From Deltaproteobacteria bacterium (GTDB lineage: Bacteria; Desulfobacterota; Desulfobacteria; Desulfobacterales; C00003060): a DNA stretch of 64,000 bases. Under the pieces are notes generated by a model. That model was not told where the DNA came from. It was given only the letters and a program-made list of their open reading frames with translations, and made no database searches. The stretch lies in contig QMMN01000006.1 of assembly GCA_003647275.1 (NCBI GenBank), positions 19,537 through 83,536 on the forward strand, written 5' to 3'. Of the stretch, positions 1 to 64,000 are shown piece after piece; positions within the stretch are counted from its first letter, which is position 1; the number at the start of each line of letters is the position of its first letter. Made by a program: the position numbers and the translations under genes.

Positions 1-863
1 TCCTGGTATTCTTCCTCAGTTATGGGGCGCTTCAGGGCCGCTATTTCAGAGGCCCGACCGCACGGCCGATACTGTGCCATAATATTTACATAGCTGTTGG
101 GCGAGATTTCTCTGGCCAAGAAACGCATGACCTGTCGGGTCCCTGCCAGCTCCTCAGGAAGCACCAAGTGACGGATCAGGAGGCCTTTCTGGGCAATCCC
201 ATGCTCATCCATTACAAGGTCTCCCACCTGACGGTGCATCTCTTTCAGGGCCTCCCGGGCTACTTCAGGGTAATCTGTTGCATCGCAGAGTTCCTCAGCC
301 ACCTTGGGATTCCAGAACTTGAAGTCAGGCATGTAGATATCAAATACCCCGTCTAAAATAGCCAGGGTCTCGGATTTGTCGTAGCCGCTGGTATTGTAAA
401 CCAGAGGGATCCTGAGCCCTTCTTCAATGGCATAGTCAAGCGCAGCCAAAATCTGAGGCACAACGTGGCTGGGCGTGACAAAGTTTATGTTAGGGCAGCC
501 CCTGTCCTGGAGAGACAGCATCGCTTTTGCGAGCTCTTCCGAAGAGAAGGGAACGCCTTCGCCTTCGTGGCTGATATCGTAGTTCTGGCAGAAAATACAC
601 AGGAGGTTACAGCGGGAAAAGAATATAGTCCCCGAGCCATTATTTCCGACCAGGGGGCTCTCTTCTCCAAAGTGTGGGCTGTAACTAGAGACAATGGCAT
701 GTTCGCCTGTCTGGCAGATTCCCTTTTCATCCGAGAGCCGGTCCACGCCACATGCCCTGGGACACAGGGTACAGGCCTTCAGGATTTCATAAGCCCTGGT
801 GATTTTTTCCTTCAGGCGCCCTCGGTTGTATGTTTCTATATATGCCGGTTTGAAGGAAGCCAT
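1..863 (-). CDS. Radical SAM protein, PflX-like (COG1313), 3' end beyond the window
   Basis: Translating the minus strand from the ATG at 863 gives a frame that stays open to position 1, so the C-terminus lies outside the window. Near residue 30 there is a CTLCPRACGV segment. Further on, a GSGTIFFSRCNL stretch runs into CxxxCxxC (CNLLCIFC), the ligand pattern of the radical SAM [4Fe-4S] cluster. This layout matches the family annotated as putative pyruvate formate-lyase activating enzyme (PflX-like), whose substrate is generally unknown. The frame is open upstream to a TAA near 918, and the ATG at 863 is the first ATG after it. No neighbouring glycyl-radical enzyme is visible, so a true activase role is not supported here. 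The family call is firm and the function is not. Confidence 0.85.
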   Translation of the reverse strand, partial: MASFKPAYIETYNRGRLKEKITRAYEILKACTLCPRACGVDRLSDEKGICQTGEHAIVSSYSPHFGEESPLVGNNGSGTIFFSRCNLLCIFCQNYDISHEGEGVPFSSEELAKAMLSLQDRGCPNINFVTPSHVVPQILAALDYAIEEGLRIPLVYNTSGYDKSETLAILDGVFDIYMPDFKFWNPKVAEELCDATDYPEVAREALKEMHRQVGDLVMDEHGIAQKGLLIRHLVLPEELAGTRQVMRFLAREISPNSYVNIMAQYRPCGRASEIAALKRPITEEEYQ

Positions 864-1295
864 AGCTTCCAGACTGTTTCCTGGTTTTCGGTTTGAGAAC
901 AGGGTGTGATGAAACCCTTATTAAACATTGGTGGCCATGTCAATCCATTATATTATGGCTGGAGATATGCCCACTTTTCAATGACCTCACATTTTTGGGA
1001 AGGTCCAATCGGATGTTGATAGAGATCGAGAAGTCTGATAAAAGTTAAATTTTAGGATTTTTCCCCAATTAAAAAAAACTGCACAAGCCGAATCATTGAG
1101 TCATGGAAAGCACGGACATTCGATACGTGACCATTGTGATGCCCCAGAAAAGGCTCTTTTGTAAAAGATATTCAACAAAGCTCGACTGTTCCATTACTTA
1201 TAGAGTTTGTGAGATATGATACAGATACATTCTATTTGATGGTTTGGTCTTAAGAAGGCCGTGCGGAGACGAGTGGATAGAAAAAGGGAGGGGAT
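864..1295. other. Intergenic region between divergent genes, no gene recognised
   Basis: About 430 bases separate the minus-strand radical SAM gene from the plus-strand hydrolase, so divergent promoters are expected here. I could not pick out a convincing -35/-10 pair, an operator palindrome or an RNA gene. The only clear signal is a purine-rich ribosome binding site (GGGAGGGG) just before the ATG at 1296. Confidence 0.5.
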
Positions 1296-2246
1296 ATGAT
1301 TGTCAGGTTCTGGGGGGTACGTGGTTCTGTCCCAACGCCCTTGAGCCCTCAGCAGGTCAAAGAAAAGATCCTGTGGGCCCTTAAAAGCGCGTCTGATCGT
1401 GACATTGGGGACGAGCGTGCAGCAGAACATTATGTAGAAAAACTGCCCTTGCACATAAAGGGAACATATGGCGGTAACACCTCATGCATTGATCTGCACG
1501 CCGAGGATACCACGATCATCTTTGATGCGGGCTCGGGTATAAGGTCGCTCGGCCTACACCTTATGGATGGCAAATTCGGCCAGGGGGCCGGAACAGTCCA
1601 TTTATTTTTGAGTCACACCCATTGGGATCATATACAGGGGTTCCCCTTTTTCCTTCCAGCATACGTGCCGGGAAACCGAATCGTTATCTACAGCCCTCAT
1701 CCCAACATAGAGGCACGTTTTTCTATGCAGCAGGAGGCTCCGTATTTCCCGGTTCCACTCAAGGGTATGCACGCAGATATTGAGTTTATTACACTTTCAG
1801 AAGGGGAAAACGTGGCTATCGGTCATGTGGACGTTACAAACATCAAGTTGAACCACCCTGGTGGGTCTTTCGGCTACCGGGCTAAACAACAAGACAGCGC
1901 ATTTGTGTATGCCACGGATACAACGTTCACCAATCTTTCGGGATCGAACATGGAAAAGTACATAAGCTTCTTTTCTCAAGCAAAGGCTCTGGTATTTGAT
2001 GCACAATATACCCTCAAGGAGGCTATGGAAAAAGAAGACTGGGGGCACAGTTCCTCCCTGACAGGTGTGGATATAGCCCTGGAGGCCGGAGTTGAGACCT
2101 TGGTCCTGTTTCATCATGAGCCCACACATGATGATCATACCTTATGGGATATCCTTCAAAGGACTCGCAAGTATGTAGAACTACAGAAGTCAGACAAGAT
2201 CTGCAAAGTGATCATGGCTTACGAGGGCCTGGAATTGGCCCTGTGA
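1296..2246 (+). CDS. Metallo-beta-lactamase-fold hydrolase
   Basis: 316 residues. The metal-binding signature HxHxDH is present as H107, H109, D111 and H112 (SHTHWDHIQG). It is followed by a YATDTT segment supplying the bridging Asp and a C-terminal FHHEP histidine. The N-terminus FWGVRGSVPTP and the GGNTSCI stretch are typical of the RNase Z/PhnP-like branch of the superfamily (COG1235 type), which cleaves phosphodiester-type substrates. The actual substrate cannot be read from sequence. A strong Shine-Dalgarno (GGGAGGGG) supports the start. meaB follows 15 bases downstream, so the two are probably co-transcribed, but no functional link between them is known to me. Confidence 0.85.
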   Translation: MIVRFWGVRGSVPTPLSPQQVKEKILWALKSASDRDIGDERAAEHYVEKLPLHIKGTYGGNTSCIDLHAEDTTIIFDAGSGIRSLGLHLMDGKFGQGAGTVHLFLSHTHWDHIQGFPFFLPAYVPGNRIVIYSPHPNIEARFSMQQEAPYFPVPLKGMHADIEFITLSEGENVAIGHVDVTNIKLNHPGGSFGYRAKQQDSAFVYATDTTFTNLSGSNMEKYISFFSQAKALVFDAQYTLKEAMEKEDWGHSSSLTGVDIALEAGVETLVLFHHEPTHDDHTLWDILQRTRKYVELQKSDKICKVIMAYEGLELAL

Positions 2247-2261
2247 GGACAGGTTCAGTTC

Positions 2262-3230
2262 ATGGAACGTGTAGAGAAGATTCTTGCTGGAGACATCCGG
2301 ACAGCCGCTAAGCTGATCCGGGATATTGATGACGGCATTCCTTCCTCCAGAGAGGTTTTAAAGGCCCTTTATCCTCATACTGGCAGGGCATATGTGGTTG
2401 GGATCAGTGGATTCCCCGGCGTTGGAAAAAGCACCTTGGTGGATCAGATGATCCAAGCTTATCGGGAGGCCGGCAAAAGCCTTGGCGTCCTTGCCGTGGA
2501 CCCGACCAGCCCCTTCTCTGGTGGGGCTATACTTGGAGATCGAATTCGGATGCAGCGCCATGGCACCGATCCGGATGTATTTATCAGGAGTCTGGCCACT
2601 CGCGGCCATTTTGGAGGGTTGACCCGTTCCACTCGTAGCGTCATCGACGTCCTGGATGCTATGGGTAAAGACATCATCCTTGTGGAGACTGTGGGTGTGG
2701 GCCAGGATGAAGTGGATATTGTGACCACGGCACACACAACGATTATTGTGCTGATCCCTGGTATGGGAGACGACATCCAGGCCATTAAGGCGGGAATTCT
2801 CGAAGTGGCTGACATCTTTGTCGTCAACAAGGCAGACCGGGAGGGGCTTGAAAAGACAATGAATGATCTGCGGGTTATGCTTGATATGAATAATGCCCAG
2901 GGTAATGCTGAGGAGGTGTGGCGACCGCCTATCGTGGCCACTGAGGCGATTTCCAACAAGGGTGTGGCAGAACTGTTGTCTGAGATTGAGGCGCACAAGG
3001 TGTTCTTGTTTGGGCATGGCGGGGCTCGCCTGAGGGAACACTTGAGGCAGAAGGCCTTTCGCGAATTGATAGATACCATTCGGGAGAAGTTTGTGGCTGA
3101 GGTTGTCTACCGGCTTAAAAATTCTGAGGCGTTTGAATCCATGATCGATGATCTTGTTGACAAAAGGATTGATCCCTTTACCCTGGGTGATCAGATCATG
3201 GCAGAAAGAATTAACAAGTGCCTAAAGTGA
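2262..3230 (+). CDS. meaB: Methylmalonyl-CoA mutase-associated GTPase MeaB
   Basis: 322 residues, the usual MeaB/ArgK length. The P-loop GFPGVGKS lies at residues 51-58 after an SGF strand. DPTSPFSGGAILGDRIRM and the VETVGVGQDEVDI motif are diagnostic of this G3E-family GTPase, and NKAD supplies the guanine specificity motif. MeaB guards adenosylcobalamin-dependent methylmalonyl-CoA mutase by gating cofactor loading and removing inactivated cobalamin. The mutase itself is not in the window. Its presence implies a propionate/methylmalonyl route in this organism. The stop codon falls inside a copy of a CTAAAGTG-type intergenic repeat that begins at about 3219. Confidence 0.95.
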   Translation: MERVEKILAGDIRTAAKLIRDIDDGIPSSREVLKALYPHTGRAYVVGISGFPGVGKSTLVDQMIQAYREAGKSLGVLAVDPTSPFSGGAILGDRIRMQRHGTDPDVFIRSLATRGHFGGLTRSTRSVIDVLDAMGKDIILVETVGVGQDEVDIVTTAHTTIIVLIPGMGDDIQAIKAGILEVADIFVVNKADREGLEKTMNDLRVMLDMNNAQGNAEEVWRPPIVATEAISNKGVAELLSEIEAHKVFLFGHGGARLREHLRQKAFRELIDTIREKFVAEVVYRLKNSEAFESMIDDLVDKRIDPFTLGDQIMAERINKCLK

Positions 3231-3258
3231 GCGATAGCGCACTTTAGGTGCCTAGAAG

Positions 3259-3435
3259 CGGTTTCAAAACCTTCCTCTCGCTTGTTTGACCATTTTGAGA
3301 AGTTCTAAGCTCGTTTCGCTAAAATTGTAAAACTCGGGCTAACGCCCTCAAACAGTTACAATTTTTTACGCTTCATTTCGCTAAGGACTTCTTACAAAAT
3401 GGTCAAAATTGGCTCGAAAAAAGGTTTTGAAACCA
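3259..3435. repeat. Long imperfect inverted repeat (about 177 bp)
   Basis: The outer arms are GGTTTCAAAACCTT on the left and AAGGTTTTGAAACC on the right. Inside them, TTGACCATTTTG pairs with CAAAATGGTCAA, and AAAATTGTAA pairs with TTACAATTTT. The centre is around GGGCTAACGCCC. The whole segment could fold into one long hairpin and has the look of a MITE-like or REP-like element. A related half-copy is present at 26779-26820. Flanking CTTTAG-rich repeats lie at about 3219-3250 and 3495-3530. No coding sequence is present between 3231 and 3558. Confidence 0.7.
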
Positions 3436-3558
3436 GTTGTAAGGTTAAAGGAACAACTGGAGACAGTTTTACAAAAGTTCATTTGAACCATCAACTTTAG
3501 CTCATTTAGGCATTTTAGTTACTTTGGGCACTTCTTAGCGTTTTTCAAGGAGGTTCCT

Positions 3559-4110
3559 ATGCCGAGAAAAAAGGTTTCCGACTCGGTCCCCGTAGGGGAA
3601 AAGATCAAGAAAGTCAGGCAGAAAAAAAAGTTTACCCTGAACCAGGTGGCTAACGAGACCGGCTGTCGTATCGATTATTTAAAAAAGATCGAATCTGGCG
3701 AGGTCATACCCCCTGTCGGAACCCTACTGCAAATATCTCGGGCCCTGGAGATCGATTCAGGGCTGTTGCTCAGGGAACAAGCGTCTACGGTTGAAAGACG
3801 GGCCAAGGCTTACACGAAGCGCACGGAGAATTATGCTTATACGACCCTGACACCGGGTGCGGAAAACAAACATCTGAAAGCATTTCGCGTGGTGATTGAT
3901 GCCATGAAGGATCATAAGGGTGTCGGGTACCAACATGAAGGGGAGGAGTTTGTATATGTGTTGACCGGACAAATAGAGGTGACCGTCGGAGAGCACGTGA
4001 ACCGCTTGAAGGCGAGCGAATCCTTGCACTTTAACTCTGGGATTAAGCACAAGCTTAGAAATATAGGGAAGAAGAAGGCAGAGCTTTTGGTGGTCATTTA
4101 TACACCGTAA
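3559..4110 (+). CDS. XRE-family transcriptional regulator with C-terminal cupin domain
   Basis: 183 residues. An N-terminal lambda-repressor-like helix-turn-helix spans about residues 12-66 (GEKIKKVRQKKKFTLNQVAN, then DYLKKIESGEVIPPV). A cupin_2 barrel spans about residues 105-183, with HEGEEFVYVLTGQIEV and a late histidine in SGIKHKLRN. Members of this class bind small metabolites in the cupin and regulate adjacent catabolic genes. It precedes an acyl-CoA dehydrogenase by 67 bases, so regulation of that gene is a reasonable inference, though not shown. AAGGAGG lies just before the ATG. Confidence 0.9.
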   Translation: MPRKKVSDSVPVGEKIKKVRQKKKFTLNQVANETGCRIDYLKKIESGEVIPPVGTLLQISRALEIDSGLLLREQASTVERRAKAYTKRTENYAYTTLTPGAENKHLKAFRVVIDAMKDHKGVGYQHEGEEFVYVLTGQIEVTVGEHVNRLKASESLHFNSGIKHKLRNIGKKKAELLVVIYTP

Positions 4111-4177
4111 GTGAGGAAAGTGAGCTAAAATGCTTAAAGTGACCTAAATTGAACCAATAAATGAACCGGAGAAACCT

Positions 4178-5341
4178 ATGTCTTTTCAGCTGACTGATGA
4201 ACAACTCATGATTCAGACAATGGTCCGTGACTTTGCCCGAGAGGTTCTTCTCCCTACGGCCATGGAGCGCGACCGAACCAAGGAATTTCCAAGGGGAAAC
4301 CTCAAAAAGATGGGCGAGCTAGGCCTCATGGGGATGATGATTCCCCCCGAATACAATGGGGCGGGCGCAGACACGGTGAGTTATGCCTTGGCACTTCAGG
4401 AGGTCGCATATGCTTGCGCATCAACGGCTGTTGTGATGTCCGTGCACAACTCGATCGTTTGTGAGACCATTAATCGTTTTGGCACTGAAGAGCAGAAACA
4501 AACATACCTGAAACCGCTGGCCCGAGGCGAGGTCATAGGGGCCTTTGCCATGACCGAACCAAATGCAGGATCGGATCCTGTAAACCAGTCCACCTCGGCC
4601 GTCCGTGACCAAGATCACTATATCATCAATGGCACCAAGCGTTTTATAACATCGGGCAAGAATGCCGGTGTTACCATCATTACGGCCAAGACAGACCCGG
4701 CAAAACGACATAAAGGGATCAGTGCCTTTATCATTGAGAAGGGAACACCGGGGTTTTTGGTAGGAAAGACCGAGGAAAAGATGGGGCTCTGCGCCTCTGA
4801 TACGACCGATCTTATTTTCGATAATTGCCGTATCCCGGCCAGGAATCTCTTGGGGCAAGAGGGGGATGGTTTTAAGATTGCCATGACTTCCCTGGATAGT
4901 GGCCGTATCGGCATAGCCGCACAGTCGGTAGGCGTGGCCAAGGCTGCCCTGGATGCGGCTGTTTCCTATGCCAGGGAGCGGGAACAGTTTGGCCAACCGA
5001 TTTCAAAATTTCAGGGCCTGCGTTGGATGCTGGCCGATATGGCTACCGAAATAGAGGCAGCCTGGCAGTTGACCTTATCTGCTGCAGCTAAGAAGGACAG
5101 GGACGAAAGATACACCATGGAAGCTTCTATGGCCAAACTGTTTGCCTCGGAGATGGTAAACCGCGTTACGGCCAAGGCTTTGCAAATCCATGGGGGGTAT
5201 GGTTACACGAAGGAATATCCTGTGGAGCGCTTTTACAGGGATGCGCGCGTTTTTACTATCTACGAAGGGACTTCAGAGATCCAGCGAGTGGTCATTGCCA
5301 ACCATCTTTTGGGGGACCGATATGTGGGGTCGCTGCGATAG
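4178..5341 (+). CDS. Acyl-CoA dehydrogenase
   Basis: 387 residues, the standard length for the short/medium-chain family. Diagnostic segments are AFAMTEPNAGSDP (FAD/substrate loop), QIHGGYGYTKEYPVERFYRD and YEGTSEIQR near the C-terminus. The Glu of YEGTSE (about E363) sits where the catalytic base of butyryl-CoA dehydrogenases lies. It oxidises acyl-CoA to 2-enoyl-CoA and passes electrons to ETF. It may work with the crotonase-family gene at 12047, but the chain length and any specialised role (butyryl, glutaryl, benzyl-succinyl side paths) cannot be decided from sequence alone. Confidence 0.93.
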   Translation: MSFQLTDEQLMIQTMVRDFAREVLLPTAMERDRTKEFPRGNLKKMGELGLMGMMIPPEYNGAGADTVSYALALQEVAYACASTAVVMSVHNSIVCETINRFGTEEQKQTYLKPLARGEVIGAFAMTEPNAGSDPVNQSTSAVRDQDHYIINGTKRFITSGKNAGVTIITAKTDPAKRHKGISAFIIEKGTPGFLVGKTEEKMGLCASDTTDLIFDNCRIPARNLLGQEGDGFKIAMTSLDSGRIGIAAQSVGVAKAALDAAVSYAREREQFGQPISKFQGLRWMLADMATEIEAAWQLTLSAAAKKDRDERYTMEASMAKLFASEMVNRVTAKALQIHGGYGYTKEYPVERFYRDARVFTIYEGTSEIQRVVIANHLLGDRYVGSLR

Positions 5342-5382
5342 GGATTTTGGATGGCGGATTAGAGGATTGGAATAGGTGAGTC

Positions 5383-6489
5383 ATGTGGCACGTACGTTGT
5401 AGAAATGGTGGAAAGGGGTACAATATTTGGGCAGCCGTATTTATCGTTTTGCTCGTGAGTTCAGTTGCCCACGCTCAGTCCGATGGCAAAAAAGGCCATG
5501 GGCCGCCTCCAGTTCCGGTTCGGGTTGCACCGGTTATTCAGGATACGGTTTCAAACCAGATAATCTTGGTTGGCACCACCGAGGCGATCGCCCGCAGCAC
5601 GATTGCCGCTGAGGTCTCTGGATTGGTGGAGGCGTTTCCGGTCTGCGAGGGTGACTTTGTTGAAAAAGGGGATGTCCTGGCGAGACTCAGGGCAACAGAC
5701 CTTACACTTCGCTTAAAGGCGGCGGTCGCTGCCAGAGAAAAGGTCCGGGCGAATTTGCACTTTGCTGAAAAAGAACTGGCACGATACACCAAACTCAAAG
5801 ATACTGACAGCATTGCGGCGAGGAAATATGATGAGGCCTTGTATCAATATCAATCCCTTGAGCAGGAATTCCTGCGAACTGAGGCAGAAATCATGCTCCT
5901 TCAGGATGGCATCCAGAAAAAGACAGTCGTTGCCCCTTTTGCGGGTTTTGTTGCCAAAGAGCACACCCAGGTGGGGGAGTGGATGTCAGTGGGCGGGCCG
6001 GTTGTAACCCTTGTTGATCTAGGGCACATACGGATCACCGTGGATGTGCCCGAACAGTATGCTGTACAGCTTCTTCCGAAAGACCCAGTCCAGGTCCTGG
6101 TGACAAGCATATCATCCAATGAACCGTTTTTGGGTAAGATTTCCGCGATCCTTCCCGAAGGAGACCCTGATACCCGCACTTTCCCGGTACGAGTCAAACT
6201 GGCCAACCCCGGCTTGAAGATCAGAAGCGGGATGGAAGCGAGGGCAAGTTTCAACCTCCACACCAAAAAGAATGCTCTTCTGGTGCCAAAGGATGCCATT
6301 GTAACGGCCGGGACGAATCGGTTGGTGTTCGTTGTAGCCAGCGGTGTGGCGCAACCCGTGCATGTTCAGGTCATTGGCTATTACGACGGCAACGTGGCAG
6401 TTGAGGGCGCCCTTAAGCCGGGAGACCATGTGGTCATTCGGGGCAACGAGCGCCTGCAGCCAGGACAGCCCGTGCAGATTCTGGAATGA
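5383..6489 (+). CDS. RND efflux periplasmic adaptor (membrane fusion protein)
   Basis: 368 residues. The N-terminal hydrophobic segment (NIWAAVFIVLLVSSVAHA) looks like a signal peptide with likely cleavage after AHA. Next come the biotinyl-lipoyl-like half (IAAEVSGLVEAFPVCEGDFVEKGDVLARL), a helical hairpin of about 60 residues and the second lipoyl half (VVAPFAGFVAKEHTQVGEWM). Beta-barrel and membrane-proximal domains follow. This is the HlyD_D23/AcrA-type order. It is followed 21 bases later by the RND pump gene, so the two form an adaptor-pump operon. No TolC-like outer membrane channel is encoded beside them. Confidence 0.93.
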   Translation: MWHVRCRNGGKGYNIWAAVFIVLLVSSVAHAQSDGKKGHGPPPVPVRVAPVIQDTVSNQIILVGTTEAIARSTIAAEVSGLVEAFPVCEGDFVEKGDVLARLRATDLTLRLKAAVAAREKVRANLHFAEKELARYTKLKDTDSIAARKYDEALYQYQSLEQEFLRTEAEIMLLQDGIQKKTVVAPFAGFVAKEHTQVGEWMSVGGPVVTLVDLGHIRITVDVPEQYAVQLLPKDPVQVLVTSISSNEPFLGKISAILPEGDPDTRTFPVRVKLANPGLKIRSGMEARASFNLHTKKNALLVPKDAIVTAGTNRLVFVVASGVAQPVHVQVIGYYDGNVAVEGALKPGDHVVIRGNERLQPGQPVQILE

Positions 6490-6510
6490 GCTAAGAAGTA
6501 TATCCTGCCC

Positions 6511-9500
6511 ATGAAACTTGTTGATATTGCCATAAAGAAGCCTGTTACCGTGACTGTGGGAGTTATCCTGCTGGTCCTCTTTGGCCTCATCTCGCTTTTC
6601 AGGATTCCCATTCAACTGACCCCCAACGTGGATATCCCAGAGATCTCGGTGGAAACCGTCTGGCAGGGTGCAAGCCCCTTGGAAGTGGAACGAGAGATCA
6701 TCGATGTACAGGAGGACGAGCTCAAAAACTTGGAAGGGCTCGATAAGATGAAGAGTGAAAGCAGTGATGGTTCGGCTTATATCAACCTGATGTTTGAAAT
6801 CGGCACAGACCCGGATGTAGCCCTGCTCAAGGTTTCCAATAAGCTCGACCAGGTGAAAAAATACCCAGACAACGTGGACAAGCCGATCATCAAGTCAGGG
6901 GGTCGGCATGAAAAGGCGATCGCCTGGTTGATTCTCCGCGCCCTCGACGGATACAAGGGCGTTCTGAGCCATGAATACGATTTTTGTGACGAGTACGTAA
7001 AACCTCGCTTGGAGCGGATTCCCGGTGTGGCTTCAGCCAATATCTACGGAGGACAAGAGCGGGAACTTCAAGTGATCATTGATTCAGAAGCCTTAGCTGC
7101 CAGAAACATTACCATCCCGGAGCTTATGCGGGCCCTGGATGTAGAAAACAGAAACATCAGTGCTGGAGACTTTGATGAGGGGAAACGGCGGTATATTGCC
7201 CGAACAGTGGGGGAATATAAAACCCCGGAAGATGTGGCCAGGGTCATCATCAAGCGGGTCAATGGGGTTCCCATTACCGTCGGGGACGTTGCTCGCGTTT
7301 CCCTGGGCTATGAAGATATCCACGTGGTTGTTCGGCATGAGGGTATTCCGACCATTGTGATGAGTGTGGTTCGGGAAACCGGCTCGAACGTCTTGGTCGT
7401 TATGAAGAGGATAAAGGAGACCCTCGCTGAACTCAACAACGGGATTCTGAAGGATCGCAGACTGTACATCGACCAGGCCTATGACGAGACTAACTATATT
7501 TATGACGCGATTCGCCTGGTGAAGCAAAACATCTTGATAGGCGGCACTCTGGCGATTATTGTGCTTTTGGTCTTTTTACGAAACTTTACCAGCACCTTGA
7601 TTGTCTCGCTTTCCATCCCAATAAGTGTGGTCGGGACTTTCCTTTTAATGACCCTGTTTGGCCGCAATATCAATGTGGTCAGTCTGGCCGGGATGAGTTT
7701 TGCCATCGGGATGGTGGTGGACAACTCCATTGTCGTCTTTGAAAATATCTTTCGTCACCGTGAGATGGGGAAATCGCGTTTGCAGGCTGCCTATGACGGC
7801 ACCGTTGAAGTTTGGGGCGCGGTGCTGGCCAGTACCCTGACCACGGTTGCCGTGTTTCTCCCCGTCATCTTTGTTGAGGAAGAGGCGGGCCAGCTCTTTC
7901 GGGACATTGCTATTGCCATCAGTAGCGCTGTGGCATTGAGTTTGTTGATATCTATTACGGTGATCCCGGCCCTTTCTTCCAAGATACTTGGAAAGGTCCA
8001 GCGCTCTGGGGTCTCACACAAACGGTCGTGGTTCGTCTATCGCCTGGCATCGGGGTTTACCAATGGTGTGACGCGACTCGTTTACTGGATGTGCGGTCGG
8101 GTTGCAGCACGCCTCGGATTGGCTGTTTTGATGACAGGGCTGGCCATCGGCATGGCCTGGTTCCTGATGCCGAAAACAGAGTACCTGCCAGAAGGAAATC
8201 GGGAACTTCTATTCGGAATTCTTTTGCCTCCGTCCGGATATAATCTCGAAGAGCTAAATAAAATTGCCAGGACCGTGGAGCAGAATGTCCTTCCACTGAT
8301 AGCGCATGAGGGCGAGAGTGAGGTTGCCAAGGAATTAAACCTCCCCTCGGTAAAGAATTTCTTCTATGTCGCCTGGGGGCAACAGGCTTTTTTTGGTATT
8401 ATCTCAAAGGTTCAGGAAAGAACGCGTGAACTGCTTCCTTATGTGTACGGCGCGTTGAGAAAAATCCCTGGCATGATTGCCATTGTCCAGCAGCCAAGCC
8501 TGTTTTCTCGCGGCATTGGCGCAGGGAGATCCATCGGGATAGAAATCAAGGGTCCGGATTTGGAGCGACTGATTATGTTCGGGCGTCGGATATACGGACA
8601 GGTCGCCCAACTCATTCCCAATGCCCAGATACGCCCCATCCCAAGCCTGGATCTGGGGAACCCTGAAATGCGGGTCATCCCGAACCGGGATCGACTGAGC
8701 CGTCTGGGGATGACGACTGCTGACCTTGGCAGAACTGTGGATGCCCTTGTGGACGGTGTCAAGGCGAGCAATTATCGGCTCCATGGCAATGAAATTGACC
8801 TGGTCGTGAAGGCAGATGAGGCCGAGCTCAAGCGGACACAAGAGCTGGCCAACTTCCAGATTCAAACTCCCAGAGGGGAAAGGGTCACCCTCGGGTCTAT
8901 TGCCGCGATTCACCTAGAAGAGGGACCTACACAGATCAACCACATCGATTCAGAACGGGCCATTACGATCCAGGTCATCCCCCCAAGGAAGGTCCCCTTA
9001 GAAACCGCCATGGCAACAATAAGGGACGAGGTCGTTGGACCGATTAAAGCCAGCGGGGAGCTTGGAAGCCTCTACCGGATTGAGTTGAGCGGGACGGCAG
9101 ACGACTTGACACGCACAAGGCGCGCCCTTCAGTGGAACTTCATCCTGGCCATTGTGATAAGCTACCTTTTGATGTCCGCCCTCTTTGAGAACTTCCTATA
9201 TCCCTTCATTATTATGTTCAGTGTACCGCTGGCTGCAGCCGGCGGGTTTATTGGACTCCTCCTGGTAAACGTCTTTATTGCCTATCAGACCCTGGATATC
9301 ATCACCATGCTAGGCTTTGTGATCTTGGTTGGAATCGTTGTCAACAACGCGATCCTTATTGTACATCAGACCCTTAACAATATCCGTGACAGGAACATGG
9401 GGCCACGGGAGGCCATTCGGGAATCGGTCCGCACGCGTATCAGACCCATATATATGAGTGCCGTGACCAGCGTTTTCGGCATGCTCCCCTTGGTACTTAC

Positions 9501-9663
9501 CCCGGGGGCGGGATCCGAGTTCTACCGGGGCCTTGGAGGCGTGGTGGTGGGCGGTCTCTTGGTATCCACGGTCTTTACCATCTTCCTGGTCCCCGCGCTC
9601 TTGAGCCTGGTACTTGATGCCGCTGCGGTCGTCAAGAAGACTTTGAGGGAGACAAAGGCATAA
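6511..9663 (+). CDS. RND efflux pump permease (HAE1/AcrB type)
   Basis: 1050 residues, full length for an AcrB-type inner-membrane proton antiporter. The protein shows the expected two-fold arrangement. TM1 near the N-terminus (PVTVTVGVILLVLFGLISLF) is followed by a large periplasmic loop and TM2-6 with SFAIGMVVDNSIVVFEN, which holds the TM4 Asp of the proton relay. A second loop is followed by the second half with VILVGIVVNNAILIVHQ. As in many HAE1 members, the TM4 motif has DN rather than DD. The substrate is unknown. It forms an operon with the preceding adaptor, and the next gene starts one base after its stop. Confidence 0.95.
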   Translation: MKLVDIAIKKPVTVTVGVILLVLFGLISLFRIPIQLTPNVDIPEISVETVWQGASPLEVEREIIDVQEDELKNLEGLDKMKSESSDGSAYINLMFEIGTDPDVALLKVSNKLDQVKKYPDNVDKPIIKSGGRHEKAIAWLILRALDGYKGVLSHEYDFCDEYVKPRLERIPGVASANIYGGQERELQVIIDSEALAARNITIPELMRALDVENRNISAGDFDEGKRRYIARTVGEYKTPEDVARVIIKRVNGVPITVGDVARVSLGYEDIHVVVRHEGIPTIVMSVVRETGSNVLVVMKRIKETLAELNNGILKDRRLYIDQAYDETNYIYDAIRLVKQNILIGGTLAIIVLLVFLRNFTSTLIVSLSIPISVVGTFLLMTLFGRNINVVSLAGMSFAIGMVVDNSIVVFENIFRHREMGKSRLQAAYDGTVEVWGAVLASTLTTVAVFLPVIFVEEEAGQLFRDIAIAISSAVALSLLISITVIPALSSKILGKVQRSGVSHKRSWFVYRLASGFTNGVTRLVYWMCGRVAARLGLAVLMTGLAIGMAWFLMPKTEYLPEGNRELLFGILLPPSGYNLEELNKIARTVEQNVLPLIAHEGESEVAKELNLPSVKNFFYVAWGQQAFFGIISKVQERTRELLPYVYGALRKIPGMIAIVQQPSLFSRGIGAGRSIGIEIKGPDLERLIMFGRRIYGQVAQLIPNAQIRPIPSLDLGNPEMRVIPNRDRLSRLGMTTADLGRTVDALVDGVKASNYRLHGNEIDLVVKADEAELKRTQELANFQIQTPRGERVTLGSIAAIHLEEGPTQINHIDSERAITIQVIPPRKVPLETAMATIRDEVVGPIKASGELGSLYRIELSGTADDLTRTRRALQWNFILAIVISYLLMSALFENFLYPFIIMFSVPLAAAGGFIGLLLVNVFIAYQTLDIITMLGFVILVGIVVNNAILIVHQTLNNIRDRNMGPREAIRESVRTRIRPIYMSAVTSVFGMLPLVLTPGAGSEFYRGLGGVVVGGLLVSTVFTIFLVPALLSLVLDAAAVVKKTLRETKA

Positions 9664-9664
9664 G

Positions 9665-11791
9665 GTGAGTGTCGAAAGTTGGAGAAACTCGAAAACGTGG
9701 AGCTGTAAACCTGGTCAGCCTCTGCCCCTTGGTGCCACCATCACGCCAGAGGGCGTGAATTTCGCGGTTGTTTCTCGAGATGCCACATCCCTTAGCCTGG
9801 TTCTATTTAAGAAGGGGCAGGGCCAGCCCATAGCCGAAATGACCCTGGACCCTAAAATCAACAGGACCGGTGATATATGGCATATCCTTGTCGTCGGTAT
9901 GGACACCTCCCTGCGCTACGGGTACCGAGTTGATGGCCCCTTTGACCCCAAGGGGAAAGGACATTGGTTTAACCGAGAGAATATCCTCCTCGACCCCTAT
10001 GCCCGGGCCTTAGAGGGTGGGGAGACCTGGGGAGGCGACTCAAGTGATGGGTTTCAGGCAGATCAGGAAGCCCCCTTTCATCGACGCTGTTGTATTGTTA
10101 CGGATGATTTTGACTGGGAAGGCGATCGTCCGCTGAATTTGCCCCTGAAAGACAGCGTTATCTATGAACTCCATGTGCGGGGATATACGATTGATAAGTC
10201 TTCAGGTGTGGTAAACCGCGGCACGTATAGAGGCTTGATTGAAAAGATTCCCTACATAAAGTCTCTGGGCGTTACAGCCGTGGAACTGATGCCTGTCTTT
10301 GAATTCAATGAACTGGAAAACAAGCGGGTCAACCCCAAGACCGGAGAACAGTTGAAAAATTTTTGGGGCTATAGCACCATGGCGTTCTTCGTTCCAAAGG
10401 CTTCTTATGGCTCAAATGGTTGGGATGGAAACCAGGTCAAAGAATTCAAGGAGATGGTCAAGGCCTTTCACCGTGCCGGTCTGGAAGTAATCATTGATGT
10501 CGTATTCAATCATACAGCAGAGGGTGACTCAGAGGGGCCGGTCATAAGCTTCCGCGGACTGGATAATACGATTTATTATGCATTGGCGCCGGAATCAAAG
10601 GATTATCTGAATCTTTCGGGCTGTGGCAACACGGTCAACTGCAATCATCCTGTGGTTCAGGCCTTTATTCTGGACTGCCTCCGGTACTGGGTCGTCGAGA
10701 TGCATGTGGATGGGTTTCGTTTTGATCTGGCCACGATTCTGCGCAGGGATCACAAGGGCGAACTGCTCCCGGGCCCTTCAATCGTTGATGCTATAGAACA
10801 AGACCCGGTTCTTGCCCATACCAAGATCATCGCCGAGGCATGGGACACACAGGTCAATCAAGTTGGGGGGTTCCCCGGGCGTTGGGCAGAATGGAACTCA
10901 CACTATAGGGACGATGTCAGGCGTTTTGTCCGGGGGGACAAAGGGATGGTGCCTGTGCTGGCTACCCGCATTGGAGGCAGCTCTGATCTCTATCAGGCAA
11001 GCGGCCGTCATCCTTATAATAGCATTAATTACATAACCTGTCATGATGGGTTTACCCTTTATGACCTGGTATCGTATGAGCACAAGCATAATGATGAGAA
11101 TGGTGAAGATAACCAGGACGGGAATGACCAAAACTTTAGCTCCAATAGCGGTGTTGAGGGGCCTACGGATAACAATTTAGTCAATGAACTCAGGTTGCGC
11201 CGCATCAAGACATTTGTAACCATCCTTATGGTTTCTCACGGTGTTCCTATGATCCTGGCCGGAGACGAGTTTGGTCGAACCCAGCAGGGGAACAACAATC
11301 CGTACTGCCAGGACAATCCAATAAGCTGGATCGACTGGCACCTTACAGAAGAGAATGCCGGTTTGCTGAGGTTTTTCCGTAAAATGATCGCCCTGAGAAA
11401 TCAGCACCCTGTATTTCGCAGATCCCGTTTTTTGACCGGAGAGGACAGAAACGGAGACAACTATCCTGATGTTAGCTGGCATGGGCTTGAGGTGGGCAAG
11501 CCGGACTGGTCTGAAGATTCCAGGGTGCTTGCGTTCATGCTGGATGGATCAGAACTTGCCCAGGACGAAGAGGATGACGATTTTTTAGTGATCCTCAATG
11601 GGGACCAGGTGAAACACAGCTTTGAGATACCGCGGCCCCAAGAAGGCAGGGCGTGGTTTCGTGTCGTAGATACGGGTAAGCCTTCCCCCGAAGATATCTT
11701 AGATGAAGATAAAGGGAAACCGATCCTTCTCCAAAGGAAGTATCCTGTGCTTCCCATGGCTGCGCTAGTATTCATCACAAGAAGGTGTTAA
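9665..11791 (+). CDS. glgX: Glycogen debranching enzyme GlgX (isoamylase type)
   Basis: 708 residues. An N-terminal CBM48-like domain (LPLGATITPEGVNFAVVSRD) precedes a GH13 catalytic barrel. VDGFRFDLAT provides the nucleophile Asp, IIAEAWDT the acid/base Glu and YITCHDGFTLYDLV the transition-state stabilising region. These are GlgX/TreX hallmarks. The enzyme hydrolyses alpha-1,6 branches of glycogen. The start is a GTG one base after the pump gene's stop, so the genes are translationally close although functionally unrelated. The last coding bases (encoding PMAALVFITRR) recur in altered form about 165 bases downstream (see 11918-11955). Confidence 0.93.
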   Translation: MSVESWRNSKTWSCKPGQPLPLGATITPEGVNFAVVSRDATSLSLVLFKKGQGQPIAEMTLDPKINRTGDIWHILVVGMDTSLRYGYRVDGPFDPKGKGHWFNRENILLDPYARALEGGETWGGDSSDGFQADQEAPFHRRCCIVTDDFDWEGDRPLNLPLKDSVIYELHVRGYTIDKSSGVVNRGTYRGLIEKIPYIKSLGVTAVELMPVFEFNELENKRVNPKTGEQLKNFWGYSTMAFFVPKASYGSNGWDGNQVKEFKEMVKAFHRAGLEVIIDVVFNHTAEGDSEGPVISFRGLDNTIYYALAPESKDYLNLSGCGNTVNCNHPVVQAFILDCLRYWVVEMHVDGFRFDLATILRRDHKGELLPGPSIVDAIEQDPVLAHTKIIAEAWDTQVNQVGGFPGRWAEWNSHYRDDVRRFVRGDKGMVPVLATRIGGSSDLYQASGRHPYNSINYITCHDGFTLYDLVSYEHKHNDENGEDNQDGNDQNFSSNSGVEGPTDNNLVNELRLRRIKTFVTILMVSHGVPMILAGDEFGRTQQGNNNPYCQDNPISWIDWHLTEENAGLLRFFRKMIALRNQHPVFRRSRFLTGEDRNGDNYPDVSWHGLEVGKPDWSEDSRVLAFMLDGSELAQDEEDDDFLVILNGDQVKHSFEIPRPQEGRAWFRVVDTGKPSPEDILDEDKGKPILLQRKYPVLPMAALVFITRRC

Positions 11792-11823
11792 CCCAAATTA
11801 TGTTGTAAGACCTTTATGGGTAA

Positions 11824-11920
11824 GGAGGGAGTTTTTCTCAAAAGCCGTGATATTCATCGAGCATGATCGAAGCATCTTGCCAGGTCCACGGTATCACAGC
11901 TTTTTCGAAAAACCCCTCCC
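11824..11920. repeat. Hairpin repeat, family A, copy 1
   Basis: The outer arms are GGAGGGAGTTTTTC and GAAAAACCCCTCCC. The inner arms are AAAAGCCGTGAT and ATCACAGCTTTT. The same nested-hairpin sequence recurs after fhs (22437-22649), where the inner hairpin is well conserved. Both copies sit directly downstream of a gene, so a role as a transcript-end stabiliser or terminator is possible. A non-autonomous mobile repeat is an alternative. Confidence 0.7.
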
Positions 11921-11955
11921 CCCCATGGCCGCCTTGGTATTCATCTCAAGAAGGC
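11918..11955 (+). repeat. Duplicate of the glgX 3' end
   Basis: Reading from CCCATGGCCGCC, this stretch encodes PMAALVFISRR, almost the same as the last residues of GlgX (PMAALVFITRR) encoded at 11755-11787. The two copies flank hairpin repeat A. It is non-coding now and looks like a remnant left by a duplication or by an insertion near the end of glgX. Confidence 0.6.
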
Positions 11956-12046
11956 ATTCATCTCCATCCATAAATCGCTTTTTCCCTGATGAGCGGTGTT
12001 CTGCTCACAGGTTATTTATGAATGGGCAATAAATAGGGAGGAAAAC

Positions 12047-12823
12047 ATGAACGATGAGTTTTTGAAATTTGATGTGGCGGGTGCCATCGGGACTATTACA
12101 CTGAACCGACCGGAAAAAAGAAATGCCCTGTCTCTCGAATTACTAGAGGCGTTGAGGGACTTGCTCACAAGCATAGGTCAGAAGGATGATGTAAGGGTTG
12201 TCATCATAAAAGGTGAGGGGAAAGTCTTTTCTGCGGGTCATGACATATCGCAACTGGTGAATCGCGAAATGACCGATTACAAGACGATTTTTGACACGTG
12301 CATCGAGGTCATGGAGAAGATCCAACGCTTACCGCAGCCGGTCATTGCGCAGGTTCATGGTGTGGCCACAGCAGCCGGTTGTCAGCTGGTGGCCGCCTGT
12401 GATTTGGCTGTGGCTGAGGAGGGCACGCTTTTTGGAACGCCCGGTGTAAAAATCGGTCTCTTTTGTACCACGCCTGGCGTTCCCCTTGTGAGGGCTATAG
12501 GTAGAAAACGAGCCCTCGAGATGCTCCTCACCGGCCGTATGATTTCAGCACGGGAGGCAGAACAATATGGCTTAATCAATAAAGTCGTACCTGCCGATCA
12601 ACTGGCCGCAGAGACCCGAGCCCTGGCCGAAAGGATCGCCGAGGCCAGTCCCCTTACCGTGAGCATAGGCAAGGAGGCCTTTTACACCCAGGTCAACCTG
12701 GCTGACTTCCAGGCCTACGATTATGCCAAGCAGGTCATTGTCACCAATCTTTTTGCTGAGGATGCCAAGGAGGGGCTTTCTGCCTTTTTGGAGAAGCGGA
12801 GACCGACCTGGAAAGGGAGATAA
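12047..12823 (+). CDS. Crotonase-family (enoyl-CoA hydratase/isomerase-like) protein
   Basis: 258 residues from the ATG at 12047, chosen because GGGAGG lies just before it. An upstream in-frame ATG at 11996 has no such site. Crotonase features are present: FSAGHDISQL, VHGVATAAGCQLVAACDLAVAEE and GTPGVKIGLF, ending in FLEKRRPTWKGR. Compared with the hydratase pattern GGGCELAMMCD...FGQPEI, the two catalytic Glu positions are occupied by Gln and Gly. Canonical hydratase activity is therefore doubtful. The protein resembles the ECHDC3-like branch, whose role is not well defined. An alternative activity such as thioesterase, isomerase or hydrolase is possible. Confidence 0.88.
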   Translation: MNDEFLKFDVAGAIGTITLNRPEKRNALSLELLEALRDLLTSIGQKDDVRVVIIKGEGKVFSAGHDISQLVNREMTDYKTIFDTCIEVMEKIQRLPQPVIAQVHGVATAAGCQLVAACDLAVAEEGTLFGTPGVKIGLFCTTPGVPLVRAIGRKRALEMLLTGRMISAREAEQYGLINKVVPADQLAAETRALAERIAEASPLTVSIGKEAFYTQVNLADFQAYDYAKQVIVTNLFAEDAKEGLSAFLEKRRPTWKGR

Positions 12824-12870
12824 TCGCCAAGCTGTGGCCGAATGTGGCGTGCTTCTGCTCAGGATTTATA

Positions 12871-13725
12871 TCAGTCGACGATGAGGTCCCTGAGCCGTTC
12901 TAAATTTAGGCGGTCGTAGTCCACTGGCCCTTTTTCCTTTGGGGTCTCCAGGATCATGGGAAGGCCATTGAATCGCGGATCGTTCATGATGAACCGGAAC
13001 GCATCAATGCCGATCGCTCCCTCACCAATGTGTTCGTGTCGATCGACTCGGCTCCCAAGCCCTTTCTTCGCATCATTGAGGTGAATTACACAGAGGCGTT
13101 CAAGACCTACGACTCTGTCAAAGGCCGCCATGGTTTCCTGGTAAGCCGTTTTCGTACGCAGATCATAGCCTGCTGCAAATACGTGACAGGTGTCCAAACA
13201 AAACCCGATCCTTTCTCTGGCCTCAACCATGTCTGAGATAGCAGCCAGGTGTTCGAAGGTATAGCCCAAATTCGATCCCTGGCCAGCTGTCGTCTCGAGC
13301 AAAAGCCGAGAGGTTATGTGGGGTGTGCGGTCAAATATCTGGTTGATTCCCTGGGCAATCTGGCGCAAGCCCTTTTCCTCACCCATTCCCATGTGGGAGC
13401 CCGGGTGCATGATTACATAGGGAATACGCAACAAAGATGAGCGTATAAGTTCATCTTTTAGGGCTTTCATAGATCTCTGATATTTGCGGGACTCAGGTGA
13501 GGCCAGGTTGATCAGGTAGGCGGTGTGGGAGCAGATTGACCTGATGCCGGTTTGCTCTCTTGCTGCATTAAACTGCTCAATATTCTGGTCAGTCAGCGTC
13601 CTTTCCTTCCAGGTACTGGCGTTTTTCGTGAAGATCTGCAGGGCGGTACACCCGTAATCATGGGCGGTAAATAGGGCTTTGTGGAGGCCGCCTGCTATGG
13701 AAAAATGGGCGCCGAGCAGGATCAT
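12871..13725 (-). CDS. nfo: Endonuclease IV (AP endonuclease)
   Basis: 285 residues from the ATG at 13725 (MILLGAHFSIAGG), which matches the normal family N-terminus. A longer frame starts at 13827 but would add an atypical leader overlapping the divergent gene. Metal-binding segments are visible: HSGSH-like PGSHMGMGEE, LLLETTAGQGSNLG, GFCLDTCHVFAAGYD, VIHLNDAKKGLGSRVDRHEHIGEG and ILETPKEKG. It incises DNA 5' to abasic sites and at oxidised bases in base excision repair. Its 5' end faces that of the Smr-RsmG gene, so the two share a short divergent control region. Confidence 0.95.
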   Translation of the reverse strand: MILLGAHFSIAGGLHKALFTAHDYGCTALQIFTKNASTWKERTLTDQNIEQFNAAREQTGIRSICSHTAYLINLASPESRKYQRSMKALKDELIRSSLLRIPYVIMHPGSHMGMGEEKGLRQIAQGINQIFDRTPHITSRLLLETTAGQGSNLGYTFEHLAAISDMVEARERIGFCLDTCHVFAAGYDLRTKTAYQETMAAFDRVVGLERLCVIHLNDAKKGLGSRVDRHEHIGEGAIGIDAFRFIMNDPRFNGLPMILETPKEKGPVDYDRLNLERLRDLIVD

Positions 13726-13777
13726 CTGGCGCTCTTGATTTTGCCTTTTCATCTGTGAAGGGGAGATACTTGCATTT

Positions 13778-14794
13778 TTGGCCAAAAAAAGCGTATCCTC
13801 AGAATCCATGCAGAAAAGCCCGGACAACGCGAACGATAGAGAACCTGTAAAGATCCCGATCGAAGATGTTCTGGATCTTCATACATTTGCTCCCAGGGAC
13901 ATACCCGGCCTGCTAAAAGAGTATCTGAATGCCTGCCGCAAGGCTGGCATTTGTTCTGTAAGGATTATCCACGGTAAAGGCAAGGGATTTCTGAAAGATC
14001 GGGTTCGCGGTTTGCTCAAGGATCTCCCTGTGGTGGCCTCCTTTTCAGATGCCCCGTACGATGCAGGGGGTTGGGGTGCCACCATTGTTGAACTTGCAAG
14101 AGACATCGATTTTGAGTCAGCCCAATGGGCTGACATCCTTGATAAGGGGGCAAGGGCCATGGGCATGTGCCTGGAGCAAGCGCAAATCGCCCGGTTTGCC
14201 ATCCATGCCAGAGAGCTTATGATATGGAATCGAACCACCAACCTGACTGCCATCACAGACCCCGTGGAAATGGCCGTAAAACAGTTTCTGGATACCCTGC
14301 CACTCTCCCCTTTACTTCCGCCAGGATTGCGGGTCCTAGACATCGGTTCTGGAGGCGGGTTTCCGGGCATTCCCCTAAAAATTATACGGCCAGACCTTGA
14401 CCTCACGCTGATCGATGCCTCAAGGAAGAAGGTCAACTTCCTGAAGCATGTCATAAGAACGCTTCATCTCAAAGATATCGAGGCCCGACATATCCGTGCT
14501 GAAGGACTCATAGGAGAGCCTCAGCCCGAAGTAAGGTCGTATGATATCATTGTATCCAAGGCTGTTTCAAAGCTGGACACATTTCTGGACCAGGCAATTC
14601 CCCTACTCCGTCGGCCAGGTATCATGATTGCCATGAAGGGAAGGGCCGTAGAGAGCGAGCTTGAAGCCGCACGTTCGAGGATCAAGGCTGAGAGCCTTAT
14701 TGTTACCGTAAAAAAATACCGACTCCCTGACTTTGATATCGAAAGATTCCTGATTGTTCTGAGCAATGCCCAAGAAGCCGCAGACCTATCGTAA
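13778..14794 (+). CDS. rsmG: Fusion of an Smr domain with 16S rRNA m7G527 methyltransferase RsmG
   Basis: 338 residues in one uninterrupted frame. Residues about 28-108 form an Smr (small MutS-related) domain, with LDLH at 32-35, HGKG at 65-68 and GGWGAT at 97-102. Residues about 112-338 are RsmG/GidB, with ELMIWNRTTNLTAITDP, the SAM-binding VLDIGSGGGFPG at 186-197 and IVSKAVSKLDTFLDQ. RsmG methylates N7 of G527 in 16S rRNA. Smr domains are nucleases or nucleic-acid binders, some acting on mRNA at stalled ribosomes. A second ATG at 13808 is an alternative start. Neither start has a strong ribosome binding site. The fusion is unusual, since RsmG is normally about 210 residues and stands alone. 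Confidence 0.9.
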   Translation: MAKKSVSSESMQKSPDNANDREPVKIPIEDVLDLHTFAPRDIPGLLKEYLNACRKAGICSVRIIHGKGKGFLKDRVRGLLKDLPVVASFSDAPYDAGGWGATIVELARDIDFESAQWADILDKGARAMGMCLEQAQIARFAIHARELMIWNRTTNLTAITDPVEMAVKQFLDTLPLSPLLPPGLRVLDIGSGGGFPGIPLKIIRPDLDLTLIDASRKKVNFLKHVIRTLHLKDIEARHIRAEGLIGEPQPEVRSYDIIVSKAVSKLDTFLDQAIPLLRRPGIMIAMKGRAVESELEAARSRIKAESLIVTVKKYRLPDFDIERFLIVLSNAQEAADLS

Positions 14795-14824
14795 GCGTTT
14801 AGCAGTCAGCAGATACGAAGGAAA

Positions 14825-14921
14825 GCATAATATTATTTGCAACAAATCATGCAGCAATGTTTGCTGGCAGATATATGGCTGTTTGGACAACAGCCTGTTT
14901 AGATGTAAACGATTAGATGCT
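14825..14921 (-). repeat. Dispersed repeat, family B, copy 1 (inverted)
   Basis: Read on the minus strand this begins AGCATCTAATCGTTTACATC, passes through CTGCCAGCAAACATTGCTGC and ends TTGCAAATAATATTATG. Other copies lie at 15938-16007 (plus orientation), 19335-19645 (split by an insertion) and, degenerate, at 17465-17526. Copies 1 and 2 face each other across the histidine kinase gene. The gap 14795-15096 holds this repeat and no other recognised gene. Confidence 0.75.
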
Positions 14922-15096
14922 TCCTTTTGTAAGTGGGAGTCTATATGCTATAAGTGCGGTTCCAGTATCTGGTTTGGGCTCCGAGAAAGCCGGTTATAGA
15001 CGAAAAATTCCTTTACTAATGAACATCGATGTAATATCTGTCTAACGTCTTTATTTATCATCATATAAAGGGCGACAATAGATTCTGAGCAGGATA

Positions 15097-15834
15097 ATGG
15101 GATCTTCCAAACGTCAACAGGAACTCCTTTCTGTCGAGCGGCTGAAGGCCGCCGGCAGGCTGGCCAGCGAGATTGCCCATGAATTAAATACCCCGCTTGG
15201 TGGCATCTTGATGTACAGCCACCTTCTTTTAGACGATATACCAGAAGGAGATCCATGTTGGGAAAATGTGGTCAAGATCAACAAGCTAGCGCATCGATGT
15301 AAAATGATTGTGCGGGGCCTTCTCAATTTTTCAAAGCAGGAAAAACTTGAGATGAGGCCGGTTGATGTCAACGAGATTCTTCATAGTGTTATAGGATTCA
15401 TGGAGGACCATATCCTGTTTAAAAGGGTTTCGATTCAGACCCATTTTGATCCAGCCCTTCCCAGGGTTCCAGGGGACGAGAACAAGCTGGAACAACTCTT
15501 CGTGAACCTGATCGTCAACGCAGGAGAATCCATAGAAGGCATAGGTACGCTTACCTTGCGCACCGCATTTTCCCTCGATACGAACCGGGTTCGGATTGAC
15601 TGTTCAGACACAGGCAGTGGGATTACCGAAGAGAACGTAGGAAGGATCTTTGAACCCTTCTTTACGACCAAGAAGCGAGGCAAGGGGACCGGTCTGGGGT
15701 TGTCAATCAGTCATGGTATTGTGGAACAGCACGGCGGGACCATCACCGTTGAGAGTCGTAGAGGGCACGGTTCTACGTTTACTATCTTTTTACCGGTAGC
15801 CAAGGAAGATTCAACCCTAATGCCTGACAAGTAA
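15097..15834 (+). CDS. Sensorless histidine kinase (HisKA-HATPase)
   Basis: 245 residues. The H-box SEIAHELNTPLGG places the phosphorylated His at residue 28. LFVNLIVNAGESI is the N-box, and DTGSGI, FEPFFTTKKRGKGTGLGLS and GHGSTFTIFLP are the nucleotide-binding motifs. No PAS, membrane or periplasmic sensor segment precedes the H-box, and an in-frame TAG lies only 18 bases before the ATG, so the short form is real as sequenced. It most likely phosphorylates the sigma-54 activator encoded 227 bases downstream. It may take input from a partner protein, or it may be the remnant of a longer sensor lost when the flanking repeats arrived. Confidence 0.9.
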   Translation: MGSSKRQQELLSVERLKAAGRLASEIAHELNTPLGGILMYSHLLLDDIPEGDPCWENVVKINKLAHRCKMIVRGLLNFSKQEKLEMRPVDVNEILHSVIGFMEDHILFKRVSIQTHFDPALPRVPGDENKLEQLFVNLIVNAGESIEGIGTLTLRTAFSLDTNRVRIDCSDTGSGITEENVGRIFEPFFTTKKRGKGTGLGLSISHGIVEQHGGTITVESRRGHGSTFTIFLPVAKEDSTLMPDK

Positions 15835-15937
15835 CCCCGTGACATTTCCAATTATCTATCACAAGTAGACTTTCCAAAGCGGCAAGAATTCCTCATGAGG
15901 AGAAGAGACATTCTAAGGCTCGAAGTCGCTAATGGGA

Positions 15938-16007
15938 GCATCTAATCGTTGACATCTAAGCATCTGCCAGCAAACATCGCTGCATGATTTGTTGCAAACA
16001 ATACTAT
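15938..16007 (+). repeat. Dispersed repeat, family B, copy 2
   Basis: This contains AGCATCTAATCGTTGACATC, then CTGCCAGCAAACATCGCTGC and GATTTGTTGCAAACAATACT. It is the same element as 14825-14921 in the opposite orientation, without the internal AGGCTGTTG segment. It fills most of the gap between the kinase and the response regulator. Confidence 0.75.
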
Positions 16008-16061
16008 GTCCTTCTTGGTAAAATGAACACGAAACCCCATCCTTAGCCGGATCCAGAATCG

Positions 16062-17417
16062 ATGGAAACCAGTTGTAACATTTTAGTGGTGGACGATGAT
16101 GCATTCATGCGGGATGCCTGCGAGCAGACCCTTAGCCGGCATGGTCACAGCGTAACCCTGGCGAAAAGTGGCCATGAGGCGCTGGGATTGCTTGAAAGGT
16201 GGTCATTTGATCTTATCCTGCTCGATCTGAAGATGCCTGACGAAGACGGCCTGGCCATCTTAGCCAAGATCAAAGCGCAGGACCCTGAAGCCATTGTCAT
16301 CATCATTACAGGATACGGTACCGTTAAAACGGCTGTTCGGGCCATCAAGCTCGGTGCCTTTGACTTTATTGCAAAGCCATTTACGCCAGATGAGCTCCTT
16401 AACTTGGTGAAGCGTGTACTAAAAAACCGCCAGCTCACCATCGAAAATCTTTATCTCAAACAGAGCCTCAAACAGGAGAGGCACAGTACTGACATAATCA
16501 GTAGCAGCGCTTCCATGGCAAAGGTCAAGGAGATGATCGCCATGGTGGCGCCCACAGACAGCACGGTTTTGATTCAAGGTGAAAGCGGCACAGGCAAAGG
16601 CCTTGTGGCTCGCAAAATCCACGAGATGAGTCACCGGCGCAGGCACCCTTTTATATCGGTGGATTGCGGCTCTTTAGTCAAGAGCTTATTTGAAAGCGAA
16701 CTCTTTGGTTATGTGAAGGGCGCATTTACCGGCGCAGAGACTACGCAGCGCGGCAAGTTTGAAATGGCACATGGTGGGTCCCTGTTCTTTGATGAGATAT
16801 CTAACATTAATCTGGAGATTCAGGCCAAACTCCTCAAGGCCGTGGAAGAAAAGTGCATATCCAAAGTTGGGGATCACAAGGTTGTAAAGGTGGATGTCCG
16901 TATCATATCGGCTACGAACCGGAATCTTCAACGGGCTGTAACCGAGGGACTATTTCGTGAAGACCTGTTCTTTCGGCTTAACGTGGTTTCCATACACCTG
17001 CCGCCTCTGCGGGAGCGTAAAGAGGATATCCCCCTGTTGGTCAATCATTTTTTGAAGGCGTTCAGCCAAACTCAGGGAAAAACGGTTGAGGCTCTTTCTG
17101 CAAACGCCATGAAGGCATTCACGGAATATAGCTGGCCCGGCAACGTCCGGGAACTGGAAAATACCGTGGAACGGCTGGTGGTCTTTGCGCGAGACAAGAC
17201 CATTTCTACACAGGACCTTGTCTTTTCCAATACCGTGCTTTCGAGTGTACTCACAAGAGAACCACTTCGCTTGGAGGATATGGAGCGCCTGCACATTATA
17301 AAAGTCCTTCAACGCACGGGGGGAAATAAGAGTCAGGCTGCCCGATTGCTCGGTATTGATCGCAAGACACTCAGACTCAAGGTAAAAAAGTATCAAATCC
17401 CGGGAGTCACTGCATAG
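16062..17417 (+). CDS. Sigma-54-dependent response regulator (NtrC/AtoC family)
   Basis: 451 residues in the classic three-part order. The receiver domain has VDDD near the N-terminus, LILLDLKMPDEDG with the phosphoacceptor Asp and the KPF lysine. The AAA+ domain has the Walker A GESGTGKG, the sigma-54 contact loop GAFTGA and the Walker B GGSLFFDEIS. A Fis-type helix-turn-helix lies at the C-terminus (GGNKSQAARLLGIDRKTLRLK). It activates RNA polymerase-sigma-54 promoters when phosphorylated, probably by the kinase encoded just upstream. A sigma-54-like site at 20170-20186, ahead of the receiver-fhs pair, is a possible target (inference). Confidence 0.95.
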   Translation: METSCNILVVDDDAFMRDACEQTLSRHGHSVTLAKSGHEALGLLERWSFDLILLDLKMPDEDGLAILAKIKAQDPEAIVIIITGYGTVKTAVRAIKLGAFDFIAKPFTPDELLNLVKRVLKNRQLTIENLYLKQSLKQERHSTDIISSSASMAKVKEMIAMVAPTDSTVLIQGESGTGKGLVARKIHEMSHRRRHPFISVDCGSLVKSLFESELFGYVKGAFTGAETTQRGKFEMAHGGSLFFDEISNINLEIQAKLLKAVEEKCISKVGDHKVVKVDVRIISATNRNLQRAVTEGLFREDLFFRLNVVSIHLPPLRERKEDIPLLVNHFLKAFSQTQGKTVEALSANAMKAFTEYSWPGNVRELENTVERLVVFARDKTISTQDLVFSNTVLSSVLTREPLRLEDMERLHIIKVLQRTGGNKSQAARLLGIDRKTLRLKVKKYQIPGVTA

Positions 17418-17464
17418 GGAGTACCAAGGCACCTCATTACACTTTCAGTTGGTCATGTCTCCGC

Positions 17465-17526
17465 AGGCTGTTGCCCAAATCACCACAATGCACTTGTCAC
17501 TGGTCATTGGTAGCCAGCAAATATGC
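17465..17526 (+). repeat. Dispersed repeat, family B, degenerate copy
   Basis: AGGCTGTTGCCCAAAT matches the internal part of the copy at 19335, and GCCAGCAAATATGCA matches the later part. The sequence between them has diverged and includes a GTCACTGGTCATTGG heptad-type stretch. Confidence 0.5.
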
Positions 17527-17539
17527 AATCTCTTAAACC

Positions 17540-18724
17540 TCAGGCTCTTGCCAGGGTAACCTCAACGATTTCGGGTTTGCAACAGAGCCTGACAGGGGCG
17601 ATAATTGTGCCTATGCCCCTGTTTACATACATGCGCGTCTCGGGATTTTTGTCCGATTCATAAAGGCCATGGGTATAAGTGAAAAAAAGGCCTGCAAGGG
17701 AAAGTCCCCGGTCCCCTACCCCCGGGACAATAACCTGCCCGCCGTGAGTATGACCTGCCAGGATTAGTTGAATATTCCAATCCTTGGATGCCCTGAATAT
17801 CCCCGGTCTGTGAGAAAGGAGGAGATTGAATTGATTTGGGTCACCAAGCCTGAAAATGGTGCCCAAGTCTTTAAAATGTGCATCTGTTGCCCAGTTTGAA
17901 ACCGGGTCCTCAATACCTATGATATTCAAAATGCCTTCCAGTCCCCTTGGGGCACTCCGGCTGTCACTCAGCATGGATATCCGGGTTTTTAAAAAACCAT
18001 CTCTCATAGCATCTATACCTGTGTAGTAATCGTGGTTTCCGTATACACCAAAGACCCCAGCGGGCGCTTTGAGGTCGTCAAGGAGTCCAAGGCAACCATG
18101 AATATAGGCAGGGTTGTGGTTTACGTAGTCGCCCGTGAGGACAACGAGATCCGGTTTGAGGGCGTTGGCCCTGGATATGACCGTGGCTATGGTTTCAAAT
18201 GATATCAACGGCCCTGCGTGAATATCTGTGATGTGGACAAGCCTGAACCCGCAAAGGTCGGGGTGAAGCCCGCTATAGGATAGGGTCATCCTGGATATTT
18301 CAGGGGCCTTATTCTCATAATAAGCACCATAGGCCAACACACCTACAGAAATGCCTGTCAGTGTTCTCGCAGCATTTCCGACAAAAGTTCGCTTAGACGC
18401 GTCAAACCGGAGTCGCGGTTTAGGCAATGTTGATCTTGCAAGTAACACGATTAAAAGGAGCAAACCCGAAAAAGCCGATGCAACCATAAGGATGGCATAG
18501 GGAAAGACGATAAGCTCCCGATGCCATGCGGGAAGTTGATCCAAAATGGGGTCTGTTCTCATATACAAGAGGGGGACGGTGTTCATGCTGAGCGCGAAAA
18601 AAACTGAGATGACGATTTTTGCCGTGCTGGAAAGCCCCGGGGGAAGTATGACACGGATGAGCACATACTGAAGGGCTACGACAACGAGAAATACAGATAC
18701 AACAAGGGCAAAAAAAAGGGTCAT
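17540..18724 (-). CDS. Membrane-anchored metallophosphoesterase
   Basis: 394 residues. The first about 125 residues contain roughly four hydrophobic helices (the first is FFALVVSVFLVVVALQYVLI). The calcineurin-like phosphoesterase domain follows with its full motif set: LVHITDIHAGP, LVVLTGDYVNH, GVYGNHDYYTG, LLLSHRP and ILAGHTHGGQV. These are the di-metal ligands. The arrangement matches the YaeI-like family, some members of which act on lipid phosphodiesters such as UDP-diacylglucosamine. The substrate here is unknown. The gene is monocistronic on the minus strand and converges with the response regulator. Confidence 0.9.
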   Translation of the reverse strand: MTLFFALVVSVFLVVVALQYVLIRVILPPGLSSTAKIVISVFFALSMNTVPLLYMRTDPILDQLPAWHRELIVFPYAILMVASAFSGLLLLIVLLARSTLPKPRLRFDASKRTFVGNAARTLTGISVGVLAYGAYYENKAPEISRMTLSYSGLHPDLCGFRLVHITDIHAGPLISFETIATVISRANALKPDLVVLTGDYVNHNPAYIHGCLGLLDDLKAPAGVFGVYGNHDYYTGIDAMRDGFLKTRISMLSDSRSAPRGLEGILNIIGIEDPVSNWATDAHFKDLGTIFRLGDPNQFNLLLSHRPGIFRASKDWNIQLILAGHTHGGQVIVPGVGDRGLSLAGLFFTYTHGLYESDKNPETRMYVNRGIGTIIAPVRLCCKPEIVEVTLARA

Positions 18725-18879
18725 GAAGGACTCATTGAAAGTGCCTAACGTGAGCTAAATTTGGATAAACGTGATGTGCGATGGGCGAGGGGGTGGTGCT
18801 ATATCGCAAATCGCATATCCCACATCTCTAATTTCACGATCTGAAATCCGAAATGGAAAGGCTCCCTAGGTGACAATAA

Positions 18880-19146
18880 CTATTTCCTGAACTTTATACT
18901 CAAATGGCTGACTGCTTTTCCCAATGCTCTCCTCAGTTCCTTTCCCTTCCCTTCTCCGGCAAGGTAATCTCTAATGAGATCTTTATTGATCGCGGCACTT
19001 CCGGTTTTTCCATCTTTGAGGAGAGTCACACGGTATGCATCCTTTTTCTTGGTTTGGTTGACAGCGATGAGCTGGACCCGCTTGTCTAATTTGTGTACCG
19101 CTTTCCGCAGGGTTTCTTCCGCCACCTTAATCGTCAGTCTCGGCAT
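18880..19146 (-). CDS. Small basic hypothetical protein
   Basis: 88 residues (starts MPRLTIKVAEETLRKAV), rich in Lys and Arg, with a predicted mix of helix and strand. I do not recognise a family. A purine-rich AAGAAGGGC lies before the ATG. The gene lies downstream of no obvious partner and is transcribed towards the phosphoesterase. It could be a nucleic-acid-binding protein judging by charge, but nothing specific supports that. Confidence 0.5.
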   Translation of the reverse strand: MPRLTIKVAEETLRKAVHKLDKRVQLIAVNQTKKKDAYRVTLLKDGKTGSAAINKDLIRDYLAGEGKGKELRRALGKAVSHLSIKFRK

Positions 19147-19334
19147 CTTTTTAAGCCCTTCTTCTTGCTTCTATGTAAAAAATATCGTACTCGACAAACA
19201 AAAGACCTGTCAAGGGACAGAAGAAAGTTGGTCGAGACTTTGTCAGCTTCAAAGTTTCATTGGAAATTTCTACAATTGTCTGGTATAAGGCCCCTAATGT
19301 AACAATTATACTTATAATCCTTATACTAAGGAGC

Positions 19335-19645
19335 GCATCTAATCGTTTACATCTAGACAAGGCTGTTGCCCAAATAGCTGAAGAGGCTATTTTTTGAGAG
19401 CCGTGAGGGGAGATCTTTTTTTGAGTCAGGTCAATCTCATCCTGCTTGTTAATGGCAAATGGCATCAATCGTATTCAACCAGGCACACGTCCATGTGGCA
19501 TACAAGCTGCCAAGCCGGTTTGTAAGTGGGTCAGGACGGCATGCCGAATTTTGTGCCGTTGTTGTGCCTGTCAGGTCATATCAGTGACCTGACCTCAAAA
19601 AAAGATCTCCCCTCACGGCTTTTTTGCAAACAATATTATGTTCTC
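19335..19645 (+). repeat. Dispersed repeat, family B, copy 3, split by an insertion
   Basis: The left part (19335-19390) begins GCATCTAATCGTTTACATCT and includes GGCTGTTGCCCAAATAGCTG. The right part (19624-19645) is TTGCAAACAATATTATG. Together they reproduce the family order seen at 14825-14921. The sequence between the parts is the inverted-repeat element at 19391-19625, so that element landed inside an existing repeat copy. Confidence 0.7.
19391..19625. mobile_element. MITE-like element, about 235 bp, with about 37-bp terminal inverted repeats
   Basis: The left end holds GCCGTGAGGGGAGATC followed by TTTTTTTGAGTCAGGTCA. The right end holds TGACCTGACCTCAAAAAAAG followed by ATCTCCCCTCACGGC. 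The arms are near-perfect inverted copies over about 37 bases. The interior (about 150 bases) contains no convincing reading frame. Size, long terminal inverted repeats and lack of a transposase fit a non-autonomous transposable element. It is nested within dispersed repeat B. Target-site duplication could not be established because the flanks are low-complexity T runs. Confidence 0.65.
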
Positions 19646-20243
19646 ATGAGTAAGTTAAGTTGTGAAAGCAAAGTCGTTTCCATCCATACATAGTTCTTTT
19701 TCCGAATGGACAGCATTTTCCGCAAATTTTCGTCTGCCGCCCCTGTGGAATTCAACGCTATTCCACCAGGGAAGTGTACTCTGTTGAGGCGAGGGGCCAG
19801 AGGCAAGGGGCAAGTTTCTGTTTCCCATGGCCTATTGTCCATAGCCTGTTTTCGGCCTCGCTTATCGAAAAAAACCTCACTGATGAATTGGGAACTTATT
19901 TCGTACCCATTCTTTTACAGGTTGTTTATGGATGAATACAAATCAATATTTTGAGGCTTTCGCTTAGCATTTAGCATTTTAGATTTTCAATTGAGGACTT
20001 CACCGGAAAAGCCTTGTGGCCATGGCGGGGCATTTTGAACCGCTGCTGGGGTAAAATTCCCCGCCCATTGCTTCTCGTATACAAAACGCGCGAGGTTTAG
20101 GATTGCAATATTAGTCGTAATATTTTGATATTATAACGTTCTTTGACAGAAAGAATCTTCCGGTCATGGTTGGCACGAAATTGGTATAATCTTATTTGGT
20201 TATACTAAAGGATTGAAGCTTTTGCGCCATCCGAGAGTCAACC
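19646..20243. other. Intergenic region upstream of the receiver-fhs pair, no gene recognised
   Basis: About 600 bases contain no reading frame with recognisable content. A GGGGCCAGAGGCAAGGGGCA stretch is present near 19794 and the region becomes AT-rich after 20100. The only candidate control signal I can support is the sigma-54-like site at 20170-20186. Confidence 0.4.
20170..20186 (+). promoter_or_regulatory. Possible sigma-54 promoter
   Basis: TTGGCACGAAATTGGTA matches the -24 half of the sigma-54 consensus (TTGGCACG) exactly. The GG and the -12 dinucleotide are separated by the required 10 bases, but the -12 pair is GT instead of GC. It lies about 58 bases before the ATG of the receiver gene. 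A sigma-54 activator is encoded 3 kb upstream. The imperfect -12 element keeps confidence low. Confidence 0.35.
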
Positions 20244-20663
20244 ATGTCCTTTCCAGGCAAAGGCAAGCGCATATTGATTATTGACGACGAAGAATGCATG
20301 AGAGATTCCTGTTGTCAGGTTTTGACCAAGGCGGGATATTGGGTAGAAACGGCCATGAACGGAGAAGTCGGCCTAGCCAAGGCCTCAGAAATAGGGCCCG
20401 ACATCGTCTTGGTGGATCTCGATATGCCGGGGGCCTCTGGTTTAGAGGTCATGGATCGATTGAATGAGATCGATCCAGAAATTGTCAAGATCGTGGTCAC
20501 AGGCAACACCTCTATCGATTTGGAGAAAGAGATCATTCTAAAACACCGAGCCTTGAGCTACCTGACCAAGCCTTTTTCCCCGGAGCAGTTGAACATGGTT
20601 GTTCGAAAGGCCTTGGACAGGAGAGACCAAATAAAACAAGAGGAGGATTTCCATGGCTCTTGA
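20244..20663 (+). CDS. Single-domain response regulator
   Basis: 139 residues consisting of one receiver domain. It shows [10 protein letters not shown] (acidic pocket), [13 protein letters not shown] (phosphoacceptor Asp), VVTGN (Thr) and YLTKPF (Lys). There is no output domain. Its 3' end overlaps the start of fhs by 11 bases, so the two are translationally coupled. Linking a receiver to the first methyl-branch gene suggests a signalling role connected with C1 metabolism, but its partner kinase is not identified. The kinase at 15097 or that at 33556 are candidates. Confidence 0.92.
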
Positions 20664-22416
20664 TCCAACCAAGTACCAGGACTGGCAGATTTCCGAAGAA
20701 GCGGAAAAAAATATGCCTACACCAGAGGAGTGGAGAGAGAAACTGGGTCTTGAAAAAGATGAAGTCATTCCCATGGGCAGGCTGGCCAAGCTTGATTTTC
20801 TGAAAATCATAAACCGCCTGAAAGACAGACCCGATGGAAAGTACATTGAGGTTACCGCCATCACGCCGACTCCGCTGGGGGAAGGGAAAAGCACCACCTC
20901 ATGTGGTTTGATGGAGGGTCTTGGTAAGCGTGGTGTAAGCGTGGGCGGGGCTCTTAGGCAGCCCTCAGGCGGCCCCACCATGAACGTTAAGGGAACCGCG
21001 GCCGGAGGCGGCAGGGCGCTCCTTATTCCTATGACTGAGTTTTCCCTGGGCCTCACCGGTGATATCAATGACATCATGAATGCACACAACTTGGCTATGG
21101 TGGCTCTTACCGCACGTATGCAACACGAGCGCAACTACGATGACGAGAAACTGCAAAGACTGACCGGCATGCGTCGTCTCAATATCGATCCCACTCGCGT
21201 GGAAATGGGCTGGGTCATGGACTATTGTGCCCAGGCTTTGAGAAATATTATCATAGGCATTGGTGGCCGCATGGACGGATTCATGATGCAGTCCAAGTTC
21301 GGCATTGCTGTGAGTTCCGAATGTATGGCCATCCTCTCCATTGTCAGGGATCTGGCCGATCTGCGGGAAAAGCTCAACCACATCACAGTGGCCTTTGACA
21401 AGAGCGGTAATCCTGTAACCACCGGTGACTTGGAAGTGGGTGGTGCGATGACCGCCTGGATGCGCAATACCATCAACCCCACGCTCATGTGTACCGCGGA
21501 ATACCAACCTTGCATGGTCCATGCCGGACCGTTTGCCAACATCGCCGTGGGCCAGTCTTCCATTATTGCAGACCGCATAGGGCTCAAGATGTTTGACTAC
21601 CATGTCACCGAGAGCGGTTTTGCAGCTGACATCGGCTTTGAGAAGTTCTGGAACGTAAAATGCCGATACAGCGGTTTGAAACCCCATGTGTCTGTTTTGA
21701 CAACCACCATCCGCGCACTCAAGATGCACGGCGGGGGACCCAAAGTGGTGCCGGGCATTGCGCTGCCTGAAGAATATACCAAGGAGAATCTGGAGTTGGT
21801 GGAAAAGGGCCTGGAGAATATGGTCCATCATATCAACACCATCCGTAAGGCAGGCATCAACCCAGTGGTCTGCATCAACTGCTTCCATACGGATACGGAT
21901 GCTGAGATTGAACTGGTCAGAAAGGCGGCCGAAGCAGCCGGAGCGCGCTGCGCCAAATCGACCCACTGGGCTGACGGTGGGGACGGCGCTTTGGAATTGG
22001 CCGACGCAGTCATTGATGCCTGTAACGATAAGAATGATTTCAAATTCCTCTATCCTGTTGAAATGAAACTACGTGATCGCGTGGAGAAGATTGCCAAGGA
22101 AGTGTATGGTGCAGACGGTGTTGCCTGGACCCCTGAAGCTGAGGCCAAGGCCAAGATGCTTGAAGCCGACTCTAAGTACGACGACTACACCACCATGATG
22201 GTGAAAACGCACCTGAGCCTGAGTCACGACCCGACCCTAAAGGGGGTGCCTAAAGGCTGGATTCTGCCCATTCGCGATGTACTGATTTACTCTGGAGCCA
22301 AGTTTCTGTGCCCCTGCGCAGGCACGATCAGCCTGATGCCGGGAACCAGCTCAAACCCGGCCTTTCGCCGCGTTGATGTAGATGTTGAGACCGGAAAAGT
22401 GAAGGGGCTATTTTAA
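20653..22416 (+). CDS. fhs: Formate-tetrahydrofolate ligase
   Basis: 587 residues. The P-loop segment [12 protein letters not shown] and the following [20 protein letters not shown] and [17 protein letters not shown] stretches are characteristic. The enzyme condenses formate with tetrahydrofolate using ATP, the entry step of the methyl branch of the Wood-Ljungdahl pathway. It may also run in reverse during acetate oxidation. AGAGGAGG lies before the ATG inside the end of the receiver gene. The gene is followed by hairpin repeat A and then the HdrA-type gene. The assignment is secure. Confidence 0.97.
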
Positions 22417-22436
22417 GGTTGGACACTTCCATAAGT

Positions 22437-22649
22437 GAGGAGGGAGTTTTCTTCAAAAGCCGTGATAATATTTATCCAGCTTGATTGAAGCATTCTGCCA
22501 AGTCCTCGGTATCACGGCTTTTTGAACCCCAGTCCACAGGCCAGGGGTTCCCGGTAAGGAAAAACATCTGTTGTGTATAGCTTCCCTTGGTTCCGTCTTA
22601 AAGGCGGGACCAAGAGAAGCAGGCCGGTCAGAAAACCCCCTCCTCCCTC
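22437..22649. repeat. Hairpin repeat, family A, copy 2 (expanded)
   Basis: The left outer arm is GAGGAGGGAGTTTTC and the right outer arm is GAAAACCCCCTCCTCCCTC. The inner hairpin AAAAGCCGTGATA / TATCACGGCTTTT is shared with the copy after glgX at 11824-11920. Compared with that copy, about 110 extra bases lie between the inner and outer right arms. These include a further small hairpin, CTTGGTTCCG against CGGGACCAAG. The element fills the gap between fhs and the HdrA-type gene. Confidence 0.7.
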
Positions 22650-22701
22650 AAAAGGAAGATCCCTCGTATGTTTGCTGTTAACCCACTATTTGGCTTAAAT
22701 C

Positions 22702-25700
22702 ATGGAAGACAATAAGAACAAAATCGGAACAAGCGTGTCGTCCCCAGATCGAATCGGCGCGGTTATGGTCGTGGGGGGTGGGATCGCTGGTGTGCAGGCA
22801 GCATTGGACCTGGCGGATCTGGGATTTAGGGTATACCTAATAGAACAGGGACCAGCCATTGGGGGAAAGATGGCCCAGCTTGACAAGACCTTCCCTACCA
22901 ATGATTGTTCCATGTGCATCCTTTCGCCTAAACTGATCGAGTGTCAACGAAACTCGAACATTGAAATCGTCACCTTTGCAGAGGTCAAGGAGATCAAAGG
23001 CGAGGCCGGCCAGTTCAAGGTCAGTGTGCTCAAGAAACCACGCTACATTCACGAAGACCTTTGCACCAACTGCGGACAGTGTAGCCTTTACTGCCCGTTG
23101 CTGGTTCCGGACCCATATAATGAATGCATGTCAGGGGTGAGAAATCTCCACATCCATTTCCCTCAGGCAATTCCTGCCGTGCCATATATTGATCCGACCA
23201 AATGTCTCTTCCTCACCGAAGGGGTCTGCCATATCTGCACCTCGGCCTGTCAGAGAAAGGCAATCGATTTTGGCCAGCAAGAGGTATTGCTGGAACTGGA
23301 CGTGGGAGCGGTGGTCCTGGCGTTGGGATTTGAGCCCTTTGATCCGCAGGTGAAGGCCACCTATGGCTACGGGCGATTTCCCAATGTGTTGAGCAGCATG
23401 GAGTTTGAGCGCATCCTTTCTGCCACCGGTCCGTTCCAGGGCCATGTTCGCAGGCCTTCGGACGGCAAAGAGCCCGAAAAGATTGCCTGGATCCAGTGTG
23501 TGGGATCAAGGGATCCTTCTGTGGGTCGGGGATACTGTTCCTCAGTGTGCTGTATGTATGCTATTAAGGAGGCCATGTTGGCCAAGGAACATGCCACGCA
23601 TGAACTCGACACGACCCTCTTTTATATTGATATCAGGAGTCATGGTAAGGATTTTGAGAAATTCTACAATCGTGCAAAAGAAGAGACAGGGATACGCTTT
23701 GTAAAGTCCAGAATTGATACGATTTCTCAGGATGACAAGACCGGAGGACTCTTTATCTATTACACGGATGAGAATTCCAGGAAGGTACAAGAGGCCTTTG
23801 ACATGGTGGTTTTGTCGGTTGGTCTTGGGGCACCTCAACAGGCCGAAGAGCTATCAAGGAGGTTAGGCATTTCCTTAGACCATTACGGCTTTGCAGCGAC
23901 CACCAGCTTTGAGCCGGTCAACACGTCCAGGTCAGGCATTTATGTTTGCGGGGCCTTTCAGGGGCCCAAGGATATTCCTCAATCGGTTATGGAGGCCAGT
24001 GCTTCAGCTGGTGCTGCATCTGCCACCCTGGCACTTGCACGAAACACCCTGACGGAAGAGCACACCTATCCGGAAGAAAAGAATGTTGACGAGGAAGAAC
24101 CCCGCATTGGCGTGTTTATCTGTCATTGCGGTATCAACATCGGTGGCGTCGTCAATGTCCCGGAGGTCAAGGAGTATGCCAGGAATCTTCCCCATGTGGC
24201 ATATGTGGACGAGAACCTTTTCTCCTGTTCTCAGGATACCCAGAGCGAAATCAAACAAGTCATTAAAGAACACAACCTAAATCGCTTTGTGGTCGCCTCC
24301 TGTTCACCCCGGACTCATGAACCGCTTTTTAGAGAAACCCTTCGCGAGGCCGGTCTGAACCAATACCTTTTCGAGATGGCCAATATCAGGGACCAATGCT
24401 CATGGGTGCATATGCATGAACCGGAGAAGGCCACGGAAAAGGCCAAGGATTTGGTGCGGATGGCCGTGGCCAAAGCGGGTTTGATTCAACCGCTTTCTGA
24501 ACCAACGGTGCCGGTGACTAAAGCGGGTCTCGTGATCGGTGGCGGTGTGACCGGGATGACCTGCGCGTTGAATCTTGCCGAGCAGGGCTATGAGGTCCAC
24601 CTCGTGGAACGCGAAAAGATTTTGGGAGGACAGGCCCGAAAGCTTTATGAAACCTGGAAAGGGGAACAGATCCGGTCATATCTTGAAGACTTGGTCAAGA
24701 AGGCTTACGACCACCCGCGCATTCATGTGTACACCCAGAGCGAGATCAAGGATGTGGAGGGGTTTGTCGGCAACTTTGAGTCTACCGTTTCTGGTGCCGA
24801 TGGGAACGAGGTTGTCGTAAAACACGGTATTACCATTGTAGCAACGGGTGCGGAGGCTTACAGGCCCTCCGAATATCTTTATGGACACGATCCCGGTGTG
24901 TTTTTGTCATTAGAGCTAGACGAGGCGATGGCAGAAAACAGGGAAAGGTTCGATAAGGTAGAAACGGCTGTCTTTATCCAGTGCGTAGGTTCGCGGGAGC
25001 CTGAAAGGCCATACTGCAGCCGGGTCTGCTGCACCCATTCGATCCACAGTGCGCTGAAGCTCAAGGAGCTCAATCCTGACGTGGACGTGTATGTTCTCTA
25101 TCGTGACATTCGCACCTATGGAGAGCGGGAAGATATTTACAGAGAGGCGCGCTCAAAAGGGATCGCCTTCATCAGATACAGCCTGGCGGACAAGCCTCGG
25201 GTTGAAAAGCAAAACGGCAAACTGAAAGTGACGGTGACGGACCAGGTATTGCAATGTCCGGTGGAGATCGAGGCAGACATCTTGACCCTCGCATCCGCTA
25301 TCGTGCCGAGTGCTGGTAATGAGGTATTGTCTAAGCTTTACAAGATTTCCATGAATCAGGAAGGTTTTTTCCTGGAGGCCCATGTCAAGCTGAGGCCAGT
25401 AGATTTTGCCACCGACGGCATTTATTTGGCCGGGCTTGCCCACTATCCCAAGCCGATTGAGGAGAGCATTGCTCAGGCCCAGGCAGCATCGGCTAAGGCA
25501 GCAGCACTCCTTTCTCAAGATTCCATTGTTACTCAGGGCGTGATTGCGCGGGTAAACGAAGTGCTCTGCCGGGGATGCAGTCTGTGCGCTGAACTCTGTC
25601 CCTTTGAAGCCATCAAGGTCGTGGAAACAGAAAACGGTCGCAAGGCGCAGGTGATCGATGTGGCTTGCAAGGGATGCGGGGTTTGTGCAGCAACCTGCTA

Positions 25701-25776
25701 TCGGCATGCCATTGGCATCAACGCCTTTACCGATGAGCAGATAGGCTCACAGGTGAGGGCCTTTCTCGGGCAGTAG
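22702..25776 (+). CDS. hdrA: HdrA-type FAD/iron-sulfur electron-transfer protein with two flavin modules
   Basis: 1024 residues. The first FAD-binding segment VVGGGIAGVQAALDLADLG is at about residues 25-43, followed by the HdrA signature NDCSMCILSPKL. A [4Fe-4S] segment CTNCGQCSLYCP comes next. A middle region carries VFICHCG and VASCSPRTHEPLFRETL. A second FAD-binding site follows (VIGGGVTGMTCALNLAEQG), and the C-terminus has a two-cluster ferredoxin domain (CRGCSLCAELCPFEAI, CKGCGVCAATCYRHAI). HdrA proteins are cytoplasmic flavin hubs that can bifurcate electrons. Its position between fhs and folD suggests coupling of folate-bound C1 redox steps to ferredoxin, NAD(P)H or a quinone-linked partner. 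HdrB and an HdrC/E-like membrane protein are encoded at 43-45.6 kb. Confidence 0.92.
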   Translation: MEDNKNKIGTSVSSPDRIGAVMVVGGGIAGVQAALDLADLGFRVYLIEQGPAIGGKMAQLDKTFPTNDCSMCILSPKLIECQRNSNIEIVTFAEVKEIKGEAGQFKVSVLKKPRYIHEDLCTNCGQCSLYCPLLVPDPYNECMSGVRNLHIHFPQAIPAVPYIDPTKCLFLTEGVCHICTSACQRKAIDFGQQEVLLELDVGAVVLALGFEPFDPQVKATYGYGRFPNVLSSMEFERILSATGPFQGHVRRPSDGKEPEKIAWIQCVGSRDPSVGRGYCSSVCCMYAIKEAMLAKEHATHELDTTLFYIDIRSHGKDFEKFYNRAKEETGIRFVKSRIDTISQDDKTGGLFIYYTDENSRKVQEAFDMVVLSVGLGAPQQAEELSRRLGISLDHYGFAATTSFEPVNTSRSGIYVCGAFQGPKDIPQSVMEASASAGAASATLALARNTLTEEHTYPEEKNVDEEEPRIGVFICHCGINIGGVVNVPEVKEYARNLPHVAYVDENLFSCSQDTQSEIKQVIKEHNLNRFVVASCSPRTHEPLFRETLREAGLNQYLFEMANIRDQCSWVHMHEPEKATEKAKDLVRMAVAKAGLIQPLSEPTVPVTKAGLVIGGGVTGMTCALNLAEQGYEVHLVEREKILGGQARKLYETWKGEQIRSYLEDLVKKAYDHPRIHVYTQSEIKDVEGFVGNFESTVSGADGNEVVVKHGITIVATGAEAYRPSEYLYGHDPGVFLSLELDEAMAENRERFDKVETAVFIQCVGSREPERPYCSRVCCTHSIHSALKLKELNPDVDVYVLYRDIRTYGEREDIYREARSKGIAFIRYSLADKPRVEKQNGKLKVTVTDQVLQCPVEIEADILTLASAIVPSAGNEVLSKLYKISMNQEGFFLEAHVKLRPVDFATDGIYLAGLAHYPKPIEESIAQAQAASAKAAALLSQDSIVTQGVIARVNEVLCRGCSLCAELCPFEAIKVVETENGRKAQVIDVACKGCGVCAATCYRHAIGINAFTDEQIGSQVRAFLGQ

Positions 25777-25861
25777 TCATTGGCCTGCCCTGTTGGGCCC
25801 AAGGCCTTTTACGAGGTCATTGGTCAATATTCAATCGTTCATTAAAAAGGGGGAGTCTATC

Positions 25862-26740
25862 ATGCCAGCAAAACTGATTAAGGGAACAGAGATTTCCAAG
25901 CAAATCCGTGAAGAAATTACCAGGGAAATCGAAGAGCTCAAAAGCAAGCACGGTGTAACACCCGGATTGGCTACTATCCTGGTGGGTGACGATCCGGGCT
26001 CAAAGGTCTATGTGGGGCAAAAGGAAAAGGCCTGTAACAACCTCGGCATCTATTCAGAGAGGACCGATGTCCCTGCTGATACCTCAGAAGCTGATTTGCT
26101 GGACCTTGTGAAAAAGTTCAACGATGATCCGAAGATCCATGGTATTCTCGTGCAGTTACCCCTGCCTAAGCATATTGATGCTTCACGGGTCATCTATGCA
26201 ATCGAGCCTGACAAGGATGTGGACTGCTTCCATCCCGTCAATGTGGGGAAACTGATGATCGGCACTGGCCGCTTTCTCCCCTGTACGCCCCACGGAATCC
26301 TGGAACTGCTGAAGCGTTCAGACATTACCACTGAGGGCAAACATGTGGTGGTGGTAGGAAGAAGTAATATTGTGGGTAAACCCATAGCGAATCTGATGTT
26401 GCAGCCATCCCCTGGGGGAAATGCTACCGTGACCCTTTGTCACACAGGGACAAAAGATCTGGCAACCTACACCAGAATGGCAGATATCCTGATCGTGGCA
26501 GTTGGACATCCAAAGACAATCACGGCTGAGATGGTCAAAGAAGGCGTCGTGGTGATTGACGTGGGTGTCAATCGTACAGGGAAGACCCCTGAAGGGAAGG
26601 CGATTCTATCAGGCGACGTTGACTTTGATGCGGTCCAGGAAAAGGCAGCAGCGATTACGCCCGTACCTGGCGGTGTTGGCCCCATGACCATCACCATGCT
26701 GATGAAAAACACGGTAGAGGCGGCAAAGGCATCGATTTAG
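25862..26740 (+). CDS. folD: Bifunctional methylene-THF dehydrogenase / methenyl-THF cyclohydrolase
   Basis: 292 residues from the ATG at 25862, which follows GGGGGAG. An upstream in-frame ATG at 25793 would add a non-homologous leader. Family hallmarks are GSKVYVGQKEKACNNLGI (catalytic Lys), ILVQLPLPKHID, the Rossmann segment VVVVGRSNIVGKP and the C-terminal PVPGGVGPMTITML. FolD interconverts formyl-, methenyl- and methylene-tetrahydrofolate with NAD(P). It supplies the middle of the methyl branch between fhs and metF. The assignment is secure. Confidence 0.97.
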   Translation: MPAKLIKGTEISKQIREEITREIEELKSKHGVTPGLATILVGDDPGSKVYVGQKEKACNNLGIYSERTDVPADTSEADLLDLVKKFNDDPKIHGILVQLPLPKHIDASRVIYAIEPDKDVDCFHPVNVGKLMIGTGRFLPCTPHGILELLKRSDITTEGKHVVVVGRSNIVGKPIANLMLQPSPGGNATVTLCHTGTKDLATYTRMADILIVAVGHPKTITAEMVKEGVVVIDVGVNRTGKTPEGKAILSGDVDFDAVQEKAAAITPVPGGVGPMTITMLMKNTVEAAKASI

Positions 26741-26778
26741 GATTGAGGAGTTAATGAATTGAGGAATTGGGAATTGGC

Positions 26779-26820
26779 AAAAATGGCCAAAATGAGTCGC
26801 TAAAGGGTTTTGAAATAGGT
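26779..26820. repeat. Partial copy of the 3259-3435 inverted-repeat element
   Basis: AAAATGGCCAAAATGAGTCG then AAAGGGTTTTGAAATAGG resembles the right arm at about 3400-3435 (AAATGGTCAAAATTGGCTCG, AAGGTTTTGAAACC). Only this arm is recognisable here, in the gap between folD and cooS. Confidence 0.45.
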
Positions 26821-26873
26821 TCTAATCACAAGTAACGAATAACCAATAACAGCTCCTTGAAGGAGGAAAAAGA

Positions 26874-28826
26874 ATGGCAAGGAAGATAATCCCATTCACA
26901 CACACCCAGTGCCATGGCATCTTTTGTGAGGCCAGTACCTGTGTTCTAGAAGAGGCGGCCCGGGATGGCGTAAAGACTTATGTGCAGCGCATGGAAGGCC
27001 GTGCCATTCAACCTTGCCTGTTTGGTCAGGGTGGCACCTGCTGCCGGAACTGTTCTTTCGGCCCGTGCATGATGATTGAGGATGTCCCTGAGTCGATTGG
27101 GATTTGCGGGGCAACGGCGTCCACAGTTGCAGCACGCAATTTTGCCCGGATGGTTGCCGCAGGGGCGTCGGCCCACATGGATCATGGGCGTGAGACGGCC
27201 TTAACCTTTTTGTCTGCTGCCAAGGGAGAATGCCCCTTTGAGATCAAGGACGAGAAAAAGCTTCATTCCATGGCCGAGCTTTACAAGGTCAAGACCGAAG
27301 GTCGCAGCAAAGAGGACATTGCCATCGAGCTGGGGGAAAAGATCCTTGCTGAATTTGGCCAGCAGGAAGGGACCCTTGTGATGCCCAGCCGAGCGCCTGC
27401 AAAGCGACAGGCGTTATGGAAAAAGCTAGGGGCCCTTCCACGAGGGGTTGACCGCGAGGTCGTAGAGATCATGCACCGCACCCATATGGGGACGGATCAG
27501 GATTACAGGAATCTCGTCTTCCAGGCGACGCGCTGTGCCTTGGCCGACGGCTGGGGGGCTTCGATGATAGCGACCGAACTGCAGGACATCATGTTCACCA
27601 CCCCTGTCCCTATTCGAGCTGTTGTTAATCTTGGCGTCCTTTCCGAGGATCATGTGAATATTGTGATCCATGGCCATGAGCCCCAAGTCCCGGAGGCCAT
27701 GGCCATTGTTGCCCAGGAGCCGGAAATTGTGGCAGCAGCCCAAGAAGTGGGGGCAAAAGGGATCAACTTGGCCGGCGTGTGCTGTTCGGGAAACGAGGTT
27801 TTGATGCGCCACGGCGTTCCTATTGCAGGCAGCTTTGTTCAGCAAGAGGTGGTTCTTGCCACCGGTGCTGTAGAAGCGATGGTGGTCGATGTGCAATGTA
27901 TCATGCAAGGCCTGGCAGAGGTCGCCAAATGTTTCCACACCGAGCTGATTACCACCTCGCCTCGGGCCAAAATCCCGGGTGCCACCCACATTGAATTTGA
28001 ACACGAACATGCACTTGAAACTGCACGGGAGCTTACCCTTCGAGCCATTGGCAGGTTTAAGCAAAGGCAAAAGGTACGTATCCCCGACCGTAAGATGGAT
28101 GTCGTGGTGGGCTTTAGCCATGAGACGATCAATCATATGTTAGGTGGGACATTCAGGGCCTCCTACCGGCCCCTGAATGACAACATCATCAATGGCCGGA
28201 TCCGCGGCGTGGGCGCGGTTGTAGGGTGTGATAGCTGCCGGGTAGAGTCGGGGAAGGTGCACACCACCGTAGTCAAGGAATTGATTGCCAACAACGTACT
28301 TGTGCTGGTCACCGGATGTTCTGCCACGGCCTGCGGCCGGGAGGGGTTGTTGAGACCCGAAGCTGCAGAACTGGCCGGGCCGGGCCTGAGAGAGGTGTGC
28401 GAGACCGTGGGAATGCCCCCTGTTTTGCACATGGGCTCCTGCGTGGACAACAGCCGCATCCTGATTGCAGCCACAGAGATTGTCAGGGAAGGGGGCCTGG
28501 GTGATGATATCAGCCAGGTGCCTGCGGCCGGTTGTGCCCCAGAATGGATGAGTGAAAAGGCCATATCGATTGGCCAGTACTGTGTCGCCAGTGGCTTCTT
28601 TGTTGTATTCGGGAGAACCTTTCCAACCACAGGGAGCAAGGTTTTGACCGATTATCTGTTCAAAGAGTTGGAAGAGATTTGCGGTGGCATGTGGGCTGTT
28701 GAATCTGATCCCACAGAGATGGCACAGATGATGATTCGGCATATTGACAAAAAGCGAGAGGCCTTGGGCATTCAGGAAAAGAAAGAAAGAGTCCTCTTTG
28801 ACATGGCTATGAGGCGTGAATTGTAG
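26874..28826 (+). CDS. cooS: Anaerobic carbon-monoxide dehydrogenase catalytic subunit
   Basis: 650 residues, full length for the Ni-Fe-S CooS/AcsA family. The N-terminal cluster region reads CCRNCSFGPCMM. C-cluster ligands are visible in NLAGVCCSGNEVLMRHG, VVGCDSCRVESGK, VLVTGCSATACGREGLL and LHMGSCVDNSRI. It interconverts CO2 and CO and, with AcsB, forms the carbonyl branch. AAGGAGG precedes the ATG. It lies between folD and the GltD-like fusion, in the same orientation as the rest of the cluster. No nickel insertase (CooC-type) gene is seen in the window. Confidence 0.97.
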   Translation: MARKIIPFTHTQCHGIFCEASTCVLEEAARDGVKTYVQRMEGRAIQPCLFGQGGTCCRNCSFGPCMMIEDVPESIGICGATASTVAARNFARMVAAGASAHMDHGRETALTFLSAAKGECPFEIKDEKKLHSMAELYKVKTEGRSKEDIAIELGEKILAEFGQQEGTLVMPSRAPAKRQALWKKLGALPRGVDREVVEIMHRTHMGTDQDYRNLVFQATRCALADGWGASMIATELQDIMFTTPVPIRAVVNLGVLSEDHVNIVIHGHEPQVPEAMAIVAQEPEIVAAAQEVGAKGINLAGVCCSGNEVLMRHGVPIAGSFVQQEVVLATGAVEAMVVDVQCIMQGLAEVAKCFHTELITTSPRAKIPGATHIEFEHEHALETARELTLRAIGRFKQRQKVRIPDRKMDVVVGFSHETINHMLGGTFRASYRPLNDNIINGRIRGVGAVVGCDSCRVESGKVHTTVVKELIANNVLVLVTGCSATACGREGLLRPEAAELAGPGLREVCETVGMPPVLHMGSCVDNSRILIAATEIVREGGLGDDISQVPAAGCAPEWMSEKAISIGQYCVASGFFVVFGRTFPTTGSKVLTDYLFKELEEICGGMWAVESDPTEMAQMMIRHIDKKREALGIQEKKERVLFDMAMRREL

Positions 28827-28835
28827 GAGTGATCA

Positions 28836-30911
28836 GTGAGTGACACAAGTCCCATAAATCCGATGGCGCACCCGCCCTGCAAGTTGGCCTGTCCTATTTT
28901 GACCGATGTGCGGGAATATGTCCAGCTCATCGCTGAAAGAAGGTTTGACGAGGCATTCGCCACCATAAGAAGACAAAATCCTTTGCCTCGCGTATGCGGC
29001 CGTATTTGCACCCATCCGTGCGAGACAGCCTGCAAGCGAGGACAGATAGAAGAGCCCATTGCAATAGCCGCGCTAAAACGCTTTGCCTCTGATGGCCCCT
29101 GGAAGAACCAGTATAAACCGGTTTTACCCGACAAACCAAGCGGGCATAAGGTTGCGGTGATTGGTTCTGGACCCGCAGGGCTTGCGGCTGCTCATGACTT
29201 GGCCCTGCTTGGCCATCATGTGACTATCTTTGAAGCCTTGCCGGTTTTGGGAGGTATGTTGAGAGTCGGCGTGCCCGAATATCGCCTCCCAAAAAATGTG
29301 CTGGATGAGGAAATTCAGGCCATTGTTGATCTGGGCATTGAGATCAAAACGGGGGTCCGAATCGGTGCACAGATCAAACTCTCCGATCTGTTTGAGCAGG
29401 GATACAAGGCCGTGTTTGTGGCTATTGGGGCCCATAAAGACCGCAAGCTTGGCATTGCCGGTGAGGATCAGTTTGAAGGGGTGATTTCAGCGGTTTCCTT
29501 CTTGCGGGCGGTCAACCAAGGGCAAAACCCCAAGGAGACAAAGAAGGCGGCTGTAATCGGTGGGGGAAATACGGCTATTGATTCAGCCCGTTGCCTGCTC
29601 CGCATGGGTGCTGAGAGCGTTCACATTGTATATCGGAGATCCCGAGACGAGATGCCAGCGGCCCAAGAGGAAATTGAAGAGGCCATTCATGAAGGTGTTC
29701 AGATCGCCTATTTGACTTCACCGCTTAAAATCCTTGGAGAGGACGGGAAGGTTTCGGCCTTGAAATGCATCAAGAATGAGTTGGGCGAGCCCGATGCCAG
29801 TGGTCGAAGAAGCCCGAAGCCTGTCCCGGGAACTGAATTTACCCTTGATGTGGATATGGTGATTGCTGCCATCGGGCAGGCGCCTGACTCTTCTCTGGTA
29901 GCCGATGAATTAGGGCTTACTGAAAGAAGAGAGCGAATTATTGTGGAGGGGCCTTATACCCTGGTGACCACCCGTCCAGGTGTGTTTGCCGGGGGCGATG
30001 CGGTCACCGGGCCGGCCACCGTTGTTGAGGCGATTTCTGCGGGCAAACGCGCTGCTCTTTCGATCGATCACTATCTAAAGGGAGAATCCATCCCTGCTAT
30101 TGAGCCCGCTAAAGATGTTGAGAAAGTGAGCCTTGCCCGGTCTGTTGTCGAAAAGACCAGAAAATTTCCAAGATGCAAAAAAATCAGTCTTCCAGCAGAC
30201 CAGCGGCTCAGAGGTTTTAAGGAAGTAGAATCCGTCTTTTCCGAGGACCTTGCAACCAAGGAGGCCCTCAGATGCCTGCATTGTTATCTTGGGGCAAGAA
30301 TCGACGCAGAGAAATGTGTCTCCTGTCTCACCTGCGTGAGGGTCTGCCCGCTTGGTATACCGACCACCAGCAAGATGGGAGAGATTACCATTGATCCGTT
30401 CGCCTGTCAGGCTTGCGGGGTGTGCGCCCTTGAGTGCCCGGTCCGGGCTATTGACATCAGTCTCGATCCCCGAACGGAGATCGCCCAAGACATAAAAAAG
30501 GCGATGAGCACATCACAGCACTCAGGGCCTGTGATCGTGGGTTTTTTCGACCTGCATGGAAACTTCGATTCCAGCGATGTGGAAAACCTGAGACAAGACT
30601 ACCCCCATGTTTTGCCTGTCATGGTCTTTGGGTTAAGAAGGATTGATACATCTGATATCTTAAAGGCTTTTGAGTGTGGGGCTGATGGCGTGTTGCTTGC
30701 AAGGTGCCCACCTGAAAGTGACCCCTTTCCAGAGGCAACAGACAGGGTCAAGCGCCGCATGGCCCATGCCAGGGCCCTGGTGGAGGCCCTGGGCCTGGAC
30801 GGAGGGCGTCTTGAGATTTGCGATATGCCCGAGCAAGGGCTTGTTCAAAAGGAATTGATTGACGGGCTGATCCAGAGAATCAAGGAGCCTGGGCAAGTCC
30901 GCTCAGAGTGA
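28836..30911 (+). CDS. GltD-like flavoprotein fused to ferredoxin and a degenerate MvhD-like domain
   Basis: 691 residues from a GTG preceded by TAGGAG. In order: an N-terminal cysteine-rich GltD-type region (CKLACPILTDVREYV, VCGRICTHPCETACKRG), an FAD site GSGPAGLAAAHDLA, an NAD(P) site GGGNTAIDSARCLLRMG and a two-cluster ferredoxin (CVSCLTCVRVCPLGIP, CQACGVCALECPVRAI). The last about 125 residues have the fold pattern of the MvhD/FrhD delta subunit (ILKAFECGADGVLLARCPPE) but lack most of its cluster-binding cysteines (GFFDLHGNF replaces the usual GFxCxWC). It sits directly upstream of metV-metF, so it probably delivers NAD(P)H electrons to methylene-THF reductase or an Hdr partner (inference). 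Confidence 0.88.
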   Translation: MSDTSPINPMAHPPCKLACPILTDVREYVQLIAERRFDEAFATIRRQNPLPRVCGRICTHPCETACKRGQIEEPIAIAALKRFASDGPWKNQYKPVLPDKPSGHKVAVIGSGPAGLAAAHDLALLGHHVTIFEALPVLGGMLRVGVPEYRLPKNVLDEEIQAIVDLGIEIKTGVRIGAQIKLSDLFEQGYKAVFVAIGAHKDRKLGIAGEDQFEGVISAVSFLRAVNQGQNPKETKKAAVIGGGNTAIDSARCLLRMGAESVHIVYRRSRDEMPAAQEEIEEAIHEGVQIAYLTSPLKILGEDGKVSALKCIKNELGEPDASGRRSPKPVPGTEFTLDVDMVIAAIGQAPDSSLVADELGLTERRERIIVEGPYTLVTTRPGVFAGGDAVTGPATVVEAISAGKRAALSIDHYLKGESIPAIEPAKDVEKVSLARSVVEKTRKFPRCKKISLPADQRLRGFKEVESVFSEDLATKEALRCLHCYLGARIDAEKCVSCLTCVRVCPLGIPTTSKMGEITIDPFACQACGVCALECPVRAIDISLDPRTEIAQDIKKAMSTSQHSGPVIVGFFDLHGNFDSSDVENLRQDYPHVLPVMVFGLRRIDTSDILKAFECGADGVLLARCPPESDPFPEATDRVKRRMAHARALVEALGLDGGRLEICDMPEQGLVQKELIDGLIQRIKEPGQVRSE

Positions 30912-30924
30912 AGGAAGAAACTGT

Positions 30925-31593
30925 ATGATCACGTTAGAGCAGAAAAAGTTTGAAGAGATTGAGAAGATGACCAAAGGCTATAGCCGCCTTTTGGTGTTGG
31001 GATGTGAAACCTGTTCTGCCATGTCTTTTGCTGGTGGACAGCGGCAGGTCGAAGAGCTCGCTTCCGCCATTCGCATGGCGCAAAAAACATCAGGCCAGGA
31101 AGGTGAGGTTTTGGAAGATGCCATCGCCAGGCAGTGTGAGCCTGAATTTGTTGACCTGATCCGAGACAAGCTCGCTGGCTGCGATGCTGTACTTTCCTTG
31201 GCGTGTGGGGCTGGGGTGCAGTTGCTCTCCGAGCGATTCCCCGATAAGGTGATCTTACCGGGTTGTAATACCACCTTTTTAGGCGTGACCGAGGAATTGG
31301 GGGTATGGTCAGAACGTTGTGCCGGTTGCGGGAACTGTATCTTAGACAAAACGGCTGGCTTGTGCCCTATTGCCAGGTGCTCCAAGCAGCTTCTCAATGG
31401 CCCATGCGGGGGTTCTATGAATGGGAAATGCGAAATCAGCAAGGACGTAGATTGTGTGTGGCAATTGATTATTGATCGCCTCGCTAGGCTTAATCGGCTG
31501 GAGATGCTAGAAGAAATCTTTCCCGTAAAAGACTGGTCACCGGCCGGACACGGCGGCCCCAGGAAGATGGTCAGAGAGGATCTTAAGTCATGA
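30925..31593 (+). CDS. metV: MetV, methylenetetrahydrofolate reductase accessory iron-sulfur/zinc subunit (copy 1)
   Basis: 222 residues. Cysteine pairs characteristic of MetV are present: LGCETCSAMSFAGG, SLACGAGVQ, CAGCGNCIL, CPIARCSKQLLNGPCGGSMNGKCE. In acetogens MetV partners MetF and carries an Fe-S cluster, so the reductase can accept electrons from carriers other than NADH. The stop overlaps the metF start (ATGA), which indicates translational coupling. A second copy of this gene pair lies at 35060-36777. Confidence 0.93.
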   Translation: MITLEQKKFEEIEKMTKGYSRLLVLGCETCSAMSFAGGQRQVEELASAIRMAQKTSGQEGEVLEDAIARQCEPEFVDLIRDKLAGCDAVLSLACGAGVQLLSERFPDKVILPGCNTTFLGVTEELGVWSERCAGCGNCILDKTAGLCPIARCSKQLLNGPCGGSMNGKCEISKDVDCVWQLIIDRLARLNRLEMLEEIFPVKDWSPAGHGGPRKMVREDLKS

Positions 31594-32507
31594 AGTCAGG
31601 GAGTAATTTGGAAAGAATATTGGAAGGCGGCCAGTTTGCTGTAACTGCAGAGGCTGGGCCTCCAAAAGGGAGTTCACCTAAGGTCATTCAGAGAAAAGGG
31701 GAACTCCTCAAGCTTTGCTGTGACGCCTTAAATGTGACAGACAACCAGACCGCTATTGTGCGTATGTCAAGCCTCAGCGGCTGTGTTCTATTAAAAGAAC
31801 TGGGCGTAGAGCCGGTCTTGCAGATGGTTGTCAGGGACCGGAATCGTCTCGCCCTCCAGGGTGACATCCTGGGAGCAGCTGCGCTGGGGATTCGTAATGT
31901 GCTCTGCCTTTCTGGCGATCATCAGAGGTTTGGCAATCACCCTGCGGCCAAAGGGGTCTATGACATCGACTCGATCCAGTTTATTCAGATGGTCAAAACC
32001 ATGCGGGATGAGCACAGGTTTCTTAATGGTGAAGAGATCTCAGGAGATGTCCCATTTTTCATCGGAGCTGCAGCCAATCCCTTTGCCGACCCCTTTGAGT
32101 TCCGGGTCACCCGTTTGGCCAAGAAGGTAAACGCGGGTGCGGATTTTATTCAGACCCAGGGCATCTTTGACGTGCCTAAGTTTGTTGAATGGATGAAGAT
32201 GGTCAGGGACAGGGGCTTGCACGAAAAAACACATATCCTTGCCGGGCTGATACCCATTAAGTCTGTTGGTATGGCTCGCTACATGCGGAACAATGTGTCG
32301 GGCTTGAGTGTGCCACAGGAGATCGTTGACCGGATGGCTGATGCCAAGGATGCCAAGGAAGAGGGTGTGAAGATCTGTTTGGAAACCATCGAGCAACTCA
32401 AAGAGGTTGAAGGGATTCATGGCATTCATATCATGGCCGTGGCCTGGGAGGATATCGTCCCTCGCATCGTGGAAGAGGCTGGTTTGATGCCCAGACCGGT
32501 GGTGTAG
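31590..32507 (+). CDS. metF: Methylenetetrahydrofolate reductase (copy 1)
   Basis: 305 residues with the MetF TIM-barrel pattern: VTAEAGPPKG at the N-terminus (the Glu position used in acid catalysis), VLCLSGDHQRFGNHPAAKGVYDIDS for flavin/substrate binding and IQTQGIFDVPKFVEW. It reduces methylene-THF to methyl-THF, or the reverse in acetate oxidation. It overlaps metV by 4 bases and differs clearly from the second copy, for example by a longer C-terminus. The stop codon merges into a GTCATTA heptad array. Confidence 0.95.
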   Translation: MKSGSNLERILEGGQFAVTAEAGPPKGSSPKVIQRKGELLKLCCDALNVTDNQTAIVRMSSLSGCVLLKELGVEPVLQMVVRDRNRLALQGDILGAAALGIRNVLCLSGDHQRFGNHPAAKGVYDIDSIQFIQMVKTMRDEHRFLNGEEISGDVPFFIGAAANPFADPFEFRVTRLAKKVNAGADFIQTQGIFDVPKFVEWMKMVRDRGLHEKTHILAGLIPIKSVGMARYMRNNVSGLSVPQEIVDRMADAKDAKEEGVKICLETIEQLKEVEGIHGIHIMAVAWEDIVPRIVEEAGLMPRPVV

Positions 32508-32719
32508 TCATTAGTCATTAGTCATTCGTGGGGTTCTCAAGAAATGTGTTTTAGGCGAAGGCGGAGTTTTGACATCCAGCAGCTTCCGATTTGTCGCAAG
32601 GTTGCGCCTGACGGCTTGAAAAGATGCACTTCGTGTCGGATTGCAGAATGAAAAAGAAGATGAAACGAATATCGAGTATCCAGCAACCAATGACCAGTGA
32701 CAAATGACAAATGACCAAA
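32507..32719. repeat. Inverted pair of heptad arrays
   Basis: The left array (32507-32527) reads GTCATTAGTCATTAGTCATT. The right array (32687-32719) is the opposite orientation, built of CCAATGA, CCAGTGA and CAAATGA units. About 160 bases of non-coding sequence lie between them, containing a GCGCCTGACGGCTTG stretch similar to one near 35780. Similar inverted pairs lie at 35729, 40114, 41928, 45636 and 52243. Confidence 0.7.
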
Positions 32720-32736
32720 CAAAGGGGGGATGCGTC

Positions 32737-33144
32737 ATGGGAACAAGTGCCAAGATTTTGGTCGTGGATGATGATCCGGACATGCGGGATGCCTTGCAGA
32801 TGATATTGGAATCCGGCGGTTACACCGTGGTCATGGCCGAGGATGGCGAGAAGTGTTTGGCCAAGCTGAAAGAAGAGCAGCCCGATTTACTCATTCTTGA
32901 TCTCCTCATGCCCAGGATGGACGGTTTTGAAGTATGCAAAGCCCTCAAAGATCCGCGGCACGCCAAATATGGCCGTGTGCCGATCATTATCCTTAGCTCT
33001 GTACAGGAGGGGGTCAGCCAGCGCCGCTACGAACTGGAAACCGGGGTGCAACTCGATGTAGATGATTACGTGGAGAAGCCCGTCGAAAGTAGTGTGTTGC
33101 TGGAAAGGGTTGGAAAGATTATCAAAAGAATTGGTAAGGAATAA
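32737..33144 (+). CDS. Single-domain response regulator
   Basis: 135 residues from the ATG at 32737, which follows AAAGGGGGG. An earlier in-frame ATG at 32704 lies inside the heptad array and is unlikely. The receiver is complete: VVDDDPDMRD, LLILDLLMPRMDG with the phosphoacceptor Asp, IIILSSV and DDYVEKPVE. There is no output domain. It is the first of three signalling genes placed between the two metV-metF pairs, the next starting 20 bases after its stop. Confidence 0.92.
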   Translation: MGTSAKILVVDDDPDMRDALQMILESGGYTVVMAEDGEKCLAKLKEEQPDLLILDLLMPRMDGFEVCKALKDPRHAKYGRVPIIILSSVQEGVSQRRYELETGVQLDVDDYVEKPVESSVLLERVGKIIKRIGKE

Positions 33145-33164
33145 CACAAGTTGCAGGTGCGGCC

Positions 33165-33551
33165 ATGAAAAAGGTACTATTAGTAGACGATGATGTCGAC
33201 TTTTGTGAGGCATCAAAGATCCTTTTGGAAAGTAAGGCCTACGAGGTTGTTTTGGCCCATGATGGAAAGGAAGGGCTGGAAAAGGTGCGGGCCGAGAAAC
33301 CTGATCTGGTGATCCTGGATGTGATGATGCCTGAAATGAACGGGTACGATGTCTGTGTCATCCTTAAGGCTGACCCAGAGTTGAACAAGATTCCGGTCAT
33401 TCTTCTCACAGCCGTGGACCAGATGATCTTCAAGACGACCTATACCAAGCATATGGGTCTCATGACCGAGGCCGACGATTATATCGCCAAGCCAGTCGAA
33501 TCAACAGAACTCGTTAAACGGGTGGAGGAGTTTTTGGGTAAGAATTCCTGA
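33165..33551 (+). CDS. Single-domain response regulator
   Basis: 128 residues, a complete receiver with VDDDVDFCEA, LVILDVMMPEMNG, VILLTAVDQ and DDYIAKPVEST. It has no output domain. It is related to the preceding receiver but clearly distinct. It ends 4 bases before the kinase gene, so the three genes form one transcription unit. Such stand-alone receivers usually relay phosphate or act by protein contact. A direct effect on neighbouring C1 enzymes is only a possibility. Confidence 0.93.
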   Translation: MKKVLLVDDDVDFCEASKILLESKAYEVVLAHDGKEGLEKVRAEKPDLVILDVMMPEMNGYDVCVILKADPELNKIPVILLTAVDQMIFKTTYTKHMGLMTEADDYIAKPVESTELVKRVEEFLGKNS

Positions 33552-33555
33552 GCTG

Positions 33556-35043
33556 ATGTTGATCAAGCCGAGCATAAATATATTGGTGGTAGAAAATGAT
33601 ATCACCATTTTACAAAGATGCCGGGAACTCCTTGTAAACGAGGGCCATCGGGTTCGTACCGCTGAGTCTGTTGAAGAAGCGCTGGACATCATCCAGAAAC
33701 ATTCCGGTAATGTGGACATCATACTCCTTTCCCTGGAGCTTCCGGGGTGGGGTGGCTTGACGCTCATCAACATCTTGCAAAAGGCCAAGCGTGAAATCCT
33801 GATCATGGCCATGTCGGCTGACTGCGGCGAGGAAGCCATAGAGGCAATGCACGCTGGAGCCTATGACTGCATCCGCAAGAGCTTTACCACTGATCGCTTC
33901 TGGACGAAGATGAATCGGGCCATAGAGGCCTTCAGGCTCTGGCGTCAACTGGACATACTGACCCGACAAAGGCAGGCCGCTTTAACCAGGATCCCCCATG
34001 AAGAGAATCTCATGGCCATCTTCAACAGCATTACCGATGGTATTGTCGTTACGGATTGGCAGACAAACATTGTCCTGTTTAATGCAAAAGCTGCAACCCT
34101 GTTTGGCTTGACAGAAGAAAAGACCCTAGGACATCCCATTTCGGTCAGTATAAAATCCGACGAATTATTGTCATTCGTTATGCGGGCAGTTAAATCCGAT
34201 AGTTCTTTAGCTCCGTTAATGGCTGGAGAAGAACCTGTCGTGAAGGTAGAAGAAAAAGCGTTTCGTGTACATGTCGACGCAGTGAAGAATGATACGGGAA
34301 CTGTTATTGGTGCAGTGGGCCTGTTTCATGATGTCAGTAGCATCAGTGCTATGGATAAGCTAAGATCCGATTTTCTTTCCATGGTCTCCCACGAACTCAA
34401 GGCCCCGCTGAGCTCCCTGCTGATGCAGGTGTCGGTTCTGCATGACGGCTTGGCCGGAGAGCTGAATCCCAAACAGAAGGAACTGCTCGGCAAGGCCAAG
34501 GAAAAGACCAAGGGGATGATTACCTTGGTCAACGACATCCTGGATTATCGGCGGATTCAGGACGGTAAGTCGGTCCAGAAAATCGAAAGCCTGAATCTGG
34601 CGGAAATCCTCCAACGGACTGTTGAGCTCATGCGCCTGTCAGCCGAAGAAAAAGAGATTAGTATGAAATGTGAAATTGAGGAGGATCTGCCATCGTTTAG
34701 TGGCGACAGGGGCGGCATGGAGGCAATCTTTGTTAATCTCATCAGCAATGCCATTAAATATACCCCCAAAGGGGGCAGTGTGAATGTGATCCTGTACAAA
34801 GCGGGCAAAGATATACGGTTCAAAGTGGTGGATAGCGGTATAGGGATTCCACCAGAGGATATTGACCGGATTTTTGAGAAGTTCTACCGCATCAAGACCG
34901 AACAGACCCAGAGCATAGCAGGCTCAGGCCTTGGTTTATCGATTGTTAAGGGAATTGTGGACGCTCACAGGGGTTCGATCCACGTGGAAAGCGAGGCAGG
35001 CAAGGGGACGACCTTCATCGTGTCGCTACCTGTGGAAGAATAG
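33556..35043 (+). CDS. Hybrid sensor histidine kinase with a pseudo-receiver, PAS and kinase core
   Basis: 495 residues. Residues about 7-125 form a receiver-like domain in which the usual phosphoacceptor position is Ser59 (DIILLSLELPG), while the conserved Lys (CIRKSF) is kept. A PAS domain follows (about 150-265, NSITDGIVVTDWQTNIVLFN). The HisKA domain has the phosphorylated His279 (SMVSHELKAPLSS), and the HATPase core has NLISNAIKYTP, DSGIGIP and GSGLGLSIVKG. The protein is cytoplasmic, with no membrane segment. Loss of the Asp suggests the first domain is a fixed protein-interaction or ligand-sensing module. It is probably the kinase for the two receivers just upstream. Confidence 0.92.
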   Translation: MLIKPSINILVVENDITILQRCRELLVNEGHRVRTAESVEEALDIIQKHSGNVDIILLSLELPGWGGLTLINILQKAKREILIMAMSADCGEEAIEAMHAGAYDCIRKSFTTDRFWTKMNRAIEAFRLWRQLDILTRQRQAALTRIPHEENLMAIFNSITDGIVVTDWQTNIVLFNAKAATLFGLTEEKTLGHPISVSIKSDELLSFVMRAVKSDSSLAPLMAGEEPVVKVEEKAFRVHVDAVKNDTGTVIGAVGLFHDVSSISAMDKLRSDFLSMVSHELKAPLSSLLMQVSVLHDGLAGELNPKQKELLGKAKEKTKGMITLVNDILDYRRIQDGKSVQKIESLNLAEILQRTVELMRLSAEEKEISMKCEIEEDLPSFSGDRGGMEAIFVNLISNAIKYTPKGGSVNVILYKAGKDIRFKVVDSGIGIPPEDIDRIFEKFYRIKTEQTQSIAGSGLGLSIVKGIVDAHRGSIHVESEAGKGTTFIVSLPVEE

Positions 35044-35059
35044 ATTTTGGAGGTACAAC

Positions 35060-35716
35060 ATGATCATTGCTGAACAGAAAGCATTAACCGAAATAGAGGA
35101 TATGGTTGGTCCGTATCGCAAGATCCTGGTGGTTGGATGCGGCACCTGCATGACATTCTGCTCAGCTGGTGGACCTGATGAGGTCGGTCAACTTGCCGAA
35201 GCACTTGCTTCTGGAAACAAGGATATAGTCGTAGAAAAGAGCACGATTCCTCGACAGTGCGCTGTGAAGTTTATCGACCGGCTGGAGAGTAAGGTTGGTG
35301 ATTACGAAGCTATTCTGTCCATGGCTTGCGGCAATGGCGTTCAGGCCGTTGCCAGTCGGTTTCCAAATAAGCCTGTTTTGCCAGCCTTAAACACCCAATT
35401 CATAGGGGTTGAGGCAGAGTCGGGCATCTGGACTGAAACATGTATGGCCTGTGGGGATTGTATCTTATGGAGGACCGGTGGGATTTGCCCTGTGACCCGG
35501 TGTGCCAAGGGCCTTTTGAATGGGGCCTGTGGCGGTGCGTCAGAGGGAAAATGTGAAGTTTCCAAAGATCGTCCCTGTGCCTGGCAGGAGATATACCATG
35601 CCCTGAAGCGTTTGAACATGTTGCACTATCTAAAGGAAAAGCCGCAGGTAAAAGACTGGCCCATTCACCCAGGCAGGGTGGTCAGACAAGATTTGCGGGA
35701 AGTCGAAGCCTCATGA
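35060..35716 (+). CDS. metV: MetV, methylenetetrahydrofolate reductase accessory subunit (copy 2)
   Basis: 218 residues from the ATG at 35060, which follows TTGGAGG. The reading frame is open further upstream but those codons overlap the kinase gene in another frame. The cysteine pattern is the same as in copy 1: VVGCGTCMTFCSAGG, SMACGNGVQ, CMACGDCIL, CPVTRCAKGLLNGACGGASEGKCE. It starts 16 bases after the kinase stop, so it is probably in the same transcript. It is paired with the metF copy at 35902, separated by a 185-base gap with an inverted repeat pair. Confidence 0.93.
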   Translation: MIIAEQKALTEIEDMVGPYRKILVVGCGTCMTFCSAGGPDEVGQLAEALASGNKDIVVEKSTIPRQCAVKFIDRLESKVGDYEAILSMACGNGVQAVASRFPNKPVLPALNTQFIGVEAESGIWTETCMACGDCILWRTGGICPVTRCAKGLLNGACGGASEGKCEVSKDRPCAWQEIYHALKRLNMLHYLKEKPQVKDWPIHPGRVVRQDLREVEAS

Positions 35717-35728
35717 AAGGAGTGAACA

Positions 35729-35886
35729 TTGACGATTGGTGATTGAACTGCAAAAGCGAGCGCATTCCCTGCAGGTTCTGCCTGACGGCAGTGCTTCGCG
35801 GGCTGTAGGGGGCTTCAATATTTACTGGAAGGCTTTTCACTCTACGGTTTTAAAATAGTCAATCTTCAATCGAAAGGTCGTCAATA
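35729..35886. repeat. Inverted repeat pair between metV and metF (copy 2)
   Basis: The left side reads TTGACGATTGGTGATTGAA. The right side reads GTCAATCTTCAATCG and then GGTCGTCAAT, an imperfect inverted copy. The middle contains CTGCCTGACGGCAGTGCTTC. It belongs to the same general class of short-unit inverted arrays found across the C1 cluster. Confidence 0.55.
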
Positions 35887-35901
35887 TGGAGAGGTGCCGC
35901 C

Positions 35902-36777
35902 ATGAGTTTTAGAGAAGCCTTAGAATCAGGGAAATTTTTGGTGACCGCCGAGGTCGGCCCTGGCAAGGGAACCGACGTAGAGCACTTATTAAAGGATGCT
36001 GATATTATCAAAGATCGGGTCCATGCGATTAATGTCACTGATTTGCAGAGCTCAGTCATGCGCCTAGGCTCCATGGCCGTCTGTCATCTGTTAACGGATA
36101 GGGGGATCGATCCGATCTTTCAAGTCACTTGCAGGGATCGGAACCGCCTTGCCCTGCAATCGGATCTCCTGAGCGCCTGGGTTCTGGGGATCAGAAATGT
36201 GCTTGCCCTCACTGGCGACCATCCCACCCTGGGGGATCATCCTCAGGCCAAACCGGTTTTTGAATTGGACTCTGTCACGCTTTTGGAGGTCATAGGGAAA
36301 CTGAATTCTGGATTTGATATGGCGGGCCATGAACTTAAGGGGGCGCCTGATATTCTTCCAGGGGCGGTTGTGAATCCCGGGGCTGACAATGAGGCTGCGC
36401 TGGACCTCCAGATCATGAAGATGGAGAAAAAGATTGAGGCAGGCGCCAAGTTCTTTCAGACACAAGGGGTTTATGACCTAGACGCCTTTGAAAAGTTCAT
36501 GAAGCGCATCGAGGGGTTTCATACTAAAGTTTTCGGGGGTATTATCCTGCTCAAATCAGTGGGTATGGCGCGTTACATGAACAAGAATGTAGCAGGTGTC
36601 TTCGTTCCGGAACCTCTGATTCAAGAGCTAAAGGAGGCTGAGGACAAGGCCCAGGCTAGCATGAATATAGCCGTTCGCTTAATTAAAGGAATGAAGGATC
36701 TTTGCCAGGGCGTCCACATCATGGCTCTTGGCTGGGAAAGCAAAATACCACCGATTTTGGATGAAGTAGGACTATAG
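35902..36777 (+). CDS. metF: Methylenetetrahydrofolate reductase (copy 2)
   Basis: 291 residues with MetF features: VTAEVGPGKG, VTCRDRNRLALQSD, VLALTGDHPTLGDHPQAKPVFELDS and FFQTQGVYDLDAFEKF. It is colinear with copy 1 over nearly its whole length but with many substitutions, so the duplication is old or one copy came from another lineage. It is followed 12 bases later by acsD, linking it to the carbonyl branch genes. Which copy serves the reductive and which the oxidative direction cannot be read from sequence. Confidence 0.94.
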   Translation: MSFREALESGKFLVTAEVGPGKGTDVEHLLKDADIIKDRVHAINVTDLQSSVMRLGSMAVCHLLTDRGIDPIFQVTCRDRNRLALQSDLLSAWVLGIRNVLALTGDHPTLGDHPQAKPVFELDSVTLLEVIGKLNSGFDMAGHELKGAPDILPGAVVNPGADNEAALDLQIMKMEKKIEAGAKFFQTQGVYDLDAFEKFMKRIEGFHTKVFGGIILLKSVGMARYMNKNVAGVFVPEPLIQELKEAEDKAQASMNIAVRLIKGMKDLCQGVHIMALGWESKIPPILDEVGL

Positions 36778-36789
36778 GGAGGAATAGAC

Positions 36790-37737
36790 ATGGCATTTGA
36801 AACACCAAAGATATCATACAACGGTGCAATTAAGGAGATCCCTCTGGGGAAAGAGGCAAACCGTATCATTGTGGGTGGAGAAAACAGCTACCCCTTTTAT
36901 CTTTTTGAAGGAGAGATGCCTCACCCACCGAAGATAGCCATGGAGATCCATGATGCTCCCCCTGAGGACTGGCCACAAGCTGCATTGGACCCCTTTGCCG
37001 ATGTGGTACAGGACCCGGTCGCGTGGGCCCAAAAATGCGTAGATTCATACGGCGCAGAAATGGTTGCATTGCAGTTGGTCAGCACGGACCCTAATGCCCA
37101 GGACACGCCCCCCGAACAGGCCTTGGAGGTAACCAAGAAGGTGGCTGCTGCCATCGAGGTTCCCCTTATTGTGTGGGGCAGTAGCAATCTGGAAAAGGAT
37201 ACACAAGTCCTAAAAGTGATTGCAGAGGAGTGCGCCGGCGAAAATCTAATCCTTGGGCCTGTGGAAGAAGGTAGTTATAAGGTCCTCGGAGCGGCCTCCC
37301 TTGCCTTTCAACACACCATAGCGGCCTCGACGCCCATCGATATCAACTTGGCCAAACAGCTTAATATCCTGCTCGGGAACCTTGGCGTGCCTGACGAGCG
37401 TATCCTTGTGGATCCCACTGTGGCGTCTTTGGGTTACGGGTTGGAATATTGTTACTCTGTGATGGAGAGAGATCGGATGGCCGCCCTCACCCAGGAAGAC
37501 GAAAGGCTCCAGTTCCCTATTGTGTGTAACCTGGCCAAGGAGGTCTGGAAGGTTAAGGAGGCCAAGATCGGCGAGGAGGAGGCCCCTTTGCTGGGCGATC
37601 CTTTGAAGAGGGGCGTCCTCCTTGAGGCCATGACAGCGCTATTGCTCCTTTTGGCCGGAGGTGACATTCTGATTATGCGGCATCCGGACGCCATTCAATT
37701 GGTCAGGGGTTTTATTAAGGAATTGACGGCAAACTGA
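36790..37737 (+). CDS. acsD: CO dehydrogenase/acetyl-CoA synthase delta subunit (small corrinoid protein subunit)
   Basis: 315 residues. Family stretches include RIIVGGENSYPFYLFEGEMP near the start, VALQLVSTDPNAQD, VIVWGS-like PLIVWGSSNLEKD and VDPTVASLGYGLEYCYSVMER. AcsD pairs with AcsC to form the corrinoid iron-sulfur protein that carries the methyl group from methyl-THF to acetyl-CoA synthase. GGGAGGA precedes the ATG. The gene is followed by a hairpin-forming repeat region and then acsB. Confidence 0.95.
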   Translation: MAFETPKISYNGAIKEIPLGKEANRIIVGGENSYPFYLFEGEMPHPPKIAMEIHDAPPEDWPQAALDPFADVVQDPVAWAQKCVDSYGAEMVALQLVSTDPNAQDTPPEQALEVTKKVAAAIEVPLIVWGSSNLEKDTQVLKVIAEECAGENLILGPVEEGSYKVLGAASLAFQHTIAASTPIDINLAKQLNILLGNLGVPDERILVDPTVASLGYGLEYCYSVMERDRMAALTQEDERLQFPIVCNLAKEVWKVKEAKIGEEEAPLLGDPLKRGVLLEAMTALLLLLAGGDILIMRHPDAIQLVRGFIKELTAN

Positions 37738-37810
37738 TTTCCATATTGATTGCTCGTTTTTGAATGAGACAAATTTGGAATGCAGGATGCAAGATGCAGG
37801 ATACAAATTG

Positions 37811-37890
37811 AGTTTATTGGGTTCATTGGGTTGATTGAGTTTATCGGGTTAAAACCCGACAAACACAACAAGCACAACAAACACAACAGA
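37811..37890. repeat. Inverted short-unit repeat between acsD and acsB
   Basis: The left arm holds repeated TTATTGGGTT/TCATTGGGTT units and the right arm repeated AACACAACA units. The arms meet at a perfect CGGGTTAAAACCCG palindrome. The structure could form a long imperfect stem just ahead of the acsB ribosome binding site. It may act as a processing or stability element between the two subunit genes. Confidence 0.55.
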
Positions 37891-37905
37891 CGAGGGGTTT
37901 AGAAA

Positions 37906-40113
37906 GTGTCAAAAATCATTTGTTCGGCAGCTATTCGCGGTGCCCACAAGATTGTGGAAAGAGCAGAAACCAAGTATCAAGAGGCCTTAGATAAATGGGG
38001 GCCTGATCAAGAGATCGGCTTTCCAAACACGGCCTATTATCTGCCGATTATCTATGGCATCCTGGGTATCCCGGTGAAAAAACTTGGTGACGCAAAAGAG
38101 GTCCTGGATCGGTGCAGATCATTACTCCCTGCCATGGTGGATGAGCATGTATGGCTTCCCTACCTGGCACCGGCCCTGGAAGCGGGGATGGCCACACTCT
38201 TTGTAGAAGAGATCATTGAGGCCATCCGTTATCTGGAGTCTCCGGATTTCTATACCAAGACAGAAGACCCTGCTGATGGAAACATCTGGCTGGGCGCAGC
38301 AGATGACATTATATTGCGCAAGCGAGGCGTGGAATTCGTGGACGGCACTGCCCCGGGTTTTGCGGCTATTCTGGGAGCGCCGCCAAACAAAGATATCGCT
38401 GTCCAGCTTGCCCAGGAGCTTCAGGAAAAGAACCTGTACGTGTTCATGTGTGCGGACCATGAGGGTCGTACCATGTCCGAGCAGTTAGTAGAGGCAGGGA
38501 TACAGATTGGGTGGCCGACACGTCTTGTCTCCTTTGGGCCGGAGTATACGGCGACTGTATTTGCCATGGGGTTTGCCACCCGGGCGGCCATGTCCTTTGG
38601 CGGCGTGAAGCCTGGGGATTTCAAGAACAATCTCCTTTACAATAAGGATCGTATCTTTGCCTTTGCCATGCCTCTGGGCACAGTGACCGATGAATGGTAC
38701 GCCAATGCCGCTGGTGCCATAAACTGGGGCTTCCCAACGATTGCTGACACGCCCATTCCAGAAATCCTCCCAACCGGAATCTGTACTTATGAGCATGTGG
38801 TTTCCAATGTCCCCCACGACCAATTGGTGGCCAGGGCCGTTGAGGTCAGGGGGCTGAAGGTGACCGTATCAAAAGTCCCCATACCGGTGTCCTATGGACC
38901 AGCCTTTGAAGGGGAGCGCGTCCGGAAGGATGACCTGTTCTTAGAATGCGGTGGCGGCAAGACCCAGGCTGTGGAATGGGCCACGACCAGGGATATGGAC
39001 GAGGTGGAGGATGGCAAGATCGAGCTATTCGGTCCAGATGTGGACGATGTGGAACCAGGGGCGAGGATTCCACTTGCCATCACGGTTGAGTTTGCAGGCA
39101 GGAAGATGCAGGAAGACTTTGAGCCCATTCTGGAAAGGCAGATTCACCACTTTGTCAACTATGCCCAGGGTTTTATGCACATTGGCCAAAGAGACATCGC
39201 CTGGATCAGGATGTCTAAATCGGCCGCCGGAAAAGGACTCAAGCTCAAACATATCGGGGATATCCTGCACGCCAAGTTTCATCAGGACTTTGGCGCTATT
39301 TTTGATAAAGTCCAGGTCAAACTTTACACCGAGGAAGACAAGGTAAAAGAAATTCTGGAAAAGGCAAGGCAGGTGTACCAACACAGAGACGCCCGGATCG
39401 AAGGGATGATTGATGAAACCACAGACGTCTTTTATTCCTGTACATTGTGCCAGTCCTTTGCACCGAATCATGTGTGCATCATCAGCCCGGAGAGGACCGG
39501 ACTGTGTGGTGCCTATAACTGGATGGACTGCAAGGCCTCCTATGAGATCAATCCCACAGGGCCTAATCAGCCCGTGGAGAAGGGGGAGGTCATCGACCCA
39601 AAACTGGGACAGTGGAAAGGGTGTAACGAATTCCTTTACAAGGCCTCGCGCCAGGCCTTGGATCATTACAATTTTTACAGCATTGTTCATGACCCCATGA
39701 CCACCTGCGGGTGTTGTGAATGCATCGCCGCAATACTTCCTCTGTGCAACGGGGTCATGACCGTGGATCGGGATTACATGGGGATGACCCCGTGCGGCAT
39801 GAAATTCACCACACTTGCCGGAACCATTGGAGGGGGGATGAGTGTACCTGGCTTTTTGGGGCACAGCAAGTACAACATCGCTCAGAGAAAATGGATCATT
39901 GGGGATGGCGGGATCAAGCGCTTGGTTTGGATGCCCAAGCGTCTGAAAGAGGAGCTTGCAGACCGTCTGAAAGCACGGGCGGAAGAAATCGGTATCCCGG
40001 ATCTGCCGGACATGATTGCTGACGAAACCATTGGGACTTCTGAAGAAGAAATCCTCCCCTTTCTGGAAGAGAAGGGGCATCCTGCACTCACCATGGATCC
40101 ACTTTTGGAGTAG
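37906..40113 (+). CDS. acsB: Acetyl-CoA synthase catalytic subunit (CODH/ACS alpha/beta subunit)
   Basis: 735 residues from a GTG start (the downstream frame begins SKIICSAAIRGAHKIVERAE). A-cluster cysteines are visible from about residue 511 onward (CTLCQSFAPNHVC, GLCGAYNW, then TTCGCCECIAA near 600), matching the Ni-Fe-S site. The N-terminal domain that contacts CODH is present. It joins CO, the corrinoid-bound methyl group and CoA to form acetyl-CoA, or cleaves it in acetate oxidation. It is the bacterial type and full length. It is the defining enzyme of the cluster. Confidence 0.97.
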   Translation: MSKIICSAAIRGAHKIVERAETKYQEALDKWGPDQEIGFPNTAYYLPIIYGILGIPVKKLGDAKEVLDRCRSLLPAMVDEHVWLPYLAPALEAGMATLFVEEIIEAIRYLESPDFYTKTEDPADGNIWLGAADDIILRKRGVEFVDGTAPGFAAILGAPPNKDIAVQLAQELQEKNLYVFMCADHEGRTMSEQLVEAGIQIGWPTRLVSFGPEYTATVFAMGFATRAAMSFGGVKPGDFKNNLLYNKDRIFAFAMPLGTVTDEWYANAAGAINWGFPTIADTPIPEILPTGICTYEHVVSNVPHDQLVARAVEVRGLKVTVSKVPIPVSYGPAFEGERVRKDDLFLECGGGKTQAVEWATTRDMDEVEDGKIELFGPDVDDVEPGARIPLAITVEFAGRKMQEDFEPILERQIHHFVNYAQGFMHIGQRDIAWIRMSKSAAGKGLKLKHIGDILHAKFHQDFGAIFDKVQVKLYTEEDKVKEILEKARQVYQHRDARIEGMIDETTDVFYSCTLCQSFAPNHVCIISPERTGLCGAYNWMDCKASYEINPTGPNQPVEKGEVIDPKLGQWKGCNEFLYKASRQALDHYNFYSIVHDPMTTCGCCECIAAILPLCNGVMTVDRDYMGMTPCGMKFTTLAGTIGGGMSVPGFLGHSKYNIAQRKWIIGDGGIKRLVWMPKRLKEELADRLKARAEEIGIPDLPDMIADETIGTSEEEILPFLEEKGHPALTMDPLLE

Positions 40114-40564
40114 GGTCATTTGTCACTTGTCATTAGTCATTGGTCGTTAATAGGATGTATTTATGAAGAAGAAGGTTGAATCATTTGAAGATCTTGATGT
40201 GTATCGATTACCAGAAAATCTTGGAGATCGGATTTGGGATATTGTTTCCACATGGCAAGATTTTCCCAAGAATTCTTTGGGATATCAATTGGTAAAATCG
40301 GCTGATAGCATCGGTGCCAACATTGCGGAAGGCTTCGGGAGGTTTCATTTTGCCGAGAACAAACAGTTTGCCAGAATTTCAAGGGGATCATTATATGAGA
40401 CGCGTCATTGGCTTCGTAGAGCTTATAAGAGAAAACTATTGAATGAAGGGGAAACCAAAGAATTGCAAGAGTTGCTTGAAGAATTGTCCCCGCGCTTGAA
40501 CGCATATATAGGTTCCATAGGCAAGAACAAACTAATGACAAATGACAAATGACTAATGACTAAC
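40114..40564. repeat. Inverted heptad arrays flanking the four-helix-bundle gene
   Basis: The left array (40114-40147) is built of GTCATTTGTCACTTGTCATT and further GTCATT units. The right array (40530-40564) is the inverse, of TAATGAC and AAATGAC units. The arrays start directly after the acsB stop and end just before the acsC ribosome binding site. The enclosed gene's own stop codon is formed by the right array. The layout suggests that array and gene arrived together. Confidence 0.7.
40163..40552 (+). CDS. Four-helix-bundle protein (S23 / 23S rRNA intervening-sequence protein family)
   Basis: 129 residues. The family pattern is clear: FEDLDVYRLPENL near the start, QLVKSADSIGANIAEGFGR in the middle and SRGSLYETRHWLRRA, predicted to form four helices. 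This family (TIGR02436-like) was first found inside 23S rRNA intervening sequences, and related proteins (Avd) assist diversity-generating retroelements. Here it lies between acsB and acsC, where neither context applies. The last residues are encoded by the flanking heptad array. Its function is unknown. Confidence 0.88.
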   Translation: MKKKVESFEDLDVYRLPENLGDRIWDIVSTWQDFPKNSLGYQLVKSADSIGANIAEGFGRFHFAENKQFARISRGSLYETRHWLRRAYKRKLLNEGETKELQELLEELSPRLNAYIGSIGKNKLMTNDK

Positions 40565-40578
40565 AACGGAGGAATAAA

Positions 40579-41925
40579 ATGGCTTTAACAGGAATTCAGA
40601 TTTACAAACTTTTGCCCAAGACCAATTGCGGCGAGTGCGGGGTACCCACTTGCCTGGCATTTGCCATGAACTTGGCTGCAGGAAAGGCAGAGCTGGCTGG
40701 CTGCCCCTATGTTTCAGAGGAGGCCAAGGCAGAGTTGGCTGATGCCTCGGCCCCCCCCATTGCGGTGGTGGAGATCGGTACAGGGGAGAGGAAATTAAAA
40801 ATTGGTGGCGAAACCGTGCTCTTTCGCCATGAAAAGACCTTTGTGAATCCGCCTGGCATCGCGGTTCTTGTCACAGATGAGATGAGTGATGAGGAGGTCG
40901 CCGGTCGCCTTGAGCGATTAAAGACATTGGAATATGAACGAGTCGGCCTGATCTTGAGGGCAGATCTTGTCGCCGTGAAATCGCTTTCTGGCGATGCTGG
41001 TAAGTTTGAGGCCCTGGTCACAAGGGTAAAAAATCAAACAGATGCTGGCATCATCTTGATGGCCGAGGACACCAGCGTGATGGAGTCTGGCCTCAAAATA
41101 TGCTCAGATCGCAAGCCACTTATGTATGCAGCGACCAAGGAAAACGCGGACGGCATGGCCAGCCTGGCCAAGGAGCATGGGTGCTCCCTCGCTGTTAAAG
41201 GGGATGGTCTGGATGAGGTCTCGGATCTGACGACAAAGCTAACAGAAGGTGGTTTGAAAAATCTGGTTATTGACTCGGGGGCCCGGGCTATAAAGAAGGC
41301 CTTTGAAGACCAGATCATCATCCGTCGGGCGGCTCTTCTCAAGAAATACCGACCTCTGGGCTTTCCGACCATTACCTTGCCGTTTGAGATGACCAATGAT
41401 TCCATGCAAGAGGCATTGATTGCTTCCATGTTTGTGGCAAAGTATGGGGGCATTATCGTTCTTTCAGATTTGCAAGGACATAGTCTTTTTCCACTCTTGC
41501 TGGCCCGTATGAACATCTACACGGATCCACAGCGACCCATGGCCACCTCTCCGGGCATCTATGAAATTGGAGGACCCAATGAGAACTCGCCCGTGTTGGT
41601 GACTTGCAACTTTTCGCTTACCTATTTTATCGTGTCGGGCGAGATTGAAACGAGTCGTGTCCCCGCCTGGCTAGTCGTCGTGGATACTGAAGGTCTATCT
41701 GTATTGACGGCTTGGGCCGCTGGAAAATTTGTGGGGGATGCAGTAGGTATGAGTTTTAAAAAATGCGGCATCATGGACAAGGTCAGTCATAAGAAGGTCA
41801 TTATACCAGGGTATGCCGCAGCCATCTCCGGAGACCTTGAAGAGGAACTCGGGGACTGGGAGGTTCTGGTAGGGCCAAGAGAGTCGGCCCACATACCGGC
41901 TTATCTCAAGGAGTGGAAAGCGTAA
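40579..41925 (+). CDS. acsC: Corrinoid/iron-sulfur protein large subunit
   Basis: 448 residues. The N-terminal [4Fe-4S] motif reads KTNCGECGVPTCLAFAMNLA with a further Cys in ELAGCPYV. The rest is a TIM-barrel and a C-terminal cobamide-binding region (VLTAWAAGKFVGDAVGMSFK, HKKVIIPGYAAAISGDLEEE). It accepts the methyl group from AcsE onto cobalt and delivers it to AcsB. GGAGGAATAAA precedes the ATG. In this cluster it is separated from acsB by the four-helix-bundle gene. The assignment is secure. Confidence 0.96.
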   Translation: MALTGIQIYKLLPKTNCGECGVPTCLAFAMNLAAGKAELAGCPYVSEEAKAELADASAPPIAVVEIGTGERKLKIGGETVLFRHEKTFVNPPGIAVLVTDEMSDEEVAGRLERLKTLEYERVGLILRADLVAVKSLSGDAGKFEALVTRVKNQTDAGIILMAEDTSVMESGLKICSDRKPLMYAATKENADGMASLAKEHGCSLAVKGDGLDEVSDLTTKLTEGGLKNLVIDSGARAIKKAFEDQIIIRRAALLKKYRPLGFPTITLPFEMTNDSMQEALIASMFVAKYGGIIVLSDLQGHSLFPLLLARMNIYTDPQRPMATSPGIYEIGGPNENSPVLVTCNFSLTYFIVSGEIETSRVPAWLVVVDTEGLSVLTAWAAGKFVGDAVGMSFKKCGIMDKVSHKKVIIPGYAAAISGDLEEELGDWEVLVGPRESAHIPAYLKEWKA

Positions 41926-41927
41926 GA

Positions 41928-42057
41928 CGCAAGTGAGCTAAAGTGTCTAAAGTGAGCTAAAGTTAAGGACTGAAAAAACTTTTTAGAAGATGCATTTTGT
42001 TCTTTTAACTTTAGGCACTTTAGCTCACTTTAGCTCACTTTAGGCACTTTGTTTTAA
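41928..42057. repeat. Inverted pair of CTTTAG-type repeats between acsC and acsE
   Basis: The left part (41928-41964) has tandem GTGAGCTAAAGTGTCTAAAG units. The right part (42005-42057) has ACTTTAGGCACTTTAGCTCA units in inverse orientation. The unit length is 9-10 bases. Related sequence occurs at about 3219-3250, 3495-3530, 4113-4155, 18740-18760 and 42967-43005. It could form a stable stem in the acsC-acsE transcript. Confidence 0.7.
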
Positions 42058-42066
42058 GGAGGTTGC

Positions 42067-42966
42067 ATGATTCTGATTGGTGAAAACCTGAATATCATGG
42101 TTAAGTCAATCGGCCAAGCCATAAAGGAGAGAAACCCGAAGCCGATACAAGAGCTTGCTGTGGCAGAGGCAGAGGCAGGGGTGGATTATATCGACATCAA
42201 TCTGGGCCCGGCCAGAAAGGGCGGGGAGGAGTTGATGGCGTGGATGGTAAAAGTCGTCCAGGAAGTTGTGGATCTGCCTCTCTATCTCGATACCACCAAT
42301 GTGAACGCGGTCGAGGCTGGCCTGAAGGTGTACAAGAACAAGCAGGGCAAGGCGGTTATCAATTCTATCATGTGCCGTCCAGAGAGGATGGAAGCCCAGA
42401 TCCCCCTTGTCACCAAATACGATGCAGGCATGGTCGCACTCCTGTGGGGGCCGGAGGGGATGCCCAGGGATGCGGCTGAGCGGGGAGCTTTGGCTGCCGA
42501 TATACTCCAGAGGGCTGCAGAGGCGGGTGTGGCAGGCGAAGATATCTGGGTTGACCCGATCGTAACACCTGTGAATGTCCAGCAGAATCAGCTGCTGGAA
42601 TGTAACCAGTTCATGTCGGAACTCGATATGATCGCGGAAGTGCTGGTCCCCGGCTGCAAGTCAACGTGTGGGCTTTCCAACGTCTCCAACGGAGCCCCGC
42701 ACCATCTTCGGCCCATCCTGAATCAGACCTACATGATTATACTCGAAAAGTTTGGGATGAAATCTTGTATCGTAGACGCCTTTGACAAGGATCAGCACGA
42801 CATCGCACGGGGAAAAAAGCCGGAGATCACGTCTTTGGTTCGTAGCGTAGTGGACGGGGATGAACCCGACATGGGAAGTCTCAGCAAGGAAGCTCAAGAC
42901 TATGTGAAAACGGCAAAAGTGCTCCTGGGTCATTCCCTCTATTCGGATTCATGGCTGGAGTTATAA
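42067..42966 (+). CDS. acsE: Methyltetrahydrofolate:corrinoid/iron-sulfur protein methyltransferase
   Basis: 299 residues with pterin-binding TIM-barrel features: GENLNIM at the start, VDYIDINLGPARKGGEELM, LPLYLDTTNVNAVEAGL, INSIMCRPERMEAQIPLV and GLSNVSNGAPHHLRPILNQT. It transfers the methyl group from methyl-THF to the cobalt of AcsCD, joining the folate branch to acetyl-CoA synthase. AAGGAGG precedes the ATG. It is followed by the membrane Hdr-like gene after 83 bases of CTAAAG-type repeat. Confidence 0.96.
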   Translation: MILIGENLNIMVKSIGQAIKERNPKPIQELAVAEAEAGVDYIDINLGPARKGGEELMAWMVKVVQEVVDLPLYLDTTNVNAVEAGLKVYKNKQGKAVINSIMCRPERMEAQIPLVTKYDAGMVALLWGPEGMPRDAAERGALAADILQRAAEAGVAGEDIWVDPIVTPVNVQQNQLLECNQFMSELDMIAEVLVPGCKSTCGLSNVSNGAPHHLRPILNQTYMIILEKFGMKSCIVDAFDKDQHDIARGKKPEITSLVRSVVDGDEPDMGSLSKEAQDYVKTAKVLLGHSLYSDSWLEL

Positions 42967-43049
42967 GCGAACTAAAGCGTTTAAAATGTCTAAAATAGGC
43001 TAAAGTCTGATGTGTAAAGAATGTACTCGTAATTAAGGGAAATAAGCGG

Positions 43050-44750
43050 ATGTTTTACACGATTACCTTATACGTTTCTCTTGCCATTTTTGTACTTGGT
43101 TTAATCTACAGAATATCAAATTGGTTCCGTTGGAAAATTGGCCCAGATGATACTGTGATCGCTACCTCAACAAGGATTTCTGTTGCTGCGAAGGCCATTT
43201 TATCAACGGTATTCAGCGCCAAGATCCGTATATTGCTAAGGGTTTTTGTGCTGGATGTGCTTTTGCAAGGATGGTTGTTGAAGAAGGACTTCCTCCGGTG
43301 GTTGGCCCACATGTGTATATATGGAGGCTTCATGCTCCTCCTCCTAATGCATGGACTCGACAAACTCATTACTTCAGTGCTGTTTGATGATTACTATTCG
43401 ACACTCAATCCTTTTATGTTCTTAAGAGACTTCTTTGGTCTCATCGTGATCGTTGGATTAGGCATTGCCCTTTACCGAAGACTCATCTCAAAGGCGCCCC
43501 GCCCGAAAACGACTTCTGTGGATTACTATGCCATCATCATCTTAGCGGTCATCATGATCTCTGGTGTGCTTTTGGAGGGGACCAAAATCGTATCCCATTC
43601 GAAATATCAGGAGATGGTGGAAGAATATGCGGGTCTAGGTGAAGAAGAGACAGAAGAGCTTAGAGCTCTTGAGGCTTACTGGGTCCAGAAATTTGGCGTG
43701 GTTTCTTCAGAGGTCAAAGGGCCTTTTGATAAGGATACGCTGGAGCAGGGTGGGCAACTGCATGAGATGAGTTGTGCAGAATGCCACTCCCGTCCCCAAT
43801 GGGCATTTATAGGCTACGGTGTGGCTAAGATCGTCCGGCCGATCGCAACGCCCTTAGACCGGGGAAATGTCCATACCCTGTTGTGGTATCTGCATTTCTT
43901 GGCTTGCTTCTTAGGCTTGGCCTATCTTCCGTTTAGTAAGTTCTTTCATATCTTTTCCACCCCAGTATACCTTTTGGTCAATGCTGTCATGGAAGAAGGG
44001 AAATCAGATCCGGCCAATATCGCCACCAGGAAGGCCATTCAACTCGACGCCTGCACCCACTGTGGAGACTGCACCACACGGTGCTCTGTGGCTGTGGCTT
44101 TTAACGAAATTCCGAACCCCAATATCCTTCCGTCTGAAAAGCTGGCAGCATTCAGGGCCCTTCTTTCTCGCAGGGGGCTGAGTGAACAAAGGCTTAAGAC
44201 CATTCAAGAAGGAAGCTATATCTGTACTGATTGCCGTCGTTGTACAGAAGTGTGCCCGATTGGTATCAACCTTGAGGATTTGTGGTTAAACCTGGAGAGG
44301 CATTTGACCGGACTTGGCTACCCCAAACCCGAGGCCTGGGCCCGAAAGGCCATTGGTGCTGATTTCGTTTCAGCAAGACTCAAAGATAAGACCTTAGCAT
44401 TGACACCTGTTGACAAAGGATTTCTAGGTGAACTGACTGGCTCGGCTCAGGCCAATACCTTCTCGGTATGCTTTGGCTGTCAGAATTGCACCAATGTGTG
44501 TCCTGTGGTTGCGCACTACGAGAACCCAAAGGAGGTTGTCGGGCTGCTACCCCATGAGATCATGCATTGTCTTGCATTGAAAAATAGGGATTTGGCTCTT
44601 GGCTCAATGATGCTGTGGGACTGCCTGACCTGTTACATATGCCAGGAGCACTGCCCCCAGGGGGTATGCGTAACCGATGTGCTTTATGAGCTGAAAAGTT
44701 TAGCTCTTAAGCACCTAAAAAGAAAAGACTTAACAGAAGAAGCGGCATAG
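43050..44750 (+). CDS. Membrane cytochrome/iron-sulfur protein of the Hdr/Dsr/Tmc type
   Basis: 566 residues. The N-terminal half has several hydrophobic helices (YVSLAIFVLGLIYRI, WLAHMCIYGGFMLLLLMHGL, YAIIILAVIMISGVLL, WYLHFLACFLGLAYL), as in NarI/DsrM/HdrE-like cytochrome b domains. A single c-type heme motif CAECH lies at residues 242-246 in the loop between helices. The C-terminal half carries several cysteine motifs (CTHCGDCTTRC, CTDCRRCTEVCPIG, CFGCQNCTNVCP, CYICQEHCPQGVC). It is followed at once by an HdrB-type gene. Together they could move electrons between the menaquinone pool or periplasmic cytochrome c and cytoplasmic C1 enzymes (inference). Confidence 0.88.
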   Translation: MFYTITLYVSLAIFVLGLIYRISNWFRWKIGPDDTVIATSTRISVAAKAILSTVFSAKIRILLRVFVLDVLLQGWLLKKDFLRWLAHMCIYGGFMLLLLMHGLDKLITSVLFDDYYSTLNPFMFLRDFFGLIVIVGLGIALYRRLISKAPRPKTTSVDYYAIIILAVIMISGVLLEGTKIVSHSKYQEMVEEYAGLGEEETEELRALEAYWVQKFGVVSSEVKGPFDKDTLEQGGQLHEMSCAECHSRPQWAFIGYGVAKIVRPIATPLDRGNVHTLLWYLHFLACFLGLAYLPFSKFFHIFSTPVYLLVNAVMEEGKSDPANIATRKAIQLDACTHCGDCTTRCSVAVAFNEIPNPNILPSEKLAAFRALLSRRGLSEQRLKTIQEGSYICTDCRRCTEVCPIGINLEDLWLNLERHLTGLGYPKPEAWARKAIGADFVSARLKDKTLALTPVDKGFLGELTGSAQANTFSVCFGCQNCTNVCPVVAHYENPKEVVGLLPHEIMHCLALKNRDLALGSMMLWDCLTCYICQEHCPQGVCVTDVLYELKSLALKHLKRKDLTEEAA

Positions 44751-44766
44751 GAGATCGCAAAAAGTT

Positions 44767-45642
44767 ATGAAGTTTGCAATATTTCTCGGGTGTAACATCC
44801 CGATCCGTCTTAAACAGTATGAAACCTCGTCAAGGGCGGTTTTGCGGGAACTTGGCGTGACATTGGTGGATATCCCAGAATTTAATTGTTGCGGGTATCC
44901 CCTGAGAAACATTGACTTTAAGGCCTTTGTGCTTTCTTCAGCCAGAAATCTGGCCTTGGCTGAAAGGCAAAACCTAAAGATGATGGTCTTATGTAAATGT
45001 GGGTATGGGACCCTAAGGATGGCAGACCATCTCATGAGGGAAGATGCCTCGTTGCGAGAAGAGGTTAACGCGATTCTTGCAAAAGAAGATCTGAAATATG
45101 AAGGAAATATCGAAGTCAAGCATCTTCTCACTGTTCTTTTCAGGGACGTTGGTATAGAGGCGATCAAGGAAAAGGTGATCAGGCCCTATGAAAATCTTAA
45201 AATTGCGACCCATTACGGATGCCACGCATTGCGTCCAAGCAGGGTTGTCCAATTTGACGACCCTGTAGCCCCTTCGCTGTTTGATCAACTGGTTGAAGTC
45301 ACAGGGGCTGAGAGCATTGAGTGGCCCACCAAGCTTGAATGCTGTGGCGGTCCATTGCTGGGGACTCACGACGAACTCTCCTACGATTTTACCGATAAGA
45401 AACTGGCAGATGCAAAAAGAGCAGGCGCCCACTACCTGACTACAGGGTGTACGTTTTGTCAGGTGCAATTCGACACCGTCCAAAAGGTGCTTGAATCTGA
45501 ACGCGGTACAAACCACCATATACCGTCCATTTTGTATCCCCAGCTCCTGGGGCTTTGCATGGGTATAGACAAAGACGTCCTAGGGCTTGACAGCAACCAG
45601 ATAGACATTACGGGGATAGAAGATTTTCTGGGGAGTCATTAG
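44767..45642 (+). CDS. hdrB: HdrB-type CCG-domain subunit
   Basis: 291 residues with the CCG-domain cysteine patterns of heterodisulfide reductase subunit B. They are FNCCGYPL at about 40-46, HYGCHALRPS and ECCGGPL near 191-197, with a late CTFCQVQFD. In HdrB these bind noncubane [4Fe-4S] clusters that act on disulfide-like substrates. The gene starts 16 bases after the membrane Hdr-like gene and should form a complex with it. With the HdrA-type protein at 22702, the functional parts of an Hdr system are present but dispersed. The physiological substrate is unknown. Confidence 0.9.
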   Translation: MKFAIFLGCNIPIRLKQYETSSRAVLRELGVTLVDIPEFNCCGYPLRNIDFKAFVLSSARNLALAERQNLKMMVLCKCGYGTLRMADHLMREDASLREEVNAILAKEDLKYEGNIEVKHLLTVLFRDVGIEAIKEKVIRPYENLKIATHYGCHALRPSRVVQFDDPVAPSLFDQLVEVTGAESIEWPTKLECCGGPLLGTHDELSYDFTDKKLADAKRAGAHYLTTGCTFCQVQFDTVQKVLESERGTNHHIPSILYPQLLGLCMGIDKDVLGLDSNQIDITGIEDFLGSH

Positions 45643-45990
45643 TCATTGGTCACTGGTCATTAGGTTTTCTGCTGGGCGGTGTTCAGCCTATGACAAACGG
45701 GAGTTTTGGTGTTAGAGTGCGCACGGTAATAAGTGGCCCATTTTGAGTAGGGCTGAAGTCCTGCGCTACAATGTAGCGCGAGCCTTCAGGCTTGCATATC
45801 CGGCGCTGCTGATAGAAATCAAACCATGGAATAGAAGCGCAATTTATGACCGTTCAAAGCATAATTCCAATTACCAATTACCAGTGACCAATGACTAATG
45901 ACTAATGACTAATGACTAATGACCAATGACTAATGACCAGTGACCAGTGACCAATGACCAATGACCAATGACCAGTGACAAGTGACTATT
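45636..45990. repeat. Large inverted heptad array plus hairpin, downstream of hdrB
   Basis: The left array (45636-45665) has GTCATTAGTCATTGGTCACT units. The right array (45867-45990) is about 120 bases of tandem ACTAATG, ACCAATG and ACCAGTG units, the longest such array in the window. Between them lies a separate hairpin at 45751-45793 (GCGCTAC-AAT-GTAGCGC with GCTGAAG/CTTCAGGC outer pairing). The gap 45643-46006 holds no gene. Confidence 0.75.
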
Positions 45991-46006
45991 AGAAAAGGAG
46001 TAGAAG

Positions 46007-47017
46007 ATGGCCAAGGGAATAACAGTTACTGAGCACATCTTAACCAAGCAAAAAGAGCGACCTGAGGCGACCGGTGCCTTTACGGCATTGCTTTCAGAAC
46101 TAACGGTGGCAGCGAAGATCATCGCCCAGAAGGTCAACAAGGCAAACTTGACGGAGGATTTGGGATTTGTGGGGAGCGAAAGTGCGGATGAAGAGCATTT
46201 CCAAAGGCTGGTGGATTTTGCCAATACCACCATCATCAATCGTGTCAGTCATACTGGACATCTGTGGTGTATGGCCTCAAAGAAAGAGACTGACCTGATT
46301 CCCATACCGCCCAAGTATGCAAAGGGAGACTACATCTTGGTCTTCGATCCCCTTGGAGGGATTACCAATATTGATGTCCACATTACCGTTGGTACGGTTT
46401 TTTCGATTCTCAAGAGGGCGGATACAGGAGACATGAGCCCTATGACGAGCGTTTTGCAGCCAGGTCACAAGCAGGTTGCTGCAGGCTATTTTATTTATGG
46501 TTCCAGCACGATGATGGTTTATACAACCGGAGGCGGGGTTCACGGCTTCACCCTTGAGCCGAGAATCGGCGAGTTTCTTCTCTCCCACGAAAACATTCGC
46601 ATACCGGAGAAAGGAAAAACATACAGCATCAATGAGGGAAATTACTATTTCTGGGATGAGAAGGTCCAGAATATCGTTGAATATTTTAAGACGCCGGATA
46701 TCAAGACAGACCGTCCTTACACCCTGCGCTATACCGGCTCTTTTGTGGCAGATTTTCACCGAAATCTGTTAAAGGGCGGCATTCACATGTATCCTGCGGA
46801 TTCTAAGGACCCCCTGAAATCTCATGGAAAGCTGATGCTGATGTGCGAGGTCAGCCCGCTCGCCTTTGTGTGCGAGCAGGCAGGAGGGACTGCAAGCACA
46901 GGCTTTGAAAGGGTCCTCGATGTCCAGCCCCAGCACCTTCACCAGAGGGTGCCCGTCTTTATCGGGAGCGCCGCTGATGTCCGTTTGGCTGAGGAGTTCA
47001 TTCAAGGCAAGCGATAA
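46007..47017 (+). CDS. fbp: Fructose-1,6-bisphosphatase class 1-like protein with altered metal site
   Basis: 336 residues, colinear with class 1 FBPases along its whole length. Shared segments include VAAGYFIYGSSTMMVYTTGGGVHGF, SINEGN, LRYTGSFVADFHRNL and EQAGGTAST. However, the metal-binding residues are changed. The SEE motif reads S91-K92-K93, and the DPLDGSSN motif reads D114-P-L-G117-G-I-T-N121. The Glu of YEANP is kept (CEVSP), while the nearby Arg of KLR is Met. Two Mg ligands and one Glu pair are thus lost. Fructose-bisphosphatase activity is doubtful, and a regulatory or sugar-phosphate-binding role is possible. It is followed directly by the formate dehydrogenase genes. Confidence 0.85.
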   Translation: MAKGITVTEHILTKQKERPEATGAFTALLSELTVAAKIIAQKVNKANLTEDLGFVGSESADEEHFQRLVDFANTTIINRVSHTGHLWCMASKKETDLIPIPPKYAKGDYILVFDPLGGITNIDVHITVGTVFSILKRADTGDMSPMTSVLQPGHKQVAAGYFIYGSSTMMVYTTGGGVHGFTLEPRIGEFLLSHENIRIPEKGKTYSINEGNYYFWDEKVQNIVEYFKTPDIKTDRPYTLRYTGSFVADFHRNLLKGGIHMYPADSKDPLKSHGKLMLMCEVSPLAFVCEQAGGTASTGFERVLDVQPQHLHQRVPVFIGSAADVRLAEEFIQGKR

Positions 47018-47026
47018 GAGGTTTTC

Positions 47027-47518
47027 ATGCCAGAGGCACGCTTAAAAAAGATCCTTTCGGTTTTTGAGGGGAAAAAAGGCGCGTTGATCTCCATCCTCCA
47101 AAGGGTGCAAGAGGAGTTTGGCTATTTGCCAGAGGATGCCCTGAGCGAGATCGCTATATTTCTCAAGGTTCCTCTAAGCCAGGTCTTTAGCGTGGCAACC
47201 TTTTATGCCCACTTCCATCTGACACGGCGGGGGGATCATCTCGTAAGAGTTTGCCAAGGAACTGCCTGCCATGTGCGTGGTGCCCGCGACATTTTGGAAA
47301 CCGCTCAATATCACCTGGGAATCAAGACCGGCCAGACAACTGAAGATTACAAGTATAGTCTTGAGCGCGTGGCATGCCTGGGCTCATGTGCTTTGGCGCC
47401 GCTCATGGTGGTCGATGACACCCTTTATCCGCAGGTCACGACAAAAAAGGTCATTGAAATTCTGAGCGACAAAAAAGATGGTGCAAAGAATGAAAAGATA
47501 GAATCAAAGAAAAGCTGA
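47027..47518 (+). CDS. NuoE-like [2Fe-2S] subunit of formate dehydrogenase
   Basis: 163 residues. Features of the 24-kDa/NuoE/HndA family are LISILQRVQEEFGYLPEDAL, VATFYAHFHLTRRGDHLVRVC and the [2Fe-2S] ligands in CQGTACHVRGA and CLGSCALAP. In trimeric NAD(P)-dependent or bifurcating formate dehydrogenases and hydrogenases this subunit supplies one cluster beside the NuoF-like diaphorase. The start lies 9 bases after the FBPase-like gene, and the diaphorase gene follows, so the three genes 47027-52247 are one unit. Confidence 0.93.
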   Translation: MPEARLKKILSVFEGKKGALISILQRVQEEFGYLPEDALSEIAIFLKVPLSQVFSVATFYAHFHLTRRGDHLVRVCQGTACHVRGARDILETAQYHLGIKTGQTTEDYKYSLERVACLGSCALAPLMVVDDTLYPQVTTKKVIEILSDKKDGAKNEKIESKKS

Positions 47519-47547
47519 TCCATCTTACAAAGAGGATATCAAGAAGA

Positions 47548-49446
47548 GTGCCACCACGTTCCAGAACCAAAATAGAAACGCCTAAAAGCCTAGATCGTCT
47601 TAGGGAATCGATCCTTTCCCGAGTGAAGCCGGATACGAAGACTGTGGTTGTTTGTTGTGGAACAGGCTGTCTGGCCTCTGGAGGCCAGGATGTGAAGGAA
47701 GCCCTTGAAAGTGAGGCTAAAGCCCAAGAGCTTGATGAGGATGTCATCGTCAAGAAGACTGGATGTCGTGGTTTTTGCGAGCAAGGGCCAATTGTCATTG
47801 TAGGCCCGGAAGATATATTTTACCACAGTGTAGCTATAGATGACGTTCCGGAGATCGTTTCTGAGACCTTGCTCAAAGGTCACACCATTGAAAGGCTTCT
47901 GTATGAAGATACGACCACGGGTGAAAAGTGCGTTCATGAAGCTGACATTCCTTTCTATAGGAAACAGGTGAGAGTTGTACTTAGGCATTGCGGTCATATT
48001 GATCCCACCAGCATCGAAGACTATATCAGGATCAACGGCTATCAGGCGTTGGCAACAACTCTTTCTAAGTTAAGCCCTGAAGAAGTGATTGCCTGCATAA
48101 AGGAGTCAGGCCTCCGGGGCCGCGGCGGCGCAGGCTTTCCCACTGGGCTCAAGTGGGAGTCGTCACGTAATGCCCCGGGTGAGGAAAAATACATCATTTG
48201 CAATGGTGACGAGGGGGATCCAGGGGCCTTTATGGACCGAAGTGTGATGGAAGGCGATCCCCACAGTGTGCTTGAAGGGATGATGATTGCAGGCTATGCA
48301 GTAGGGGCCCGAAAGGGGATCATATATGTGCGGGCAGAATATCCCCTTGCTGTTCGACATCTGGCTACAGCCATTGCGCAGGCAACTGACCTGGGGCTCC
48401 TGGGCCAAAATATTATGGGAAGCGGCTTTGACTTTGAGATTGAGATCGTGAAAGGTGCAGGGGCCTTTGTTTGCGGGGAATCAACAGCCTTGGTCATGTC
48501 AATTGAAGGCAAACGTGGTTTCCCAAAACCACTCCCACGACCCAACACCAGCATCGTCGGGCTTTGGGGCATGCCGACTGTGCTAAACAATGTGGAGACC
48601 TTTGCTTGTGTGCCAGCCATTATCCTAAAGGGCGCAAAGTGGTTCAGCAGCATAGGTACGGAAAAAAGTAAAGGAACAAAGGTCTTTGCCTTGTCCGGAA
48701 ATGTGAAAAACACTGGCCTTGTGGAAGTTCCCATGGGAACGACCTTGCGTGAGATCATATTTGATATTGGCGGCGGAATCAGAGGAGATAAGAAATTCAA
48801 GGCCGTGCAGACCGGTGGCCCCTCTGGTGGTTGCATCCCTGAGCATCTTTTGGACCTCCCTGTGGACTACGAGTCATTGGCCAAGGTCGGCTCCATCATG
48901 GGTTCCGGGGGGATGCTGGTGATGGATGAGAGTACCTGTATGGTGAATATGGCTCGCTATTTTCTCGATTTCGCCCAAAACGAGTCTTGCGGCCAGTGCA
49001 CATTGTGCAAGTTAGGAACGAAGCAGATGTTCCATATACTCAATGACATCACCCGAGGAGAGGGCAAACCCCATGATATTGAGGTGCTGCTGGAGTTGGC
49101 CGAGGTTGTGAAGGCAGGCTCTGTATGCGGCTTGGGACAGACCGTGCCCAATCCTGTGATCTCCACGATTAAGTATTTCCGGGAGGAATACGAAGAACAC
49201 ATCCACAAGAAGTGCTGTCGGGCACTCGTGTGCAGGTCTCTGATTTCTTACCGTATCAAGGAATACAGGTGCAAGGCATGCATGTTGTGTCTGAAGGCCT
49301 GCCCGGTTGATGCCATTACTGGGGCTAAATGGCAGGTCCACGAAATTGATCAGAGCAAGTGCATCAAGTGTGGCACCTGTATGGATGTATGTCCTCCCAG
49401 GTTCAGTGCGGTAGAATGCGTTTCAGGGCGGATAAGTGACACATGA
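47548..49446 (+). CDS. NuoF-like NAD(P)H diaphorase subunit of formate dehydrogenase
   Basis: 632 residues from a GTG start. An N-terminal thioredoxin-like [2Fe-2S] domain (VVVCCGTGCLASGG, KKTGCRGFCEQGP) precedes the NuoF core with the FMN/NADH motif GRGGAGFPTGLKWE and NGDEGDPGAFMDRSVMEGDP. An SLBB region follows, then the cluster ligands ESCGQCTLCKLG. The C-terminus adds a two-cluster ferredoxin (CKACMLCLKACPVDAI, CIKCGTCMDVCPP). This is the HndC/HoxF-like arrangement of NAD(P)-linked or electron-bifurcating enzymes. The stop overlaps the formate dehydrogenase start by 4 bases. Confidence 0.94.
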   Translation: MPPRSRTKIETPKSLDRLRESILSRVKPDTKTVVVCCGTGCLASGGQDVKEALESEAKAQELDEDVIVKKTGCRGFCEQGPIVIVGPEDIFYHSVAIDDVPEIVSETLLKGHTIERLLYEDTTTGEKCVHEADIPFYRKQVRVVLRHCGHIDPTSIEDYIRINGYQALATTLSKLSPEEVIACIKESGLRGRGGAGFPTGLKWESSRNAPGEEKYIICNGDEGDPGAFMDRSVMEGDPHSVLEGMMIAGYAVGARKGIIYVRAEYPLAVRHLATAIAQATDLGLLGQNIMGSGFDFEIEIVKGAGAFVCGESTALVMSIEGKRGFPKPLPRPNTSIVGLWGMPTVLNNVETFACVPAIILKGAKWFSSIGTEKSKGTKVFALSGNVKNTGLVEVPMGTTLREIIFDIGGGIRGDKKFKAVQTGGPSGGCIPEHLLDLPVDYESLAKVGSIMGSGGMLVMDESTCMVNMARYFLDFAQNESCGQCTLCKLGTKQMFHILNDITRGEGKPHDIEVLLELAEVVKAGSVCGLGQTVPNPVISTIKYFREEYEEHIHKKCCRALVCRSLISYRIKEYRCKACMLCLKACPVDAITGAKWQVHEIDQSKCIKCGTCMDVCPPRFSAVECVSGRISDT

Positions 49447-52247
49447 CAAATCATGTTTCATTAACCATAAACGGCGTGAACGTAAAGGCTCCTGAAGGCG
49501 CTACTATCCTGGAAGCAGCCCAGAGTGCGGGGATCTACATTCCTACGCTGTGTTATTGCCCGGGGCTCACCTCAGAGGGGACGTGCCGTATTTGCCTGGT
49601 TAAGGTTGAAAATAAGAAAAAGCTTCATCCGGCCTGCCGTACCCCGGTCAAGGAGGGGATGAAAGTTATTACGGATGATGCAGAAATTGAGCAGGTCCGC
49701 CGTGTGACCCTTGAACTTATCCTGAGCGATCATGACTTTAACTGTCTCCTGTGCCCGAAGAGCGGCACATGCCGCTTGCAGGCGTTGGTCAACCGTATAG
49801 GATTTGACGAGCAGCGGCTTAATCGCCTGAATCGTGTAGCCAAGGACCTTCCTATCGATACGAGCAATCCTTTTTTTGATTTCAATCCCAACAAGTGCAT
49901 CCAGTGTGGCATATGCATTCGGACGTGCCGCGAGATTGTCGGCGTTCATGCCATTGATATGGCATATCGGGGTTATGACCTTAAGGTCAGCACCTTTGGT
50001 GATAAGCCTTTTAAGGAATCAGTTTGCGTGTCCTGTGGGGAATGCGTTGAGCGTTGTCCTGTGGCGGCCTTAATACCCAGGAAAATCGAGTATCCCACCC
50101 GGGAAGTGAAGACGACCTGTGCTTACTGCGGCGTGGGCTGCGGACTCTATCTGGGGGTGCGGGGAAACACCATTGTTAAGGTCAGAGGCGATTCTGAAAA
50201 CCCTGTCAACCGGGGAGAACTTTGTATTCGAGGACGATTTGGCTATAAATTCGTTCATAGCCCTGATCGGCTCTCTTCCCCACTTGTACGGGCATACGAT
50301 CCCCTTGAGCGGGTAGCCCACGGCATTGATGAAACAGTAAAACCAGGCAAAGCCTTGACAGCGCCTCTTGTCAAGCGGGAAGGAAAGTTTGTTGAGGTCA
50401 ACTGGGAGCAGGCAATCAAGTATGTAGCCAGTACCCTGGTTCATTACAAAGGAGACCATTTTGCCGCCATCTCTTCTGCCAAATGTACCAATGAAGAGAA
50501 CTATCTTTTTCAAAAATTTGTCAGGGCAGTCATGGAGACCAACAATATCGACCACTGCGCACGTCTCTGACACTCGCCCACGGTAGCCGGTCTGGCTGCC
50601 AGCCTCGGTAGCGGTGCCATGACAAACGCCATCTCTGAGATTGGAGAGACCGGTTGCGTTTTTGTCATAGGTAGCCATACAGCGGCCGCCCATCCTATCA
50701 TAGGGAGACAGATTAACAGGGCTGTGCGAAACGGTGCAAAGCTCATCGTGGCCGACCCACGTGAGATAGCGCTTTGCCGGATGGCCGATATCTGGCTCCG
50801 ACATCGCTCCGGGACCGATGTGGCACTCCTAAATGCCATGGCCAGAGTCATTATTGAAGAGAAACATTTAAACACCTCATTCATGAAAGAGCGATGTGAG
50901 GGCTTTGAAGCCTTTGAGGTGGCGGTTATGGCGAGTGATCTCTCCCTGGCTGAGAAAGTCACCGGTGTCCCTGCTGAGAAGATCGCCGAGGCTGCCAGGA
51001 TGTATGCCTCTGTTTCATCGGCAACCATCCTTTATGCCATGGGGATTACCCAGCACTCCCACGGCACCGATAATGTAAAAGCCGTGGCTAACCTGGCACT
51101 CCTTACGGGTCATATCGGCAATCCTTCAACAGGCGTGAACCCCCTGAGAGGTCAGAACAATGTTCAGGGGGCTTGTGACATGGGGGCCCTGCCGGATGTA
51201 TTGCCTGGTTACCAAAAGGTTCAGGACCCTGAGATACGGAAGCAATTTGAGAAGGCGTGGGGATGCCGGCTCAATCGATCCCCCGGGTTGACCTTGACCG
51301 AAATCTTTGAGGCTGCTCATTCAGGCAAGGTAAAGGCCCTATACATCATGGGTGAAAATCCCGCGGTCACCGAAGCTGACACGAGCTTCATCGAAGAAGC
51401 CATCTCACACCTGGAGTTGCTCGTGGTTCAGGACATCTTCCTCACGGAGACCGCGCAACTGGCCGATGTGGTCCTGCCTGCAGCAAGTTTTGCGGAAAAA
51501 GACGGGACCTTCACAAACACCGAACGGCGGGTACAGCGGGTCCGGAAAGCCATAGAGCCTGTAGGTAACAGCCGTCCGGACTGGATGATCATCTGCGATA
51601 TCGCTCAAAATATGGGGGCCAAAGGATTTGACTTTGACAGCCCTGAACAGATCATGGAAGAAATACGGACCCTGACACCGATTTACGGCGGTATCACCTA
51701 TGAGCGGATCGACAAAGTTGGACTCCAGTGGCCTTGTCCGGATACAGAGCATCCAGGAACACCGTATCTTTATCCTGAAAGGTTCACTACACCCAGCGGT
51801 CGTGGTCAATTTTCGCCCATCTCATACACCCCACCAGCCGAGATGACCAGCCACGAGTATCCTTTGATCTTGACCACAAGGCGCAGTATGTTTCACTACC
51901 ACAGCACCCTGTCCCGGAAGGTGGCCGAACTGAATGACCTGCGTGGTGAAGAACAAGTGGAGATAAATCCTGTTGATGCGGCCGCTCTGGAGATTGAAGA
52001 CGGTGAGACCGTAAAGGTGATCTCCCGGCGTGGGGCTGTTCAGGCCAAGGCAAAGATTTCAAGAATCACCCCGCCGGGTGTTGTTTCCATGACCTTCCAT
52101 TATCCTGAAACCCGGACCAATGTTTTGACCCATGCGGCCCTGGATCCCATAGCTAAAATCCCGGAATTTAAAGTTTGTGCGGTCAAGATCGAGCGAGAAA
52201 TCGAATACGGTGCAGAATATTTGGGGTGGGGAACGGGGAAAGATTGA
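49443..52247 (+). CDS. fdhA: Selenocysteine-containing formate dehydrogenase catalytic subunit
   Basis: 934 residues when the in-frame TGA at 50568-50570 is read as selenocysteine (residue 376). The sequence around it is DHCARL-Sec-HSPTVAGLA, the active-site context of Mo/W formate dehydrogenases. The N-terminal part has a [2Fe-2S] domain (CYCPGLTSEGTCRICLV), a His-Cys cluster (SDHDFNCLLCPKSGTCR), two [4Fe-4S] clusters (CIQCGICIRTC, CVSCGECVERCP) and the molybdopterin-domain cluster CAYCGVGCGLYLGVRG. The C-terminal part after Sec is the bis-MGD domain. It reduces CO2 to formate or oxidises formate, feeding fhs. The two reading frames abut without any frameshift. A SECIS-like hairpin follows the TGA. 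Confidence 0.95.
50568..50600 (+). promoter_or_regulatory. UGA selenocysteine codon and bacterial SECIS element
   Basis: The TGA is followed by CACTCGCCCAC and then a stem GGTAGCC / GGCTGCC (one U-G pair) closed by the loop GGTCT. The loop is the same GGUCU as in Escherichia coli fdhF, and it starts 18 bases after the TGA, the same spacing as fdhF as I recall it. This directs SelB-dependent selenocysteine insertion. It implies that selA, selB, selC and selD exist elsewhere in the genome. Confidence 0.88.
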
Positions 52248-52313
52248 CGATTGATGATTGAACATTGATGAATTACAGATGACAATCAACAATCAACAAT
52301 CAACAATCGACGA
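52243..52313. repeat. Heptad array preceding pabB
   Basis: The left part has TTGACGATTGATGATTG units. The right part has four tandem CAATCAA-type units ending CAATCGACG directly before the pabB ATG at 52313. The array takes the place of a ribosome binding site. Confidence 0.6.
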
Positions 52314-53572
52314 TGGACAAAACCAACCTGAGAATTGAAGCTGATCCCTGTCAGGTTTTCAGCGCCCTTTATCAAGAGCCGGGCGCTATTTTTTTGGAAA
52401 GCCAGAAACCTTCCTTTACAGAACGATATTCCTTCATAGCCTGGAAGCCAGAAAAGGTTTTTAGGGGTGATATTACGAACCTTAAAAAGGATGATTTTTT
52501 TGCTTTTATATCCTCCCACAGCCAGGAGTATTTTATTGCCGGCTATATAGGCTATGAAGCCTGTCAATGGATGGAAGATCTTCCCTCTCCTGGCGGCAAG
52601 GACACACCCAACCCCGACATCTATCTTGCCGCCTATCCGCAATTTCTGGTCTTTGATCATATCCGAAAAATCTGGTCTTGCTGGTACAAAGACAGCCCCC
52701 TTTCCTTGCCAGCCTCCCGCCATGAAAACAACAGGCGGTCCTCTCCAGGCAAAATTGTAGGATTTAATCAAAGCAAGGCCACTTATCTTGAAAATGTGCG
52801 CTGTGTACTCGATTATATCAGGGCAGGAGATGTTTATCAGATTAACTACACCCAGAGGGTCTATTTCTCCTGCCCGGAAGACTTTTTTGACCTCTACTTG
52901 CGCCTGAAGGAGATCCAGCCGGTCTCCTATGCGGCCTTTATAAACCTGGGAAAAGGCGTGGTTATGTCAGGAAGTCCGGAACTCTTCTTGCGCCTCAAGC
53001 AAAACACGATCTTGAGCAAGCCCATGAAGGGTACGAGAAAAAGGTCTCAGCAAGCTCGGATTGACAGGAGGTTGAGGCGGGAACTGAAAGAGAGTGAAAA
53101 GGATCAGGCAGAAAATGTTATGATTGTGGACCTTATGAGAAACGACCTGGGGCGTTTTTGTGTATATGGTTCCGTAAAGGTTCCCAGGTTGTATGTGGTG
53201 GAGGCCTATGACACTGTTTATCAAATGGTTTCCTATGTTAGCGGCAGGGTTAATGGTAGCACGCCAATGTCCGATATCATCCGAGCGACCTTTCCACCAG
53301 GCTCTATTACGGGTGCGCCAAAGAAAAGGGCCATGGAAATCATTTATGAACTCGAACCCCACCAGCGAGGCGTATACTGTGGCGTGATCGGGTATTTTTT
53401 TCAGGATAAGATGGTGCTGAATGTAGCCATTCGAACCCTTGATCTTTGGAATGGACAGGGTGTCCTGGGCGTGGGTGGGGGCATTGTGGCTGACTCAGAT
53501 CCTGAACTGGAATATGAGGAAAGTATCCTCAAGGCAAAAGCTTCCATGATGGCCCTCGGGATAGACCTGTAG
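52313..53572 (+). CDS. pabB: Aminodeoxychorismate synthase component I (chorismate-binding enzyme)
   Basis: 419 residues. The C-terminal chorismate-binding domain shows GDVYQINYTQRV, MSGSPELFLRL, KPMKGTRKRS (the PIKGT-type Lys motif), IVDLMRNDLGRFC, FPPGSITGAPKKRAMEII and VGGGIVADSDPELEYEES. The PIKGT lysine favours PabB over anthranilate synthase, so it probably makes 4-amino-4-deoxychorismate for folate. This fits a genome with heavy folate demand. No Shine-Dalgarno sequence precedes the ATG, which abuts a heptad array. No glutamine amidotransferase gene is adjacent. Confidence 0.88.
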   Translation: MDKTNLRIEADPCQVFSALYQEPGAIFLESQKPSFTERYSFIAWKPEKVFRGDITNLKKDDFFAFISSHSQEYFIAGYIGYEACQWMEDLPSPGGKDTPNPDIYLAAYPQFLVFDHIRKIWSCWYKDSPLSLPASRHENNRRSSPGKIVGFNQSKATYLENVRCVLDYIRAGDVYQINYTQRVYFSCPEDFFDLYLRLKEIQPVSYAAFINLGKGVVMSGSPELFLRLKQNTILSKPMKGTRKRSQQARIDRRLRRELKESEKDQAENVMIVDLMRNDLGRFCVYGSVKVPRLYVVEAYDTVYQMVSYVSGRVNGSTPMSDIIRATFPPGSITGAPKKRAMEIIYELEPHQRGVYCGVIGYFFQDKMVLNVAIRTLDLWNGQGVLGVGGGIVADSDPELEYEESILKAKASMMALGIDL

Positions 53573-53605
53573 CAGGTGAAATAGCTCGAAAGGAAGACCT
53601 GCAAA

Positions 53606-56371
53606 ATGGCATCAAGAAAGGGACGTAAGAGGCGAAAATCGCGCAAGACCAAGGCATTAAGCGTGCAATCTGGGACAAAATCGACAGCAAGTCTTCAAGA
53701 TGCTTCACACAAAAGTGGAGCTCGTGATGGACCAGCTGAGATAAGGCGACTGATTTCTCAAGGAAAATACAAGTTGGCTGTCAACAAGGCCAAACAGTAT
53801 CATAAACTTGCTGGAACCAAGGAGTCAGAAGCGATCCTGGCAGATGCCTATGTTGTTCGAATCAGGGGGCTGATCGACTCCGGTCATACAGCTGATGCCA
53901 AAGCACTCATAAAGGTGGTTGCAGAAAAGCATCCCAGTGTCGGCCAGGTGCTTGCTGATCTGAACACCGTGATCTGTGTGCGCGAGGGCAAGATAGAGGA
54001 ACTTGTACGGCCCTTGTGTGAGCCTGACATTGCCGAGCAGAGGCGCAAGGTTATAGAAAAGATTATCAAGGAGGAATTGATCGACCTGGATGCACTGGCG
54101 CAGTGCAGCCTACTTTCCTCAGAACATCCTTTAAGGGCGGCTGCAGCAGCTGTAGCAGAGGCGTTTTCAGCAGTAACAAGCGGCCCCGTAGAGGACGAGG
54201 CGATCACCTTGCCTGAGATTTCTCGCAGGAGCCCTTTTTCGCCGTGGAAGATTCTTATCAGGGCGATTGCGTGTTTTTATCGGCGTGATGATGATACGTG
54301 CAAAAGGTTTCTCCAGGCAATTGATCCGAAGTCTGCCCCTGCACGGCTAATACCTGTGATTCGTGCTATGATTGCAGACGGCTCAAGCTACAAGTTAAAG
54401 GGCAAAAGCAGCCTCCTTGTTTCAACAATAAGCGGGGACAGGTCAAAGCTTTGCCAGTCGCTTCAGGTGCTAGACAGCGCGCTGGGCGCACAACATCATG
54501 TCAAGACACTAAAGGCGATCCGACATAGTGTAAACACTTGTAAGGAAGTCTATCCTGAGCTTGTTGACAAGTTAAGGCAACATATTTTCATTCGAGCGTG
54601 GATGAATGATTTGCCAGAAGAACGGGTTCACAACGCTATGGGAGGGCCATCTCTGAAAGACGCATATTTCTGGCAGCTGCATGCGCGTGCAGCCGAGCTG
54701 ACCGATCGGCCTGTCTTGGCATGTTCCCTATGGCATAAGTTTCTGAATTGCGCTGTCGAAGAGGGCTGGTTTGCCAGAAAGGGTATAGAGACGTCTGTGG
54801 TCTATTTTCACATGGCAGATCTGTTGCGCAGGGTACCAGAGGACGAGCTTGAATGGGAGCGCCAGGAGCTTATGATGTTTGGTGATACAGGTGTTGAGTC
54901 TGCTACATATTTTCTCTACCCCGACTATTTGTACAGGATGGCGAGCGAGATCGATCCTGCACCTGAGATATTCCAGAAATGGCTGGAGTGGGCCGAAAAT
55001 AGCGATCTTGGCTGGAGGGAGCAGGACCGTGTTGCTATGGAGTGGCATGCAGCCCTTCCTGATGATGTGCGGCCACTGTTGTACCTGATGGAATCTGGAG
55101 AAAAGAGGAATGCACTCAAGAAGGCCCTTGGATACCTCGAGAAGGCCGAACAGATCGAAGGCCTGAATCCGGATGTGCGAAGGGCCAGGCTCCGTTTGCT
55201 GGTAGCTACGGCTATACGTCACCTAAAGCAGAAAAAGACCCATCTGGCAAGAAAAGACTTTCAGGAAATAGAAAGGCTTCCGCAGGCACATGAAAGCGAT
55301 CGTCCTGCATTTCTTGCAGCACTGAGATGTGCGTGCGCAATGATTGACAGACAGGATTCTGAACTTGCCACCTGGAACGAGGAGTTGATCAGACTACTTG
55401 AGGACAGAGTCGCTGCAAGCGTAGTCATGGAAGGTGTGCTCAAGGCTTGCAGATTCTCTGAAGATCTATTGTTTTCCGGGTTGAGTGTTCCAGACTCGGT
55501 GCCAGGGGATGCCCTTGTTGCCGGAGTTGCCAGAGGGTGTGCCATTGGTGATGACGTTGGTTTGCAGTTTGGTATTCCTTTGGAGTGGGAAAAAGGGCTG
55601 ATAGAGTTTTTTTCCGGACAGAACTCTTCTTCTGTTGAGGTTTCGGTGATTCGAACGATTGCAAATGCGGCATTGAAAAATGAGAATCTTGAGCTTGCAT
55701 ATGCTGCATCAGGGGCTGGTCTTTTGCGCGGGGGTAGTTATCTTGGAAGGTTCTTGCTGCTGCGCGCACTCTCATTGCCCGCATGGGAAATGGATCGAAG
55801 AAATGAGTGCATTGCTGCAGCAGCAGAGCTTGCCCGCAGGCAAAGAGATATCGATCTCCTTGATGAAGCAATCGAGCTACGACGGCAAGAAGGAGGTTTT
55901 TTCCTCTGGGAGACTATGATAGAAAAGAGCGATTTCTGCTTGGACCAGGAAGAGCTCGATAGAGTCATAGAGCGTGAAAAAAAGGCGCGCAAGTATCCTT
56001 CGACATTCAGTGATTATTCTGATAGTGACTATTCTGATAATGATTGGTACAATTATTATAATGATGATGAAGATTTCGAAGACGAGGATTTCTATGATGA
56101 CATCCCATTCGATCTTCCGCCTGAAGTTTCCCCTAAAGTATTGCCTCTTTTGTTCGAGTTGTTTATAAAGCACAGTGAGCCGGATGGCCGAGTCCCTAAG
56201 ATCAAAGAAATTGCAAGAAAGGATTCAGACCTGGTGAAGCAACTCATTGATGTCATGTTTGAAGATGATCAAGCAAAAGGAAGACTCCCTGAGTTTGTGA
56301 CACAATGGCTTGCCAATTCCAAGCGTAGTTCGCGTAAATCGAAAAAGAAAGGGCGCACCAGGAAGAGATAA
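53606..56371 (+). CDS. Large helical-repeat protein of unknown function (chaperone-island gene 1)
   Basis: 921 residues and no family that I recognise. The first about 20 residues are strongly basic (MASRKGRKRRKSRKTK) and so is the C-terminus (SSRKSKKKGRTRKR). The body is almost all helical with TPR-like segments (LISQGKYKLAVNKAKQYHKL, ALKKALGYLEKAEQIEGLNP). Near residues 800-835 a tract rich in Asp, Tyr and Glu (YSDSDYSDNDWYNYYNDDED) interrupts it. There are no membrane segments. AGGAAG precedes the ATG, and the gene ends 9 bases before a J-like gene. The operon suggests it is the substrate-binding or targeting scaffold of a dedicated Hsp70 system, but this is inference. Confidence 0.8.
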   Translation: MASRKGRKRRKSRKTKALSVQSGTKSTASLQDASHKSGARDGPAEIRRLISQGKYKLAVNKAKQYHKLAGTKESEAILADAYVVRIRGLIDSGHTADAKALIKVVAEKHPSVGQVLADLNTVICVREGKIEELVRPLCEPDIAEQRRKVIEKIIKEELIDLDALAQCSLLSSEHPLRAAAAAVAEAFSAVTSGPVEDEAITLPEISRRSPFSPWKILIRAIACFYRRDDDTCKRFLQAIDPKSAPARLIPVIRAMIADGSSYKLKGKSSLLVSTISGDRSKLCQSLQVLDSALGAQHHVKTLKAIRHSVNTCKEVYPELVDKLRQHIFIRAWMNDLPEERVHNAMGGPSLKDAYFWQLHARAAELTDRPVLACSLWHKFLNCAVEEGWFARKGIETSVVYFHMADLLRRVPEDELEWERQELMMFGDTGVESATYFLYPDYLYRMASEIDPAPEIFQKWLEWAENSDLGWREQDRVAMEWHAALPDDVRPLLYLMESGEKRNALKKALGYLEKAEQIEGLNPDVRRARLRLLVATAIRHLKQKKTHLARKDFQEIERLPQAHESDRPAFLAALRCACAMIDRQDSELATWNEELIRLLEDRVAASVVMEGVLKACRFSEDLLFSGLSVPDSVPGDALVAGVARGCAIGDDVGLQFGIPLEWEKGLIEFFSGQNSSSVEVSVIRTIANAALKNENLELAYAASGAGLLRGGSYLGRFLLLRALSLPAWEMDRRNECIAAAAELARRQRDIDLLDEAIELRRQEGGFFLWETMIEKSDFCLDQEELDRVIEREKKARKYPSTFSDYSDSDYSDNDWYNYYNDDEDFEDEDFYDDIPFDLPPEVSPKVLPLLFELFIKHSEPDGRVPKIKEIARKDSDLVKQLIDVMFEDDQAKGRLPEFVTQWLANSKRSSRKSKKKGRTRKR

Positions 56372-56380
56372 TTTAAAATA

Positions 56381-56707
56381 ATGGACAAGCATGACATTAT
56401 GGCGACTGGCAAGGACCCGAGAAAGATACTCGGAGTGTCGGTTGATGCCAGCGATGAAGAGATTCGGGCTGCTTACCTGAAAAAGATCAAGGAATTTCCC
56501 CCAGATCGTTCCCCTTTAGAGTTTGAGCGCATCCGGGATGCTTATGATGTACTGCGCGATCCGCGCAGGAGAGCACGCATTATGCTGCAGTCGGCCAATC
56601 CAGAGTCGTCCCTTGTTTTATTGGTCGACAGCCACGTCCCTGAAAGGCGATGTGTGGGTCCTAAGCCGTGGCTTGCAGCTATGAGGGAGAGACAAAGTGG
56701 TACGTGA
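56381..56707 (+). CDS. J-like co-chaperone with PPD in place of HPD
   Basis: 108 residues. Residues about 12-66 match a J-domain: KDPRKILGVSVDASDEEIRAAY (helix I-II), then KKIKEF followed by P40-P41-D42 where HPD is expected, and FERIRDAYDVLRDP (helix III). The remaining about 40 residues have no recognised domain. The His of HPD, needed by classical J-proteins to stimulate Hsp70 ATPase, is absent. The altered loop may contact its own Hsp70 differently. Its 3' end overlaps the GrpE-like gene by 11 bases. Confidence 0.82.
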   Translation: MDKHDIMATGKDPRKILGVSVDASDEEIRAAYLKKIKEFPPDRSPLEFERIRDAYDVLRDPRRRARIMLQSANPESSLVLLVDSHVPERRCVGPKPWLAAMRERQSGT

Positions 56708-57509
56708 GGAGATCCTGGAGCGATTCAAAAAATGGCTGGATGAAGTTCTGGCTGAAGAAGAACCGCCAGATGGGATTGTACATGAATTACTGTTGGAACT
56801 TGAGGAAAAGGCCGATCTGGACAGTCTTTACTTACCAGGGAGTGGGTCTGACCTCTATTCCTTGTGGTCGGCTGTGATTGCGCTGACGCAGGAGGTCAAG
56901 CTCCAGGGTCGTGCTTTCAATCGGCTGAGCGACAGGCTGGAGCCCCTTGAGGGGCTTGGTGACTCTGATGCAAGGCGTATACCAGAGGAGTCTCATACAG
57001 TCCGCACCGGATATGAGGATAAACTGGTGCAAGAGATCAAACGTAGTGCTGTGCGCGAGGTACTCACTGTATTGCTAGATACCCATAACAGACTGGTCCG
57101 TGGGCTCGATGCTGTACACAAGGCCACTCAGGGCCTGGATAAGTACCGACCCTCGAGCTGGCTGAGGAGAATCTTTAGTTTTAGTAGACAAAAGGAGCGC
57201 ACAGATCACGTGCTTAAAATAGTCAGTGCACTGGAGGAAGGCTACAGATTGAGTCTTGATCGGCTCAATGAGGCATTGCAACAACTTGGTGTGCGCGAAA
57301 TCGTGTGTGAGGGTCACCCATTTGATCCAACAACCATGAATGCGGTAGATGTTGAAGAAAACATTGATGCACCTGACGGAACAGTGCTTGAGGTGTATCG
57401 TACTGGTTATATATGGGATGCTGAAGTCCTATATCCTGCCCAGGTCAAGGTTGCAAGGACACCGGACACAGGCGCCTATAACAACCGAAATGAACCGGAG
57501 GCAACATGA
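56697..57509 (+). CDS. GrpE-like nucleotide exchange factor
   Basis: 270 residues from a GTG start within the J-like gene. The C-terminal beta domain is clearly GrpE: GHPFDPTTMNAVDVEENIDA then PDGTVLEVYRTGYIWDAEVL. A helical stalk lies before it. The first about 100 residues are an unusual extension (VREEILERFKKWLDEVLAEE) not found in housekeeping GrpE, which is normally about 200 residues. It should release ADP from the Hsp70 encoded next. The stop overlaps the Hsp70 start (ATGA), a sign of tight stoichiometry. Confidence 0.85.
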   Translation: MVREEILERFKKWLDEVLAEEEPPDGIVHELLLELEEKADLDSLYLPGSGSDLYSLWSAVIALTQEVKLQGRAFNRLSDRLEPLEGLGDSDARRIPEESHTVRTGYEDKLVQEIKRSAVREVLTVLLDTHNRLVRGLDAVHKATQGLDKYRPSSWLRRIFSFSRQKERTDHVLKIVSALEEGYRLSLDRLNEALQQLGVREIVCEGHPFDPTTMNAVDVEENIDAPDGTVLEVYRTGYIWDAEVLYPAQVKVARTPDTGAYNNRNEPEAT

Positions 57510-59314
57510 ACCACGGTGAATATATTGTAGGGATCGACCTTGGAACAACCTATTCTGAGGTAGCTGCATTTGTTGACGGCCGGGTTCGGGTGATCGGGCC
57601 TGGTGATACAAAGATGCTCCCTTCTTGCGTCGGGATCTCGCCTGCAGGAGAGCTCCTTATCGGCGTACCAGCACGAAACCAGCAGCTTCTCTATCCAGAG
57701 CGTACTGTCCGGAGTATAAAACGTAAGATGGGCAGTGATGATAGTGTGACATTGGGCGACAAGGAGTTTACTCCACAGGAGATATCAGCCCTCATCCTTC
57801 GCGAGCTGGCAGAATGGGCACACAGGAGGCTCGGTCATCCTGTGAAAAAGGCGGTCATCACTGTACCTGCCTATTTTTCCGATGCACAACGTAACGCCAC
57901 ACGCGAGGCTGGTCAGCTTGCAGGCCTTGATGTGGTCCGGATATTAAACGAGCCAACAGCCGCCAGCCTTGCTTACGGCTACGGCTCTGATGAAAGACGC
58001 ACAGTGATGATCTACGACCTTGGTGGTGGCACGTTTGATGTATCTATCGTAACCATTGAGAGTGATATTACCGAGGTGCTGGCAAGCCACGGTAACAACC
58101 ACCTGGGTGGAGACGACTTTGATCAGCTCCTGGTGGATCGTCTCTTGCAGGAGTTTCGCGACATCCACGACATAGACCTGACAGACGGCTATTCTGCGGC
58201 TTACTCCAGGCTCTGGTGGGCAGCTGAAGAAGCAAAAAAGAGACTCAGCTTTGAGCCCTTTGTAAAGATACGTGAAGATACGCTCGTTACGATCGATGGT
58301 AAGCCACTACACCTTGAGACCGAGATATCAAGGGAAGAACACGAAGAGATGATTCGACCGCTGGTCGAGTCTACCTTGGACAGTGTCTCCAGGGCAATGG
58401 ATGATGCTGGCAAAAAACCGGCTGATCTTGATGCCATCCTCCTGGTGGGTGGATCTACTCGTATCCCTCTGGTAACGCAGATACTTGAAGAACGGGCAGG
58501 TATCGTGCCCCGTCAGGATGTGCATCCAGACTTGTGCGTGGCTCTTGGTGCTGGAGTGCTGGCATCGCGACTTGCAGGACATGAAGTAGAACGGGTTCTG
58601 GTCGATGTTTCACCGTATTCCTTTGGTCCGTCCTATCTGGGGGAGCGTGGAGGTGTGCCGTACCCCTATTGCTACCATCCGATCATCCGTCGCAATACCC
58701 CACTTCCAGTGACCCGCACTGAAAGCTATTACACAACTCGGCCCTATCAGACAGAGGTGGAGATAGACATATATCAGGGTGATGATCCTGACGCGCTGAA
58801 AAATATTCCGGTCGGACATTTCACGGTAAAAGGGCTGAGGCCGATCCCCGAGCCAAACCTGGTGCTGTGCCGTATGAGTCTTGATGTGGACGGTATCTTG
58901 AAGGTGGCAGCCATAGAAAAGGCTACAGGTAAATCAAAGCACATCACTATCGACAATGCCCTGCAGCCAAAGAGCGAAGAGGAAATTGCAGCAGCAAGAA
59001 AGCATCTGCAAGAGCTGTATGCTTCCCGTACATCTGAGCTGGATGACTTGTTCGCTGGTGTGGACGAAGAGGGCGCAGAAGACGAAGACAAGCCTCTGGA
59101 TCTTGATCCTGGTTGGGAGAAGGCGAGACAGGATGCTAGAAGCTTACTTGAGCGCTCACGTGGGCTTTTCGACAAGATGCATGATGAAGACAAGGAGGAA
59201 GCAATCGACCTTCACGAACAGATTGAGTCCGCAATAGCTTCCCAGGACAGCAAAGCACTCTCTGAGGCATGTAGGGCACTGGAGGAATTGCTCTTTTTTG
59301 TTGAGGGAAAATAG
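57506..59314 (+). CDS. Hsp70-family chaperone (not housekeeping DnaK)
   Basis: 602 residues. The ATPase domain carries GIDLGTTYSEVAAF, VITVPAYFSDAQRNAT, ILNEPTAASLAYGYG, DLGGGTFDVSIV and VGGSTRIPLV. The substrate domain is shortened and unusual (SPYSFGPSYLGERGGVPYPY), and the C-terminal lid is reduced to an acidic helical segment of about 90 residues. No EEVD-like end is present. It differs from DnaK (about 640 residues) and resembles stand-alone HscC-type Hsp70s only in general terms. The operon provides its own J-like and GrpE-like partners, which implies a dedicated substrate. Confidence 0.93.
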   Translation: MNHGEYIVGIDLGTTYSEVAAFVDGRVRVIGPGDTKMLPSCVGISPAGELLIGVPARNQQLLYPERTVRSIKRKMGSDDSVTLGDKEFTPQEISALILRELAEWAHRRLGHPVKKAVITVPAYFSDAQRNATREAGQLAGLDVVRILNEPTAASLAYGYGSDERRTVMIYDLGGGTFDVSIVTIESDITEVLASHGNNHLGGDDFDQLLVDRLLQEFRDIHDIDLTDGYSAAYSRLWWAAEEAKKRLSFEPFVKIREDTLVTIDGKPLHLETEISREEHEEMIRPLVESTLDSVSRAMDDAGKKPADLDAILLVGGSTRIPLVTQILEERAGIVPRQDVHPDLCVALGAGVLASRLAGHEVERVLVDVSPYSFGPSYLGERGGVPYPYCYHPIIRRNTPLPVTRTESYYTTRPYQTEVEIDIYQGDDPDALKNIPVGHFTVKGLRPIPEPNLVLCRMSLDVDGILKVAAIEKATGKSKHITIDNALQPKSEEEIAAARKHLQELYASRTSELDDLFAGVDEEGAEDEDKPLDLDPGWEKARQDARSLLERSRGLFDKMHDEDKEEAIDLHEQIESAIASQDSKALSEACRALEELLFFVEGK

Positions 59315-59337
59315 GTGCGAAATCCCAGGGGATGGAT

Positions 59338-59640
59338 ATGAGTACACAACAGTCACTTTGCTGTCCTGTGTGTAGGGCAAGATTTCGGAAAACAACAGAA
59401 TGCTCACGCTGCGGGGCTGATCTCACCAAGCTGATGACTCTAGCAGCAACAGCCAGGGCTTGTCGCAACAGTGCAAGAGAGGCTATTCATTCAGGCGATT
59501 TCAAAAGAGCATACCTGCTTGCAACCCAGGCACAAAAGATACATGCAACACAGAACGGGAGGCGACTTTGGCTGTTGACATCGTGGCTTAATTCAGACCA
59601 TCCAGATGAGCCAGAACACGGCGGACTTCATCCCTGGTGA
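59338..59640 (+). CDS. Small zinc-ribbon protein, 3' end replaced by an integrase fragment
   Basis: 100 residues as read, starting at the ATG at 59338 with AGGGG 6 bases upstream. An in-frame ATG at 59332 is the alternative. CCPVCRARFRKTTECSRCGADL forms a CxxC/CxxC zinc ribbon. A helical segment with a TPR-like look follows (AREAIHSGDFKRAYLLATQA). From about 59591 the frame continues into sequence that is the antisense strand of the integrase fragment (59588-59986), so the last about 15 residues are foreign. The native C-terminus has been lost. It is the fifth gene of the chaperone operon, 17 bases downstream of the Hsp70 stop. Confidence 0.65.
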   Translation: MSTQQSLCCPVCRARFRKTTECSRCGADLTKLMTLAATARACRNSAREAIHSGDFKRAYLLATQAQKIHATQNGRRLWLLTSWLNSDHPDEPEHGGLHPW

Positions 59641-59986
59641 AGACCACGGGTAAACGGGACGGCTTTTTTGCCGTGGTCACATTTTCCAGGCCATCAAGGT
59701 TTTTTTTCAACACATGGCGGTACAGAAAAACCAGGGCATTAAGTGCCTGATTTTGGGTGGATGAGGAAACATTCCCCCTGGCTGCCAAATGAGTCAAGAA
59801 GGCAGAGACTTCTGCCTCACCCATTTCCGAGGGATGACGCTTACCGTGGAAAAGGATAAAGCGTTTTATCCATTGAAGGTAGGCTTGTTCGGTTCGGATA
59901 CTGTAATGCTTGATGTGCATGACATCACGAACCTGATCAAACAAACGGGGCTTACCAGGTACATTCCCCGAGGGCTTCATAGTCAT
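59588..59986 (-). pseudogene. Truncated integron-type tyrosine recombinase (IntI-like N-terminal fragment)
   Basis: 132 codons. The N-terminal SAM-like domain is intact: FDQVRDVMHIKHYSIRTEQA then YLQWIKRFILFHGKRHP, VSSSTQNQALNALVFLYRHV and LPVVFTRDEVRRVLAHLDG. The frame ends where native IntI proteins continue with the catalytic domain, so the Arg-His-Arg-Tyr catalytic residues are missing. GAGAGG precedes the ATG. The break coincides with the zinc-ribbon junction at about 59591. The gene points away from the cassette-like region at 60-64 kb, the orientation expected for an integron integrase. Confidence 0.78.
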
Positions 59987-60167
59987 ATTTCCTCTCTTAA
60001 TATTTACAACTTAGCAGAATTTAATAAGCACAATATTTCTTTTTGAATGCTATAACAGACCTAATTTAAAAGACATTTCCGGCTCCGGATAGATAGTAGC
60101 TGCTTTATAAGACGACTAATAGGACAAATATTTCATGTTCGAATCCACGCATCTACAATATTAATTG

Positions 60168-60199
60168 TTGACCTGCTATACCTTTTTGGTATATATAAT
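60168..60199 (+). promoter_or_regulatory. Promoter and operator candidate for brnTA
   Basis: TTGACC at 60168-60173 and TATATA/TATAAT at 60192-60199 form a plausible -35/-10 pair. A perfect inverted repeat TATACC-TTTTT-GGTATA (60177-60193) lies between them. The -10 is only about 6 bases from the brnT ATG, so the transcript would be nearly leaderless. The palindrome is a likely binding site for an autorepressing antitoxin. Confidence 0.45.
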
Positions 60200-60204
60200 A
60201 TATC

Positions 60205-60465
60205 ATGAATTTCGAGTTCGACCGGAAGAAATCCAGAGTCAACGAGAAAAAGCACGGGATTGATTTTGTCGAGGCTCAGGCGCTCTGGGAAGATCCTGAC
60301 CTCTTAGAAATTCCCGCAAGAACAACAGATGAACCTAGGTTCTTGGTAGTCGGGAAGATAGCTGGGAAGTACTGGTCAGGGATTATCACCTATCGCGGAG
60401 AGAACATCAGGATCATCTCGGTGCGCCGAGCTAGAGATGAGGAGATTGAGTTATATGAAAGCTAA
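60205..60465 (+). CDS. brnT: BrnT-family toxin
   Basis: 86 residues, the usual size of the BrnT ribonuclease toxin. It starts FEFDRKKSRVNEKKHGIDFV and shows the family segments EAQALWEDPDLLEIPAR, RFLVVGKIAGKYWSGIITYR and IRIISVRRARDEEIELYES. BrnT is a RelE-like RNase neutralised by BrnA. It overlaps the antitoxin gene by 11 bases, toxin first, as is typical of BrnT/BrnA. Toxin-antitoxin pairs are common passengers of integron cassettes and other mobile DNA. Confidence 0.9.
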   Translation: MNFEFDRKKSRVNEKKHGIDFVEAQALWEDPDLLEIPARTTDEPRFLVVGKIAGKYWSGIITYRGENIRIISVRRARDEEIELYES

Positions 60466-60682
60466 GGATCTGGATAAAAAGTTTGACGAGGGAAAGAGCA
60501 TCTTGGAACAACTAGACCTTTCCAAAGCAAGAAGACCCGAACAGGAACAAAAGAGGGTCAATGTCGATTTTCCTTTGTGGATGATTCATCTGCTGGACAA
60601 GGAGGCCAAACGTCTCGGTGTTCCCCGGCAGTCAATCATAAAGATCTGGCTTGCAGAGAGATTGCAGAAAGCCTCGTCCTAG
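60455..60682 (+). CDS. brnA: BrnA-like antitoxin (CopG/ribbon-helix-helix family)
   Basis: 75 residues from the ATG at 60455, chosen over 60437 because it sits inside the brnT end in the usual overlapping arrangement. The N-terminus binds the toxin in this family, and the C-terminal part (KRVNVDFPLWMIHLLDKEAK, RQSIIKIWLAERL) is a ribbon-helix-helix DNA-binding fold. It should bind BrnT and repress the brnTA promoter. Its sequence is closer to CopG-type partners than to classical BrnA. Confidence 0.82.
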   Translation: MKAKDLDKKFDEGKSILEQLDLSKARRPEQEQKRVNVDFPLWMIHLLDKEAKRLGVPRQSIIKIWLAERLQKASS

Positions 60683-60873
60683 TGGGCTTCGAACCTCGCC
60701 ATGCACACCGACGGGCAGGGCCGGTGCTCTTTCTTCATACTACCCCCTTGCATCGCTTCTGGTAAACCGACCGTAACTGGTGATGCCCCCTGCCCGCTGG
60801 TGATGGCAGCGATAGGTGGCGCTTCGCGCCTACGCCCTTTGTCACGGTAGATGCTAAAGCATCTCCCGCCCCA

Positions 60874-60902
60874 AAAGGGTGCAGCTTATCTCGCAGCCCG
60901 TT
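60874..60902. repeat. 29-bp repeat, cassette-boundary-like, copy 1
   Basis: The sequence starting AAAGGGTGCAGCTTATCTCG and ending CAGCCCGTT is repeated exactly at 63660-63688. Both copies lie between genes of the accessory region and end in GTT, where an integron attC core (GTTRRRY) would begin. The next bases here (TGGC) do not give a perfect core. The region 60690-60905 also contains GC-rich palindromic segments. Confidence 0.65.
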
Positions 60903-60955
60903 TGGCGTCAAAACCACCAAATCTTATTACTAAGAATTAACTTGGAGATAAGACT

Positions 60956-61795
60956 GTGAATATTCGGAAAATCACATCATTGACTATGCTAATCTCGTTT
61001 GTGCTTTGCATTTTGACGAGTGTCATACTTTACATTGCGCCACATGGCCGAGTCGCATATTGGTCAAATTGGCGTCTATGGGGCTTAAGCAAGACGCAAT
61101 GGAACGAGTTACATCTCAATTTAGGTATTCTTTTTTTGTTAGCCGGATTTCTGCATGTTTATTATAATTGGAAACCAATAACTGCCTATTTAAAAAACAA
61201 AGCAAAACAAATGAAGGTGTTTACTGTAAATTTTAATATTGCTTTGATACTCACCCTTATTGTTGGTATCGGGACCTATTTTCAAATCCCACCAATGAGC
61301 ACTATAATTAATATTAGCGAATCAATTAAGGATTCGGCTGGTATTAAGTACGGCGAACCACCTTATGGTCATGCCGAGCTTTCTTCCTTAAAAATGTTTA
61401 CCAAAAAGGTCGATCTTGACCTATCCAAAAGTATAGAGTTGCTTCGGCAAGCTGAGATCCAATTTGAAAATGAAACACAAACCATTAATGACATCGCAAA
61501 GGAAAATAATCTTACGCCAAAACAGGTGTACGAGATTATAAAACCTGCGGCTCAAAAAAAGGACACCAATGGACATTCTGTTTTTCCAGATTCACCACCC
61601 CCTGGCTTTGGCAGAAAAAAACTTTCTGAGGTTTGCACTGATTTCGGTTTGGATCTCCCTGAGATAATATATGCCTTGTCCAAGAAAGGAGTAAAGGCTG
61701 AGTCAGCACAGAGCATTAAGGAGATTGCAGCAAAAAATAATATGGAACCAATGGCTATCTTTGAGATAATCAGAGACGCAATCAACGCTTCTTAA
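60956..61795 (+). CDS. Membrane protein with DUF4405-like N-terminus
   Basis: 279 residues from a GTG with GGAGA upstream. Two or three N-terminal helices (ITSLTMLISFVLCILTSVIL, LHLNLGILFLLAGFLHVYYN, FNIALILTLIVGIGTYF) carry His residues in HLNLG and LHVYYNW that could bind heme, as in DUF4405 membrane domains. The soluble C-terminal part has two similar helical motifs (INDIAKENNLTPKQVYEII and IKEIAAKNNMEPMAIFEII), possibly repeats of a small DNA-binding-like fold. Its function is unknown. Low GC and position suggest acquired DNA. Confidence 0.75.
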   Translation: MNIRKITSLTMLISFVLCILTSVILYIAPHGRVAYWSNWRLWGLSKTQWNELHLNLGILFLLAGFLHVYYNWKPITAYLKNKAKQMKVFTVNFNIALILTLIVGIGTYFQIPPMSTIINISESIKDSAGIKYGEPPYGHAELSSLKMFTKKVDLDLSKSIELLRQAEIQFENETQTINDIAKENNLTPKQVYEIIKPAAQKKDTNGHSVFPDSPPPGFGRKKLSEVCTDFGLDLPEIIYALSKKGVKAESAQSIKEIAAKNNMEPMAIFEIIRDAINAS

Positions 61796-62372
61796 CCTTA
61801 TATAAAGCAATAAACGGAAACAAGAGAATGCCTAACCCTTATAAGGCCTCCGTTTGTCAAGGGCAAAAAGGACCGTAAACGGATATCTAAATAGGATTTC
61901 TTCCGTTTTTTTAAGTGATGCAGGTCAGAGCTTTTTATAAGTTCTGTCTTGATTTCCAATACGCGGTTTCAGGACAATGTCTGCACTAAACACCTATTGA
62001 GGCTCACTAGCCGTTGGACACGGAGCTCTTTGGATGCAATCCATGCCGCCGCGACAGCAGGGGGACCATTTGGTCCTGTTCCCTGCGGCCTAGAAACATA
62101 TCTGTACCCTTATGCCGACCTAATCAAACGAATGGCTGGAAGCCGAAGACTTCCTCCAGTTATAGCCAGGTTCGGGTAAGGGGCAGAACAAATATGACAA
62201 TCTGTTGTGCTGCATCACTTTATGTCAATTGATCAGACCGGCTGTCCAATCAAGCGCGAGGGCGCCGGGCATGTCGTCCCAGCAAGCTGATCTTGATGGT
62301 TAGTGCCATAGACGAATGGTCATTGAGCAAGCACCGGGCTTTACCCATAAGGCGCCAGTTATGCGTTCAGGC
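61796..62372. other. Non-coding accessory region, possible attC-like site
   Basis: No supported gene. GCCTAAC at 61830-61836 and GTTGGAC at 62014-62020 match the two core patterns of integron attC sites (RYYYAAC and GTTRRRY). Their 191-base spacing is longer than most attC sites and they are not exact complements. The rest, including sequence after 62230, may belong to the end of the IS110-family element, whose boundary I cannot define. Confidence 0.35.
61877..61912 (+). terminator. Possible terminator after the DUF4405-like gene
   Basis: AAACGGA and TCCGTTT form a 7-base stem with a loop of about 18 bases followed by a run of T. The loop is long for a strong terminator. The structure may instead be part of an attC-like site. 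Confidence 0.3.
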
Positions 62373-63425
62373 TCAGCCGGTCTGTTTGTTAAGAAACTTT
62401 TTCATATCAAATACCGTTTTTCTTTTGAGCATGTAGTAAGTGGCTCTTGCTAGTTTGTGAGCAAGGATGGTCATGGACTTGGCCTTACCGTGTTTCTTAG
62501 CGAGCTTGTCTCTGTATTTTCGTGCTTCGGGGTTTCTTCTAAGGATAAGGACAGCAGCTTCTGAGAAGGCCCATTTGAGATGGGCATTGCCTATTTTCTT
62601 ACCTGAAGAGCCGTATCTTTTTCCTGCAGACTCCCTGGCTGATTTGACCAGCCTGCAATAGGAGACAAAGTCCTGCACCCTTTGGAAGCGGTTGATATCG
62701 TGAATTTCATAAAGGATGGTCATGCCCAGTATTCTTCCTACGCCGGGAATGGACCGGATTCTGAACAGAGAATCAGCATCGTGTTGTTTTGCAGCAAGAG
62801 ACAACTCGTGTTCAAGCTTTGTAAGTAGCTCATCGTAATAGTCAAGCAGTTTAAGGTCGAGCTCTATGCTTTTTCGTACTGCTTCCTCGGGAAAGCGTTC
62901 GGCCACACCTTCACGGTTTGCTTTGTATGCGATCTTTTTGCCGATATCTGGCAGATTGTATTGATGGTTGGTGTTTTGGACGTGTGCGATAAGCTGAGCC
63001 CGTTGTCTTGTTAGGTACATTCGCCGTCTGAGGAGATCACGGGTGGCGCGCATTTTCTTGGAATATACATAAGCCATGGGGATCATGCCTCCTCGTAAGA
63101 GGACAGCGATTTTGTGTGCATCGATTCTATCGTTTTTTGCCTTGCCGCCATGGATGGCCTTCATGTACAGAGCATGGCCAAGAACAAAGACGATCTTTTC
63201 ACTTGCGCACAGATCTGAGAGCCAGTACCAGGTAAACATGCATTCCACGGCCACGACAAGCTCTTTACGGTACCTTTTAATGGTTTTCAAGAATACGTCG
63301 GGCTTTGCCTTAATGTTGCGGTGAAGTAGAATGGTCCCGCGCTGGTTGATGATGCATAGGTACATGGTCTTGGCGTGAAGGTCGATCCCGCAGTAATACC
63401 TGTGTTGTTTGGTGTAGAATCTCAT
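62373..63425 (-). CDS. IS110-family transposase
   Basis: 350 residues from the ATG at 63425, which follows AAGGAGG. An in-frame ATG at 63476 is upstream of that site. The RuvC-like DEDD domain is visible as GIDLHAKTMYLCIIN, VVAVECMFTWYW and KNDRIDAHKIA. The C-terminal transposase_20 domain has IRSIPGVGRILGMTILYEI, with the serine-containing region YGSSGKKIGNAHLKWAFSEAA. IS110 elements, especially the IS1111 group, insert at specific sites, including integron attC sites. The gene is intact. Element ends were not identified. Confidence 0.93.
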   Translation of the reverse strand: MRFYTKQHRYYCGIDLHAKTMYLCIINQRGTILLHRNIKAKPDVFLKTIKRYRKELVVAVECMFTWYWLSDLCASEKIVFVLGHALYMKAIHGGKAKNDRIDAHKIAVLLRGGMIPMAYVYSKKMRATRDLLRRRMYLTRQRAQLIAHVQNTNHQYNLPDIGKKIAYKANREGVAERFPEEAVRKSIELDLKLLDYYDELLTKLEHELSLAAKQHDADSLFRIRSIPGVGRILGMTILYEIHDINRFQRVQDFVSYCRLVKSARESAGKRYGSSGKKIGNAHLKWAFSEAAVLILRRNPEARKYRDKLAKKHGKAKSMTILAHKLARATYYMLKRKTVFDMKKFLNKQTG

Positions 63426-63429
63426 AGTT

Positions 63430-63496
63430 GGCCTCCTTGTATAGTGGATTTTGCTTCGCCAGAGTATATACCCCATTACGGCGCTGCAAGGAGGCC
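63430..63496 (-). promoter_or_regulatory. Inverted repeat able to hide the transposase ribosome binding site
   Basis: GGCCTCCTTG (63430-63439) and CAAGGAGGCC (63487-63496) are perfect 10-base inverted copies. On the minus-strand transcript the second partner is the AAGGAGG site just ahead of the transposase ATG. Transcripts starting upstream would fold and block translation, a known way for insertion sequences to limit expression from outside promoters (inference). Confidence 0.5.
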
Positions 63497-63582
63497 TTAA
63501 TAAGTATCATTTTAGTGCACCGGACGCTCGGAACCTCGTACCGGTGACCAAATCGATAGGCGGTGCTTTGCACCACCTATCG

Positions 63583-63682
63583 AGCTGCGAGATAATGAGC
63601 GTATATTCGGCGCGAAGCGCCGCCTATCCACTCAATGAAGCTGACACCGCTTCGCGCCCAAAGGGTGCAGCTTATCTCGCAG
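63583..63682. repeat. Palindromic segment with 29-bp repeat copy 2
   Basis: GCTGCGAGATAA near 63583 and TTATCTCGCAGC near 63672 are perfect inverted copies. Smaller palindromes lie at or between them (GGCGCGAAGCGCC, and GGTGCTTTGCACC just upstream). The right arm is part of the 29-bp sequence (63660-63688) also found at 60874-60902. The layout resembles the foldable single strand of an attC site but without a clean core pair. Confidence 0.55.
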
Positions 63683-63712
63683 CCCGTTAGAAGGCGAAAA
63701 GAGAGGCAGGAT

Positions 63713-63895
63713 ATGAAGAATATCCTATATATAGTTTGGAGTGACAATAACAGTGTGGGAATTCCTATAATCGATGAGCAACATAGAGGAATCATTTCTA
63801 CTATTAATTCTTTACACTTCTTTATTCAAGCTGGACATGGAGACGAAATACTAAAGCCCACGTTAATTATGCTAGAACAGTGCTGTCCAAAATAA
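63713..63895 (+). pseudogene. Truncated bacteriohemerythrin
   Basis: 60 residues from the ATG at 63713, preceded by GGCAGG. The N-terminal half of bacteriohemerythrin is recognisable (YIVWSDNNSVGIPIIDEQHR then GIISTINSLHFFI). The frame ends at LEQCCPK, about half the normal length of roughly 130 residues, so the C-terminal iron-ligand histidines are missing. The break is near TGCTGTCCAA, a sequence that recurs at 63984-63993, which may mark an insertion that continues past the window edge. Confidence 0.65.
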
Positions 63896-64000
63896 TCAGA
63901 AATTGACAAAGTGATAACAATAAAATCAGCCAGATAGAGTTGAGAATTGGGTTCTTTGAAATTCAGGTTGCCATTGTTAATTGATGCTGTCCAAGACCGC

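What the first reader, a model, noticed from the sequence alone, without database searches (positions are those of the whole stretch)
53606..59640. Five-gene dedicated Hsp70 island with an unknown 921-residue partner
Seen in sequence: five same-strand genes with gaps of 9-17 bases or overlaps encode a large helical protein, a J-like protein, a GrpE-like factor, an Hsp70 and a zinc-ribbon protein. Known: housekeeping DnaK, DnaJ and GrpE have different lengths and domain content. Inference: this is a self-contained chaperone machine in which gene 1 selects the client. It borders mobile DNA (integrase fragment, toxin-antitoxin, IS110), so defence or stress adaptation is possible, but no function is established.
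Basis: partly seen in the sequence, partly recalled or inferred. Interest (0 to 1): 0.75.

Follow-up and report, generated by a model that had tools for sequence, protein, structure and literature searches.

The report
Self-contained Hsp70 machine with altered J-domain
Five genes that occur together in the same order in bacteria of several phyla encode their own Hsp70 chaperone, a J-domain protein that lacks the normally essential histidine, a GrpE, a zinc-ribbon protein and a large protein predicted to be a TPR-like coil, and they likely work as one private protein-handling machine whose client is unknown.

Summary
In detail: five same-strand genes (53606-59640) encode a 921-aa protein, a J-domain protein, GrpE, Hsp70 and a zinc-ribbon protein. 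The unit is real: 33 of 36 loci with enough DNA after gene 1 hold all five, in five phyla by record title. The five genes co-diverge, while the Hsp70 does not follow the hosts' DnaK. The Hsp70 groups apart from DnaK, HscA and HscC. Gene 1 is a predicted TPR-like superhelix. The Hsp70 keeps the arginine that meets the HPD aspartate, but the linker where the HPD histidine docks in DnaK is changed in 37 of 37 class I rows (V389R, L392V). Best reading: an accessory, horizontally moved Hsp70 machine, gene 1 likely its client scaffold, with a rewired J-Hsp70 contact. Client unknown; defence unsupported. New variant of a known kind.

The parts
53606..56371 (+). gene 1: 921-aa all-helical TPR-like superhelix (predicted), basic N- and C-terminal tails, acidic stretch near the C end
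   Evidence: ORF; no Pfam/NCBIfam/PADLOC family at E <= 0.1; AlphaFold2 mean pLDDT 87.8, all helices; Pfam TPR above cut-off in two distant relatives, L135 and L088, none in L134; termini, coordinates
54224..54250 (+). gene 1 conserved motif RRSP(L/F)(A/S)PWK (residues 207-215)
   Evidence: alignments A1/A2; coordinates
56381..56707 (+). gene 2: 108-aa J-domain protein without HPD, with a conserved C-terminal GPxPWL segment
   Evidence: PF00226 44.7 bits; model with J-domain fold; alignment
56498..56506 (+). codons of PPD in place of HPD (residues 40-42)
   Evidence: PPD/PPE in 43 of 43 (window and 42 loci) and in the 120 best of 2183 database relatives
56697..57509 (+). gene 3: 270-aa GrpE with an extra N-terminal part (FxxWLD, DLYxLWxAxTxLTQEVKLQGR)
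   Evidence: PF01025 72.1 bits over residues 109-253; consensus
57506..59314 (+). gene 4: 602-aa Hsp70 of a separate group
   Evidence: PF00012 440.2 bits; trees; residues
58592..58609 (+). Hsp70 interdomain linker RVLVDV (VLLLDV in E. coli DnaK)
   Evidence: V389R 37 of 37 and L392V 37 of 37 class I rows; coordinates
58637..58687 (+). insert in the substrate-binding beta domain (LGERGGVPYPYCYHPII)
   Evidence: alignment; consensus; coordinates
59285..59311 (+). Hsp70 extreme C terminus ELLFFVEGK; no disordered tail
   Evidence: read by eye, an LFF/LFY/VFF end in 38 of 40 cassette Hsp70s (2 cut by contig ends); coordinates
59332..59640 (+). gene 5: 102-aa CxxC...CxxC zinc ribbon followed by a part that looks helical and TPR-like (not modelled)
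   Evidence: 4 Cys invariant in 25 of 25; CxxC..CxxC in 120 of the 120 best of 704 relatives

Best explanation
The island is an accessory five-gene cassette that encodes an Hsp70 outside the DnaK, HscA and HscC groups together with a J-domain protein, a GrpE, a zinc-ribbon protein and a large protein predicted to be a TPR-like superhelix, and these likely work together as one dedicated chaperone machine. Shown by calls: the five genes stay together in the same order across phyla, they co-diverge, the Hsp70 groups apart, and the J-protein lacks the HPD histidine in every member read. Predicted: gene 1 is a TPR-like superhelix. Inferred: gene 1 is the client-holding scaffold; the J-domain adaptor docks the Hsp70 through its Asp/Glu and the conserved Arg167; the altered linker takes over the part that the His-linker contact plays in DnaK, so that ATP hydrolysis would fire only on the scaffold-client complex; GrpE would reset the Hsp70; the zinc-ribbon protein would be a further client-binding or redox-sensing helper; the conserved LLFFVEG end of the Hsp70 would dock on a TPR surface of gene 1 or gene 5. 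The client is unknown; nothing here identifies it.
For: Synteny: 33 of 36 loci with room hold all five, cassette genes on one strand in 36 of 36; five distant (class II) loci have the same five genes in the same order. Reverse test with the gene 5 profile: of 8 genomes with a match along most of the profile (5 of 297 in the own phylum, 3 of 297 in Acidobacteriota), 7 have it in the cassette; the eighth (G413) is weak, has a stop inside and lies elsewhere. Co-divergence: Spearman 0.46-0.79 for all ten gene pairs over 35 loci, 0 of 500 permutations as high; Hsp70 against host DnaK 0.19, nominal p 0.12, 12 hosts. Separate group: SH-aLRT 98 with 87 rows, 99/97 with 52 rows, and AU p 1.5e-45 against joining four Desulfobacterota cassette Hsp70s with eight DnaKs of their kin, a group I named. 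Active-site and J-contact residues kept: T199, R167, N170, L391 in 37 of 37. PP[DE] in 43 of 43 (window and 42 loci) and in the 120 best relatives. No shared sixth gene: no flanking family in more than 3 of 54 loci.
Confidence: 0.5

Rival explanations
1. The J-domain protein is a true pseudo-J: it binds the Hsp70 but cannot stimulate it, so it acts as a tether or brake, and housekeeping DnaJ or gene 1 itself supplies the stimulation (as Pam16 does beside Pam18 in mitochondria).
For: The HPD His is absent in every member read. H33A is reported to keep binding and block stimulation in simulations (PMC13012618, passages). D/E of the motif and R167 are kept, which suits binding. Pam16 is reported to bind and inhibit Pam18 (PMC13254874, passages).
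Against: No HPD-bearing J partner lies in the cassette; in Pam16's case the active partner is dedicated. The class I linker is changed on the side that the His would meet, which a mere tether would not need; but that is one shared mark of the clade, not independent co-changes.
Confidence: 0.3
2. Gene 1 is not the selector but the client or effector: genes 2-5 exist to fold, assemble or remodel gene 1, as HscA/HscB serve IscU.
For: Gene 1 diverges fastest (mean identity 0.37 against 0.64 for the Hsp70 in 35 loci) and is large; no other client gene is shared by the loci.
Against: A TPR-like superhelix is a typical binding scaffold rather than a hard-to-fold enzyme; no catalytic domain was found in it.
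Confidence: 0.2
3. The cassette is an anti-phage defence system.
For: Patchy (3 of 22 genomes of the genus, own included), apparently moved as a block, next to an integron remnant, a toxin-antitoxin pair and an IS element in this window.
Against: No convincing PADLOC match for the five proteins: the Hsp70 hits PDC-M61B at E 0.00047, gene 5 two models at E 0.08-0.09, the others none. Among 143 flanking proteins the families shown match at most 5 proteins each and are mostly kinase-type (the first 25 of 105 families are shown, so single defence genes are not excluded). Gene 1 not found in phages, plasmids or viral contigs.
Confidence: 0.07
4. It is an ordinary duplicate of the housekeeping dnaK-dnaJ-grpE locus.
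For: Same protein families.
Against: 35.8% identity to the genome's own DnaK, which is present elsewhere; AU test rejects joining with DnaKs of its kin; HPD lost; two added genes.
Confidence: 0.02

Closest known systems
DnaK-DnaJ-GrpE housekeeping system
   Same: Hsp70, J-domain and GrpE in one set; catalytic and J-contact residues of the ATPase domain kept
   Different: Separate Hsp70 group, linker VLLLD to RVLVD, no disordered tail, short J-protein without HPD, two extra genes
HscC with DjlB/DjlC (E. coli)
   Same: Specialised Hsp70 with specialised J-proteins encoded nearby; a deviant tripeptide (HPE, as reported in PMC13254874, passages); repeat proteins (Sel1) in the neighbourhood; gap where DnaK has residues 76-101
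   Different: 34.8% identity; HscC is reported as probably not interacting with GrpE (PMC8215388, passages), here a GrpE gene is present in 35 of 36 loci; His kept in HPE, lost here
HscA-HscB-IscU
   Same: Dedicated Hsp70 and J-protein for one task
   Different: 34.0% identity; E. coli HscA groups elsewhere; no Fe-S assembly genes in the cassette; GrpE present
Shewanella AtcJABC
   Same: Short J-protein whose C-terminal extension is reported to bind an operon partner (PMC6715715, passages), comparable with the conserved GPxPWL end here
   Different: AtcJ is reported to have a functional J-domain and to use DnaK; the operon's other genes are AtcA, AtcB and AtcC, no Hsp70 or GrpE
Pam16 and other pseudo-J-domain (type IV) proteins
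   Same: Recognisable J-domain with the HPD histidine replaced
   Different: Pam16 (DKE in yeast, PMC13254874, passages) pairs with an active J-domain; here the tripeptide keeps Pro and Asp/Glu, and the partner Hsp70 is co-encoded and altered
Ruc (M. tuberculosis Rv0991c)
   Same: Small four-Cys zinc-ribbon protein that co-occurs with chaperone genes; reported redox-regulated chaperone (PMC7448276, passages)
   Different: Ruc's C-terminal part is reported disordered, gene 5's looks helical and TPR-like; no NCBIfam match above cut-off

Membership tests
DnaK (housekeeping Hsp70) | Branches with DnaK of related species | tested here: not met
   separate group, AU p 1.5e-45 against joining
DnaK (housekeeping Hsp70) | Score above the NCBIfam DnaK equivalog cut-off | tested here: not met
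   456 bits against 822.55 (TIGR02350), 462 against 648 (NF001413)
Hsp70 superfamily | Nucleotide-binding and catalytic residues (D8, K70, E171, D194, T199) | tested here: met
   37 of 37 class I rows at each
HscA | Score above the HscA equivalog cut-off | tested here: not met
   365 bits against 708.55 (TIGR01991)
HscC | Groups with HscC | tested here: not met
   the cassette group excludes E. coli HscC, but that is one sequence on a long branch
J-domain protein, active class | J-domain fold | tested here: met
   (44.7 bits, cut-off 27.8); J-domains at the top, best E 0.0025, probability 1.00
J-domain protein, active class | HPD (or HPE) tripeptide | tested here: not met
   PPD/PPE in 43 of 43 and in the 120 best relatives; class II PPE, SPE, TPE, SPD, PPE in the 5 read
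J-domain protein, active class | Stimulates ATPase of the partner Hsp70 | not testable with these tools
   needs a biochemical assay
Pseudo-J-domain protein (type IV) | Recognisable J-domain with HPD non-conservatively replaced | tested here: met
GrpE | Pfam GrpE above cut-off including the C-terminal beta part | tested here: met
   72.1 bits, profile 50-164 of 165; consensus
TPR superfamily | Tandem helix-turn-helix superhelix | tested here: inconclusive
   predicted all-helical superhelix; Pfam TPR above cut-off in relatives L135 and L088, not in L134 or the window protein
FmdB zinc-ribbon family | Score above family cut-off | tested here: not met
   TIGR02605 14.1 bits against 31.3
Known anti-phage defence system | Strong PADLOC match for the cassette proteins | tested here: not met
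   only Hsp70 to PDC-M61B at E 0.00047 and two matches of gene 5 at E above 0.08

The most novel reading that the evidence does not exclude
The cassette is a natural, active Hsp70 machine that runs on a second J-Hsp70 code: the HPD histidine has been replaced for good by proline, the Hsp70 linker on which that histidine acts has been rewritten to match (Arg389, Val392), and a TPR superhelix bound to the Hsp70's own LLFFVEG tail supplies the trigger, which makes it orthogonal to DnaJ-DnaK in the same cell.
Probability: 0.3. Interest if true: 0.88.

Novelty: new variant of a known kind. Interest (0 to 1): 0.72.

Why it matters
HPD is held to be essential for J-domains, and a 2026 review calls it enigmatic whether deviations are accidents or selected (PMC13254874, passages). 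Here the deviation is kept in every member read, across five phyla by record title, and comes with a co-encoded Hsp70 altered at the opposite side of the contact, so the question becomes directly testable with one purified pair. If the pair is active, it shows a histidine-free way of triggering Hsp70 and would give an orthogonal chaperone for engineering. It also puts an unannotated 900-residue TPR-like family into a chaperone machine, and names a cultured host, Edaphobacter aggregans DSM 19364 (locus L030), for genetics.

Tried and rejected
Defence: PADLOC on the five proteins and on flanks; not supported. Conserved sixth gene or client gene in the neighbourhood: clustering of 342 flanking ORFs (crude ORF calls, 100 aa or more) in 54 loci found no family in more than 3 loci. 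A formate-dehydrogenase link: a molybdopterin oxidoreductase lies upstream in the window and in L088, but only 2 of 143 flanking proteins match that family, so dropped. Phage, plasmid or viral carriage: not found (one search used one protein only and so finds close relatives only). Structured RNA at 49000-64000: none above gathering scores. Specific fold relative of gene 1: best matches are general TPR scaffolds; other folds are not excluded. Ordinary DnaK duplicate: rejected. Cysteine motifs near gene 1's acidic stretch are common in relatives but not general (CxxCxxxxCPxR 25 of 114, CxCxxCR 37 of 114, no CX1-2C 32 of 114); the window copy has a single cysteine (778) in its last 180 residues, so not used in the mechanism.

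Limits: the gene 5 reverse search scored at most 17 candidates a genome, so its counts are lower bounds; it also gave 6 places that match only part of the ribbon (G045, G094, G101, G338 and two in G391), whose surroundings I did not read. The two Acidobacteriota cassettes it found (G319, G600) are those of L013 and L025, known already from the forward search; G108 and G293 are new. The 120 best of 2183 J relatives were picked by a profile that itself holds PP[DE], so that count is biased; the 2063 others were not looked at. The 37 DnaK-like rows leave out 10 divergent Hsp70s, and the 37 class I rows leave out 3 class II rows. The host comparison used 12 of 13 hosts (L015 dropped, its Hsp70 ORF is broken by a stop), and its p is nominal because pairs are not independent. 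The 150 flanking proteins were the nearest two of 110 aa or more on each side of each cassette; 7 large ones that I left out to stay within the residue limit were not scanned. Order of genes 1-4 by raw start coordinate was 31 of 33; in L017 and L042 the first possible start of the gene 3 ORF lies before gene 2, a matter of start choice. My pattern for the Hsp70 C terminus matched 28 of 40; the 38 of 40 is my reading of the printed tails; of the 47 comparison Hsp70s I saw 14 tails printed, and the pattern matched 0 of 47. Phylum labels come from titles of mostly metagenome-assembled genomes. Six paper searches listed no title that describes this cassette; only open PubMed Central papers are held. 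A survey of bacterial J-domain proteins cited as Barriot et al. 2020 did not show in these listings and I did not look it up by identifier.
Full report
What is there. Five ORFs on the + strand, 53606-59640, gaps of 9 and 17 bases and overlaps of 11 and 4. Pfam gives DnaJ, GrpE and HSP70 well above cut-off for genes 2, 3 and 4, nothing for gene 1 and a sub-threshold zinc ribbon for gene 5. NCBIfam agrees: gene 4 falls far below the DnaK and HscA equivalog cut-offs. The genome has its own full-length DnaK on another contig.

Gene 1. A search of 5.8 billion proteins gave 144 relatives at E <= 1e-3 among the 7,987 candidates scored (120 listed; the tool admits only proteins of 0.55 to 1.75 times the length); those with a source name are mostly 'hypothetical protein'. 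In 39 chosen relatives the only Pfam match at E <= 0.01 was one protein at 0.0068. AlphaFold2 on 120 sequences gave an all-helical superhelix, mean pLDDT 87.8, 699 of 921 residues at 90 or more. Foldseek and VIA list TPR scaffolds (Ctr9, Ski3, APC/C subunits, LGN, O-GlcNAc transferase), none standing out. Two of three distant relatives scanned carry Pfam TPR motifs above cut-off (L135, L088; not L134). Of 114 near-full-length relatives (of 120), 65 have a net charge of +4 or more in the first 25 residues and 75 in the last 25, against 5% of random internal 25-mers, and 100 have a strongly acidic stretch near the C end. So gene 1 is most likely a diverged TPR-like protein with basic tails.

A fixed five-gene unit. 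One scan of 84,980 species genomes with a gene 1 profile gave 48 loci. In 36 of them at least 3.4 kb follow gene 1; 33 of the 36 hold all five genes, and the cassette genes found lie on one strand in 36 of 36 (gene calls). The three exceptions are L022 and L052 (genes 1-3 only) and L050, where gene 1 is cut short, genes 2 and 3 are missing and the Hsp70 lacks its N-terminal part. The other 12 loci have less room; two of these (L029, L039) still hold all five, and L047 has 1.1 kb after gene 1 without a gene 2 hit. By record titles the complete units lie in Acidobacteriota, Planctomycetota, Desulfobacterota (and 'Deltaproteobacteria'), Hydrogenedentota and 'Proteobacteria'; one is from a named strain, Edaphobacter aggregans DSM 19364 (L030). 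A reverse search with gene 5 found matches along most of its length in 5 of 297 genomes of the own phylum and 3 of 297 of Acidobacteriota; 7 of these 8 lie in the cassette, the eighth (G413, 27.5 bits, a stop inside) does not, and two of the 7 (G108, G293) were new. Distant 'class II' units (L088, L089, L090, L134, L135) have the same five genes in the same order. Clustering of 342 flanking ORFs found no sixth partner.

Accessory and moved as a block. With the own genome counted, gene 1 was found in 3 of 297 genomes of the phylum sample and 3 of 22 of the genus. In this window the unit follows pabB after 33 bases. In relatives pabB is conserved. Of 8 relatives whose DNA after pabB I could read, 4 (L174, L176, L177, L179) have one ORF family next, which looks like a PabC-type aminotransferase (recalled from its sequence, not scanned), and 4 have other genes. 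The two other genus members with the cassette have it on other contigs than their pabB (G301: C117 against C245; G298: C162 against C123 and C230). Over 35 complete class I loci the pairwise distances of all ten gene pairs correlate (Spearman 0.46-0.79, 0 of 500 permutations as high), while over 12 hosts the cassette Hsp70 distances do not follow the hosts' DnaK (0.19, nominal p 0.12). So it seems to move as a block, though it was not found on plasmids, phages or viral contigs.

The Hsp70. In a tree of 87 Hsp70s, all 40 cassette Hsp70s, three class II rows included, form one side of a branch (SH-aLRT 98), and in a careful tree of 52 rows 25 of 25 do (99/97; 99% of bootstrap trees); joining four Desulfobacterota cassette Hsp70s with eight DnaKs of their kin is rejected (AU p 1.5e-45; group named after one search was seen). 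Identity of the window Hsp70 to own DnaK, E. coli DnaK, HscA and HscC is 34-36%. Against E. coli DnaK numbering, 37 of 37 class I rows keep D8, K70, R167, N170, E171, D194, T199, L391 and D393. But the linker is changed throughout: 389 is Arg in 37 of 37 (hydrophobic in 37 of 37 DnaK-like rows), 392 is Val in 37 of 37 (Leu in 36 of 37). In the two class II rows printed (L088, L089) 389 is Ser and 392 Leu or Val, so the Arg belongs to class I. Position 467 is Glu/Asp in 32 and 526 Arg in 31 of 37, a swap of the R467/D526 pair of DnaK, if the lid alignment is right (that this pair is the lid latch is recalled). The substrate-binding domain has a conserved insert, and the protein ends in ELLFFVEG-like residues in 38 of 40 by eye (two are cut by contig ends), where the DnaK tails that I saw run on.

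The J-protein. In the window and 42 loci (43 of 43) the HPD tripeptide is PPD (38) or PPE (5), and the same holds for the 120 best of 2183 database relatives (118 and 2). In the 5 class II units it is PPE, SPE, TPE, SPD and PPE: again never His, always Pro at the second place and Asp or Glu at the third. The six other J-proteins found in this genome all have HPD. The core is a confident J-domain model. In DnaK, H33 of HPD meets L391 (or L392) of the linker and D35 meets R167; in simulation H33A keeps binding but blocks the stimulating state (PMC13012618, passages; R167 also PMC7289447, passages). So the cassette keeps the Asp-Arg half of the contact and, in class I, has both sides of the His-linker half changed.

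How it likely works. Shown: unit, order, co-divergence, separate Hsp70, PP[DE]. Predicted: TPR-like superhelix. Inferred: gene 1 holds or selects clients; gene 2 brings the Hsp70 to it through its J-domain, perhaps tethered by its conserved GPxPWL end, as the C-terminal 21 residues of AtcJ bind AtcC (PMC6715715, passages); GrpE resets the Hsp70; the four-Cys gene 5 helps, perhaps like the redox-switched Ruc (PMC7448276, passages); the Hsp70's conserved end docks on a TPR surface, as eukaryotic EEVD ends do (recalled). Whether the J-domain is an active histidine-free one or a pseudo-J tether cannot be told from sequence; I put the active, matched-code reading at 0.3. A 2026 review reports that the only tolerated replacement seemed to be HPE, that type IV deviations remain enigmatic, and that a designed HPD-less J-domain analogue was active (PMC13254874, passages), so both are open.

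Comparison and novelty. It is a dedicated Hsp70 system, hence a known kind, but its Hsp70 falls outside DnaK, HscA and the one HscC tested, and the unit differs in gene content, linker, tail and J tripeptide. Six searches of the open PMC library listed no title describing it; papers outside that library could not be checked. DnaK paralogues in Acidobacteria are known (31.6% of 38 genomes, PMC11019930, passages), and some cassette Hsp70s may be among them. I file it as a new variant of a known kind, interest 0.72.

Noticed in passing
window 59588-63701: Remnant of an integron-like region: N-terminal fragment of an integron integrase (TIGR02249, profile 2-116 of 315), a BrnT/BrnA pair, and two attC-like repeats (60867-60913 and 63653-63699, 85% alike, with inverted arms) with an IS110-family transposase between them. 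The attC reading is my own, not tested.
   Followed up: partly
window 50400-50700: The formate dehydrogenase upstream is split by an in-frame TGA in the context HCARL-TGA-HSPTVAG, the usual selenocysteine place of such enzymes (recalled); reading TGA as U runs through into the second ORF.
   Followed up: partly
G313 contig C25 (L091), C499 (L094): One 7.7-Mb relative of the same order has 22 HSP70 matches, with four Hsp70-like genes alternating with unknown genes in about 10 kb.
   Followed up: no
L092 741-6244; L095 5676-8856: A second kind of Hsp70 unit: a 773-774-aa divergent Hsp70 followed by a protein that starts like a zinc ribbon (weak gene 5 match in L092); in L092 a 694-aa protein follows that.
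   Followed up: no
gene 1 relatives, C-terminal 220 residues: Cysteine motifs in or near the acidic stretch (CxxCxxxxCPxR in 25 of 114, CxCxxCR in 37 of 114), absent from the window copy.
   Followed up: partly
L050 8914-11405: Cassette with an apparent internal deletion: gene 1 cut after about residue 373 runs straight into an Hsp70 that starts at about residue 253; decay or an assembly fault.
   Followed up: no
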